The notes under the pieces were generated by a model. The model saw only the letters and a program-made list of their open reading frames with translations. It did not search any database and was not told the origin of the DNA. The translations under genes and the position numbers were made by a program. From Bolinopsis microptera (lineage: Eukaryota > Ctenophora > Tentaculata > Lobata > Bolinopsidae), in assembly GCF_026151205.1 (NCBI RefSeq), contig NC_087080.1:8459720-8523719 (forward strand): 64,000 bases of DNA. The letters are read 5' to 3'. Shown here piece after piece: positions 1-64,000 of this stretch (positions within the stretch are counted from its first letter, which is position 1; each line of letters begins with the position of its first letter).

Positions 1-3000
1 GGAGGAGTAGTAGTTGGAGGGAGTAGTAGTTGGCGGAGTAGTAGTTGGAGGAGTAGTAGTTGGAGGAGTAGTAGTTGGAGGAGTAGTAGTTGGAGGAGTA
101 GTAGTTGGAGGAGTAGTAGTTGGAGGAGTAGTAGTTGGCGGAGTAGTAGTTGGAGGAGTAGTAGTTGGAGGAGTAGTAGTTGGAGGAGTAGTAGTTGGAG
201 GAGTAGTAGTTGGAGGAGTAGTAGTTGGAGGAGTAGTTGGAGGAGTAGTAGTTGGAGGAGTAGTAGTTGGAGGAGTAGTAGTTGGAGGAGTAGTAGTTGG
301 AGGAGTAGTAGTTGGAGGAGTAGTAGTTGGAGGAGTAGTAGTTGGAGGAGTAGTAGTTGGAGGAGGAGTAGTTGGAGGAGTAGTAGTTGGAGGAGTAGTA
401 GTTGGAGGAGTAGTAGTTGGAGGAGTAGTAGTTGGAGGAGTAGTAGTTGGAGGAGTAGTAGTTGGAGGAGTAGTAGTTGGAGGAGTAGTAGTTGGAGGAG
501 TAGTAGTTGGAGGAGTAGTAGTTGGAGGAGTAGTAGTTGGAGGAGTAGTAGTTGGAGGAGTAGTAGTTGGAGGAGTAGTAGTTGGAGGAGTAGTAGTTGG
601 AGGAGTAGTAGTTGGAGGAGTAGTAGTTGGAGGAGTAGTAGTTGGAGGAGTAGTAGTTGGAGGAGTAGTAGTTGGAGGAGTAGTAGTTGGAGGAGTAGTA
701 GTTGGAGGAGTAGTAGTTGGAGGAGTAGTAGTTGGAGGAGTAGTAGTTGGAGGAGTAGTAGTTGGAGGAGTAGTAGTTGGAGGAGTAGTAGTTGGAGGAG
801 TAGTAGTTGGAGGAGTAGTAGTTGGAGGAGTAGTAGTTGGAGGAGTAGTAGTTGGAGGAGTAGTAGTTGGAGGAGTAGTAGTTGGAGGAGTAGTAGTTGG
901 AGGAGTAGTAGTTGGAGGAGTAGTAGTTGGAGGAGTAGTAGTTGGAGGAGTAGTAGTAGTTGGAGGAGTAGTAGTTGGAGGAGTAGTAGTAGTTGGAGAG
1001 TAGTAGTTGGAGGAGTAGTAGTTGGAGGAGTAGTAGTAGTTGGAAGAGTAGTAGTTGGAGGAGTAGTAGTTGGAGGAGTAGTAGTTGGAGGAGAAGAAGT
1101 TGGAGGAGTAGTAGTTGGAGGAGTAGTAGTTGGAGGAGTAGTAGTTGGAGGAGTAGTAGTTGGAGGAGTAGTAGTAGTTGGAAGAGTAGTAGTTGGAGGA
1201 GTAGTAGTTGGAGGAGTAGTAGTAGTTGGAAGAGTAGTAGTTGGAGGAGTAGTAGTTGGAGGAGTAGTAGTTGGAGGAGTAGTAGTTGGAGGAGTAGTAG
1301 TTGGAGGAGTAGTAGCTGGAGGAGTAGTAGTTGGAGGAGTAGTAGTTGGAGGAGTAGTAGTAGTTGGAGGAGAAGTAGTTGGAGGAGTAGTAGTTGGAGG
1401 AGGAGTAGTTGGAGGAGTAGTAGTAGTTGGAGGAGTAGTAGTTGGAGGAGTAGTAGTTGGAGGAGTAGTAGTTGGAGGAGTAGTAGTTGGAGGAGTAGTA
1501 GTTGGAGGAGTAGTAGTTGGAGGAGTAGTAGTTGGAGGAGTAGTAGTTGGAGGAGTAGTAGTTGGAGGAGTAGTAGTTGGAGGAGAAGTAGTTGGAGGAG
1601 TAGTAGTTGGAGGAGTAGTAGTTGGAGGAGTAGTAGTTGGAGGAGTAGTAGTAGTTGGAGGAGTAGTAGTTGGAGGGGTAGTAGTTGGAGGAGTAGTAGT
1701 TGGAGGAGTAGTAGTTGGAGGAGTAGTAGTTGGAGGAGTAGTAGTAGTTGGAAGAGTAGTAGTTGGAGGAGTAGTAGTTGGAGGAGGAGTAGTTGGAGGA
1801 GTAGTAGTTGGAGGAGTAGTAGTTGGAGGAGTAGTAGTTGGAGGAGTAGTAGTTGGAGGAGTAGTAGTTGGAGGAGTAGTAGTTGGAGGAGTAGTAGTTG
1901 TAGGAGTAGTAGCTGGAGGAGTAGTAGCTGGAGGAGTAGTAGTTGGAGGAGTAGTAGTTGGAGGAGTAGTAGTTGGAGGAGTAGTAGTTGGAGGAGTAGT
2001 AGTTGGAGGAGTAGTAGTTGGAGGAGTAGTAGTTGGAGGAGTAGTAGTTGGAGGAGTAGTAGTTGGAAGAGTAGTAGTTGGAGGAGTAGTAGTTGGAGGA
2101 GTAGTAGTTGGAGGAGTAGTAGTTGGAGGAGTAGTAGTTGGAGGAGTAGTAGTTGGAGGAGTAGTAGTTGGAGGAGTAGTAGTTGGAGGAGTAGTAGTTG
2201 GAAGAGTAGTAGTTGGAGGAGTAGTAGTTGGAGGAGTAGTAGTTGGAGGAGTAGTAGTTGGAGGAGTAGTAGTTGGAGGAGTAGTAGTTGGAGGAGTAGT
2301 AGTTGGAGGAGTAGTAGTTGGAGGAGTAGTAGTTGTAGGAGTAGTAGCTGGAGGAGTAGTAGCTGGAGGAGTAGTAGTTGGAGGAGTAGTAGTTGGAGGA
2401 GTAGTAGTTGGAGGAGTAGTAGTTGGAGGAGTAGTAGTTGGAGGAGGAGTAGTTGGAGGAGTAGTAGTTGGAGGAGTAGTAGTTGGAGGAGTAGTAGTTG
2501 GAGGAGTAGTAGTTGGAGGAGTAGTAGTTGGAAGAGTAGTAGTTGGAGGAGTAGTAGTAGTTGGCGGAGTAGTAGTTGGAGGAGTAGTAGTTGGAGGAGT
2601 AGTAGTTGGAGGAGTAGTAGTTGGAGGAGTAGTAGTTGGAGGAGTAGTAGTTGGAGGAGTAGTAGTAGTTGGCGGAGTAGTAGTTGGAGGAGTAGTAGTT
2701 GGAGGAGTAGTAGTTGGAGGAGGATTAGTTGGCGGAGTAGTAGTTGGAGGAGTAGTAGTTGGAGGAGTAGTAGTTGGAGGAGTAGTAGTTGGAGGAGTAG
2801 TAGTTGGCGGAGTAGTAGTTGGAGGAGTAGTAGTTGGAGGAGTAGTAGTTGGAGGAGGAGTAGTTGGAGGAGTAGTAGTTGGAGGAGTAGTAGTTGGAGG
2901 AGGAGTAGTTGGAGGAGTAGTAGTTGGAGGAGTAGTAGTTGGCGGAGTAGTAGTTGGAAGAGTAGTAGTTGGAGGAGTAGTAGTTGGAGGAGTAGTAGTT

Positions 3001-6000
3001 GGAGGAGTAGTAGTTGGAGGAGAAGTAGTTGGAGGAGTAGTAGTTGGAGGAGTAGTAGTTGGAGGAGTAGTAGTTGGAGGAGTAGTAGTTGGAGGAGTAG
3101 TAGTTGGAGGAGTAGTAGTTGGAGGAGTAGTAGTTGGAGGAGTAGTAGTTGGAGGAGTAGTAGTTGGAGGAGTAGTAGTTGGAGGAGTAGTAGTTGGAGG
3201 AGGAGTAGTTGGAGGAGAAGTAGTTGGAGGAGTAGTAGTTGGAGGAGAAGTAGTTGGAGGAGTAGTAGTTGGCGGAGTAGTAGTTGGCGGAGTAGTAGTT
3301 GGAGGAGTAGTAGTTGGAGGAGTAGTAGTTGGAGGAGTAGTAGTTGGAGGAGGAGTAGTTGGAGGAGTAGTAGTTGGAGGAGTAGTAGTTGGAGGAGTAG
3401 TAGTTTGAGGAGTAGTAGTTGGAGGAGTAGTAGTTGGAGGAGTAGTAGTTGGAGGAGTAGTAGTTGGAGGAGAAGTAGTTGGAGGAGTAGTAGTTGGAGG
3501 AGTAGTAGTTGGAGGAGTAGTAGTAGTTGGAAGAGTAGTAGTTGGAGGAGTAGTAGTTGGAGGAGTAGTAGTTGGAGGAGTAGTAGTTGGAGGAGTAGTA
3601 GTTGGAGGAGTAGTAGTAGTTGGAGTAGTAGTAGTTGGAGTAGTAGTAGTAGTTGGAAGAGTAGTAGTTGGAGGAGTAGTAGTTGGAGGAGTAGTAGTAG
3701 TTGGAAGAGTAGTAGTTGGAGGAGTAGTAGTTGGAGGAGTAGTAGTTGGAGGAGAAGAAGTTGGAGGAGTAGTAGTTGGAGGAGTAGTAGTTGGAGGAGT
3801 AGTAGTTGGAGGAGTAGTAGTTGGAGGAGTAGTAGTAGTTGGAAGAGTAGTAGTTGGAGGAGTAGTAGTTGGAGGAGTAGTAGTAGTTGGAAGAGTAGTA
3901 GTTGGAGGAGTAGTAGTTGGAGGAGTAGTAGTTGGAGGAGTAGTAGTTGGAGGAGTAGTAGTTGGAGGAGTAGTAGCTGGAGGAGTAGTAGTTGGAGGAG
4001 TAGTAGTTGGAGGAGTAGTAGTAGTTGGAGGAGAAGTAGTTGGAGGAGTAGTAGTTGGAGGAGGAGTAGTTGGAGGAGTAGTAGTAGTTGGAGGAGTAGT
4101 AGTTGGAGGAGTAGTAGTTGGAGGAGTAGTAGTTGGAGGAGTAGTAGTTGGAGGAGTAGTAGTTGGAGGAGTAGTAGTTGGAGGAGTAGTAGTTGGAGGA
4201 GTAGTAGTTGGAGGAGTAGTAGTTGGAGGAGTAGTAGTTGGAGGAGAAGTAGTTGGAGGAGTAGTAGTTGGAGGAGTAGTAGTTGGAGGAGTAGTAGTTG
4301 GAGGAGTAGTAGTAGTTGGAGGAGTAGTAGTTGGAGGGGTAGTAGTTGGAGGAGTAGTAGTTGGAGGAGTAGTAGTTGGAGGAGTAGTAGTTGGAGGAGT
4401 AGTAGTAGTTGGAAGAGTAGTAGTTGGAGGAGTAGTAGTTGGAGGAGGAGTAGTTGGAGGAGTAGTAGTTGGAGGAGTAGTAGTTGGAGGAGTAGTAGTT
4501 GGAGGAGTAGTAGTTGGAGGAGTAGTAGTTGGAGGAGTAGTAGTTGGAGGAGTAGTAGTTGTAGGAGTAGTAGCTGGAGGAGTAGTAGCTGGAGGAGTAG
4601 TAGTTGGAGGAGTAGTAGTTGGAGGAGTAGTAGTTGGAGGAGTAGTAGTTGGAGGAGTAGTAGTTGGAGGAGGAGTAGTTGGAGGAGTAGTAGTTGGAGG
4701 AGTAGTAGTTGGAGGAGTAGTAGTTGGAGGAGTAGTAGTTGGAGGAGTAGTAGTTGGAAGAGTAGTAGTTGGAGGAGTAGTAGTAGTTGGCGGAGTAGTA
4801 GTTGGAGGAGTAGTAGTTGGAGGAGTAGTAGTTGGAGGAGTAGTAGTTGGAGGAGTAGTAGTTGGAGGAGTAGTAGTTGGAGGAGTAGTAGTAGTTGGCG
4901 GAGTAGTAGTTGGAGGAGTAGTAGTTGGAGGAGTAGTAGTTGGAGGAGGATTAGTTGGCGGAGTAGTAGTTGGAGGAGTAGTAGTTGGAGGAGTAGTAGT
5001 TGTAGGAGTAGTAGCTGGAGGAGTAGTAGCTGGAGGAGTAGTAGTTGGAGGAGTAGTAGTTGGAGGAGTAGTAGTTGGAGGAGTAGTAGTTGGAGGAGTA
5101 GTAGTTGGAGGAGGAGTAGTTGGAGGAGTAGTAGTTGGAGGAGTAGTAGTTGGAGGAGTAGTAGTTGGAGGAGTAGTAGTTGGAGGAGTAGTAGTTGGAA
5201 GAGTAGTAGTTGGAGGAGTAGTAGTAGTTGGCGGAGTAGTAGTTGGAGGAGTAGTAGTTGGAGGAGTAGTAGTTGGAGGAGTAGTAGTTGGAGGAGTAGT
5301 AGTTGGAGGAGTAGTAGTTGGAGGAGTAGTAGTAGTTGGCGGAGTAGTAGTTGGAGGAGTAGTAGTTGGAGGAGTAGTAGTTGGAGGAGGATTAGTTGGC
5401 GGAGTAGTAGTTGGAGGAGTAGTAGTTGGAGGAGTAGTAGTTGGAGGAGTAGTAGTTGGAGGAGTAGTAGTTGGCGGAGTAGTAGTTGGAGGAGTAGTAG
5501 TTGGAGGAGTAGTAGTTGGAGGAGGAGTAGTTGGAGGAGTAGTAGTTGGAGGAGTAGTAGTTGGAGGAGGAGTAGTTGGAGGAGTAGTAGTTGGAGGAGT
5601 AGTAGTTGGCGGAGTAGTAGTTGGAAGAGTAGTAGTTGGAGGAGTAGTAGTTGGCGGAGTAGTAGTTGGAGGAGGAGTAGTTGGAGGAGTAGTAGTTGGA
5701 GGAGTAGTAGTTGGAGGAGTAGTAGTTGGAGGAGTAGTAGTTGGAGGAGTAGTAGTTGGAGGAGAAGTAGTTGGAGGAGGAGTAGTTGGAGGAGTAGTAG
5801 TTGGAGGAGTAGTAGTTGGAGGAGTAGTAGTTGGAGGAGTAGTAGTTGGAGGAGTAGTAGTTGGAGGAGTAGTAGTTGGAGGAGTAGTAGTTGGAGGAGT
5901 AGTAGTTGGAGGAGTAGTAGTTGGAAGAGTAGTAGTTGGAGGAGTAGTAGTTGGAGGAGTAGTAGTTGGAGGAGTAGTAGTTGGAGGAGTAGTAGTTGGA

Positions 6001-7081
6001 GGAGTAGTAGTTGGAGGAGTAGTAGTTGGAGGAGTAGTAGTTGGAGGAGTAGTAGTTGTAGGAGTAGTAGCTGGAGGAGTAGTAGCTGGAGGAGTAGTAG
6101 TTGGAGGAGTAGTAGTTGGAGGAGTAGTAGTTGGAGGAGTAGTAGTTGGAGGAGTAGTAGTTGGAGGAGGAGTAGTTGGAGGAGTAGTAGTTGGAGGAGT
6201 AGTAGTTGGAGGAGTAGTAGTTGGAGGAGTAGTAGTTGGAGGAGTAGTAGTTGGAAGAGTAGTAGTTGGAGGAGTAGTAGTAGTTGGCGGAGTAGTAGTT
6301 GGAGGAGTAGTAGTTGGAGGAGTAGTAGTTGGAGGAGTAGTAGTTGGAGGAGTAGTAGTTGGAGGAGTAGTAGTTGGAGGAGTAGTAGTAGTTGGCGGAG
6401 TAGTAGTTGGAGGAGTAGTAGTTGGAGGAGTAGTAGTTGGAGGAGGATTAGTTGGCGGAGTAGTAGTTGGAGGAGTAGTAGTTGGAGGAGTAGTAGTTGG
6501 AGGAGTAGTAGTTGGAGGAGTAGTAGTTGGCGGAGTAGTAGTTGGAGGAGTAGTAGTTGGAGGAGTAGTAGTTGGAGGAGGAGTAGTTGGAGGAGTAGTA
6601 GTTGGAGGAGTAGTAGTTGGAGGAGGAGTAGTTGGAGGAGTAGTAGTTGGAGGAGTAGTAGTTGGCGGAGTAGTAGTTGGAAGAGTAGTAGTTGGAGGAG
6701 TAGTAGTTGGCGGAGTAGTAGTTGGAGGAGGAGTAGTTGGAGGAGTAGTAGTTGGAGGAGTAGTAGTTGGAGGAGTAGTAGTTGGAGGAGTAGTAGTTGG
6801 AGGAGTAGTAGTTGGAGGAGAAGTAGTTGGAGGAGGAGTAGTTGGAGGAGTAGTAGTTGGAGGAGTAGTAGTTGGAGGAGTAGTAGTTGGAGGAGTAGTA
6901 GTAGTTGGCGGAGTAGTAGTTGGAGGAGTAGTAGTTGGAGGAGTAGTAGTTGGAGGAGTAGTAGTAGTTGGCGGAGTAGTAGTTGGAGGAGTAGTAGTTG
7001 GAGGAGTAGTAGTTGGAGGAGTAGTAGTTGGAGGAGTAGTAGTTGGAGGAGGAGTAGTTGGCGGAGTAGTAGTTGGAGGAG
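1..7081. repeat. 15-bp minisatellite array, about 470 units
   Basis: The unit is GGAGTAGTAGTTGGA. Units of 12 bp (one AGT lost) and 18 bp (one AGT gained) are mixed in, and scattered variants include GGAAGAG, GGAGAAG, GGCGG, AGCTGG and TTGTAGG. Because almost all length changes are multiples of three, the array stays open on both strands. The + strand reads Ser-Ser-Ser-Trp-Arg from 993 onward and Val/Gly before it, with one single-base loss near 993. The - strand reads Pro-Thr-Thr-Thr-Pro. The array starts at or before the window edge and ends sharply at 7081. It is best annotated as satellite DNA; coding on the - strand is possible but unproven. Confidence 0.97.
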
Positions 7082-8076
7082 TCCTAACTCTCCTCACGTC
7101 CGTAAATGGAGTTTTCTTTGTATCATATAAGTATGTACTATAATATACAATACATAAGCTAATCAATGAAATAATTCATTATGTAAACCAAGTAACGAAC
7201 TATCTAAACTAGAATATTAAACGGAGTTAACATCCATGGTATTCTCACTAGAGAACAGGATAAAAAGCGGGATTGGAGCGAAACCTGCTGTCAATAGAGC
7301 AGTTTTCCTTTTAGTTGAAGTTTATCCAGATCAAATTACATGATCATTTCAATTTTTAATGAATCTACCTTTAAATTTCCTCAATTCATCATCGTATGGG
7401 CCAATTTAGGCACTATAATTCCTGTTGCACTCGGACAACTGAACCTAATCTTGACTTTTCGTAGACAAGGTAGCTTGGGAAACCCAATCAGTCTACCCAG
7501 TTAACTTTGAAACGGCAACTGAACCCAATCGTCAATATCAATCTAGAGATAATTTTACAACCGGAGAAATCGTGACAATTAAACAGGTTTTCAAATGTAG
7601 CTCTAGTTTAGCTGTTCCCTGGTTTCTACTGCTATAATTTCGGAGACAAAACAGAGACAATATTTCAGTAATTTATATTTGAATTGGTAATTGTAATATA
7701 TGATAAATTAATAATCATTACTTAAAATATCTCAGGATAGTGTCCAAAGCACTATAAAGAGAGTTCATAAGCACCTGCTTTGATTTATTCATTGAAATTG
7801 AAGTTTTAAAATCTCAAATTTGAAACACATGTTCCTGAGATCAACATTTTGCTCCTTACTCTTTTTTTTGACGTCAACTGTAGACAATTTCGTGAATTGC
7901 ACTCATTAAATTGTTAACCTTGTATCTCAGCTTTCGAGTGGAAGATCAAAACATACAATATATACTTTTAGTTACATATTATTTAGGACAATACCTTGCA
8001 GAACACGTCATGTGCCAGGTTACAAGGTCTCAAGTTTTAAATTGTAAAACAAGATTAGTTTATCAACTCTTGTCTC
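7082..8076. other. Intergenic stretch, no gene seen
   Basis: This is AT-rich unique sequence between the minisatellite and the sulfotransferase stop codon. The only ORF, at 7911-8111, has no recognisable domain and overlaps the 3' end of the sulfotransferase gene on the other strand. It probably contains the 3' UTR of that gene. Confidence 0.6.
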
Positions 8077-9120
8077 TTATTCGTCATTTTCACTGTCAGT
8101 GTAATAATTAGGAAATGGAAAGTTTGGATCGCTAAAGTTGCTGTAATCAAGGAGCTTGAAATCCCATTTATAAATTTCATAAAACTTGTCTACCAGTTCC
8201 TTATCCAATGTAGAAAATAGTTCCCTTGCTTTTACTACTGATGTCTGTAATCTTGGATCACTTTGTCTGTCATAAGATCCTGGCAAAGGAATTTCTATTC
8301 CCACTTTCTTGAAGAACTCAGTGGACATTTGTTCCGCAAACTCCATCGGTAAAATATAGTCATATCGGACTTTGTCCACCACTAAAAACCTGTGTTGAGG
8401 AATGAAATGTGGATCTGTCAGGATTTTCTCGTTTCCTTTTACTGTATACCTTACATACTCCTCGAACGTTGGAGTTACTATCCCGGTTTCTATTAAATGC
8501 ACTAGTTTGTTAAGAGAGATGTGAGTGACATCCCGCTCGGATTGTAGGATCGCCAACTGAAGTTTTGGCAAAGTGTTTCCTTGTGTTTTCTCGCTGGATA
8601 ATTTCTGTCTGTATCCAGAAACAGCTCTAACCCAAGGGTTTCTCAATGCCACAATACTGGTCGCTGTGTTGATCTTCTCGTCGTATTTTCCTTTCCATAT
8701 TATAGCAAAATTAGGAAGTCTGTAAGGAAATGAAAGTTCACTGTGTACATCAGGCAGATACTCAAGTCGACTTTGTAGTACGCCCTCTGCTTGTAGGAAG
8801 AGTTCTTTCCAGTGCGAACACCCTGTTTTAGGTATTCCCGTGAAAATTATGTTAATATTGGGGAAATAATACGTTTGATTGACTGAGGTATGAATCCAGT
8901 CAGATGGCGGCTGGTAGGTACTGTACAGTTCATCATAGAATCGGTTTAACTGTTCTTTTAACCACTCTTGAGATGGGATCTCGTAATCAATCATGGATGA
9001 AACTGCTCTTAAATTGAGCTCGAACTTTGTCTTTATGATTTCCAGATAAAGTATCGAAAAAAAAGAACAAAAAGCAATCGAAATAAAAATAGATTTGTAA
9101 AATTTTGACGAGACCATCAA
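8077..9120 (-). CDS. Carbohydrate sulfotransferase, HNK-1/CHST family
   Basis: This is a 347-residue intronless ORF. Residues 9-27 form a single hydrophobic anchor after a short cytoplasmic tail, giving the type II topology of Golgi enzymes. Residues 96-107 (IPKTGCSHWKEL) match the 5'-phosphosulfate loop, and residues 160-173 (RNPWVRAVSGYRQK) match the 3'-phosphate motif that binds the donor PAPS. A DPHFIPQHR stretch near residue 240 matches the conserved substrate-side motif of the Sulfotransfer_2 family, which covers the HNK-1, chondroitin and dermatan sulfotransferases. It should move sulfate from PAPS onto a glycan in the Golgi lumen; the acceptor sugar cannot be told from sequence. The length is normal for the family, and single-exon genes are common in it. 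The start is chosen because the anchor follows it directly. Confidence 0.9.
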   Translation of the reverse strand: MMVSSKFYKSIFISIAFCSFFSILYLEIIKTKFELNLRAVSSMIDYEIPSQEWLKEQLNRFYDELYSTYQPPSDWIHTSVNQTYYFPNINIIFTGIPKTGCSHWKELFLQAEGVLQSRLEYLPDVHSELSFPYRLPNFAIIWKGKYDEKINTATSIVALRNPWVRAVSGYRQKLSSEKTQGNTLPKLQLAILQSERDVTHISLNKLVHLIETGIVTPTFEEYVRYTVKGNEKILTDPHFIPQHRFLVVDKVRYDYILPMEFAEQMSTEFFKKVGIEIPLPGSYDRQSDPRLQTSVVKARELFSTLDKELVDKFYEIYKWDFKLLDYSNFSDPNFPFPNYYTDSENDE

Positions 9121-9535
9121 TAAACGTGAACGTTAACGAGAATATAAGAGTAATCTGTAATTATACACAATGTCTATACTGGCTAATATTGTCCAATCCA
9201 CCGTACCATCTTCAAATGATGTGCCCATGTGTTTTTGTTCATAAGTATTGAATTTCGGTCGTTAATTTTTATAGTTATTGACCGAACCGCAAGCGAAAGG
9301 AGTATTTACGGTACACAACCACTTAGATTAGTTACATTATAATACAACTGCAGTTGTGTTAGTAGCAGAACCGTTATTGCACTATTCACACTCTGACATC
9401 TATACTTTATAGTGTTCTGTTTTACAAATGTAACGTACAATACTTTTACTCTCTGGGGCACCACAACTATTACACCTCATCACTCGCGTGTTTTACTATA
9501 TTCCTACCCATTCTTCCATTTCTATATTAATTACC

Positions 9536-9627
9536 TTTTGATGATAGTTGGTAACGAAGTGAGAGTTTCCACTCAGTGTTATAACACTGAGTGGAAACTC
9601 TCACTTCGTCACCAACTATCATCAAAA
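9536..9627. repeat. 92-bp near-perfect palindrome with no spacer
   Basis: Two 46-bp arms meet at an axis between 9581 and 9582 and differ at a single position (TTGGTAACG against TTGGTGACG). There is no spacer, so it could extrude a cruciform or form a long RNA hairpin. No target-site duplication is obvious. It may be a minimal fold-back element or the product of a palindromic rearrangement. Confidence 0.95.
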
Positions 9628-10449
9628 TATATGATCGACCCACTCATAAGAGCGAAGAAAGATTACCAATTAATTGGTAATTAACACTTATTATATTCGC
9701 TATATCTTTCACGACATTAAAACACGTGATGTTACCTCATGTTCTCCTTTTCTTTACTTGTTTTATTATTTAATTAATAAATCAATTAATTATCTAATCC
9801 AAAGGTTGTTGTATAAAAAGTTGTTCTCTTTTATATTTTGAACACATTGGTTCAATCTAGAACCTTCTACAACATTCAGAAGTCGTTTTATTAGCGGAGA
9901 TTCAATGTGGTAAAAAGTGATAAATAGTGGTTATTCTTTACGAGTTTCGAAAATTTTACAAGTCCAAAATATTGAAGGTGAAAAATTTTATAAAAATTAG
10001 TTCATTATACGTGGAATGTAATTGTGAAAATTTTTTATGAAAATATATTTTTGAAATATTTGAAAATTTATTAATTATTTAATTAATTAATTAAACAATT
10101 TATTTTTGAAAAAGTTGTTGAAGAAAAAGTTGTTCTTCTTTGTTTTTTTAAAAACACAATGCTTTAAACTAGAATCTTCTAGGATATTCAGAACGTGACT
10201 TATTTGCAGAAAACCAAAGTGGTAAAAAAGGTGGTAAAAAAGTGGTAATTGTGGATTTTCCTGAAGTCGAGGATTTTGGGAGCTCTCTGGAATGATTCCT
10301 TGGACCTGTCCCGATCATATCCCGTTAAAATCGCTTTGTTGCGAATTTTGTCCGACAAAGGCTTAAATTAGGACGGATTTGACTGTACTAGTTTAAACTT
10401 CCTCACCTGTGACCTGTCTACGCAGAGTCACTAAATATAGGAAAATTGA

Positions 10450-10493
10450 GACCTTAAGAGCTTAAGGGGGTGAACCCCCACCCCCTTAAGGTC
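10450..10493. repeat. GC-rich double hairpin
   Basis: GACCTTAAG at 10450-10458 pairs with CTTAAGGTC at 10485-10493. An alternative, stronger stem pairs CTTAAGGGGGTG (10461-10472) with CACCCCCTTAAG (10479-10490) across a 6-base loop. No T-run or gene end is associated with it, and its function is unknown. Confidence 0.7.
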
Positions 10494-11900
10494 TTCCGTA
10501 AGGGCTGCGATCACCTTCAGATTGCAATTTGGTGGAAAGGAAAATAAGACGGTAAATCGGGTTTTTGATGTTAGAGTCCCAGTCGGCTCTTTGCTTGTAG
10601 AATAAACTGGAATGTTGGGCAAAGTTGATCGTATCCCAGCATGTGTATATATAATAAGTAAAGTACATATTATATAGATGAGCTTGACCAAGCGTTCTTG
10701 GTAGACATATGAAGAAGCGTAGGGTGCTCACTAAATTTATTGCTAATTGAGCTATTAATTAATTGCTAATTAAGATGTTAATTTCAGGGGGAGCAGGTAT
10801 CTGGACACCCTCACGGTGTTCTGTAGTCGATACTTGAAACGGAATTCAATTTATTCTGCTATCTACCACTGCTCCAAACAGATAAACTCTGATGAGGTTT
10901 GATTAAACGCAATTAATGGAGTTATTTGGATGGTTTCCCTATTGGAATTATACTAATAGCTTATTAGTATAGATTGTTAAGAGGCAAATATTCGCCAAGA
11001 AACTGAAATACTTAAATTGAAAGAGCTTGAGAGCATGTTCTATTTTACAGGGTGTTTCATAAATAGTGTCCTTTTTTGATTTATTGTCAAATTTAGTACA
11101 ATGAAAAAACCTTTCAAATTTTAAGAATCGTCCCTTTAAATCTAATTTGTTTCTAAAGTTCTTTCTGTCCCCAACAAGTTAACTGCTCAGGGAGAGGTAG
11201 ATAAGGAGATCGTATCTTCCAGTGATGCGTCAGGGGAGGAATTGTTTAGCTTCGGTTGTCAGAGATATGAGGATCCTTTAACTATCGCAGGTTGTACAAT
11301 ATATATATCGAACTGCTGCACTTAAGATAGGATTATTGGTGGGTTTAAAAGGATCGATTTTTTCCTTTTCACCCTTTTGAAAAAAGGCAATAGTGAAAGG
11401 TTACGAATGGACGTTTTTGCAGAAAAACGTGGATTTTGGGGATTGCAGTAGGTGGGTCAAATATATGTCGTGTTGCTTCCGTTCGTTACCATGTCAACTT
11501 GCCGCGCACACGCGCGCGAGGATTGCTTGCGGAGATGTGGTGTATAGCTAGTCTGTGGTCAATGAATGCGCGGCGCACGAGCGTATTTTAATGTATACTA
11601 GTAATGTATAATATTTTGTAATAAGCCCAACTTGAACGTGGCACGCGTAGTGTATTGATGTTTCAATATTATTATTATAAGGTGAGCTGATTAGAGCTTA
11701 TATTAATAGTTATAGTGAAATGGAAATCTAGCGTCCGCCAAGACGAAACAACGGGCGCAATTCTTGTTCCTTTTCTGATCCGAATTTTAAAAACAAAATC
11801 TTGAGCTGGCCCGTGCTGCGCTGTTATGGTACTGAACTTAAGAAGTCATAAGTTCAGTTTTTATCACGGTTTGTTAACCTTAATTAAGTAATTATTACAG

Positions 11901-14900
11901 TGCAGACATGCGATGTTAAAGTTGTAGCTAGACTTTTACTCTACGGAGCTGGACTGAACGTTACACCCTGTCCTCTACAGTCCTATCCTGAAGATCAGTC
12001 TAAAGAGGTATTTTTCTTACATTCTCCTTATATTCTGCTTACTTTAATTCGCATAATTTTCTTTCGCATTCGATACACAAAAGTTGTATCTATGCTGATA
12101 GTCTGTCGTCATTATTTTCATGTCTCATCATGATAAACTTTGCAAGTTTGTGTCTGTATTTAGTGTAACAAGGCAAAATAGGTTTATACATTTCCCTGTT
12201 TCCGCACACTGTTCGAGCATAATATGTATCTTTGGGTGTAAGCGAGCCACTTCAAACACGCAATAAATGCTGCTGCGATTGCGCGCCAAACGTATGTAAC
12301 GCGCGTCCGCCGAATTGTTATCAACTGATGAAATTATGAGAGCGACTATAAGTAACTGGCAGTGTGGCGGTCACACCCTGCCGTATTCGGCCCTGTACGC
12401 AGATTTTAGTTTGTCCAAGAAGTGCGCGCAAAGTGCTCGCAAAAGTGATGGCGAAGTGATGGAGGTGATTCAAAAGTGATGGCAAAGTGACCTCAATGCG
12501 CACTGATTTTTTCCCGATCCATGACTCAAAGTGCCGAAGGCACAAAAGAGTCAAGGACAAGGGTTAGCTATCGAGGTTTTTTAAAAATATGGTAGCTTTG
12601 CGACCGTGTGTGCGACCGTGTGTGCGACCGAACGTGCCTGCGAGCACTGTTATCGCCCACGTGACTACCTGCGCAAAGTTATTTTGCGTGACAATCAGAA
12701 TTATATAATTGTTGGCGCGCGGCGCTGAACCAACCAAGTACATTATTAATTTCATCATGTACGTATCCCACTAGGCACTAATTAATAGCATATTATTATT
12801 ATTTTGAGTTAGTATTACTATTTTGCACAGTTCCGTGTCAGGTTGCATAAACAATAAACATATGGTTACATAGAAGTATACATGATACACGATTTTCAAA
12901 TTCAATATAGAATTATATTAACTGGGCGGCGCTCGGCAGTCGGCATGTCACTTCGCCATATTTGCATGTTTATATAAACAGTAAAGACTGGGCCGTCCCC
13001 AGGTTGTATGGAATATGATAAATACGCCATCACGGATCGGGAAATTGAGCGGCCATCCACAAAAGAAAAGCGGCCGCATTTCTTGTTGATGCGGATATGA
13101 TGGCAAAGTGATTGCGTAAATGATTGCGAAGTGAGTCAAAATGATTACGAGTGATGCGAAATGATTTGAAGTGATAGATAAATGCGAGGTATTGTGATAG
13201 TTGAAGTGAATTTCTCAACGGCCAGGTAGCTCAGTTGGTTAGAACGCAGTTCTTAGAACGCCAGCAATCGTGAGGTTGCAAGTTCAATACCGGCTGTCTA
13301 CCTAGTCGTGGGGTGAGCGTCGTCGGCGTTCTGCTAAGGATCTCATAGGATTTATGCAGCCTCCCGGTCCACCCAGCCGAATGCTCGAGAAATCGTGTGT
13401 GAGGGTTAAATGGGGAGCTGTGCAATATAGTACAGCGAAAAAGCAAAACTCAATGGATGGTTACCGTAATGGGTGCCACATGCCTAGCATGAAATATTTA
13501 CCTACTTACTTACACTTGTGTAGGTCTGTAGAAGCATTAGAATCGGGCGTTGCCTGCCACAGGCTATCCCGAATTTAGAAGCTTGCTTTCATCATTCATC
13601 ATGAAGTGAATGCAGAAATGATGGCGAATGTGATGGAAAAGTGATGGAAACTCGCTGAACGTCGTTTTGGCGATGTATAAATCCAGATCACAGATGAAAC
13701 ATTTTTGATTTTTTTTGTTGCTCCGATTGTCTTCAAATTTTCGACTTAGCAGTTTTTTGGCCTAAAAAGATGATTGAACCGGGGTAAAATTGTAAAAACT
13801 AAAAGGAAAAGCCGCTATAACGTGATTCATGTCCAAAATACTGTTTTAACGGTTAATGATCTCTTCACTTAGGGATGTATGTGAGTTTACTATTGCACCA
13901 ACCCATACCTGCAGATATTGAAGCAATAATTGTCCACTACAACTCCTCTATTATACCGAGACGTCATGTCATTTTTTTTTATCTAGACACTTATTTTACT
14001 TCGGTGTATTCCAACAGCCACAATGTTACACAAGTGCAACCAGCCAATTACAGGAAGCCGAAGGATCTTTTTGGCCAGTGACGGTTAAGGTAGTGTGTAC
14101 CATACTTTCTTCGTCCGAGACTTTGCTGCAATGTGCAGCTCCTCATTTAACCCTCACACCCGATTTCTCGAGTATTCGGCTGAGTAGACCGGGGGGCTGC
14201 ATAGACCACTCATGATCCTTAGCTGAACGTCGACGACGCTCACCCCACGACCAGGCAGTCAGTGGGTTTCGAACTCGCAACCTAACGATTGTAAGACAGG
14301 CGTTCTAACCAACTGCGCTACCTGGCCGTTAAAATATATATATAGTATATTTATTTTAGAATGCATGTGCAGCACATGTATAATAATAAATAGCTATAGC
14401 AGCTATAGCTGTATGGTATACTATAAAATATCGTCGATAGAATGCAAATTGGGATGATTTATATGATAGTAGTGTGGTTACACACCACCTGAACCTCGAC
14501 CTCTGGAAATGTTTCATTTTGCTCGAGACTTATGATGTTATTCTTCATTTGAGAGAACTTTTTAGTGATCGTAGATATTGGAGTGAACTTTTCAAGTTTG
14601 AGTTTTGGGACATATTATCTTACAAAGGATCACGTTTCGGTTCTAAATTATTTCAGGATTGTTGACATTTGTAAGATTTAAATGTTTGATGATAATAATG
14701 TGGTGAGAGAAATATCAGTAATTTACTCAGATTAGCGCAGTTAGTTTGCTCCTCCGTAAATAAGTTCCTTATTTTCACAGGTATTCGCTTGGATGTTGCT
14801 AATGTTCATTGCTGTTGGTTATGAATTCTCTGACGATGACAGAAGAAAGATAAAAGCTAAATTGTCTGGAGTCGAAAGAGAACTTTTCACGAGATATCTT

Positions 14901-15485
14901 GAGGCTAACTCGATGTGTTTAGAGGAAATAGGAGACACCATTCCGGTTAGCAGTTCACATAATACAATCTAACTGTCATAGCGAATAGGTGGAATCGCCA
15001 CAAACATTTCAATTATTTGTCAAATTTGTATCAATTTGTTTCAATCACCGAAATCTTTAGTATTACTTACCAGATAAATCCGTTGAAGATGGTGTTAGAT
15101 AGGAATGATAAGAAAGATTTTAACGATGTTGTAAAGGTAATGATGATAGGTGAAGTGAAGGCTCATTTCCTTCCTCAGGATTCCATTGACATAAACGTCA
15201 GACAGGTATGACGATAAAGACAACAATTTCGTTAAATTTAAGTTAATCATATTATCATAATTTGAATAATTAGAAAACATATTATCATAGCAAGAAAACA
15301 TATTATCATAGTACGCTTAACATTCGTATCTGTACATCCATCAGGTGTTGCATTGTGTACGCAAGAACTGTCACACTTCAAACATGACAGTATCAGCAGT
15401 TCTGGAGATAACTAATTTATTGGACGGTAAAACTCAGAAGAAGGGGTCTAGCAAGCTTAGTCAGAAGATTCGATCTGGAACTCAG
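11901..15485 (+). CDS. Partial multi-exon gene of unknown function, weakly ankyrin-like
   Basis: Four exons can be built from GT-AG borders: 11901-12007, 14781-14945, 15074-15205 and 15345-15485. The first enters in phase 1 and ends in phase 0; the other three are phase 0 on both sides, so they join into one open frame of about 180 residues. Exon 1 holds VVARLLLYGAGLN, which resembles the C-terminal half of an ankyrin repeat. The rest is mixed helical, charged sequence that I do not recognise. The donor after the second exon (GTTAGC) is weak. The 5' exons are not found. If the last donor at 15486 is not used, the frame stops at 15539. The next in-phase acceptor, at 15703, leads into the XK-related gene, so a fusion with it cannot be excluded. 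Confidence 0.5.
12441..13660. repeat. Three clusters of a degenerate GTGATGGC-type repeat
   Basis: Loose variants of AAGTGATGGCGAA recur at about 12441-12490, 13090-13205 and 13600-13655. They flank the first SINE and lie inside the long intron of the partial gene. A separate short tandem of GTGTGCGACC type sits at about 12600-12632. The copies are too degenerate for a clean unit length. Confidence 0.45.
13219..13578 (+). mobile_element. tRNA-derived SINE, copy 1
   Basis: The 5' head carries an RNA polymerase III A box (TAGCTCAGTTGG, near 13228) and a B-box-like GGTTGCAAGTTCAATACC (near 13273). The body after it (GTCGTGGGGTGAGCGTCGTC and onward to about 13435) matches the reverse complement of copy 2 at 14085-14330. 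Acceptor-stem pairing is lost, so this is not a working tRNA gene. The 3' end is a guess. Confidence 0.7.
14085..14330 (-). mobile_element. tRNA-derived SINE, copy 2, opposite orientation
   Basis: Read on the - strand from 14330, it has a better preserved tRNA-like head: the A box is TAGCGCAGTTGG and the B box is GGTTGCGAGTTCGAAACC. An outer stem in which CCAGG pairs with CCTGG is still visible. The body is shared with copy 1 at 13219. The two copies in opposite orientation, about 500 bp apart, could fold into an intronic hairpin in the pre-mRNA of the surrounding gene. Confidence 0.75.
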
Positions 15486-15723
15486 GTTTTTATACTATGT
15501 ACTATAATTTTACTATATATGCATCGTTTTAGACGATAAATCTGTTCTGATTCAAATAATAATCTGGTTCAGTATTATTTCTAAACTGAATCGGTTTTTG
15601 CTCGTTTGGACACGGGGCATTCTCACGTATCATAGAGCAGGGAAATTGTGCAATCTTCCTTTAAAATACAGTGTTCCGATAGTTAGAGTGCAATACTTTC
15701 AGTCGTTCACAAAACTTCTAAGG

Positions 15724-18700
15724 ATGAAACCGAGTCAAGTAGCAATCCTTATCTTTCTGTTTGGACTCTTCTCTGAATTCGCCATAGGAATCTTCATGTA
15801 CTATCTAGACGTGATATCAGGTAATTCAGCACCAATCTAAGATATTAAATAATCGAATACATAATCTATTGGATAATCGTATAAATTTGAGACATCTTTC
15901 GATCAGATGTATGAGCATGAACTGTGACATTACCTCTCAGACGTGCTGCTAGCAGTGGAGTTGTATGAGAAAGACTCAGATCTGACTAGCTACACTAACC
16001 AGGCCACTCAAGTCCTCTGTTTTACTTTCATTCCCCAGGGTCTCATCGGCATTTTTCTAGGTAAGTTCTTGAGTCTCCCGGAACTGCGTATTTTGTATTT
16101 GTTTGCCGCGTTGATTTCACTAAGTAGGTCTAATTCATATTCAACGTTTCCAGGGGTTCAATATCTGAAGAAACGCGATATGATGAACGTTATTTTCTCT
16201 CTGCTGTGCTTTGTTGGTCTTGGGCCGGTGGTTGTAGCTTTCGAATGTGTCGCAACTAGTATGAAGTAAGAATATCAATTAAGTTTGAGTAACTCCACGA
16301 GTAACAATGATGGTTTGCTTTATTTTTAGTTCGAACTCAACAGAATATTACAGATATCTCTACATTTATGTTTGTGTTTTTGGCATTTGGCCAAAACTGT
16401 CATTTGAACTCTATTTCAGAAATGAAATATTTTTCTCAGGTGGTATAATGAAGGTCACATCCTTGAATCACACGAAGATAGAGAGAAGAGGGCGAAAAAG
16501 AAACAAAAACAGGAAAAGAAACCGAAGCAAAATCCTTCGAACAGGTTCTCTCCCCCAGAAGGGCCACCTGGCGCCCCCTTTGAACCAGAGTGGACCCACC
16601 CTCTGGATAAGGAGCAAAAACCCCCGAAATCTGGGCGTGATGATCATCCTAAACCTCTCAAGGTCAGAAAATAAAACTCATATTAGTAATAACCGTACAA
16701 TTAATATGTAGTTTTACCAACCTCCGACTATTCTCTAACTAAGATCTAAGAGTCTTGCACTTTCCCCTTTTTGAGTTGAACAGAACATCCTTTACCAAGT
16801 GTTACCACTTACCCTGTTTCTGAGCACTGATGATTAACAGGATCTGTTAGACGAGCAGATAGAACGCTGGAACGCCATTCGTATCTGGGAGGCTTCACTG
16901 GAGAGCGGCCCTGAAATACTTCTCCAACTGTACATCGCCATGTGCACCAACACATACAGTATTCTCTCGTTAGCTCTGTCATTTTTTAGCCTGGTTCAGG
17001 CTGCTGCTGAGTACTATTACTGCAAAGCTTCGGGTAATTCATTTATAATTCCAGGTGGATTCCTTGGAATTTTGAATTTGTGTGGACTTTATTTATGTTT
17101 AAAATGGTAAAAAACCTTAATGGTATTAGGATTTTTATGAAAATGATATTTTAATTTTAAAACGAATAGTGTGTTAAAATTGATAAGGCATTAAGACTTA
17201 ATCGCTCATCAAGCGAATACAACGAACGGCAATTCAAGTAATACAGGCTGCAGACAAAAGACAATGATACTGACTAATGACTATTAAAGCACAATTAATC
17301 AGTAACATCACGTTTCTCACATACGTAATTATCAGTCGCACTGCTGTAAACTCAATTTTTAATTTTCAATCAAAATTTTGCACCCTCTTTCCAAATATTG
17401 GGCATTGGCCAATGATCTGACTTTCATCAGTCACGTAAAACACATTTATTTTACTTAGGTAATTCCACATCATGGCTACTAATCAGTTTGATTGCGTCTA
17501 AATGACCACGTGTTCCCTCAGGTGCAATAGGGATCCCCCACCTAATAATCCTCTCCTCCACCACCACCCTCTTCCTCATATCACGTCTCCTCTCTGCCTT
17601 CTCCTTCATCTTCAAGTACGGAGTAGTCATCCTCTTCCCTCTAGCTGTGTTCTTTGTTACGATAGTCGTGGACATTGCCGTTAACTGGGAGAAAGTGGAG
17701 AATAAGGTCCTCCATGTCACTACTTACCTTTCCAGTCTCTTCATTCTCGTCCGGTAAGTCACTACTTACCTTTCCAGTCTCTTTATTCTCGTCCGGTAAG
17801 TCACAACTTACCTTTCCAGTCTCTTTATTCTCGTCCGGTAAATCACTACTTACCTTTCCAGTCTCTTTATTATCGTCCGGTAAATCACTACTTACCTTTC
17901 CAGTCTCTTTATTCTCGTCCGGTAAGTCACTATTTACCTTTCCAGTCTCTTTATTCTCGTCCGGTAAGTCACTACTTACCTTCCAGTCTCTTCATTCTCG
18001 TCCGGTAAGTCACTACTTACCGGCTAATGGCATTGAAAAGTATTTAACTTTCTTTTTAATTCTTGTTTTATTGTAAGTGTATTTCAGTTGCTGGTAGTGG
18101 TGTGGTCTAATAATTTTATTAGCATGCGCTCTGATTAAGTGATCAGAGCTAGGCGCCGCATTATTAATCACGTTAGAAACATTCCAGTTGCTGATGCAAT
18201 GGTTGCCTGATTTAGATAGTCCTATCGCAAAAATTATCGTTCCACGAAAAAATAATGGCGTCACCATGAAAATTATGAGGTGCAGGAGTTTCATTTTGCA
18301 GCTAATTTTTTATTCAAATCGAATTATCGTGTTCTAGAAAACATTTTAATAAGGTTACAATATTATAATTGATAACGAAAGATAAAATTAACAAGACACA
18401 ATGTTTGCTGATTAAAGCCATGATTTACTACGCACTGTCGAACAACCGTGAGATTTGATTTGTGATAATCTTGTAACATGCTTAAAAGGTTTACAATCAT
18501 TATGGCAGCGGCGACAGGCTTGTAAATTACAATTTCATCACATCACGTGTATTGATATCATTATCAATATCAGCAAATATAGCGTTTTCGCTAAATCATG
18601 ACTCGCCAAGGATATTCACAATTTTGTACGACAGGGCTTCAATCGATGTATTTTGGATGCTGATTCTGAATTACCCTTATGACGCTCCTTCAGTAACTTT

Positions 18701-21025
18701 ATTGGTTAATAAAAAAAACTTGATTACGGCCATGGTTAAGGCTATAATTAGCTTCGGAGTTATGGTCAGGGTTAGGGTTTAGAATGATAGGTATAACCGT
18801 TCTGTTCAGCTGCAAACCCATAATTAAAAGCTCAATTCACGTGATAGCGTACTGTTGAGTGAATTAGTAAATTAGCGAATTAGTAAAAGCCCAAACATGG
18901 TTTTTTGTCAATGCACATTTGCTGCACGCAGCACGGTTAGCACACATCAAAAGGTAAAATTGATCAACCCTAAACGAAAGAGGAACCAAGTTTTTAACTT
19001 TATTTTCAATCAGATCAAAATTCGAGCGGAATTCTTCCGGGCAGCAGATTATGTTTTACATGCTGATGATAATAAGCAATGGTCTGTTGGTGATTCATGT
19101 TGTTTACCCTCCTACCGTTGGTAAGTTGTAATATGAAAACAGCACTCAGGGGGGCTTTATTGTAAACTGTATCCCTCTTAACTACGTTTAAAAAACTTAA
19201 ACAATGCTCATTGCTCAGTTCAGATTAGGTCAGGATGGTGTGACGCTGTTTTGAGCAACCATTGGCCATGATATCTTGAAAAACTAAAACCATTATCATA
19301 TCTACATTTCACCAGGAACCTCACGGGAACAATGTGACTTGTGTCATCAGAGGAACTGCACTTACGAGATCTCAGACCTTACGAACCAGTCAACATTGTC
19401 CAGTGTGACTTATAACAAGGATACGCTGGTCTACAAGTTTTACGGTGAGGATCCCCTGGACAGCTGGGAGTTTACGGTTGTCATGCCAGCTATCATCCTT
19501 TCTTCTTTCGTTGTTGGTCAGTTTATTTTAGAATCCTTATTTTTTTTTGTTCATCTTAATTTCAGATTGGAGTTCAGATTATACTGGTAATCGGTTAATT
19601 TAATCTCGGCGTGAAACATTTCTGGCAAATAATAATGAAATAAATTCCGGTCCGGCGAACTGGATATTTTGCCAGATCTGGTCACGTTCGTTATTGAGCA
19701 AATATTCATTAAAATGATATCGCGATAAGATTGGTTTCTGAGGCGGTACAATGTCGGTTGAGAAATAATAACCTCGTATTCCCTGGAAATAAGAGATAAA
19801 CAACAACTAACATTTTAATAAAGGATTCGTACATTTAAAAAATTTGTAGCAACGTCATTTATCTATTTATGAACGCTCCAAATGATCAAAATGATCAACT
19901 ATTTTCTATTTTCTTATGTTTTAAACTTAAAAACTTTTCGATTTAGGAATCTGTGGGTTAGTATACTACCAACATTGGCTGCATCCTTGGAGACACATCA
20001 TAGCAACAGAGCCTCGATTCAAAACTAAGGATCCAGCCGACTACTCCTCCAAATTCCTTGCTGGGACCCTGGTAGCAACGGTTTTTGCAGTTGGGGATCT
20101 GATACTCCTGGGTGGTATCTGCCTGAAATCTTATCCAGATGATACCTTGCGGGGCGTGCTGTACTTCGTGTTTCCATACGTTGTTACTGCCGTATCCATG
20201 GTGTTCTTTGTTATGATCCTTACCTTTAGTCCCATGAAGATCTCAGACAATCTTAAATTAAAAGCAATAGGACGACCGAATTTCATACTGACCGGTCTGA
20301 TAAACATCTACAAAATATCTGGGATTCAGGGTTCAATATTAGTTGGAATCTTAAAGTTCTACAGAGATGACCTGAATGACGGTATGTTGGATCTTTACAT
20401 AGGACTTTACATAGCTTGCGTCCTGCTTGGGGTTCTCACAACCGTTTGGCTCTACATGGACAGTTCACTGAAACGTAAATTACAGGGCAGATTAGGTCAT
20501 CTTAACACTGTCAGTGATATTTGGAGAGGCGCCAAGAACAACGTCCTGTCGGTTGATCAGAGAGGTTTAAGTCTGAGCCGCAATCGTCCTCGCCCCCCAG
20601 TATTTGATGAGACCCCACCCAACACCCCACCAGCACTACCAGATAGAAAATCTAGTTTGGATGCTGGTATCAGAAAACCTGAACCGATCAAGACGCGGCA
20701 GAGCGAGACACCACTACCTCCTCCTGGACATACACAGCAGAATAATGATAATAATAAGCAACCCCCTCAGATTCGACCACCACCTCCTCCCGCAAGCCAT
20801 CCATCAGGAGCTAAAAAGGGTCCTCAACTTAAAAATGGTAACCCATATAATTCCAGAAAAGGACCAAAAGGTCCACCAACAAAGGGACCTGCTCCCCCAA
20901 AAGGGCGTCCTATTAAGCTGAAGGATCACCCTCCATCTGAACCAGCCCAGCTACCACCTATGGTGGGTCCAGGAGGACACCGTGGTATGCCACCAAGGAG
21001 GCAGCGTCCACCACCGCGTAGGTAA
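15724..21025 (+). CDS. XK-related (XKR) family multi-pass membrane protein
   Basis: Nine exons fit together: 15724-15820 (acceptor at 15703 if not the first exon), 15941-16060, 16154-16265, 16440-16662, 16841-17033, 17522-17753, 19014-19120, 19316-19516 and 19947-21025. Phases match at every junction and the sum is 787 codons plus stop. The first helix leads into YYLDVIS then DVLLAVELYEKDSD, the XKR start signature. The exon at 16841 holds the family hallmark LESGPEILLQLYI. Several hydrophobic helices follow, with a Cys-containing loop at about 19320-19460. The last exon adds a Pro-rich basic tail of about 145 residues (20580-21022) rich in PPPPP and KGP, unusual for the family. Relatives XKR4, XKR8 and XKR9 are caspase-activated lipid scramblases; that activity is not shown here. 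Confidence 0.88.
17716..18021 (+). repeat. 42-bp tandem copies of an exon end plus splice donor
   Basis: The last 38 coding bases of the XKR exon 17522-17753, together with GTAA of its donor, are repeated about seven times. Donor GTs occur at 17754, 17796, 17838, 17880, 17922, 17964 and 18005; the last step is 41 bp. Each copy also contains a TACCTTTCCAG tract that could act as an acceptor. Read-through of the first donor meets TAA at once, so splicing must occur. The repeats are open in another frame, but that ORF is an artefact. Confidence 0.93.
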
Positions 21026-22495
21026 TTCTTATTCGAGTGAATTGTGATCATAAATAGAACATCAGACTTCAGGTTGCAATCATCCGACTAAAGAATGTTG
21101 AAAGCGGTCAAAGATGCATAGCAGGGTGAAAGTGCCCACTGTATGACTAGATTCTAGCATTCTGGTAACATGAATGAACTTGTCGCCAGTTTCTGAACAC
21201 TTGTTGAGGGGGTAGCAAATTGAACTTGTCTGAATTTTGTCAAGACTTGCAACCAGTAAAATTTAGCACGTGTTCCTTCTATACTATATTTAACATTATC
21301 AGCACATAGTTTTATTGGTGAAGGCACTAGTAGTCTTGTAGAAAGAGCACATATTTTATTTTACAATGTGTGAGTTTGTATCACTTGTTTAGATTAAAAC
21401 AAAAACGCGAAACCCACTGTTTTTCATTTTGTTCTGATTGAACAAAAATTATAAGAAGTATAGAGAGAGGCCATTTATTCCTCAACTTTTGGAAAAATGG
21501 GATCGATGGGGCTGCCCCACCCTTGTTTACTCCGTAATTATGTTAGTGTTAGGGAAATCGAGATAATTTAATTTCGTAGAGATTATAAATAACCCGGTTT
21601 TGAGAAATTAACTTGAATTCAGAAAGTATCAATCATAACATAATTATCATCGTCATTTAGAAATAAGAAACAGTGTAAAACATGTCTGAGAGCCATTTAT
21701 TCTTCAACTTTAGGACAAATGGGCATGGGCATCGATGGGGTTGCGTCTATCGAATTCGAAAAGACATGCGTCACTGACTACACAAGCATTTTAGCAGGAG
21801 TTTACCGACATTTCAGATATAATTTATCAATGCAATCATCTCAGAAACCTGTCTCAGAATCAAATACAGAGGCCAAAACACATAGTTCTCATAATCGAAA
21901 ATTATCGAAATTCTGTTGCCTCACTTAAAGTGTCCGTATGATAGAGAGGGAGGGAAGCCCCGGTTGAGACTGGTCACGTGACTGGTAACGTGGTGGGTGT
22001 GGTGGGGGTTCTCGTAGCTGTGTAGAGTTGTCCTACAGATGGAGTAGTCTTTTAGATTTTAAAATTATAAAAACTAGTGTACAAAACAAAGAAAGCAAAT
22101 GTACAATTGTGCAGAAAACAGTTCTTACTTCTTAGGCAAGTGCCAGGACCTTATGAAAACAGGTTTAAAAATATTTGAAATATTAAAAATAAAAATCCCA
22201 TAAAGGAAACCCTTAGAAGTGTTATTATCTACCTGCTGGCACGGTTTGGAGGGGGTAGAACTTGTCTACCGGGTCTTCCTGTGATCTGTCTGTGTTCCAT
22301 TCCTGAGACACGTGGTTTGTTAACTATCGTAGATTGAAATTTATTTCCGCAAAGAAACAAGACGTACAAACAGGTGAATCATCAATTAAGGGGAGGGGGG
22401 TTCGCCCTGTTTATTTTGTGAAAATTGGTTTCGAGATAGCAGTTGAACTAGGACCGGTGACCGAACCTTTGAGGGGGTCCCGGACCCCAACCACC
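21026..22495. other. XKR 3' UTR and intergenic stretch
   Basis: No gene is seen. A segment of about 50 bp occurs twice (near 21467 and near 21690), sharing CCATTTATTC, TCAACTTT and ATCGATGGGG, which suggests an old local duplication. The ORF at 21719-21928 runs through the second copy. A possible poly(A) signal lies in the A-rich run near 22186. Confidence 0.45.
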
Positions 22496-23357
22496 AAACG
22501 GTGCTCGCGGGGCAGCCACACCCATATTTTGTCCAAATTAGGCCCAATTTTGCCAAATACCCTGAACATGCCTAAAACCCAGATTTTAGGTGCTATCCTT
22601 GTAGCTAGTGGTCCCCTGGACTCGTATATGAATTTTCATTACGATTGGACAAAAATGACTGAGTTATGAGCTAACAACTATATGCCCATATTTGGGTATA
22701 CACACTAAATTTGGTCGATTTTGGCCCATAAATTGGTAAAATATCAATATTTTTGAATGAAACCAACTTTATATGAAAGGTAAGCTTAAACTACACATTC
22801 CCTATGATTATCAGCTCAGTATCTACCTAACTGTGGATTCTGTGTTCAAATAATCTCAAAAAATGAACAAAATCGCCTATATCTCAGTTCGCGATATTTG
22901 CAAAACTGACTTCGCTCAAAACAATAGAACTCAATAGGGTTTCAACAATTTTTCATGAAATTTTCAGAATCAACGTAGAATCGCCTCATGACCTTAAGTT
23001 TTGTATTGGAATTTTGAGTTAGGCCTTTTAAAAAATTTGGCGGCCAAATTCTGAAAAATGCCCGGCAAATTTCAGAATTTGGCTGCCAAATTTTTTTAAA
23101 GGCCTAACTCAAAATGCCAATACAAAACTGACCAATTTATTGGCCAAATTCGACCAAATTTAGTGTGTATACCCAAATATAGTCATATAGTTTTTTAGCT
23201 CATAACTCAGTCATTTTTTGTCCAATCGTACCTAATGAAAATTCATATACAAGTCCAGGGGACTCGTATACGGGTTTTGGGCATGTTCAGGGTATTTGGC
23301 AAAATTGGGCCTAATTTGAACCAAATATGGGCGTGGCTGCCCCGTGGGCACCGTTTA
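22496..23357. mobile_element. Long inverted-repeat (fold-back) DNA element
   Basis: The outer arms 22496-22740 and about 23130-23357 are inverted copies at high identity, and inner arms near 22993-23060 and 23068-23130 continue the fold around a short loop. The left arm contains about 250 bp (22741-22992) with no partner on the right. Terminal motifs are AAACGGTGC and GCACCGTTT. No transposase is encoded; the ORF at 22334-22669 merely crosses the left arm. It looks like a non-autonomous fold-back element, with superfamily unknown because no clear target-site duplication is visible. Confidence 0.8.
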
Positions 23358-23486
23358 ACAGGACATATAATGATATTTTAGATATAATACGCTATAAATT
23401 ATGCGGATAAATTATGCGGATAAATTATGCGGATCAATAATTTAATTCTATTCGATGGATATTTAAAAATAGGCACATGCAAGTAT

Positions 23487-24735
23487 TCAAGTATGAAAGT
23501 ATGCAAGTATGCAGTGAATCCACCTACCCATCTGCACACATCTGCACTCCCATCTGTCTCCCTGAAGTTCTTTAGAGAGTGAACAGATATAGCAGATAGC
23601 TGTTTTCAGGGTCTGCAACCTTGTTGGTTTCTTGGAGCTGCCTCCTGAATCGAGACAATGTTAAATTATTGACTTCTGACCGGTCGTGCCCCAATATTTT
23701 GTTGCTAAAAATTATCTAATGTGGTTCAATAAATTGGCTCATCAAAATAAATGTCGGTTAAATTTCAAGATAATGTGAATATTTTAGGGAAAAAAGAATA
23801 TAACCACAATTTCACCTCACCTTTCATGAATTCTGGATGTTTTCCATCCTGTATCCTCTCCCTAAGCATATCCACATTCTTCCTGATATCAGCGACCCTT
23901 TTTCTTTCCCGCTCTCCTTTCTCTATCTTCCTACTCCCCCTGTAAACCGTCCTCTCTGAAGAGACACGTACTTTATAATGAAGGCGGTAAATTTATTAGC
24001 CCTATTGCCCCGCCCTATTCGATACAGACGAAAATAATTGATCGCCAAGGATTTATACTTTATACAATATAGGGCGTTGTGCTGGCTGATGTCAGCTGTG
24101 CATAACGTTTATTCAAGTATGACGGTACTGTGGGGCAAAGTCAGATCACAAATCACAACTCACTGCAATTAAATTAATCAGATATCAGATGAAATTCTGA
24201 CAAAAATAAAATGCATGGAAATTCAGATCGGCAATTGGCCTGAAGTTTTGTTTTGTTCACACTTCACACCCGCCGTTGCGGTGAGCCTTTGATTCAATTA
24301 TAAACCTGAGACTGGAAGAAGAACTTGAACAGTGAACTAATAGTGAACTGCGAAAGTCGGCTAAATTTCCAAGTATTAGTAATGAGGGCCGGGGTGCGTG
24401 ATATATATAATTCCATATTCGTCAAGATTTTCGATTCCATTTCCAAGAAAAACTGTTAAAACTCTGACATCATAAGATTTTATTTGCGATGCATATTCGT
24501 ATATATCAGATGAATTAATAACCTAGTCACTAGTTCCACATGAATCAATTTCGATACGTTGCTTCTTACCTGAGTTAGATATGGTGGGACTCTGTATCGG
24601 GATTGTCCTAGGAGAGTTCTTGGAGTTGTGACAGGATGCAGCTTCGTAGCTCATCACCTTCTCTCTCTGTTGGTTGTGGTCGTAAGGACTTGTGCACGAA
24701 GAGGTGCCGGAAATTGGGGACCGCTCAACAAACAT
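23487..24735 (-). CDS. Basic helix-loop-helix (bHLH) transcription factor
   Basis: Three exons on the - strand join in phase: 24735-24570 (starts MFVERSP, with an in-frame TAA four codons before the ATG), 23955-23821 and 23644-23487 (ends TGA). Both junctions are phase 1 and the product is 152 residues. The N-terminus is Ser/Pro-rich. The middle exon gives GERERKRVADIRKNVDMLRE, a basic region (ERxR motif) running into helix 1. The last exon gives SKKPTRLQTLKTAICYICSL, a typical loop and helix 2. A short Cys/Trp/His tail ends the protein. It should dimerise and bind E-box DNA in the nucleus. Closest class looks like the class II tissue-specific bHLH factors, but I cannot name the subfamily. 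Confidence 0.78.
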
Positions 24736-25816
24736 TTCAATCGGAATGACTTAAAAGTTACGTTCTGCTAAAGATCAAAAATTAAAATCCGTCTAATAAT
24801 AATATTCAGATGCTTTGTTTTATAGCGGTTTCACGCTCCTTTTCACCTCTTAACGCCCATTTGTCAATTCTTATCTACAGGGATCGGACGTTGAGATAAT
24901 GAGTTATCTTAAATTAAATCCTAATACAATTATCTAATTGGGTACGTGTGCACTGTGCACTGTGCCTGCACCTCTGAGTCTAGCACGTGGTCTATGGAAG
25001 AGGGTCTACATTTAGCGGCGATTGTAATCGTGTAAATTCATGACTGGACTGGTCCTCTTTTCTCCTTGGTCTTCATGATATATGCCGAATTTAAACAACA
25101 TGGCTTAGTTTGGAACTGGCATGTCATGAAATGCTGCCTAGGATTTTAGACGCCCTAGGTCGGAGCAACGATATAGCAATTAACCTATAATTCTTGGTGT
25201 GTTTATGAAAATACTGTTGATTTGTTCGAGGAAAGTATGTACTATACAAGTATCAACGCCCCTTTTCTGGCCCTAATTGTCAAATGTTTTTAAAAAAATT
25301 ATTTTTCGGAAAGAAAACCAATCATTGAATAATTTATGACAATAATTTATGACATAATAGTATTGCGGACTTCACAGCAAATAATAAAAACGTCATAAAA
25401 TTCATTAATTTGAAGGACATAAAATATACAACATTTTGGGCGGTCTTACGTTTTCTATTAACTGACAGGGAGGTGAAAAGTGGACCCCCACAACCCGACC
25501 CCACCCCCGCCCCCACCCCCGACCCCAAGTTCCCCAATCCCCGCTTCCGAGCTCGCATAGCAATCAAGGGAAGCCTCGATACCAAGATAAGATCGTAAAT
25601 CGAGCTGTAAATAAATGTTGATCAAAATAGGTATTTTTGATGACGACAAAATTTCCAAACCGCCTCCCCTTCGGCTGCTGAACCCTCCCAATGAAGATGA
25701 GATTTTTTAAATTACAAATACAATCTAGAGGTAAAATCTGTGTTATTTCTTAATTAGAGCGAGAATCAGTTTCACATATAACTAGTGTAATAACAAAATT
25801 ACACTAGCAAAATCAC

Positions 25817-25847
<31 letters not shown>

Positions 25848-27127
25848 TTAGTGATTACGTAATATGTGAACGAGCCCTTAAATCGTAGTCATAGAATCCA
25901 AAAAATTACAAGGACATTAGCAGACATCCGCCTCCAAACAGTTGTGCCCCGCCTCCATCAGTATAACTATAAATGTATTTCATGATATTGCCTAATATGG
26001 TCATGTCACGTGTCAAAACAAGTGTAGTCCTCCTTTGAGACACAAACTGATCTCACCCGCTAATTCAAAGTCTCTAGACTATAGTACTATAGTAGTTGTA
26101 GAACTACTACAGGAGTAATCCCGATAACACTCGACCTCTGCTTGATCCAGAGGATGTCGCCATTTTACCTTCACACAGACATCGAACGCTGTAAGAAGAT
26201 GACGATCAGACCTCGTTATCTCTAGACTATAGGTGGTAAGTTTCAATTGGTTGTGTCCATCAAAAATTAACGGAAAGAGATATTTTGATTCTTTTCATAA
26301 ATTCACCATTCATAAAGTTGAGTTGTTCTTTAAATTCACATCATTAATCCTGGACTCTGCAGTTAGCACTGCAGCTATTTTTATTCAAACTTTAACTTTT
26401 CGACCAGTTTTCACTTTTCAACGACCGGTTTCCAGCTTATGTTAAAATTTGTAAAATTTATTCACTTCTCTTCTCGCTGGACTCCTCTGCTCACGAGATA
26501 GCGCCCTTAAGCTAGCCTTTGTGTCTACGGATGCATGGGAACCCTTTTGCCGATATTCGCCATTGTCGGTTTCTTTTAATCTTAAGGGCTCTATTTTTGG
26601 AATAACTAGTATTTCTACCAACTGGTTGGTACTGAGTTGTACTTGAAATACAGGGGGCTTGTCCCTGAAATTGAAAGTCGCGATAAAATTAGAGATTGTT
26701 AGGGCCTATCAATTTTTGGAGCCAGATTCACTCATGCACATAGAAAACTTCAAATTTTTATCGCAGACTCATCAAAATAAGTATGAAAGTAATTACAAAA
26801 ACATTTATTTTTGATAAATCAGGGTACAACTTTTCGTGGAAACATTTGTTCATTTTAGGAATTCATCCCCTAAGGAATTGTTCTCATATGTGAGAATGAA
26901 GATGGTATCGAACAGTGCCAATTATTTTTAAAAATGAAACCAATCTGTATCCTGGAAAAACTGTCGGTATACCGGTGTTATAAAGGTGCCTGGTAGTACT
27001 AGTGGGTCTTGGTATGAAGATGACCCATGTTTGTTCTGACACGTGACTGTGATTTAATTTTACAGATTTACCGATTAAAACCAAGAATTAGTGTCACGTG
27101 TCATGGGAATATGGTTCACCATAATAT
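24736..27127. other. Intergenic stretch, bHLH 5' flank, C-rich tracts
   Basis: No gene can be supported. The ORFs at 25334-25691 come from a C-rich stretch (25487-25545) and its complement. A 28-base C run lies at 25820-25847. The region just above 24735 is the likely promoter of the bHLH gene, but no clear TATA box stands out. Confidence 0.5.
25811..25856. repeat. C28 run framed by a 9-bp inverted repeat
   Basis: AATCACTAA (25811-25819) and TTAGTGATT (25848-25856) are perfect complements around 28 consecutive C. A second hairpin, ACTAGTGTAAT with ATTACACTAG, lies immediately upstream near 25780-25806. The run can form an i-motif on this strand or a G-quadruplex on the other. Its exact length is unreliable in any assembly. 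Confidence 0.85.
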
Positions 27128-28549
27128 TTATTCACACACAGCAGGTCTTCCTCTGGGCTCTGACTGCCGAGTCAAGAATGTCAATGATTGTTAAGATTTA
27201 TCTTGAATACAATTTAAAGTCATAACTCAAACTGTAAGACCTTATTTCTTCCAATCACTGTTTTAATTGAATTTATTTTGATTTTGAATTGATGTGAATC
27301 GGATCGCTTTCAAAATTCTAATAGTCTTGATAACTGATAATACTGAGGGGATGGAGGGGGGTTGGGTCAAGAGTTATAGTAATCGGTGCAGTGAAAGTCC
27401 TTTGCAAGGCTCTACATTTCTACACCTCAATTTATTAGGGAGAGTTGCCTTAACCCTTGTAAACGATTGTGCAGCTGTGTCAAATTACTTCAAAATATAT
27501 GAGGCTGAATACACATCCAATTCTAAACCGATCATTGAACCCGTGGATATAGTTTTCATTGGAAAATACTAAAAACCCCAGAACGAGCAACGAACCTGAA
27601 TTTCCGCGTCTCGTTCCAACTCAATCTGTTGGTGCACCACCTCTAACGAGAAATGCATGATAATGATAAACAAAAGCTGTAGTGATACTGTTCGAGTGAT
27701 GATGAGGGGCGAGGGTAGTGGGGCTCTGTGGTGATCTGGACAGCTGCGAACACATGCTATACTAGAGTAGAGCAAACCAATTATTTTTCTGAAATACAAC
27801 TTATAACTCTATTGCAGCCCCTTAATTAATATTACCTGCCTTACAATTTGATGAAATTCTAGTCGCAAATCCATCTAAATGATCACGTTTACTGGCTAAA
27901 TACAATGCCAGACTAGCTTGAGCTGGCTCACGTGACGTCACGTGGTGTGTGACGTCACATCACGTGACGCAATTGCGGCGCGCGCACGCTCATAAGTAAT
28001 GTTCACGTGGGCTGTACCCCCAGATGCACGTGCTGGTAATCTGTTTTTAATGAGTAAATCAAAGTAGTCGTGTGCCACGGGTTGTACAGAGATTTTAATT
28101 ACAGTCTTAATTACGATGGGGAACGTGCCTGAAATTTGTTTCTCGTCCCGTAACTACTATAGTACCATATACTAAGTATTGGTGTTAATCAGAAAATTTT
28201 ACGCCAAATGATCACCATACAGTAAACCATAAATTCGTAGTGTTTAGAACCATCAAATTATTATGTACTAACAATTGTCATTGGTCAGGACGTTCACTTA
28301 AAGCCATGATCAGGTCAAAGAGACTGCTCGCGGAGCGGTCGTCATTATAGCTCACCTCAAAGAGACTGTCCCGCATAATATTTCGAATGATTACCCACCA
28401 TGCTGCACGGACTTGTACTCCAGCTCAAATTCAATGTGAGCCATTGTGATGGCAATATTTTCACGGTACCCAGGCGGATACAATGTGGTATTGTGAGGCT
28501 GTGTCACGTCACGTGATTTACGGTAAGGACCTTCTGGTGCACGAACCAT
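27128..28549 (-). CDS. Tentative small three-exon gene, unknown product
   Basis: On the - strand, an ATG at 28549 opens 50 codons to a possible donor at 28399 (G then GTGGGT). The sequence includes YPPGYRENIAITMAHIEFEL, whose composition looks coding. An in-phase exon at 27642-27596 gives VVHQQIELERDAEIQ, a helical charged stretch, with a poor donor (GTTCGT). A last exon at 27163-27128 would end in TAA overlapping an AATAAA signal. The sum is 77 residues. No family is recognised. The first block could equally be a stand-alone ORF ending at a TAA two codons past the donor. Splice sites are weak, so treat it as a hypothesis. Confidence 0.28.
27929..28032. promoter_or_regulatory. Clustered CACGTG and TGACGTCA sites
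   Basis: CACGTG occurs at 27929, 27939, 27961, 28004 and 28027; TGACGTCA occurs at 27933 and 27950. The first three E-boxes and both CRE-like sites overlap or abut within 38 bp. A GC-rich GCGGCGCGCGCACGC patch lies at 27975-27989. Another CACGTG is at 28510. In animals these motifs bind bHLH-ZIP (Myc/USF/MITF type) and CREB/ATF factors. It may be a CpG-rich promoter or enhancer between the tentative small gene and its neighbours. Confidence 0.6.
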
Positions 28550-28967
28550 CTATATTCTATAATAGATCTATGTTACCGTTCTACTCATACTGATACTGCA
28601 GTCGCTAGGATTAGCAAACTGAACATGTTACGGCTTTAGTTTACTGGGTACGCTGTGTGCTTATAAGTGTGGTACACTGGAGGTGAAACTGCCTAATTGA
28701 AGATATAGCCATTTGGGTGCAGCTGAAGTTAAAAATCTAGGGGCAAGAAATAAGGAGTTGCTTTATTTCAATTATTATTAAATTTAACAAAACAAAAATT
28801 AAAAACAAAAAATTCTAATAAAATTACGATTTTTAGAATGATAAAATATTAAAAGCTGAGTACTAGCTCATTTTTTCATTTTTTAACGAAAGATAAAGGA
28901 ATTGGTAAAAATTAATCTCTTCGGGTTAAAAAAAACTCAAAAACATCACTAGAACAGAAAAAAATCC
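28550..28967. other. Intergenic stretch, likely carboxypeptidase 3' UTR
   Basis: This is AT-rich sequence with A- and T-runs. On the - strand an AATAAA-type signal lies near 28756, about 210 bases after the carboxypeptidase stop, and may be its poly(A) signal. Nothing else is seen. Confidence 0.45.
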
Positions 28968-30282
28968 CTACTGTTGTATATTGTCAAGCAGTGCCATGAG
29001 ACCAGCTACATTCTCCTCTGCTGTCTCCAATATCTGGTCCTCAGGAAGCTCGAAAGCGAACTCCCCCAGGTCCCTCAGCTCTATCGTATAGGAGTCAGTA
29101 ACGTTGAGATCCTGGTAAGCCCAATCAGCACTTACCCCACTAGCAGGGTACATATCAGCGAAGGACTGAGCAGTGTAGGTCCTACCGTGTTTGTCTTTGA
29201 TGGCCGCTACAACTGCTGCTCCAACAGTGAGGTGGTGGTCTCTGTCAGGTGGAGGATCCACAGTGTAGGCTAGGGGCAGGAGGAACAGTTGGGAGTAACT
29301 GTGGTAGCTAATGTATCCTTTCAGCTTGCTTTGTTGTTCTTCCAGATAGGTTTTAACCATCATGACGTTGTCTTGGTCGAAGGGAACTTTGCCAGGGTAA
29401 AATATGCTGCAAGGATCTGTGCTGACGGATTCCTTGCCCCAGTCGGTGCTCCAGTTCCGGTTGGAGTCTGCTCCGAAGCAGGCCCTATAAAAACAGCCCC
29501 CAAACCAGTTGTACTTGTTTTCCTTGCACCCTGTTGGTTTACGGGTCTTTCTCCACAATCTATCTTCTCGTGAGTGTACTCGTAACCGTCAGGGTTGATA
29601 CTGGGAGCTATCACGAACTGGTACTTCTCCAGGAGTAGTGCCATGTCAGCTGACCTGTCCTGTTCCTGTTCCCGAGCAGAGAGTCGATGATGTACATGAC
29701 GGTGGCTGGAGACACCCACTCTCTGGCGTGGATACCTCCATCAATCCAGATCATGGGCCGGACTTTTGAAGTGGGGGCGGTGATATTAGCAGTGATTCTT
29801 ATCACTTGAATCTTTCTTCCTTCATAAGTTGTACCAGTGAGGTTGAAGGTCTCTGCTTTGTCGTTGTGTGACGCTGCTAAAGCGTCAAGGTGATCATACA
29901 AGACGTTTAGTCGATGGTAAGTGATGTATGAGATGCTTCCCTTAACGACATTTGCTGCTGATAAGAGTACACCCCTTTCTTTTCTTACCTCCGATCCAAC
30001 ATTATCATTGATAATCTGGAAGGGCAAACCCTGAGATTCAAACACACGCTGACATCTATCCAACTTTTCAGGTGATATCAATACATCCAAGATTCTGGAC
30101 CGACTCTCTGAAATGACCTCCAGACCATCTTCTGCTTCAAGGTTGTGAATAGATTTATACTCTGTATCAGACGCTGTGGTTACTCTGAGAATCTTGTATT
30201 CATCGTACGACTTGTAGGCGTGGGAAGTTAAACCGAAACTCAAGATCAAGCAATATTTATATAGAGCAGCAACGTGTGACAT
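28968..30282 (-). pseudogene. Carboxypeptidase A-type (M14) gene with two frameshifts
   Basis: An intronless - strand copy reads through three frames: 30282 to about 29675, about 29675 to 29560, and about 29560 to 28968. Frame 1 has a signal peptide, an activation propeptide (about residues 24-100) and the zinc motif H185-A-R-E188. Frame 2 holds the SINPDGYEYT block. Frame 3 holds WRKTRKP, GADSNRNW (substrate arginine), YISYHSYSQ (third zinc ligand), Tyr248 equivalent in MYPASG with Ala at position 255 (A-type specificity) and TIELRD with the catalytic Glu. Each break is one lost base in a short G run, so either sequencing error or a recent pseudogene explains it. If intact, it would be a secreted digestive or processing exopeptidase. 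Total length (about 438 codons) is normal. Confidence 0.88.
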
Positions 30283-30646
30283 ACCGACATTGGCTTTTCT
30301 GGGATTGAGGCTTTGATTTACCAGTCATGTTTTCACACTTATGCTCTAACCTTATTTTATATGCCACATTAAAACATTCGAAAGTGTTTCTGTTGTTACA
30401 GTGACAAATCAAGACACGAGATTTAATTAACAAGTCTATGCCTAAAGTGCCACTTAATCACCTGTTACCTGGGGACCCCAGGCTATTATGCTCACAAACA
30501 TAATAGAATAGAGGTTCGGATAGAGATTCGGCGGAATGACAGGTTGAGCGCCGTCCAGTTAAATGACCTGTTACTTAATGGCCGTGGAACAAAATGTTGT
30601 AATTGGCAAAAAAAGTCTCATGAGGAACAAAATGTTGTATACATAA
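30283..30646. other. Carboxypeptidase 5' flank, no gene seen
   Basis: This should contain the promoter of the carboxypeptidase on the - strand. The ORF at 30575-30796 crosses into the fold-back element and has no domain. Confidence 0.45.
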
Positions 30647-31028
30647 ATTTGACCAAAACCCATAATTATGGGTAGAGTGGACCGCGGCCAGTGTCTCTCT
30701 TTTCCAAACAAAAGGAAATGATTTTAATTTTAATAACCGTCCGCAAATGCAAATTGATATCGAGAATGAAATCGGTCGCTCGCTTTTCCCATTCATTCAC
30801 GGCTTACGAATTGTAATAAAGCTTATTGAATGGGAAAAGCGAGCGACCGATTTCATTCTCGATATCAATTTGCACTTGGCAAGTGCAAATTGATATCGAG
30901 AAATTGATATCCGCAAGTGACTTGCGGACGCAGGACGGTTATTCGAATTAATATCATTTCCTTTTGTTTGGAAAAGAGAGACACTGGCAGCGGTCCACTC
31001 TACCCATGATTATGGGTTTTGGTTAAAT
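30647..31028. mobile_element. 382-bp fold-back MITE-like element
   Basis: The outer arms begin ATTTGACCAAAACCC (30647) and end GGGTTTTGGTTAAAT (31028). They pair over most of their length around a short spacer near 30800-30830 (CACGGCTTACGAATTG). The right arm carries extra internal copies of GATATCGAGAAATTGATATC. No coding capacity is present. Arms are similar but not identical, so it is not a very recent insertion. Confidence 0.8.
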
Positions 31029-33430
31029 ATCATCTCTTTTTGATTATAATGTCAGAATTATTTACTAAGTCGAAATGTAAACTCATAACTTCATTAATAT
31101 TAATATTAATGAGCTGAGGTAATTTCAACAATTTCGAAATTTTACCTTTGAAAACATTTCCTTGTGTTTAGGTAAGCATATCTGTCGATAACTGACTGAA
31201 TATGGCACTTTTTACGCATTCAAGTTGGCATTACATTAATATACTGCTATTTAAAATATCGTGGGAAAGCAGAATTTATTCGAAATCACAAATAAAATGC
31301 TTTCGAGAAGAAAGCGGCGCGCGCTACTTCGAAGAAATTTAGACGAGTAACATCCGTCAAGTAAATTGTGACGTTATACTTTAAATCTCAAACTTACAAA
31401 TTTCGACAAATAGACTAGACTGTAGAGGAAATAAAGTAATTTCAAGTATATTAAGAAAAGTTAGTTTACTCCATTGCATATAAACGTCTTCGGGTTTGAC
31501 CTAAATAAAAATGTAATTGTAACCCCTTGCGATCTTGGTCAGTACCCACGCTAGTCACTATGACTAACCAGTAACCACGCACGCGTGTTGCGGGAAGCAC
31601 ATTTTTTGGCAATATTCCACCATACAAAGCCAACTTTCGTGAACATTTTGATATGGGCACGTGATTACCTGTTTCCGTATTTTTTTTAAATGCGGCAATT
31701 TTCAGAAAAAAATTCGTACGCGAATTTAATTCGAATAATACGTTTAGTGCGAATTCAACAGCATTGGCGGAAAGTCGCGTTAAATTAAAGTTCATTCCGT
31801 GGTGTCACTGTCAGTAAAATGGTACGGATATAAAACACATCCATATATCCATTTATATCTTCTCACTTTATATATAAGTATATAGTATTAGTACTAGTAG
31901 GATGTAGGACTAGGATGACGCAGTGAAACTATCGGACTACGAGTACGATGTATGGGGACTTGTCACCCCGGCCCATGGCAACATTAAAATATATATATTA
32001 TACAGAGTCAATATATTGACTCTGTTACATTGTTTCCTGTTAATATAAAACTCCGTTACAAATTGAACTGGGATCTGGCAATACTACTCCTTAGATCAAT
32101 AAAATATGATAAAGTAATGTATAACTAGACTTAAGTAAAAGTCTGATACTGATTGATTAAAGCTTAATAATGAACTGTGAAAGAGTGGTTAATAGATTAA
32201 AAAGAATTGTAATAGATTAAGAAGAACTAGTATCAGTAGTCAATGACTACACAGGGTTATTGAAAATTACAAAGAATAAAATGGCGTCTGGACTTGGGAC
32301 CAGCTCATAGTACATAGTATAGTATATACTTATATAGTATTTAGAGGTAAATAGTATAGTGAGTATAATGGCGGCGGTCGTGCTTGCCAGCACTGTGATA
32401 TCGCGTGATCGAGACAGTTTTTCGCCAATATTTTGCCAGGGGAGCATTTTTATAACCCTATGTCATGAGGGTGATTCAGAATCAGCGTCCGAAGATACAT
32501 CGATTCAAGTTGGGTTCAACTGTCGGGGGGGGGGGGGGGGGGGGGGGGGGAGGTAGCACGCTCGAGTTATAATCTATATTGAACAACCATTACATAATAA
32601 TAATATAACTTATAGTGCTCTGATACGCACATGGGACACAATTCAGGAATAATAACTCCCACGTGACACAGGGATGACACCCACGTGTTGCATTTCGTCC
32701 CGCTCACAGCAACGCAATACTAGAACGTGTCACAAATATATTTCCACGTTCCGCATTACCTATATATTCTCGTTCCTACAATGCGCACGACTAATTGTGG
32801 GTCATATATCAGTGACCTCATACTCTCTTTGTCACTCCGTTTTTTGTCTGTTTGTTGTTGTGTCTTTAGTTACATGAAAACAACTATAGCCGTACCATGT
32901 TTACATTGTAAATTCAGCGATTTAATGAATCGAGCACATGGTCCGTGTTTGTGCGAGATCTTATCAGTACCGAGTATTAACTGCAGTATATGTTAGCAGT
33001 TCTGAGATCCGGGCTCGATCAGTTAATTATCTGCGCCGGCTAGGTATTTTATAGATACACGTTGTATCGGGAATTGCACTAAAGCAGGTTTTTTAGGAAA
33101 CAATGGCAGAAATAATGGAATAAATGGTCCATCGGAGGGGGTTCTGCAAATATGTTCTTTTTTTTAACGATTCCCGCAAGCAAACATTATTTAATGTTAT
33201 TAGTTTAAATATAGATTTTTACATATAACTGATCCTTAAACTAGGATTATCAAATCTTATACATATCGTCTCGCTTTATAATTATATGACGATTCGAGCT
33301 AGTTTAAATATTATGGTGCATATCCTAGTACTATGATGAGTCTAGATGACTTTATTTGAACGGACGCAAGGACCTCTATCGTTCGATTAATGTCCGTTCA
33401 AATAAGGTCCGATAAGGTAGTTACTATCGG
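31029..33430. other. Intergenic stretch, no supported gene; G26 run
   Basis: ORFs here (31466-31795, 32247-32556, 32674-32996) have no recognised domains and no good splice context. A run of 26 G lies at 32525-32550. Several CACGTG sites occur (for example near 32660 and 32680). The sequence towards 33400 borders the 3' end of the LINE. Confidence 0.5.
33352..33405. repeat. 14-bp perfect inverted repeat near the LINE 3' end
   Basis: TTATTTGAACGGAC (33352-33365) and GTCCGTTCAAATAA (33392-33405) are exact complements with a 26-base spacer. They sit just past the presumed 3' end of the LINE read on the - strand. They may be a 3'-terminal stem-loop of the element or an unrelated hairpin. Confidence 0.7.
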
Positions 33431-33617
33431 CAATGTGCCGTGAAAGGAAACAGTGCCTCCCCCGCCAAATCTAAAAAAGGCAAGGCCAAGTCTATTTTTG
33501 CCGCCCCTTCTATACAGCTTTTTGCCGTCCTCACTGGAGCAGTTTTACCCCTAAATTTTTTTCCGTGTCGACCGAATGTTACTTACTTGGGTTACGTGGG
33601 GTTGCTTCATAGATCCT

Positions 33618-34988
33618 CTATCGGGTCATCAGAACGGCTGACCACCCGTGCAGCGAAGTTGCTGTCTTTTCTGCGCTCCAGTTCAATAACGAATTCCCGT
33701 TCTGGCAACAATATCCAGTAACAGGAGGTTCGTCCGGAATAGATGTAACAAACTCCGTCAACAATGACTTGAAGCGTAGGGGGTCCTCGATAAGGTGCAG
33801 GTTTGCGGGAATGATATTCCACAATCGAGGCCCCATCACTACAAATGAGCTGTCAAAGATCGATTGATTCCTTTGGCTACTGGACGTTGACAAGCTAGGG
33901 ACTACTGCTTTCTGGCCATAACGGAGTGTATCTGTAAACTGAACGTTGACATCATTAGGACACTTCTTGTGTAGGATCTTCCACATATGAATGATAGTGT
34001 AACGTTCTCTCCTCCGTTGAAGTGACATCAATTTTAAGGCCTTCAGTCTCTGCCAATAGTTCAGATGTTGCACACCATGTATTTTGGACGTAAATGTACG
34101 TTGTACTCCCTCTAGCTCAGCGATATCAGCTTGCTTAGTTGAATTCCAGAGGGGACAACAGTACTCGAGATGGCTTCTGACTAATGACTTGTAGAGGGTC
34201 AGCATAGTGATCTTGTTTCTCGATCTAAAAGCGCTCAGAACCCAAGAGGCAACTTTACGGGCACGATCTGCTATCATAGTAACATGGGAGCTCCAAGACA
34301 AGTCCGCCGAGATCAAAACCCCCAGGTCTTTGACTGAATCCGTAGGGTACATTATGTTACCATGCGAAACTTGATAAGTTTGCGTCAGGATGGCAAACGG
34401 GAGGTCTTGCAAGCTGTTTCGGGGACAGTGTTTGTGCACACGTATCTCAAATTTATCCTCATGCAATGACATGTTATTGCATCTTGCCCAGTCGATGACA
34501 GATTTGAGATCATTTTGCAGTATACTTGCATCTTCAAGTGTATAGATGTGCCTCAAAATCCGTGTATCGTCAGCAAAGAATCTAATGACACATCCTGTGA
34601 TGCACAGCTTCATGTCATTAATGAACAAAATGAATAGCAGCGGGCCCAAAACTGTACCCTGTGGCACTCCGCTTATGATTGCTGCAGCAAGTGATGACAT
34701 CCCGTCCAACACAACACACTGTGTGCGGTCACTTAAGAAGGATTCGATCCACGACACCACCTTTTCGTGAATTCCCATTCTTCTAAGCTTCTTAATAAGC
34801 AGTCGGTGATCCACTTTATCAAATGCTTTCGCAAAGTCAAGGTATATGGCGTCAGTATCAGCGTTTTTCACCAATCCTTGAACAATGTCATCAACGTGAC
34901 TGAGCAGTTGGGTGAGACAGCTCCGCCCAGATCGAAAGCCATGTTGATTATCACAGAGTAATCCGTTCTTCTCTATGAAGCTAACCAT
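33618..34988 (-). CDS. LINE reverse transcriptase part of ORF2
   Basis: This is 456 residues from the fingers/palm to the C-terminus. DNQHGFRSGRSCLTQLL, FAKAFDKVDHRLL, SGVPQGTVLGPLL and FADDTR are the RT motifs, in order; the FADD box holds the catalytic aspartates. The C-terminal half (YKSLVRSHLEYCCPLWNS, then VQRTFTSKI) is the usual post-RT region of CR1-like elements. The N-terminal Met here is internal: the frame is the continuation of the endonuclease ORF after a one-base frameshift. It would copy the element's RNA at a nicked genomic site, if expressed as an intact ORF2. Confidence 0.9.
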   Translation of the reverse strand: MVSFIEKNGLLCDNQHGFRSGRSCLTQLLSHVDDIVQGLVKNADTDAIYLDFAKAFDKVDHRLLIKKLRRMGIHEKVVSWIESFLSDRTQCVVLDGMSSLAAAIISGVPQGTVLGPLLFILFINDMKLCITGCVIRFFADDTRILRHIYTLEDASILQNDLKSVIDWARCNNMSLHEDKFEIRVHKHCPRNSLQDLPFAILTQTYQVSHGNIMYPTDSVKDLGVLISADLSWSSHVTMIADRARKVASWVLSAFRSRNKITMLTLYKSLVRSHLEYCCPLWNSTKQADIAELEGVQRTFTSKIHGVQHLNYWQRLKALKLMSLQRRRERYTIIHMWKILHKKCPNDVNVQFTDTLRYGQKAVVPSLSTSSSQRNQSIFDSSFVVMGPRLWNIIPANLHLIEDPLRFKSLLTEFVTSIPDEPPVTGYCCQNGNSLLNWSAEKTATSLHGWSAVLMTR

Positions 34989-36660
34989 CTTGCCACGCAG
35001 TAGGTATGCGTTCGCACACTTTTATAACGTGAGATGTGAGCGCCACCGGCCGGTAGTTGACAGCTTTCGCCCGATCACCCTTTTTGTATAGAGGAGTGAT
35101 GTAGGTATCTTTGTAGAACTTAGGTACTTCACCACGCTCAAAGGATTCGCTCCAGATGAGCCGTATCGGCTCGCACATCTCTTTTGCACAGCTCTTTAAG
35201 AGGATAGCAGGTATTCCATCAGGTCCGCTAGCAGAGTTAGGAGGAATATTCCCAATTGCAGATATGATATCGTCATCCATGATGCAAAAATCTTCAAGAG
35301 TTTGCGGATGTTCGATCATAGGTAACGGGAAATCTGGGTCCTTGATATCAGGAGAGCTTGGATCACTGAACACGGAGCTAAACTGCTCCTGAAGTAAGTC
35401 CGCCATCTGCTTTGTGTCAGTAGTGATCTCCTGGTTTGCATCAAATAGCATGTTAATACTGGATTTGATAGTTGAGAGGGATCGGGCATAACTATAGAAG
35501 AACTTCGGATTACTTTTAATCTTCTCGATGGCTCTATTCTCCTTCTCATCTAGTTTCTTGGTATGTGCAGTCATGATGTCGTACTGTAAGAGTGCAACTT
35601 TATTCCTGACTGCCTTGATCTGGTCTTCTGAAGCATTCTTGTCAATTAATGCTTGGAGTCGTGCTTTTTGCCGGTTGCATTTCCGTCTCAACGCGTTGCT
35701 GTGCTTAGGACGTCCAGAGGGCACCGATTTCTGAGGAACACACGAACAGCAAATCTGGAACAGGGTCTCCGTAAAAAGAGCAGGAAACTCCTCAAAGGAG
35801 CATGAGTCACGAAGCTGAGACCAGTTAACTTCCTGTAACTCCTCCTTTAGTGCATCAAAATCCGCCTTAAAAAAGTCAAGAGACCTGAAGCTACTTTCGT
35901 CAAACTTAGGGATGGTAGCCTCCTTTCGGGATAGCGGATTGGTAGCGAGCATAACATCCACCAGATGATGGTCAGACAGTGAGGTAGCTTGTGCCTGAAC
36001 ATTAGTAACAAGTCTGCTGTTATTCGTGATGAACAAGTCTAGAACATTGTTACCTCTGGTTGGACAAAGGACGTATTGACTCAGCAGATGCTTGGCCATG
36101 AAGTTGAGAAGGGAGTGAGCTGATAGCTGAGTCTCACTGGAACCTCCTGACGACACGGATACAGTCTGCCAGTCTATTGAGGGTAAGTTGTAGTCACCTG
36201 TGAGCATAATATCGTAGCTTTCATCATTAACACGGTGAATACACGTGGAGATAAACTCCAAAAGTGAGCTGAAACTGCTGAGGGGGGCATTTGGGGGTCG
36301 ATAAGCCACTACAACACATGTATTAATCGTGCTGAATCTGCAAAATAAACCCTCGCAGGTACCATCATCAAACGTATCACACTCACTTACAGGTATGTTG
36401 ATGTGGGAATAGAGCAAAACTCCGCCTCCGACCCGCCCACTTCGGTCACATCGGGAGACTGTATACCCTGGAACATGTAGTTGGGCATCAGCCATATAGG
36501 GTTTGAGCCAAGTCTCAGTGAGCGCTACAAAAGGTAAGGAATGATTTCTCGCTCGTTCATCGTTAATGTAAGCGGAAATATCGGGCACCTTCCAACGGCT
36601 TGTACTTGAAGCGCTCGGATTCATGGACTGCACGTTTAAGACAAGGCATGAGGAATAGTG
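34981..36660 (-). CDS. LINE APE-type endonuclease part of ORF2
   Basis: The endonuclease signatures are VALTETWLK, GGGVLLYS, VVVAYRPPN, GDYNLPSIDW and LSDHHLV, which correspond to catalytic and metal-binding blocks of APE-like endonucleases. The first strand, LNVQS, lies upstream of the first ATG (36624), so the domain begins without an AUG and overlaps the end of ORF1 in the -1 frame. The ORF then runs through the linker to the first RT blocks (NSASGPDGIPAILLK, YRPVALTS) and ends at a stop just after a one-base frameshift near 34990-35005. It should nick target DNA for target-primed reverse transcription. Confidence 0.88.
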   Translation of the reverse strand, partial: HYSSCLVLNVQSMNPSASSTSRWKVPDISAYINDERARNHSLPFVALTETWLKPYMADAQLHVPGYTVSRCDRSGRVGGGVLLYSHINIPVSECDTFDDGTCEGLFCRFSTINTCVVVAYRPPNAPLSSFSSLLEFISTCIHRVNDESYDIMLTGDYNLPSIDWQTVSVSSGGSSETQLSAHSLLNFMAKHLLSQYVLCPTRGNNVLDLFITNNSRLVTNVQAQATSLSDHHLVDVMLATNPLSRKEATIPKFDESSFRSLDFFKADFDALKEELQEVNWSQLRDSCSFEEFPALFTETLFQICCSCVPQKSVPSGRPKHSNALRRKCNRQKARLQALIDKNASEDQIKAVRNKVALLQYDIMTAHTKKLDEKENRAIEKIKSNPKFFYSYARSLSTIKSSINMLFDANQEITTDTKQMADLLQEQFSSVFSDPSSPDIKDPDFPLPMIEHPQTLEDFCIMDDDIISAIGNIPPNSASGPDGIPAILLKSCAKEMCEPIRLIWSESFERGEVPKFYKDTYITPLYKKGDRAKAVNYRPVALTSHVIKVCERIPTAWQDG

Positions 36661-37757
36661 GGCACGTTCTGCATCATCTGGGCATGGGTAGGGAGCAGAG
36701 GTGTCGGATAGGGGTACTGGCGCTGTGGGTACGCCAATCCTGACTGAAGGTGTGGTGGGGGAAACTGGTATTGAGGGTTGGGGCGGAGACTGGCACGGAT
36801 TTCCGAGATTTCCCGAGTGAAGCAGGTTTGCATCCTGTCCATCAGTCTCGCTAACTCTAAAAAAGAAGCCCCATAATCAGCAACTGAGATAGAATCCTTG
36901 GAATCCTGGGTAGCTGTAGGGGCGGGGGCAGCTTTATCACCTTTCTTGGGCCGAGGAGCATCACCATTCTCCTTTCTCCGGGTCCCTTTCAGGTGGATAA
37001 ATGTGCACTCTGAGTTAGTACACAGCTTGTATTTGACAGAGAACTTACAGAGCACGGGATGAAAGAACTTGCAGCTGGAACCCTTATTGTAACCGAAGTT
37101 ACGCTGAGTACCAAAGCGGCAGTACTTATCACAGTATCTAGGGTGTTCGAACTCACAGACACGTCCTTCATGTTCTTTCTTCCCCCTTAAACCATGCGGA
37201 CATTTTCCTCGCTTATACTTCTCACACACCCGTTCTCTGACAACTTTATCCAGTTTTGAGTTGAGATCATTAAGATTTAACTTCTCCTGGTTCTCCTTGA
37301 AAGATTCCGATGTTTCGTTGTGAGGCAAGGAAACTTGCGAAGAAGATATAGTGTCAGCATTAAGTCTCGCAAGGATAGCGGGGTCCGTGATACTCACGCT
37401 ATCATGGGGAGTTTTCCTCTTTCTAGACACAATAGGCACACTAGACTCGTTGCAAGATTTGCACAGCCAAACGTAGCTAGAAGGTAGGTCTATCGAAGCC
37501 TGAGTTAAAACATCATGTAAACCAGATACAACAGCACAATCGTGAGATCCCCGAAAACACATATGGCAGTGAAAAAGCGGTTTCTGTTCCGGCTCGAGAT
37601 CTATCACGTATTTCTGGTTACACTCCGGGCATTGTGAGGGGAGCAAAGCGTTTAACCGGAACAGTATTCTACTGGCAAGTGTTTCCTTTGTGTAAATCTT
37701 ATTACGATCACTGTCAGCTAAGTTAATACACACAAATTCAGCACAATGCTCCAACAT
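36636..37757 (-). CDS. LINE ORF1 protein with PHD-like and CCCH zinc fingers
   Basis: The product is 373 residues. Near the N-terminus, CPECNQKY, CHMC and CKSC pairs form a PHD- or RING-like zinc site (about residues 40-110). In the middle, three spaced C-x-C-x-C-x-H fingers (CEKYKRGKCP, CDKYCRFG, CKFSVKYKLC followed by EFEH, KFFH and TFIH) form an RNA-binding CCCH array. A Lys-rich linker and a Pro/Gln/Tyr-rich C-terminus follow. It probably packages the element's RNA. It stops with TAA at 36636-36638, inside the start of the endonuclease frame. Confidence 0.82.
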   Translation of the reverse strand: MLEHCAEFVCINLADSDRNKIYTKETLASRILFRLNALLPSQCPECNQKYVIDLEPEQKPLFHCHMCFRGSHDCAVVSGLHDVLTQASIDLPSSYVWLCKSCNESSVPIVSRKRKTPHDSVSITDPAILARLNADTISSSQVSLPHNETSESFKENQEKLNLNDLNSKLDKVVRERVCEKYKRGKCPHGLRGKKEHEGRVCEFEHPRYCDKYCRFGTQRNFGYNKGSSCKFFHPVLCKFSVKYKLCTNSECTFIHLKGTRRKENGDAPRPKKGDKAAPAPTATQDSKDSISVADYGASFLELARLMDRMQTCFTREISEIRASLRPNPQYQFPPPHLQSGLAYPQRQYPYPTPLLPTHAQMMQNVPTIPHALS

Positions 37758-37960
37758 TTCAAGATTAGACGACTTTAATGCTTTGAGATTTTTAGCTCGC
37801 TATTTTGAATGATCAAACTTCGAGATGACTTGTTTTACTATTTTGTTCGTTCCCGCACGGAGAAGCAAGTTCCCGATCGATAATTCATTCGATAACTCTA
37901 TTTCAGATAATGTACAACCACTTGTGTATAGCCACACTCACAGTACAATGTATGCACAAT

Positions 37961-38210
37961 GATAGCACAGTGCGATTATCAACAACTGATAAGAGAGCGA
38001 CTAAATCAACGCAAAAGCAATTATGTAATATTGATCTTCGATTTTAGAATCCTAGGGCCGGGATGGGATAATATACAAATTGAACGTTTTTTCTTTTAAA
38101 ATAAAAAAGACCTGAAACTCAGGAAAAATATGACTCCAGCCCCCTCCCATGAAACTTGCATTTATTTTTGCATCAACCTGAATTCACGAACTGTGCAACA
38201 TAATACTTAC
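37961..38210. other. Short spacer between LINE and decamer array
   Basis: AT-rich sequence. No feature is visible apart from the start of the ORF created by the decamer array. Confidence 0.4.
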
Positions 38211-39550
38211 TATACTATTTTATACTATTTTATACTATTTTATACTATTTTATACTATTTTATACTATTTTATACTATTTTATACTATTTTATACTATTT
38301 TATACTATTTTATACTATTTTATACTATTTTATACTATTTTATACTATTTTATACTATTTTATACTATTTTATACTATTTTATACTATTTTATACTATTT
38401 TATACTATTTTATACTATTTTATACTATTTTATACTATTTTATACTATTTTATACTATTTTATACTATTTTATACTATTTTATACTATTTTATACTATTT
38501 TATACTATTTTATACTATTTTATACTATTTTATACTATTTTATACTATTTTATACTATTTTATACTATTTTATACTATTTTATACTATTTTATACTATTT
38601 TATACTATTTTATACTATTTTATACTATTTTATACTATTTTATACTATTTTATACTATTTTATACTATTTTATACTATTTTATACTATTTTATACTATTT
38701 TATACTATTTTATACTATTTTATACTATTTTATACTATTTTATACTATTTTATACTATTTTATACTATTTTATACTATTTTATACTATTTTATACTATTT
38801 TATACTATTTTATACTATTTTATACTATTTTATACTATTTTATACTATTTTATACTATTTTATACTATTTTATACTATTTTATACTATTTTATACTATTT
38901 TATACTATTTTATACTATTTTATACTATTTTATACTATTTTATACTATTTTATACTATTTTATACTATTTTATACTATTTTATACTATTTTATACTATTT
39001 TATACTATTTTATACTATTTTATACTATTTTATACTATTTTATACTATTTTATACTATTTTATACTATTTTATACTATTTTATACTATTTTATACTATTT
39101 TATACTATTTTATACTATTTTATACTATTTTATACTATTTTATACTATTTTATACTATTTTATACTATTTTATACTATTTTATACTATTTTATACTATTT
39201 TATACTATTTTATACTATTTTATACTATTTTATACTATTTTACACTATTTTATACTATTTTATACTATTTTATACTATTTTATACTATTTTATACTATTT
39301 TATACTATTTTATACTATTTTATACTATTTTATACTATTTTATACTATTTTATACTATTTTATACTATTTTATACTATTTTATACTATTTTATACTATTT
39401 TATACTATTTTATACTATTTTATACTATTTTATACTATTTTATACTATTTTATACTATTTTATACTATTTTATACTATTTTATACTATTTTATACTATTT
39501 TATACTATTTTATACTATTTTATACTATTTTATACTATTTTATACTATTT
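38211..39550. repeat. Decamer TATACTATTT tandem array, 134 copies
   Basis: There are exactly 134 consecutive copies of TATACTATTT. The only variant is TACACTATTT at 39241-39250. Because 30 bp encode ten residues, the array makes a long artefactual ORF repeating YTILYYFILF. The near-perfect purity means very recent expansion or ongoing homogenisation, and real length is likely to vary between individuals and assemblies. Confidence 0.98.
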
Positions 39551-40705
39551 TATATAACATCTTTGGTTTTATGTGTACGATTTATAACCAAAAGTCGTTC
39601 CACTCCACGAACGAAAGGCGACCATGAAGCCATAAGTGTACAATTTTAGTCATCCCGATTCCACTTTTTTTGTTTTTAATGTTTCGTTAAGATTATATAT
39701 TTGTTTACAAAATACTATTAAGTCAAACATGTAATACGGATAAATACGACTTTAAGCATTGACTGTTTCTGAAATTTACTTTCTGAATCAATATTTAGTT
39801 AGTTTGAATCTACAAATAGATTAAATTGATTTTACCTTTCAACAAATATAACAAAAAATATTGCAAAAGCAAAAGTAATAATATTCTTTTTCGTACCGGT
39901 CACTTGTCACCTCGTTACCCTAGGTTACGAATTCACCGTCGCGTACGGTAATATAAATGTTCCTTGTTAACTGAAATACAAATCAACCCAACTCAACCAT
40001 GCCCGAACGTTGAAATTGAAATGAAGTGTGCTCGCATATTTCTGCAGCATTATCCTATTATCGTATACCAGAAGTCATTTTGTCATCTATATTTTCTATA
40101 TTTATATGGACACTATATATGATCGTTGATGCAGCTATTTTGGCCTGCATTTAACTGCTAGTTCGAGTTCCTTGGGCGAGAATCAATGTGAATTGGCTTT
40201 ATCATTAAAAATAACTGAACAAAGGGGCCACTACCCTCTCCCCCTATTTTAATTTTACTACCACATGGGAGAGTAAAATCTCAAGTCACAAAAAGTGTAA
40301 CTTAACACCATGTGGATTGTGGCCTTTCTTCATCCTCACCATCATCTCAATTTTTAATTTTCGTATTTCGATTGCTGTTGGGTAAATATATCGTTTTTTT
40401 GCTTATTTTCATTTTCTATTGTTTCATATCAAAATGGATACGTTTCTACTTCATGATCTTACTGCTTAGAATAATAAGACTCGTAACTTCTTTTTTTTTA
40501 ACGCTAGCCATTACACCCGAAATCATTCTCTTATCAAAACCAGAATAAAACGTAGAGGTTCGTGTTTAATTGTCATGCTGTAATGTATGTACTGATGCGG
40601 CTTTAAAAATTGACTTATCGTTCTTTTATTTATATTTTTCCACTTCAAGCGCTAAGGAATAAAAAGACGTTGCAAGAACTGCGATAAACATTCTAGGAGC
40701 TGGCT
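39551..40705. other. 5' flank of the large sushi/EGF/Ig gene
   Basis: AT-rich, no gene seen. The ORF at 40312-40548 is hydrophobic low-complexity and has no support. Transcription of the large gene presumably starts here, but no core promoter motif is convincing. Confidence 0.45.
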
Positions 40706-43700
40706 ATGCTACGAAACTTGCTTTTCAGTGTGTTAGTACTTCAGGCTCTTCACGACTTCAGAGGTTAGTCAAAGTGAAGCGAAAGCGAGCTAACGTTCAT
40801 TTCTATAGTTTACGTATCCATTCGTTCCAGCAGCTCGAGAAATATCAAAGCAAGCAGGACCCTCGACTAAATCTGGACAGGCTTATTTTGTATCTACAAC
40901 ATGCGAAGACATTTATTTTAATCATTGCGACAATCCATCAATTAACGGTATATGTTCAATATGGAGCGCTAGTGCCCATTTTATTTCCGATCAGTGAACG
41001 TGATATAAAAGTTCAACTGTATCGTTCACTCTGAGGAGGATGAGATGGAGTCTACCCTTGGTTTTTACTGAATAGAAACAGAGTTTTCTAAAAGTAAATT
41101 AGTGTCACAAACCTTATAAACTCTCCAAGCACCAAGCTTTACTCTAAATGAAATCTCCGTCAGGACTCATAACTTTATAAGTTCCAAGATCTTCGTATTT
41201 TATCGCCTCAAAAAAAATCTTTATCAATTTCTTATCACAACTAACACATCGTATCCGCAGCGACGAGTTGTGATCCACTAACGGGAAATGTCGACAACAT
41301 GGTTCCCGCCCAAGATACTTACGCTTTAAACGATCAAGCCACAGTAACGTGCCTAACGAACTATATAGTTTCCTGGGCAGCATCTGCAGCTGATAACAGT
41401 GCAGAGATAAAATGTGGAGCTGGTGATTCATGGGCTCCTGAGCCCTTGGTAGATAGTTTTAGTGATGCTGTTGAATGTGTTGGTGAGTGTTTTCTTACTT
41501 GTTTTAATAGTAATACATTATATGCAAGTGTTTTCTAGCTCAGTTTATTGATTAAGTGAGTGTTAGTTATTCATTTTATTGATTAGTGTTTGTTGCCAAT
41601 TGAATAGTTTTTTTAGATAGGTGAGTGTTTAATTAGAGAGTTTAAACTTAGTTTTGATATTAATTTCGATCGTGAATTTTGCCAAATTTCTGTGACATTT
41701 GGTGTTTTTGTGCTGTGCTGATTGCTGAATTATGATGCCACTCGCTTGATAGAGTACTTTTTTTTGATCTTTTCTTACTGTGTTTTGGGTCAAGGTACTG
41801 AAGTCTATTTTTTCTTATATTTTATAGTAATCTGAATATTTTCTTCAGAATGTAATAGTGCTGTGTCCTGTACGGACGGAACGTGCAACGCTGGAGTGTG
41901 CGAATGTAATGACGGTTATGAGAAGTCTGATATTAGCGATCCAAGATTATGCACCCTTGTAATTCAGTGTCCTGCACTTACTCTCACCAATCAAGCTGCT
42001 GATGTCACTGGACCATATGACCCAACCACTACAGTCACTGTTACGTGTAGTGCAGGATATTTTGTCGAAGGAGCAGCTGACACTGATACAGTACAAACTG
42101 TAACATGTAACCAAGGGGGAGCTTTTGATGTAGACCTAGCGCCGTGTGTTGGTGAGTTAATTTTGAATGGTAAATACTTAAAGTGAATGCAAATCAGTTT
42201 ATACCTTTGTATATACAATACCATGATGACTATTTCAATACAATCTGAATGTTATTTTCTTCTTCAGCATGTGCTGACGGCATATCAGACTGTACGGACG
42301 GAACATGCAACGCTGGAGTGTGCGAATGTAATGATGGTTATGAGAAGTCTGTTATTAGCGATCCAAGATTATGCACCCTAATTCAGTGTCCTGCACTGAC
42401 TGGTCTCACCGACCAGACTGTTGATGCCACTGGACCGTACGATTATAACACTCAGGTAACTGTCACGTGTGCAGATGGATACTATGTCGGAGAAGTTGGT
42501 ACTAAAGATCAAATATTAACTTGTGGTAGTTCGGGTGATTTGGAACCAGCCCTTGAGGCGTGTGTTGGTGAGTAAATATTAAAGATGATAAGAGTTAATT
42601 CATTTTTTCAAAACAGAGACACTGTACACAAAACTGTACATTCTGAAGTGGTGGTTTTATAGTCTTTGTAAATGTAAAGAGAACTGTTCACTGTTATTCA
42701 CTGCGCTCGAGTGTCGCGCATTTATTTCCATTAATAAAATATTTATTAAAAGAAGATACTGCTTTGACGTGATGGGGCGTAAATTGTCAATTTTTTATAA
42801 ATTTTTTCACAAATTGACAATTTCAATTGTTATGTGTTTTTTATTAGTGCTTTTAATAACTCTGGTTTTAAATCTGTCATATTTTCAGAGATTCCAGAGT
42901 GTGACGTATTAACCACTGATGTAAATGTGGTTGAAATGTCCCCCTTTAGTTCCGATTTCACTTACAGCGATGGTGCTAGTGCAGCAATCACTTGTTCTGA
43001 GAACTACATTATTTCCTGGGCTACATCTATAAATGATAACAAAGGGAAAGTTGAATGTGATGCTGGTAGTTTTGTTCCTGATCCCGTAGATGGATTCGCT
43101 GGTACAGTTGGATGTGTGGGTAAGTGCATTTGATGAAGACAATCCAAGGGGGCCTTGAATAGACTGTTGTTTTCCAAATAAGATGAAGAATGTGTTGATG
43201 GTTCTGTTTTTGGTTTCAACTAGGATCCTATTTAATACCCCCGACTTTCACGAAGTCCGTCGATTCGTATTTTATACGATATCTTTTATCTTAATGCGTT
43301 TTCGTTTGTCGAAGCCTGAATTTTTTGAGAAATATATTATATTACATTTTAGTTACCTTGTTCAATATTAAATTGAGTTGTTTTATATAATCTGTTACAA
43401 ATTGTGTCCTTCAGCCTGTATTGACAGTGTAGCGGAATGTGTAGATGGAACATGCACAGATGGAGTGTGTGTATGTGAAGCCAACCATGAGACGCCTAAC
43501 GATAATCCAAGACTGTGTACTATTATTCAGTGCGATTTCAAGTCTCTCTCCAATCAAGAAGCTAGTGCGGAAGGACCGTATGATGTAGACGCTGTGGTCA
43601 CTGTCACATGTACAGATGGATATCATGTCTCAGGAGGACCTAAAGATGTGGATGTACAAACATTGACCTGTGCAAACACAGGATATTTTGACGAACCCCT

Positions 43701-46700
43701 TATGCCGTGTGTCGGTGAGTGAAAAAATACTAAAAGTAAAATATGTATACAACAATAAATATATGCTTTTGATTTAGTGATTGACACTTTAATGCTACCA
43801 ATTTATTCGAATAGCTTAAAATCTATCAGTCGTTTAATAGTTATGTTATCTTCATTCAGTGTGTGCTGACGATAGTGATTGTACTGAGGGAACATGCAAT
43901 AATAACAAAATATGTGAATGTGATGCAACTAGAGGTTTCAAGCTGGTAAGTGCATTTTCAAGGATACCTGGAACTCTGTAAAGTGAAAAGTCGTCAAAAA
44001 TGTCATTCTTATTTTCTTTGTGTATGGGTCATTTTGTAAGCAGACCACACTGTGGAGATGTGGCTGTTGTTAAACATTTTAGTTTACAAAATTCACACAA
44101 CCCTCAATTTACAATATAATTTTAGAAAGAAGATGATTTGAACGTCTGTGAGGAGGTTACTTGTCCTGATAATTACTGTGCCAATTGGGGCGAGTGTTCT
44201 GTTAAAGATCTTGAATTGGAGTGTGACTGTCCATTGGGAACAGAAGGAGACATATGTGATGAATTCACGTCGTAAGTTAAGACTAATAGTTGGTGGTGAT
44301 TTTTAAAATGATACTCATGTTACTGGATAATGTTGAATGTTGGAAATAACAAGACTTTGTACAATTTTATTTCATCTAACTTCCAATCACTGTTCGTAAA
44401 GTTATCAATATTTATTGTCTTATATTTAAGTTTTGTAAACAGGCAACAGCAACTTGTGATTTTTATTAAATTTCAGAGACCCCTGCGTCCCAGATCCCTG
44501 TAAAAACGGTGCAACATGTAGCCGTGTTATGACTAACCCTACGGACTTCACTAAACATGCGTGTGCCTGTACTGATGCTTTTAATGGGGACAGCTGCGAA
44601 TTTGCTAACAATTTCCATGTTGGGTTGGTAACCTTTCAGTTAGTTTTCTTTAAACTCAGTTGTTTTTGTGAGATTCACTTATGAATATCACACTGCTTCA
44701 AAAGTGACTTGAAATATAACTGTTTTTAAGCACAGTGACTCCAAAGTTTCCAAACCTTATATTTTCAGAGTTGGAGAGAAAGGTATCGAAATATCAGATA
44801 CGAGTGTGAATTCAGTCGAATTTGGCGTTGTTACTGCTAGTGGAGTAGGGGCGATGTATATTGCTTTATTAAAGGTTCGCTAATACAAATTATAATTCAT
44901 TCAGTTGATATTATGATCTTATAGAGATCGATCATTTTTAACAGGATCCCTATTATTTGACAGGGTCCCTGATTTCAAGGTCGGTTATCCACTGAAACTC
45001 ATTTTTGTTTATCCTATAAGAACGTACTGTGTACATCTATTTTATCATGCTGATGATATCGTTACCATACTGGCACGAAAACTTGGTACTGATTGTAAGG
45101 CTGTCTAATGGAGCTGCACATGATGACACTTTATTACAGGTGGTAGAAATGGATGGAAAAGAACATAAAGTCCTTCTGCTCAAGTCTGATGAAAGCACTA
45201 TTACGCTTAATGTAATTGGTGAAGAATCTGTAAAAATAGAGGGATTAACTTTAGACGGTAGCGTTGTAAGAGCCAAGATTCATGTTAATAGTGTTAGTAA
45301 ACTGCAGTTAGACGTAGCTGATAAGAGTGTTTCCACTGAACTTACTGTGAGTTTCATAAAATCATTGGCGATGGGTGGGACTGGATGTGCTTGGAATGAT
45401 GCCAGCTGCTCATTTGGAATATCTAGAATTTTCTACCACTCATTTGTAGGATACTTCGGAGTTATATCGATTGACGGAGATAAGAAGACTTTCGAAGATA
45501 TCTCAAGTATTAGTGCCAGTAAGTTACGCTATACTATTGTTAGATTTATCCCATCATTGATATATTTATCCCTTAAACTGGTACTCTTTTTAGAATAAAA
45601 TACTACGAGACCACTGACCAAAACTTTACATATTTCAGACGAAGCAGTAGCATCAGCGTTGGATTGTGCTACTTTCACTTGTGAAAATAGCGGAAAATGT
45701 GACTCTGCCTCTGGTCAAATAACCTGTTCATGTCCCGCGGGTATGGCTTAGTTTCGTTCATTAAGTATTGACTCATCTTGATCAGTCAGGAGTGAATTTC
45801 TATAATTTTTGTCGAAATAAGTAATTAGCGGAACTGCTTTCTAAGTGTTACATTCCGAATGTAGACAGTTGTTGGGAAATGAGAATTCCAAAACATTAAA
45901 GATGTGTTAAATTGTGCTGAAAAACCACCCTAATCACTAATCATAACGAGTACCGATTATCTCAGGATTCACAGGGTTTGACTGCGGCACCTATAATGGT
46001 GGTGTTTCGTTTAACGGATACACCAGTGACTTTAGTTTTGGTGCCACCACTGTGCCGATAGTCGAAGGAGATCAAACTGTGTCAATCGGTAAGATAGCTG
46101 AAATTAATAAACTTACCCAGAAGCATATTTCTTTAATTGGATACTGGTCGTTATTCATTCATATTTCAACGCTAGATTTAATCATTTGATGCAAATAATA
46201 GATGAATCTGTTACTAACTTTAGTAAAGATGTTTGCTATATTTCACGACAAAGTTCGCTGAAATTCTTCTCTAGAGGAATTGATTGATTAATTAATGAAC
46301 TTTTCTGTAACAGTCAGGTTATGTTCAATGTTCATTGTTCGTACTAAGATTTGCTAAAATTTGTTAACTTTCAGATTTTGATAAATCTGCCGAAGAGATT
46401 GGCGAGATGGCTAACATAAAAGTTGGTGACTGTAACATAGTTCTCAAAGCAGCTGGAGGTAAAATTTTTACTTCTTATTCTTCATCACTGACATATTCAG
46501 TTCAGTTTCAGTACATTATACATTTAATTCAGCTATCAGTGACACATTAAACTCAGCTATAAGTAACATTTTTAGTTCAGTAGCACATTTAACCAAACGA
46601 CCCGGGTTTTTCTGATCGGTTTCCTATGTTGTATTTCCGTTGCATACTTACTCCAAACAGTCGTACAATCAATCCACTTAAAGACTTAAATTGTGCAGGA

Positions 46701-49700
46701 ACTTCTTACAAAGTGGGGGATACTGAGGTAATAATTGAGGGGAGCACAATAACCATGACTCTTGATGGTACCGATGTGAAGATTGGTGCAGATGTTGTTA
46801 TGTCTTGCGCTCTGACAAAAACAGACTTGTCTGCTGAAGTTACGGTATGTGAAAATATGTTATTCCTAATTGTGCGTGCAGGTTTTCTTTACACGCGATA
46901 TGTATTTTGTAATCTCCCTTTAGACTTTGTTTTTTATTGGAAATTCAGCCGGTATGTAATTGTACAATGTATCGTTCCATTGACCAGATATTAGAAACTT
47001 TATAATGTTACTGATGAATACCGAGATAGAGCCACAAGAATAAAGTTCTGAAGCTAGACTATGATTTAAATTTCTTCAGGAATCACTGGGAGGTATTGAC
47101 CCAGTGGATGGTTCAGTAACACTCCAAGACTCAAGATACCAGGGCTGCATCAGAAAGATAACGGTTAACGGTATGGATATCATGCAAAAAACTGCCGACA
47201 ATGTGAACAATAACGCTGACACAGTGCAGTGTATTAGTAGCTTGAACCCTGAAGATCCCTGTGAGGGAGATGGTAATCCGTGTCTGAATAATGGAGAGTG
47301 TAGTATTGAGCCGGCTGACTACTCAGGTAAAAGAACAAATTAATAACAGAATTAAGTACTTTATTAAGTTTTAATTTGGTATTAATTCAACAATGCTTAC
47401 GTATTTTAACTGAGATGTTTGTGTTTAACTTTCTTTAACGCCTCTGGTGTTAGTGTTTAGATTTTACTTATGGCCGGAACTTTTATCAGATTTTATTATG
47501 TATCATTTTACTACTCACCCTGATCTAAATGCTAACACCTCTCGTTGATTTCAGCTAAGTGTGCTTGTACCGTGCCATACACCGTCGGCGAAACTTGTAC
47601 CCGACAAGCGTTTTGCACAAAAGGCCACACGTGCACCGAAAACGGTACGTGCACAGAATTGGATTCAATAACAGACTGCGAAGCAGCAAAAGAGACGAAA
47701 GAGGAGCTGACTTGTGGAGAAGGAGACAGATGGTACTACTATTGTAGCTGTAATGAAGGTTGGCAGGGCGACAATTGTGACGTGGAAATAGGTATGAATT
47801 CTAGATTTTTGTTTACGTCGATAATACAGACATTTATTTTCAATTTCAGCACTTAATAGTGCTATTACCTTACTCGGGATTATTACGACGGGTTTATTAA
47901 CGACCGGTTAAAATATGGTTCGGGAAAAATATGGCGAAATTGCTCAAAACCCACCACATTTTCCCGGTCGCCATTTTACCGGTGTCCAACCTTTCAATTT
48001 TAGATTCAAAAATTTGTCTCAGATGTAAATTTCCTTATTAGAGATAAGCAAGTTTAGAAATTTTTGCATTGCTAAAACTTGTGAAACAAGTCGAATTATC
48101 AATAATTGTTGAAAGTAGACAGAAATAATGACTCGTGGTTAATCAAACTAGACGGAAAATAATTGTCTTCGAAAGAATGCATCGTTCACATTGTTTAGAA
48201 TTATGAATAAATGACTGATGAAACTGATTCATGTTACTGACAGTTTTAATTAATCCAAGTTTTAATTTAACTGTTACTTTTACTTTGAGTCCTATTTCAT
48301 TATGTAGAGATAGTCAATACCTAAGAAATTAAAAATTGGCCTATTTAAATCAACTTTGACAATAAGGATATATGACAAGAATTGGGCAAAAAGGTGAATT
48401 TTTTGTAATTTTAGCCAAATGAAGTCGAAAAACCTACAACAAGTGTCCCAATAGTCTTTTTTAGTGAATATAAGACAACGATTAAAATATGAGCACCCAT
48501 ACCCCTTGGGAACCCTAAAAGCTGAGTCGGCGGGTTTATTAACGACCGGTGAAAATGTGGTTCGGGAAAAATATGGCGAAATTACCCTAAACCCGCCACT
48601 TTATCCCGGTCATAATAATCCCGAGTAAGGTAAATATTAATTTCAGCGGTAAATGCTGTGAACAAAGAACAGCTAACAGGCACGATTGCAAGAATATCGT
48701 GTACTGTTACGGGTTTGACAGAGGAGCTTGGTGTCACAAAATGGACCACTTCTGAGGATGTTGATGTGACGAGTCTAGAAGGCTACACCGTTGTTCCGGG
48801 ATCGTTGGAAGTAGATACTCAAACTACCACTCTGACTATTCCTGCTGATAAGAACAACAATGATGCAACTTACTGGTGTGTTATCACTTCCACTGAACAT
48901 GGTTTAGCAGATCAGAAAACTGAAGTCAGTTCCAAAGTTTTTAGTAAGTATTGTAACTTAAATTTGTATGTAATGTATATCCTGAAGGTAACGTTTTATT
49001 AATATTTAAACTTGTAAAAGTGTAGTCCTTGAGTGGTGTAAATGTGTGTTTGTACAAATAATTACATATGTATAATAAAGATAATATGTTATTAATTATA
49101 TATAATTACGTCTAGTACAGGGAGTACTTAGTGACCGGGACAATGTAGCATAAGGAGTGATTTAACACGCTCACACAGGCTGACTTTCAGCTCCACCGCC
49201 ACCGGCCACCTGCTTAGATAGGTGATGGTAGAAGTTATTTTCAGCTGCAGAAATAGCGGTGTCCCGCCTACTTAATGCTCGAACTAGCTCTTTCCTAGTT
49301 TCCACCGGAAGCGCCATATAGAGAATTTCCTTGGATAGCTGTCACGTGACAGTCACGAGATATCGATTGAGCGCGTTTACTGGTTGGATATGTAGCGCGT
49401 GATATTGATCTATTATGCAGACCCAATTACGCACCATATAAGGCGTAATTACTGGCTGCATCTAGCACGTGATATTTGTAAAGCCAATTACACATCCATA
49501 TAAGGCGTAATTAAGAGCTCGGAGTTGCAGTGGAGTTGCAGGGAGTTGTAATAGCGTGAAATTGGGTGGTAATTCGTTGATAAGGGGTACATACAAGTAA
49601 ATGTTTCGTGAACTATGTTGGTATAAAGCCAACTTTGGTTTTAGAACAGTGTGTGAGGGCGCGTACAGATGGAAGTGCACTGATTTGTTGTTCAGATGGT

Positions 49701-52700
49701 TAGAATAAAGATTTGTCCGAACCGGCTGAAATCGTTGTTACGTTGAAAACTGTTTCGATTACCTTGTTACCTAGCTAGTAACTTGGTATGAAGAGAGAGT
49801 GCAAACCAGACGAAAGTAAGACGAAGTCTCGGGGATCGGGGATGCAGCCTACAATGGGCATGAATATATAGAGGGCCCTAGGTTGCTCCCCAGATCGGCA
49901 GTCCAATAACACATTTTCTGAAAATTTCTAATTTCTAAACTTTTCATCAGTCCTACGCCACTGGGGAATGATAGAAAGATGCGATCGTGCTGACTGAATC
50001 ACTCTACGGAACATTTAAAGCAAAATTCTTTAAATGCTCATTTTTGTATAATTTCCGACTTGATATCTCAAAATAATGGGTTTCATTCGCTATCCTTCCG
50101 TAACAATTAACGACACTTTTCGACAACATGTCATGTCGCTTTTGATGCATAAAGCGAAGCATACAACCTTACCAAAACCGATCTTAGTTGACTTAAAATA
50201 GAAATTAGACGCAAGAGTTGAATTTTTTACAAAACATATTATCAGTATAATTTCATCACAAACCAGGAATTAAAGTTTTGTTGATAACTGATCAAATCAT
50301 AATACACGTAATCTATATAGTACCCATTAAAAATCTTTTAACTGTTTAATTATAATGCCTTGCACTCTTAGTAAATGTGTGGCTGTACAAATAATTATAT
50401 ACGTATAATAAAGATAATATCCTCTAACATGAACCAAACAATTCAGCTGTCACCTCAACACCCAAGTCTATAACGACCGCTGTAGATCAGACGTTGACTT
50501 GCAATATCGGAGGTCTAGACAATAGTGGATCCCCTGCTACTGTAACTTGGAAGGATAGTGCTGGACAAGAAGTTATAAGAACGGATACCACCAACTATGG
50601 TTGGAACCAAGGGACGGTAGATAGCAGCGGAAATCAAGCAGCAGAACTGACTATCAAAACTGCAAAGCTGGATGGTTTTAGTAGTCCATCATCATTCACC
50701 TACAAGTGCTCAGTCAAATCTTCCCAATACACAGATTCTCCTGCATCTGACTACGTAGATGTTGTAGCTAATATTCTAAAATTGGGTGAGTTTAGAATAT
50801 GTCATACTGTTAATCAAGGAAGTTCAAAGATTGTCGGACACTCAGTGGTAAGTTATTCTAACTAAATATTAATTTCAGAGGTAAATGCTGTGAACAAAGA
50901 ACAGCTAACAGGCACGATTGCAAGGATATCGTGTACTGTTACAGGTTTGACAGAGGAGCTTGGTGTCACAAAATGGACCACTTCTGAGGATGTTGATGTG
51001 ACGAGTCTAGAAGGCTACACCGTTGTTCCGGGATCGTTGGAAGTAGATACTCAAACTACTACTCTGACTATTCCTGCTGATAAGAACAACAATGATGCAA
51101 CTTACTGGTGTGTTATCACTTCCACTGAACATGGTTTAACAGATCAGAAAACTGAAGTCAGTTCCAAAGTCTTTAGTAAGTATTGTAACTTAAAGTTGTA
51201 TGTAATGTATATCCTGAAGGTAACGTTTTATTAATATTTAAACTTGTAAAAGTGTAGTCCTTGAGTGGTGTAAATGTGTGTTTGTACAAATAATTACATA
51301 CGTATAATAAAGATAATATCCTCTAACATGAACCAAACAATTCAGCTGTCACCTCAACACCCAAGTCTATAACGACCGCTGTAGATCAGACGTTGACTTG
51401 CAATATCGGAGGTCTAGACAATAGTGGATCCCCTGCTACTGTAACTTGGAAGGATAGTGCTGGACAAGAAGTTATAAGAACGGATACCACCAACTATGGT
51501 TGGAACCAAGGGACGGTAGATAGCAGCGGAAATCAGGCAGCAGAACTGACTATCAAAACTGCAAAGCTGGATGGTTTTAGTAGTCCATCATCATTCACCT
51601 ACAAGTGCTCAGTCAAATCTTCCCAATACACAGATTCTCCTGCATCTGACTACGTAGATGTTGTAGCTAATATTCTAAAATTGGGTGAGTTTAGAATATG
51701 TCATACTGTTAATCAAGGAAGTTCAAAGATTGTCGGACACTCAGTGGTAAGTTATTCTAACTAAATATTAATTTCAGAGGTAAATGCTGTGAACAAAGAA
51801 CAGCTAACAGGCACGATTGCAAGGATATCGTGTACTGTTACAGGTTTGACAGAGGAGCTTGGTGTCACAAAATGGACCACTTCTGAGGATGTTGATGTGA
51901 CGAGTCTAGAAGGCTACACCGTTGTTCCGGGATCGTTGGAAGTAGATACTCAAACTACTACTCTGACTATTCCTGCTGATAAGAACAACAATGATGCAAC
52001 TTACTGGTGTGTTATCACTTCCACTGAACATGGTTTAACAGATCAGAAAACTGAAGTCAGTTCCAAAGTCTTTAGTAAGTATTGTAACTTAAAGTTGTAT
52101 GTAATGTATATCCTGAAGGTAACGTTTCATTAATATTTTAACTTGTAAAAGTGTAGTGTTTAACTGGTGTAAATGTGTGTTTGTACGAATAATTATATAC
52201 GTATAATAAAGATAATATCCTCTAACATGAACCAAACAATTCAGCTGTCACCTCAACACCCAAGTCTATAACGACCGCTGTAGATCAGACGTTGACTTGC
52301 AATATCGGAGGTCTAGACAATAGTGGATCCCCTGCTACTGTAACTTGGAAGGATAGTGCTGGACAAGACGTTATAAGAACGGAAACCACCAACTATGGTT
52401 GGAACCAAGGGACGGTAGATAGCAGCGGAAATCAAGCAGCAGAACTGACTATCAAAACTGCAAAGCTGGATGGTTTTAGTAGTCCATCATCAGTCACCTA
52501 CAAGCAGGGACAAAAGGATTTCGCGGCATGTACGAAATCGCGAAATTTCCCATTCTCCGCGACAAATTTTATGTATAGTTTAATGTATAGCCTGTTAAAT
52601 TTCGCGGTATCGCGAAATTTGGCCAAAATAATCGCGAAATCCTTTTGTCCCTGCCTACAAGTGCTCAGCCAAATCTTCCCAATACACAGATTCTCCTGCA

Positions 52701-55700
52701 TCTGACTACGCAGATGTTGTAGCTAACATTCTAAAATTGGGTGAGTATAGAATATGTCGTACTGTTAATCAAGGAAGTTCAAAGATTGTCGGACACTCAG
52801 TGGTAAGTTATTCTAACTAAATATTAATTTCAGAGGTAAATGCTGTGAACAAAGAACAGCTAACAGGCACGATTGCAAGGATATCGTGTACTGTTACAGG
52901 TTTGACAGAGGAGCTTGGTGTCACAAAATGGACCACTTCTGAGGATGTTGATGTGACGAGTCTAGAAGGCTACACCGTTGTTCCGGGATGGTTGGAAGTA
53001 GATACTCAAACTACTACTCTGACTATTCCTGCTGATAAGAACAACAATGATGCAACTTACTGGTGTGTTATCACTTCCACTGAACATGGTTTAACAGATC
53101 AGAAAACTGAAGTCAGTTCCAAAGTCTTTAGTAAGTATTGTAACTTAAAGTTGTATGTAATGTATATCCTGAAGGTAACGTTTTATTAATATTTAAACTT
53201 GTAAAAGTGTAGTCCTTGAGTGGTGTAAATGTGTGTTTGTACAAATAATTACATACGTATAATAAAGATAATATCCTCTAACATGAACCAAACAATTCAG
53301 CTGTCACCTCAACACCCAAGTCTATAACGACCGCTGTAGATCAGACGTTGACTTGCAATATCGGAGGTCTAGACAATAGTGGATCCCCTGCTACTGTAAC
53401 TTGGAAGGATAGTGCTGGACAAGAAGTTGTAAGACCGGATACCACCAACTATGGTTGGAACCAAGGGACGGTAGATAGCAGCGGAAATCAGGCAGCAGAA
53501 CTGACTATCAAAACTGCAAAGCTGGATGGTTTTAGTAGTCCATCATCATTCACCTACAAGTGCTCAGTCAAATCTTCCCAATACACAGATTCTCCTGCAT
53601 CTGACTACGTAGATGTTGTAGCTAATATTCTAAAATTGGGTGAGTTTAGAATATGTCATACTGTTAATCAAGGAAGTTCAAAGATTGTCGGACACTCAGT
53701 GGTAAGTTATTCTAACTAAATATTAATTTCAGAGGTAAATGCTGTGAACAAAGAACAGCTAACAGGCACGATTGCAAGGATATCGTGTACTGTTACAGGT
53801 TTGACAGAGGAGCTTGGTGTCACAAAATGGACCACTTCTGAGGATGTTGATGTGACGAGTCTAGAAGGCTACACCGTTGTTCCGGGATCGTTGGAAGTAG
53901 ATACTCAAACTACTACTCTGACTATTCCTGCTGATAAGAACAACAATGATGCAACTTACTGGTGTGTTATCACTTCCACTGAACATGGTTTAACAGATCA
54001 GAAAACTGAAGTCAGTTCCAAAGTCTTTAGTAAGTATTGTAACTTAAAGTTGTATGTAATGTATATCCTGAAGGTAACGTTTTATTAATATTTAAACTTG
54101 TAAAAGTGTAGTCCTTGAGTGGTGTAAATGTGTGTTTGTACAAATAATTACATACGTATAATAAAGATAATATCCTCTAACATGAACCAAACAATTCAGC
54201 TGTCACCTCAACACCCAAGTCTATAACGACCGCTGTAGATCAGACGTTGACTTGCAATATCGGAGGTCTAGACAATAGTGGATCCCCTGCTACTGTAACT
54301 TGGAAGGATAGTGCTGGACAAGACGTTATAAGAACGGAAACCACCAACTATGGTTGGAACCAAGGGACGGTAGATAGCAGCGGAAATCAAGCAGCAGAAC
54401 TGACTATCAAAACTGCAAAGCTGGATGGTTTTAGTAGTCCATCATCAGTCACCTACAAGCAGGGACAAAAGGATTTCGCGGCATGTACGAAATCGCGAAA
54501 TTTCCCATTCTCCGCGACAAATTTTATGTATAGTTTAATGTATAGCCTGTTAAATTTCGCGGTATCGCGAAATTTGGCCAAAATAATCGCGAAATCCTTT
54601 TGTCCCTGCCTACAAGTGCTCAGCCAAATCTTCCCAATACACAGATTCTCCTGCATCTGACTACGCAGATGTTGTAGCTAACATTCTAAAATTGGGTGAG
54701 TATAGAATATGTCGTACTGTTAATCAAGGAAGTTCAAAGATTGTCGGACACTCAGTGGTAAGTTATTCTAACTAAATATTAATTTCAGAGGTAAATGCTG
54801 TGAACAAAGAACAGCTAACAGGCACGATTGCAAGGATATCGTGTACTGTTACGGGTTTGACAGAGGAGCTTGGTGTCACAAAATGGACCACTTCTGAGGA
54901 TGTTGATGTGACGAGTCTAGAAGGCTACACCGTTGTTCCGGGATGGTTGGAAGTAGATACTCAAACTACTACTCTGACTATTCCTGCTGATAAGAACAAC
55001 AATGATGCAACTTACTGGTGTGTTATCACTTCCACTGAACATGGTTTAACAGATCAGAAAACTGAAGTCAGTTCCAAAGTCTTTAGTAAGTATTGTAACT
55101 TAAAGTTGTATGTAATGTATATCCTGAAGGTAACGTTTTATTAATATTTAAACTTGTAAAAGTGTAGTCCTTGAGTGGTGTAAATGTGTGTTTGTACAAA
55201 TAATTACATACGTATAATAAAGATAATATCCTCTAACATGAACCAAACAATTCAGCTGTCACCTCAACACCCAAGTCTATAACGACCGCTGTAGATCAGA
55301 CGTTGACTTGCAATATCGGAGGTCTAGACAATAGTGGATCCCCTGCTACTGTAACTTGGAAGGATAGTGCTGGACAAGAAGTTATAAGAACGGATACCAC
55401 CAACTATGGTTGGAACCAAGGGACGGTAGATAGCAGCGGAAATCAGGCAGCAGAACTGACTATCAAAACTGCAAAGCTGGATGGTTTTAGTAGTCCATCA
55501 TCATTCACCTACAAGTGCTCAGTCAAATCTTCCCAATACACAGATTCTCCTGCATCTGACTACGTAGATGTTGTAGCTAATATTCTAAAATTGGGTGAGT
55601 TTAGAATATGTCATACTGTTAATCAAGGAAGTTCAAAGATTGTCGGACACTCAGTGGTAAGTTATTCTAACTAAATATTAATTTCAGAGGTAAATGCTGT

Positions 55701-58700
55701 GAACAAAGAACAGCTAACAGGCACGATTGCAAGGATATCGTGTACTGTTACAGGTTTGACAGAGGAGCTTGGTGTCACAAAATGGACCACTTCTGAGGAT
55801 GTTGATGTGACGAGTCTAGAAGGCTACACCGTTGTTCCGGGATCGTTGGAAGTAGATACTCAAACTACTACTCTGACTATTCCTGCTGATAAGAACAACA
55901 ATGATGCAACTTACTGGTGTGTTATCACTTCCACTGAACATGGTTTAACAGATCAGAAAACTGAAGTCAGTTCCAAAGTCTTTAGTAAGTATTGTAACTT
56001 AAAGTTGTATGTAATGTATATCCTGAAGGTAACGTTTCATTAATATTTTAACTTGTAAAAGTGTAGTGTTTAACTGGTGTAAATGTGTGTTTGTACGAAT
56101 AATTATATACGTATAATAAAGATAATATCCTCTAACATGAACCAAACAATTCAGCTGTCACCTCAACACCCAAGTCTATAACGACCGCTGTAGATCAGAC
56201 GTTGACTTGCAATATCGGAGGTCTAGACAATAGTGGATCCCCTGCTACTGTAACTTGGAAGGATAGTGCTGGACAAGACGTTATAAGAACGGAAACCACC
56301 AACTATGGTTGGAACCAAGGGACGGTAGATAGCAGCGGAAATCAAGCAGCAGAACTGACTATCAAAACTGCAAAGCTGGATGGTTTTAGTAGTCCATCAT
56401 CAGTCACCTACAAGCAGGGACAAAAGGATTTCGCGGCATGTACGAAATCGCGACATTTCCCATTCTCCGCGACAAATTTTATGTATAGTTTAATGTATAG
56501 CCTGTTAAATTTCGCGGTATCGCGAAATTTGGCCAAAATAATCGCGAAATCCTTTTGTCCCTGCCTACAAGTGCTCAGCCAAATCTTCCCAATACACAGA
56601 TTCTCCTGCATCTGACTACGCAGATGTTGTAGCTAACATTCTAAAATTGGGTGAGTATAGAATATGTCGTACTGTTAATCAAGGAAGTTCAAAGATTGTC
56701 GGACACTCAGTGGTAAGTTATTCTAACTAAATATTAATTTCAGAGGTAAATGCTGTGAACAAAGAACAGCTAACAGGCACGATTGCAAGGATATCGTGTA
56801 CTGTTACAGGTTTGACAGAGGAGCTTGGTGTCACAAAATGGACCACTTCTGAGGATGTTGATGTGACGAGTCTAGAAGGCTACACCGTTGTTCCGGGATG
56901 GTTGGAAGTAGATACTCAAACTACTACTCTGACTATTCCTGCTGATAAGAACAACAATGATGCAACTTACTGGTGTGTTATCACTTCCACTGAACATGGT
57001 TTAACAGATCAGAAAACTGAAGTCAGTTCCAAAGTCTTTAGTAAGTATTGTAACTTAAAGTTGTATGTAATGTATATCCTGAAGGTAACGTTTTATTAAT
57101 ATTTAAACTTGTAAAAGTGTAGTCCTTGAGTGGTGTAAATGTGTGTTTGTACAAATAATTACATACGTATAATAAAGATAATATCCTCTAACATGAACCA
57201 AACAATTCAGCTGTCACCTCAACACCCAAGTCTATAACGACCGCTGTAGATCAGACGTTGACTTGCAATATCGGAGGTCTAGACAATAGTGGATCCCCTG
57301 CTACTGTAACTTGGAAGGATAGTGCTGGACAAGAAGTTGTAAGACCGGATACCACCAACTATGGTTGGAACCAAGGGACGGTAGATAGCAGCGGAAATCA
57401 GGCAGCAGAACTGACTATCAAAACTGCAAAGCTGGATGGTTTTAGTAGTCCATCATCATTCACCTACAAGTGCTCAGTCAAATCTTCCCAATACACAGAT
57501 TCTCCTGCATCTGACTACGTAGATGTTGTAGCTAATATTCTAAAATTGGGTGAGTTTAGAATATGTCATACTGTTAATCAAGGAAGTTCAAAGATTGTCG
57601 GACACTCAGTGGTAAGTTATTCTAACTAAATATTAATTTCAGAGGTAAATGCTGTGAACAAAGAACAGCTAACAGGCACGATTGCAAGGATATCGTGTAC
57701 TGTTACAGGTTTGACAGAGGAGCTTGGTGTCACAAAATGGACCACTTCTGAGGATGTTGATGTGACGAGTCTAGAAGGCTACACCGTTGTTCCGGGATCG
57801 TTGGAAGTAGATACTCAAACTACTACTCTGACTATTCCTGCTGATAAGAACAACAATGATGCAACTTACTGGTGTGTTATCACTTCCACTGAACATGGTT
57901 TAACAGATCAGAAAACTGAAGTCAGTTCCAAAGTCTTTAGTAAGTATTGTAACTTAAAGTTGTATGTAATGTATATCCTGAAGGTAACGTTTCATTAATA
58001 TTTTAACTTGTAAAAGTGTAGTGTTTAACTGGTGTAAATGTGTGTTTGTACGAATAATTATATACGTATAATAAAGATAATATCCTCTAACATGAACCAA
58101 ACAATTCAGCTGTCACCTCAACACCCAAGTCTATAACGACCGCTGTAGATCAGACGTTGACTTGCAATATCGGAGGTCTAGACAATAGTGGATCCCCTGC
58201 TACTGTAACTTGGAAGGATAGTGCTGGACAAGACGTTATAAGAACGGAAACCACCAACTATGGTTGGAACCAAGGGACGGTAGATAGCAGCGGAAATCAA
58301 GCAGCAGAACTGACTATCAAAACTGCAAAGCTGGATGGTTTTAGTAGTCCATCATCAGTCACCTACAAGTGCTCAGCCAAATCTTCCCAATACACAGATT
58401 CTCCTGCATCTGACTACGCAGATGTTGTAGCTAACATTCTAAAATTGGGTGAGTATAGAATATGTCGTACTGTTAATCAAGGAAGTTCAAAGATTGTCGG
58501 ACACTCAGTGGTAAGTTATTCTAACTAAATATTAATTTCAGAGGTAAATGCTGTGAACAAAGAACAGCTAACAGGCACGATTGCAAGGATATCGTGTACT
58601 GTTACGGGTTTGACAGAGGAGCTTGGTGTCACAAAATGGACCACTTCTGAGGATGTTGATGTGACGAGTCTAGAAGGCTACACCGTTGTTCCGGGATGGT

Positions 58701-61700
58701 TGGAAGTAGATACTCAAACTACTACTCTGACTATTCCTGCTGATAAGAACAACAATGATGCAACTTACTGGTGTGTTATCACTTCCACTGAACATGGTTT
58801 AACAGATCAGAAAACTGAAGTCAGTTCCAAAGTCTTTAGTAAGTATTGTAACTTAAAGTTGTATGTAATGTATATCCTGAAGGTAACGTTTTATTAATAT
58901 TTAAACTTGTAAAAGTGTAGTCCTTGAGTGGTGTAAATGTGTGTTTGTACAAATAATTACATACGTATAATAAAGATAATATCCTCTAACATGAACCAAA
59001 CAATTCAGCTGTCACCTCAACACCCAAGTCTATAACGACCGCTGTAGATCAGACGTTGACTTGCAATATCGGAGGTCTAGACAATAGTGGATCCCCTGCT
59101 ACTGTAACTTGGAAGGATAGTGCTGGACAAGAAGTTGTAAGACCGGATACCACCAACTATGGTTGGAACCAAGGGACGGTAGATAGCAGCGGAAATCAGG
59201 CAGCAGAACTGACTATCAAAACTGCAAAGCTGGATGGTTTTAGTAGTCCATCATCATTCACCTACAAGTGCTCGGTCAAATCTTCCCAATACACAGATTC
59301 TCCTGCATCTGACTACGTAGATGTTGTAGCTAACATTCTAAAATTGGGTAAGTTTAGAATATGTCATACTGTTAATCAAGGAAGTTCAAAGATTGTCGGA
59401 CACACAGTGGTAAGCTATTCTAACTACCTTACTCGGGATTATTACGACGGGTTTATTAACGACCGGTTAAAATATGGTTCGGGAAAAATATGGCGAAATT
59501 GCTCAAAACCCACCACATTTTCCCGGTCGCCATTTTACCGGTGTCCAACCTTTCAATTTTAGATTCAAAAATTTTGTCTCAGATGTAAATTTCCTTATTA
59601 GAGATAAGCAAGTTTAGAAATTTTTGCATTGCTAAAACTTGTGAAACAAGTCGAATTATCAATAATTGTTGAAAGTAGACAGAAATAATGACTCGTGGTT
59701 AATCAAACTAGACGGAAAATAATTGTCTTCGAAAGAATGCATCGTTCACATTGTTTAGAATTATGAATAAATGACTGATGAAACTGATTCATGTTACTGA
59801 CAGTTTTAATTAATCCAAGTTTTAATTTAACTGTTACTTTTACTTTGAGTCCTATTTCATTATGTAGAGATAGTCAATACCTAAGAAATTAAAAATTGGC
59901 CTATTTAAATCAACTTTGACAATAAGGATATATGACAAGAATTGGGCAAAAAGGTGAATTTTTTGTAATTTTAGCCAAATGAAGTCGAAAAACCTACAAC
60001 AAGTGTCCCAATAGTCTTTTTTAGTGAATATAAGACAACGATTAAAATATGAGCACCCATACCCCTTGGGAACCCTAAAAGCTGAGTCGGCGGGTTTATT
60101 AACGACCGGTGAAAATGTGGTTCGGGAAAAATATGGCGAAATTACCCTAAACCCGCCACTTTATCCCGGTCATAATAATTCCGAGTAAGGTAACGTTTAA
60201 AATTTAAAATTTTTATTTTTATGGCTACAGGTTATTTTGAAATCATATTGGTAAGAAAATTCGTAACTTCAGGGGTAGTCGCAAAAGACAGCGAAGTTCT
60301 CGAGGACACAGCGGCAACAATATCTTGTGTAGTGAACGGCCTGACAAAGCAATTGGACGCGGTAACATGGGAGAAACCTAGTACGGGTGGTGTTATAACT
60401 ACCGGTACTGACGACTATCAGATTGAAGTTGGAACTTACGATTCTGGTTCAAACAGTCAAACTACAATTCTGACAATTTCTGGACCTGCAAACGGGGCTG
60501 ATGCTGTTTACACATGTGTCTTTCAATCTGACGAGCATGGAAAGACATTAGGGTCTGAAGAGAAAACTGATGTTAACTCGAACGTGTTCAGTGAGTATCT
60601 TACTAATATTAACTGTATACGGATGTTCAGAAGTTTAATTTTGTTACTTGTCAATGCACTAACCGTGATACTGCACCAATGGTTTTTATAGCAGCCGGTT
60701 TAGCTAATGATATTAAATGATCTTGAAACCATTTATCTCAAATTATTTCAGCTATTGCTCCTGTTGTCATGTCGGCAACTACTGCTGTGGATCAGACATT
60801 GGTCTGCAATATCGGAGACGTAACTACAGCTGTTACTGTATCATGGACGAGTGGAGATAACACCCCAATAACAGACGGTCAGGGAGGATACACTATCACC
60901 CAAGGGACAGTTAGCACCAATATCCAGGAATCTAGTCTGACCATCACAGCTGCTACGCTACAACAACTGGATACAAGTTCAGTGATATGGAAGTGTGCAG
61001 CTAAGTCCTCACACTACCCAGACTCAGAGCAGTCTGAATACAAAGATCTCACTCTCACTTTCCTTACTTTAGGTTTGTTCTTTAGATCGGTTTGTATGGA
61101 AATTGAAAAGAAACCTAGATAAACAGTGCATAACGTTTAAAATTTAAAATCTTTATTTTTATGGCTACAGGTTATTTTGAAATCATATTGGTAAGAAAAT
61201 TCGTAACTTCAGGGGTAGTCGCAAAAGACAGCGAAGTTCTCGAGGACACAGCGGCAACAATATCTTGTGTAGTGAACGGCCTGACAAAGCAATTGGACGC
61301 GGTAACATGGAAGAAACCTAGTACGGGTGGTGTTATAACTACCGGTACTGACGACTATCAGATTGACGTTGGAACTTACGATTCTGGTTCAAACAGTCAA
61401 ACTACAATTCTGACAATTCCTGGACCTGTAAACGGGGCTGATGCTGTTTACACATGTGTCATTCAATCTGACGAGCATGGAAAGACATCAGGGTCTGAAG
61501 AGAAAACTGATGTTAAATCGAACGTGTTCAGTGAGTATCTTACTAATATTAACTGTATACGGATGTTCAGAAGTTTAATTTTGTTACTTGTCAATGCACT
61601 AACCGTGATACTGCACCAATGGTTTTTATAGCAGCCGGTTTAGCTAATGATATTAAATGATCTTGAAACCATTTATCTCAAATTATTTCAGCTATTGCTC

Positions 61701-64000
61701 CTGTTGTCATGTCGGCAACCACCGCTGTGGATCAGACATTGGTCTGCAATATCGGAGACGACACTACAGCTGTTACTGTTTCATGGACGAGTGGAGATAA
61801 CACCCCGATAACAGACGGTCAGGGAGGATACACTATCACCCAAGGGACAGTTAGCACCAATATCCAGGAATCTAGTCTGACCATCACAGCTGCTACGCTA
61901 CAACAACTGGATACAAGTTCAGTGATATGGAAGTGTGCAGCTAAGTCCTCACACTACCCAGACTCAGAGCAGTCTGAATACAAAGATCTCACTCTCACTT
62001 TCCTTACTTTAGGTTTGTTCTTTAGATCGGTTTGTATGGAAATTGAAAAGAAACCTAGATAAACAGTGCATAACGTTTAAAATTTAAAATCTTTATTTTT
62101 ATGGCTACAGGTTATTTTGAAATCATATTGGTAAGAAAATTCGTAACTTCAGGGGTAGTCGCAAAAGACAGCGAAGTTCTCAAAGACACAGGGACGACAA
62201 TATCTTGTGTAGTGACAGGCCTGACAAAGGGATTGGACGCAGTAGGATGGAAAAATCCGGATGGTTTTATAACGCACGGTTCTGACGATATCGATGACTA
62301 TCAGATTGAAGAGGGGTCTTACATTTTTGGTTCAAAAAGTCAAACTACAGTTCTGACAATTCCTGCAACCAAAAACACGGGTGATGCTGTTTACACATGT
62401 GTCATTCAATCTGCCGAGCATGGAAAGATATCAGGGTCTGAAGAGGAAAACACTGTTAACTCGAACGTGTTCAGTGAGTATCTTACTGATTTTAACTTGT
62501 TACGGATGTTTAGAAGTTTAATCTTGTTACTTGTGAAGGCACTAACCATGCTATATCAATGGTTTTTCTAGTAGCTGGTTTAGCTAATGATATTAAAATG
62601 ATCTTTAAATTATTTTATCTAGTACATTTTATTTTACAAAAGTCCAAAGGTCCTTCGCATTTGGTCGTTTCACTATTTCTGAACGAAATGTTTGTCCACA
62701 TTTTATTTTAAATAGTTCTCGTGAAATCTTGCTCCTATGTAAGATAGCAGATCCCAATACCATTATTACTAATATTAATGAGACAGTACAACTTTTCTTG
62801 TTAACATTGTACAATGTTTGTAATTTACGGACCGAAAATCGCCATTTCAAAAGAGAATAAAGCCTCTATTGCCAGAAATTGATCCTTAATCCTCGCCTAC
62901 AAATCTTCTCTAACAATAATTATCTAACCATCTTGTTAAGATGACCAATATACTCATAATATTCATCATGATATTCCTCATCATAATAATTGAAACTACA
63001 TCAGTTGGACATTGGGTCAGCTAATGAAATAAACTTTAATTGATCTTGAAACCTTGTATCTCCAATTATTTCAGCTATCACTCCTGTTGACATGTCGGCA
63101 ACCGACGCTGTGGACCAGACATTGGTCTGCAATATCGGAGACGTAACTACAGCTGTTACTGTATCATGGACGGATCAAGATAACACCCCAATAACAACCG
63201 GTAATGGATACACTATCACACCGGGGGCAGTTGACGGTGTCACCAATATCCAGGAATCTAGTCTGACCATAGACACTACTACGTTAAAAGAACTGGATAC
63301 AAGTTCAGGCTCCGTGATATGGAAGTGTGCAGCTAAGTCCTCACAATACCCAGACTCAGAGCAGTCTGAATACAAAGATCTCACTGTCACTTTCCTTACT
63401 TTAGGTTTGTTCTTTAGATCTGTATGTATGGAGATTAAAAAGAAACCTATATAAACAGTAGGGGTCGCCCTCTGTTATGAGGTGCTTTAATCAATTAGCC
63501 CCACGTCAGATCGTGTAGTCGATAATTTTTCCTACACGGGGATACCAAGATTTTAAAAATTGACCAATGTCAATAACGTTATGCACTGTTTATTAAACAG
63601 TGCATAACGTTTAAAATTTAAAATCTTGATTTTTACGACTACATTTTATTTTAAAATCATTTGGTAAGAAAATTCGTAATTTCAGCGGTAGAAGCAAAGG
63701 ACAGCGAAGTTCTCAAAGACACAGTGGCGACAATATCTTGTGTAGTGACAGGCCTGACAAAGCAATTGGACGCAGTAGCATGGAAAAATTCGGATGGTTC
63801 TATAACGCACGGTTCTGACGCTACCGTCGACTATCAGATTGAAGAGGGGACTTACATTCTCGGTTCAAAAAGTCAAACTACAGTTCTGACAATTCCTGCA
63901 ACCGAAAACAAGCATGATGCTGTTTACACATGTGTCATTCAATCTGACGAGCATGGAAAGACATCAGGGTCCGAAGAGGATGAAACTGTTAACTCGGACG
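40706..64000 (+). CDS. Large modular sushi/EGF/laminin-G/Ig protein, 3' end outside window
   Basis: I assembled 44 exons by GT-AG borders and phase. Exon 1 (40706-40763) encodes a signal peptide (MLRNLLFSVLVLQALHDFR). Then come sushi and EGF exons (41261-44623), two laminin-G domains with EGF modules (44769-47791), and alternating Ig exons from 48647 to the window end: 14 IgA type, the last partial, and 13 IgB type. Nearly all borders are phase 1, the signature of shuffled extracellular modules. No membrane helix is reached, so it may be secreted or a cell-surface receptor. The mix of modules suits adhesion or recognition. It is not a family I can name. Three IgB exons are broken by a MITE. 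Evidence for the gene is strong; the complete transcript model is inferred. Confidence 0.85.
41261..44623 (+). other. Sushi and EGF exon block of the large gene
   Basis: The exons are 41261-41482 (sushi-like), 41849-42151 (EGF plus sushi), 42268-42567 (EGF plus sushi), 42889-43119 (sushi-like), 43415-43714 (EGF plus sushi), 43860-43945 and 44126-44271 (two EGF-like modules across a phase 0 intron), and 44477-44623 (EGF with DPCVPDPCKNGATC). The sushi parts show the Cys...Cys...Trp or Cys pattern, with GYF or GYY before the third Cys. The repeated EGF core CTDGTCNAGVCECNDGYEKS is shared by the second and third exons. The donor after 44623 (GTTGGT) is weak and is the least certain border. Confidence 0.8.
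44769..47791 (+). other. Laminin-G and EGF exon block of the large gene
   Basis: The exons are 44769-44874 and 45140-45518 (first laminin-G-like domain), 45639-45740 (EGF, CENSGKCDSASGQITCSC), 45966-46088, 46375-46458, 46699-46844 and 47080-47326 (second laminin-G domain ending RYQGCIRKITVNG, then an EGF), and 47555-47791 (two EGF-like modules, ending EGWQGDNCDVEI). Phases agree throughout. Donor GTTCGC after 44874 is non-consensus, but reading on meets a stop after two codons. Laminin-G plus EGF resembles the layout of neurexin, agrin and slit-type proteins; here it links the sushi part to the Ig array. Confidence 0.78.
47868..48630. mobile_element. TA-site MITE, copy 1, at the 5' edge of the Ig array
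   Basis: The 763-bp element starts CCTTACTCGGGATTATTA and ends with the inverse, and is flanked by TA on both sides, as in Tc1/mariner-type insertions. A direct repeat of about 70 bp (GGGTTTATTAACGACCGG and onward) lies near each end (about 47889 and 48531). There is no coding capacity. It lies in the intron between the last EGF exon and the first Ig exon. Copy 2, at 59427, is almost identical, differing by one indel and a few bases. Confidence 0.88.
49088..50383. mobile_element. Insertion in the first Ig intron, possibly a solo LTR or unknown element
   Basis: Compared with the other units, this intron is about 1.3 kb longer. The extra DNA lies between two copies of a sequence of about 37 bp (GTACAAATAATTA then ATAATAAAGATAATAT; 49050-49087 and 50384-50420). 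Inside are two diverged copies of a segment of about 65 bp (49382-49451 and 49452-49513, both ending ATATAAGGCGTAATTA). It also has a TATAAAG at 49622, an AATAAA at 49704 and a TTGGTATGAAGAGAG at 49783 that faintly resembles a primer-binding site. An LTR origin is only a guess. Confidence 0.4.
52245..52740 (+). pseudogene. IgB exon 3, disrupted by hAT-type MITE
   Basis: Up to 52504 the exon is normal. The MITE at 52505-52653 plus its 8-bp duplication adds 157 bases just before the second conserved Cys of the Ig fold, shifts the frame and leads to a stop at 52703-52705. The exon borders remain intact (acceptor before 52245, donor after 52740). Skipping the exon would keep the transcript in frame because both borders are phase 1. 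Confidence 0.88.
52505..52653. mobile_element. 149-bp hAT-type MITE, copy 1
   Basis: Termini are CAGGGACAAAAGGATTTCGC and its inverse, and both sides carry the 8-bp target duplication CCTACAAG (52497-52504 and 52654-52661). An 8-bp duplication and CAGGG ends are typical of hAT elements. An internal inverted repeat (AATTTCGCG type) gives further folding. The empty site is preserved in the IgB exon at 58110. Confidence 0.92.
54200..54695 (+). pseudogene. IgB exon 5, disrupted by hAT-type MITE
   Basis: This has the same structure as the exon at 52245, exactly 1955 bp downstream, with the MITE at 54460-54608 and the same frameshift and stop. Because the insertion site and element are identical, it arose by duplication of the unit, not by a new transposition. 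Confidence 0.88.
54460..54608. mobile_element. 149-bp hAT-type MITE, copy 2
   Basis: This is identical in position and apparently in sequence to the copy at 52505, with the same flanking CCTACAAG duplications. It was carried along by amplification of the 1955-bp dimer. Confidence 0.92.
56155..56650 (+). pseudogene. IgB exon 7, disrupted by hAT-type MITE
   Basis: Third disrupted copy, again 1955 bp further on. It has the same frameshift and stop. It carries one private base change inside the MITE (CGACATTTCC in place of CGAAATTTCC), so the copies have begun to diverge. Confidence 0.88.
56415..56563. mobile_element. 149-bp hAT-type MITE, copy 3
   Basis: Same ends and same 8-bp duplication as the copies at 52505 and 54460. 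One A-to-C change distinguishes it. Confidence 0.92.
58110..58448 (+). other. Intact IgB exon with the MITE empty site
   Basis: This copy belongs to the same QDVIRTET subtype as the three disrupted exons but has a single CCTACAAG (58362-58369) and no insertion, so the reading frame runs through YKCSAKSSQY to the donor. It is either the ancestral uninserted form or a perfectly restored one produced by gene conversion. Confidence 0.9.
59427..60190. mobile_element. TA-site MITE, copy 2, at the 3' edge of the Ig array
   Basis: This 764-bp copy is nearly identical to the one at 47868 and in the same orientation, flanked by TA. It sits between the last unit of the amplified array (left flank TTCTAACTA) and the diverged Ig exons that start at 60273. 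It makes an ORF running past 59348 look longer, but that extension is intronic. Confidence 0.88.
60273..64000 (+). repeat. Second, more diverged array of IgA-IgB pairs
   Basis: IgA-type exons are 60273-60590, 61213-61530, 62153-62473 and 63686 to beyond the edge; IgB-type exons are 60752-61072, 61692-62012 and 63075-63404. The first two pairs are 940 bp apart and almost identical; the third and fourth are clearly diverged (for example KNPDGFITHGS in the third). All are phase 1-1. Conserved features are ISCVV...GLTK, DAVYTCV for IgA and TLVCNIGD, VIWKCAAKSS for IgB. The intron 62474-63074 is about 440 bp longer than its paralogues and holds unrelated AT-rich DNA. Confidence 0.88.
63575..63611. 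repeat. 18-bp-arm palindrome in an Ig intron
   Basis: AACGTTATGCACTGTTTA (63575-63592) and its exact complement (63594-63611) flank one base. The right arm (CAGTGCATAACGTTTAAAAT) is the same sequence that precedes the other IgA exons at 61124-61143 and 62064-62083, so an inverted partial copy of the intron has been added on the left here. Confidence 0.85.

Follow-up and report, generated by a model that had tools for sequence, protein, structure and literature searches.

A 149-bp element interrupts three of the ten IgB exons (starting at 52245, 54200 and 56155) of an array of Ig exons in the window, i.e., the 64-kb stretch of DNA analysed here, and its position was confirmed to the base. We consider it quite probable that a MITE was inserted once, that the array itself spread the insertion, and that the filled exons are most likely dead or 'poison' exons. 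The array and its X-type exons are located as follows:

50447-59347, + strand: young part of the array, ten IgB exons with IgA exons between them, unit of 899 bp
52245-52740, + strand: X-type IgB exon, filled, 496 nt, with a frameshift and a stop at 52703-52705
54200-54695, + strand: X-type IgB exon, filled, open frame ending at 54660
56155-56650, + strand: X-type IgB exon, filled, open frame ending at 56615
58110-58448, + strand: X-type IgB exon, empty and open

Each unit consists of an IgB exon of 339 nt, an intron of 93 nt, an IgA exon of 297 nt and an intron of 170 nt, and is lengthened to 1056 bp where the MITE is present. According to their reading frames, the array exons are phase 1-1. 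The IgB exons fall into an X-type (4 of 10, three filled and one empty) and a Y-type (6 of 10). In Pfam, the IgA exon showed a weak match to Ig_3 (E 0.0021, below the cut-off) and the IgB exon showed none; the single match of a PDB sequence search, an antibody chain, was weak (E 0.035), and none of the six pattern matches of the IgA protein in viral_contigs was confirmed. With the predicted IgB model (pLDDT 78.7) as the query, the top three Foldseek matches were Ig domains (TM (query) 0.52–0.65), which were also the only matches with E <=0.001. The array exons are thus predicted, on this structural model, to encode Ig folds. The counts of nonsynonymous and synonymous differences were so small that they permit no conclusion on selection: 7 and 2 between X- and Y-type IgB exons (pN/pS 1.10), 5 and 1 between the X-type and another Y-type exon (pN/pS 1.57), 1 and 1 between the array IgA exons at 51778 and 58542, 1 and 4 between the first IgA exon and that at 51778 (2 and 3 for that at 58542), 1 and 5 in the older IgB pair, and 7 and 0 in the older IgA pair.

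The sequence-only reading had described a hAT MITE that, with its 8-bp duplication, breaks the exons at these three positions, and exact coordinates were found for all three copies:

52497-52504, + strand: left target copy CCTACAAG of MITE copy 1
52505-52653, + strand: MITE copy 1, hAT-like, 149 bp, within the IgB exon at 52245-52740
52654-52661, + strand: right target copy CCTACAAG of MITE copy 1
54460-54608, + strand: MITE copy 2, identical to copy 1, with target copies at 54452-54459 and 54609-54616
56415-56563, + strand: MITE copy 3, one base different, with target copies at 56407-56414 and 56564-56571
58362-58369, + strand: single uninterrupted target CCTACAAG, in the X-type IgB exon at 58110-58448

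The duplication CCTACAAG lies on both sides of the element in 3 of 3 copies and is single at the empty site, the inverted ends are complementary over 21 of 21 bp (CAGGGACAAAAGGATTTCGCG), and the only sequence difference among the copies is one SNP in copy 3. The fold of copy 1 surpassed 200 of 200 shuffles, both as DNA and as RNA. Perfect inverted k-mers with a span of 100–250 bp, every pair being scored in both directions, numbered 33, 24, 15 and 6 in positions 50001-60000 at k = 12, 15, 18 and 21, respectively, whereas 100 dinucleotide shuffles yielded 13, 0, 0 and 0 in sum. The element is short, non-coding and non-autonomous: one of its three + frames is open across its 49 codons, which is too short for a transposase. 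No further copies were found elsewhere within the window, the 21-bp MITE end had no exact matches in viral_contigs or genome_contigs (viruses; bacteria and archaea), and Rfam gave no matches at the gathering score over positions 7100-64000.

The inverted ends of hAT elements start with CA(G), and the ends of the MITE conform to hAT inverted repeats in both length and start. The hAT target consensus is nTnnnnAn in the Ac group and nnnTAnnn in the Buster group; the target CCTACAAG, which represents one site only, carries the A of the Ac group at position 7 but a C instead of the T at position 2, and reads AC rather than TA at positions 4–5, so neither consensus is matched in full. One study gives inverted repeats of ~10–25 bp and 8-bp target duplications for hAT MITEs (PMC3942097). 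The family assignment of the sequence-only reading is supported by the ends and the duplication, and we refer to the MITE, from its architecture alone, as hAT-like.

The internal empty site that had also been proposed was confirmed. Exon 58110 lacks the MITE. With the MITE and one target copy subtracted, its unit (58107) and that at 54197, which is filled, agree at 899 of 899 bases; each of the other two filled units differs from 58107 at one base. The 8-bp site, at unit offsets 255–262, is framed by X-type bases at offsets 251 (4 bp to its left) and 270 (8 bp to its right), so the empty exon did not arise by overwriting of the site with Y-type sequence. No footprint or MITE remnant was detected at 58110, where the target is single and intact. 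Judging from these bases, exon 58110 is the holder of the pre-insertion sequence.

The proposal that one insertion was multiplied within the array was well supported, in that all three copies lie at the same base, in the same orientation and with the same target copy, differ by one SNP and have near-identical flanks. Three independent insertions were rejected on the strength of the same base, the same orientation and the near-identical flanks. The pairwise identity of the array units was 97.7–100% across 9 of the 10 units, the last unit (59006), which runs into a bracket element described below, being left out (its columns past 420 were also left out of the column-by-column comparison). Units 3910 bp apart in array order were identical in three pairs (51343/55253, 52242/56152 and 54197/58107), with 53298/57208 as the exception (8 differences), and this spacing looks like the duplication of a four-unit block. 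Such near-identity, including the three identical pairs, is what would be expected if the copy number or the filled/empty pair were an artefact of assembling repeats. We regard this as improbable, since the blocks differ by the 8 bases noted above, the MITE is present at 54197 and absent at 58107, its SNP occurs in the third copy only, and the edge units of the array have private bases.

The three filled exons have their site, target copy and flanks in common, and we infer the order of events from these. The non-autonomous hAT-like MITE would have been inserted once, in one X-type module, where it broke the coding IgB exon directly ahead of the second Ig cysteine codon. Through duplications and exchanges between near-identical modules, it would then have reached three of the four X-type positions, and exon 58110 would either never have been hit or have been restored from a template that had not been hit. 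To account for both flank haplotypes among the filled units, at least one exchange would be needed in addition to duplication. A different history, in which 58110 was once filled and then lost the MITE, either because an empty template converted it or because the MITE was excised precisely, is possible but doubtful. If four-unit blocks were duplicated, 54197 and 58107 occupy the same block position, making 58107 the counterpart of a filled unit, and a gain at 54197 and a loss at 58107 are equal in cost. As in a recombinant, 58107 shares 1024 bp of left flank with the filled units 52242 and 56152, and 767 bp of right flank with the filled unit 54197. However, hAT excision usually leaves footprints, and the single intact target shows neither footprint nor remnant; on a tree without block duplication, a loss requires one extra event; and even conversion from an empty template would leave the pre-insertion sequence in place. 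The G at unit column 499, common to 58107, 54197 and the edge IgA exon of the array, would also count for an empty ancestor.

The MITE and its duplicated target add 157 nt to a filled exon and shift the frame just before the second Ig cysteine, so that the exon, if included, reaches a stop 49 nt past the MITE. The insertion point lies between K86 and C87, both of which are invariant in six aligned IgB modules (three young and three older), within a predicted strand (residues 81–90). Dead or 'poison' exons would be the most likely consequence of the insertion; its very young age and probable polymorphism would explain why they are tolerated. In-frame skipping of a symmetric exon would be a possible rescue. 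As the sequence-only reading had noted, the broken exons are skippable in frame, because the phase 1-1 structure derived from the reading frames means that skipping would maintain the frame.

Routine skipping of the filled exons, with IgA joined to IgA, would cost the protein three Ig domains but leave it otherwise intact, so that the array tolerates dead modules; we consider this conceivable, though rather unlikely. Apart from the exon phases, it is favoured by the array IgB acceptor, which has no clear pyrimidine tract and whose leave-one-out score (-4.6) was the second lowest of 19 (the two older IgB acceptors scored 9.6 and 9.3 on the gene's own matrix, values inflated by the close kinship of the two), and by the titin mdm allele as a precedent (PMC9482285). 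Nevertheless, the splice-site scores were the same in filled and intact exons, the weak acceptor is also common to unbroken exons, and intron lengths of 93 and 170 nt point to intron definition, in which case a change inside an exon need not cause skipping. A poison exon or a null haplotype would be at least as likely as skipping.

It is highly improbable that the MITE is spliced out or supplies a new splice site so that an open exon is restored, as introners do. Within the filled exon, 46 donor–acceptor pairs restore the frame without a stop, the GT of the best pair comes after the first 25 bases of the MITE, and a CAG 7 nt past the right target copy keeps the frame when joined to the array donor; however, each of the best 12 of the 46 pairs costs the domain its second cysteine or a large part of its length, and on the gene's own matrix the in-frame CAG scored lower with the MITE (-3.6) than without it (-1.7). 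The suggestion that the right target copy could serve as a useful acceptor failed, because joining the array donor (phase 1) to 52662 causes a frameshift and a stop after 14 codons. A generic, untrained acceptor matrix favoured that suggestion (-0.3 at 52662 vs. -4.8 for the native IgB acceptor), whereas a matrix from 19 acceptors of the gene, chosen by eye from open frames, gave -17.5 vs. -4.6 (leave-one-out; such scores are inflated for two older IgA and two older IgB acceptors because they are close kin). Both the lost frame and the -17.5 at 52662 argue against the introner-like reading. Exact removal of the MITE as an intron was also rejected: no target-copy offset pairs a GT or GC start with an AG end, the sole AG-ending offset starting with CA and the sole GC-starting offset ending with AA.

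The array lies between two near-identical TA-flanked elements, an arrangement like that of a composite transposon inserted into an intron, and this bracket may be more interesting than the MITE-broken exons. An EGF-like exon ends at 47791, to the left of the bracket, and an older IgA exon starts at 60273, to its right:

47868-48630, + strand: left bracket element, TA-flanked, without a long open frame, 763 bp
59427-60190, + strand: right bracket element, the second copy, 764 bp, two differences

TA occurs at both the outer and the inner edges; the inner halves rejoin to the array intron, and the outer halves resemble the intron of the older modules. The outer TA match is weak by itself (2 bp). 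The bracket thus appears to have the parts of a composite transposon, namely two like elements, an outer target duplication and inner donor-site halves, and the integration of a circle into a resident element would give the same sequence. By way of a composite transposon, or of a circle that integrated into a transposon, the whole array might have entered a phase-1 intron just upstream of an older Ig module as the cargo of the TA-flanked pair, and might go on expanding there so readily that exons broken by a second transposon spread and are skipped; we consider this combination unlikely. If it is true, a ready-to-splice run of phase 1-1 Ig exons was gained in one step, a form of exon shuffling.

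With one MITE insertion spread by the array as the preferred reading, the locus would be a natural record of a transposon insertion that spreads without transposing, via exchange inside one protein-coding gene. Filled and empty versions of an exon stand side by side with no other difference over 899 bp, so that the buffering of such damage through skipping of symmetric Ig exons can be tested directly. The bracket, if confirmed, would document the entry of a whole series of domain exons into an intron at once.

Introners are DNA transposons that provide splice sites. The MITE resembles them as an inverted-repeat element with target copies in a coding exon, but differs in that exact removal by GT/GC–AG splicing is impossible here. 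The BuT2-related MITE-like sequences of Drosophila (PMC3942097) are likewise short and non-autonomous, with inverted repeats and 8-bp duplications. The composite Ising transposing element of Drosophila, in which DNA between two transposon copies moves as a unit (PMC6431247), comprises Foldback elements and hundreds of kilobases, whereas the unit that would have moved here is a 12-kb exon array enclosed by two TA-flanked elements of 0.76 kb each. The titin mdm allele is also an element insertion in an Ig-repeat gene, in which a LINE-1 insertion with a genomic deletion leads to an in-frame loss in the mature mRNA (PMC9482285); it differs in being a retrotransposon plus a deletion at one site, with a known transcript. 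Among the matches listed, judged by title and opening of the abstract, none described the spread of an element along a coding array of Ig exons, which is not proof of absence. A close parallel, a DNA transposon or MITE in the functional part of a tandem gene unit, comes from the Pokey transposons and mPok MITEs in the tandem rDNA of Daphnia, where interrupted and intact units coexist and unequal crossing over and concerted evolution act on the inserted units (PMC3849761). Pokey belongs to the piggyBac family, targets TTAA, prefers rDNA, and continues to insert anew into RNA genes, unlike the hAT-like MITE described here, which apparently represents one insertion, in the protein-coding exons of one gene.

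The window resembles animal DNA. The Ig array lies in a + strand gene that starts at about 41.2 kb and continues past the right end of the window, and in which cysteine-rich modules (Pfam Sushi, EB, and Teneurin-type EGF matches, all under their respective cut-offs) are followed by pairs of Ig-type exons, IgA and IgB. IgA matched Pfam Ig_3 weakly (E 0.0021, under the cut-off), and the Pfam search with IgB returned no match. The fold search with an IgB structure model built from six window modules (mean pLDDT 78.7, pTM 0.74) gave three matches with E ≤0.001, all Ig domains, the best being myosin-binding protein C (E 5.6e-05). Elsewhere in the window, a 15-bp-unit array occupies 7 kb (1-7082), with a frame of 2391 codons open on its minus strand, mainly a PPTTT-type mucin-like repeat; open frames at 33618-37799 (minus) resemble, by eye, those of a non-LTR retrotransposon encoding an endonuclease and a reverse transcriptase; and about 134 copies of the 10-bp repeat TATACTATTT (99% matches) lie at 38211-39554.

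The young array is built of 899-bp units (IgB of 339 nt, intron of 93, IgA of 297, and intron of 170), each named here by its IgB exon start minus 3. Elements, exons, and units were compared within the window.

Features of the Ig array and its surroundings
50447, 51346, 52245, 53301, 54200, 55256, 56155, 57211, 58110, 59009, + strand: starts of the ten IgB exons
47868-48630: bracket element copy 1, 763 bp, 18-bp perfect terminal repeats
59427-60190: bracket element copy 2, 764 bp, 2 differences from copy 1

At 49038-50420, the intron of the first module is long, with about 1.3 kb extra between 50-bp direct repeats that are 92% alike. The array's 170-nt intron looks like a hybrid of the left and right repeats, formed with two different crossover points.

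Judged by the bases either side of the insertion site, four of the 10 IgB exons are X-type (52245, 54200, 56155, and 58110) and six are Y-type. The first three X-type exons are each broken, exactly as the sequence-only reading had described, by a 149-bp element with CCTACAAG on either side; its inverted ends are 21 bp long and perfect. Copies 1 and 2 are identical, and copy 3 differs at one base. Folded alone, the element beat all 200 shuffles (z -8.37 as DNA and -8.35 as RNA), and 100 shuffles of the region yielded no inverted repeats with arms ≥15 bp at the element's spacing. Its inverted ends and 8-bp duplication are consistent with the hAT superfamily; its target fully matches neither of two hAT target consensuses.

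The fourth X-type exon, 58110, contains a single CCTACAAG, and its claimed status as an uninterrupted sister proved exact: unit 58107 equals the filled unit 54197 at 899/899 bases when the element and one target copy are omitted, and differs by one base each from the filled units 52242 and 56152. Overwriting of the site by a Y-type exon was ruled out, because the bases 4 bp upstream and 8 bp downstream of the target are X-type. No footprint is present at this target. Together with the identity, the single target, and the flanking bases, this suggests that the 58110 sequence most likely descends from never-hit DNA, though the unit itself may once have been filled. The G at column 499, common to units 58107 and 54197 and the first (edge) IgA exon of the array, also suits an empty ancestor.

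Three of the four unit pairs lying four places apart are identical (51343/55253, 52242/56152, and 54197/58107), and the fourth (53298/57208) has eight differences, which suggests that a block of four units was duplicated within the array. Such a duplication would make gain of the element at 54197 and its loss at 58107 equally costly. In the two blocks, 51343-55252 and 55253-59005, the fourth unit holds the element in the first only. Outward from the empty site, the match to the filled units 52242 and 56152 extends 1024 bp leftward and 236 bp rightward, and that to 54197 extends 308 and 767 bp, respectively. Because the filled units fall into these two flank types, duplication alone is insufficient, and at least one exchange among modules is required. 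The proposal that one insertion was then multiplied within the array is well supported, with this exchange added to array growth.

The filled exon is 496 nt long. Its translation reads through the element in a stop-free frame and exits out of frame, and in exon 52245 a stop follows at 52703-52705, 49 nt past the element. The insertion directly precedes the second Ig cysteine (K86|C87), which is invariant in six aligned IgB modules. There is perhaps an even chance that the filled exon acts as a poison exon or marks a null haplotype, young and probably polymorphic. Routine skipping of the filled exons appears rather unlikely. Both IgA and IgB exons are phase 1-1 in their reading frames, as had been proposed for the broken ones, so skipping of a whole filled exon would preserve the frame. 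The array IgB acceptor ranks second lowest of 19 on a matrix made from the gene's own acceptors (18 CAG and one TAG), so array IgB exons, broken or intact, may be optional. However, the splice sites are identical in filled and intact exons and the flanking introns are short, and a poison exon or null haplotype is therefore held to be likelier. The array IgB acceptors (50447 and others) are without a pyrimidine tract and score much lower than the gene's older IgB acceptors.

The suggestion that the right target copy supplies a new acceptor (52662, beyond element copy 1) fared poorly: joining an array donor to it shifts the frame, with a stop after 14 codons, and it scores -17.5 on the gene-specific matrix, although a generic matrix favors it over the native acceptor (-0.3 versus -4.8). 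The CAG 7 nt beyond it is in frame and is also present in unbroken exons, scoring -3.6 with the element and -1.7 without it. Exact removal of the element by splicing is impossible, as no target-copy offset pairs a GT/GC start with an AG end.

The bracket elements stand in the same orientation either side of the whole young array, and TA is present on both sides of both copies. Their inner flanks, when rejoined (TTCTAAC-TA-AATATT), give the array's own 93-nt intron, and the rejoined outer flanks resemble the sequence with which the older Ig modules (61131, 62071, and 63605) begin, a likeness limited left of the TA to five bases, AGTGC. This pattern would be expected from a composite transposon or from a circle recombined into a resident element. 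The exon before the bracket (ending at 47791) joins the older IgA after it (starting at 60273) in phase 1, so that inserting a phase 1-1 run between them would leave the frame unbroken. A palindrome, AACGTTATGCACTGTTTA/TTAAACAGTGCATAACGTT, lies at an older Ig module boundary (63574-63611), and its right half also occurs at the boundaries at 61131 and 62071.

The element and the process are of known kinds; the locus is worth following for its filled/empty pair, which differs in nothing else over 899 bp, and for its bracketed array. Exchange among modules is what concerted arrays do, and an rDNA precedent is given by Pokey and mPok (PMC3849761).
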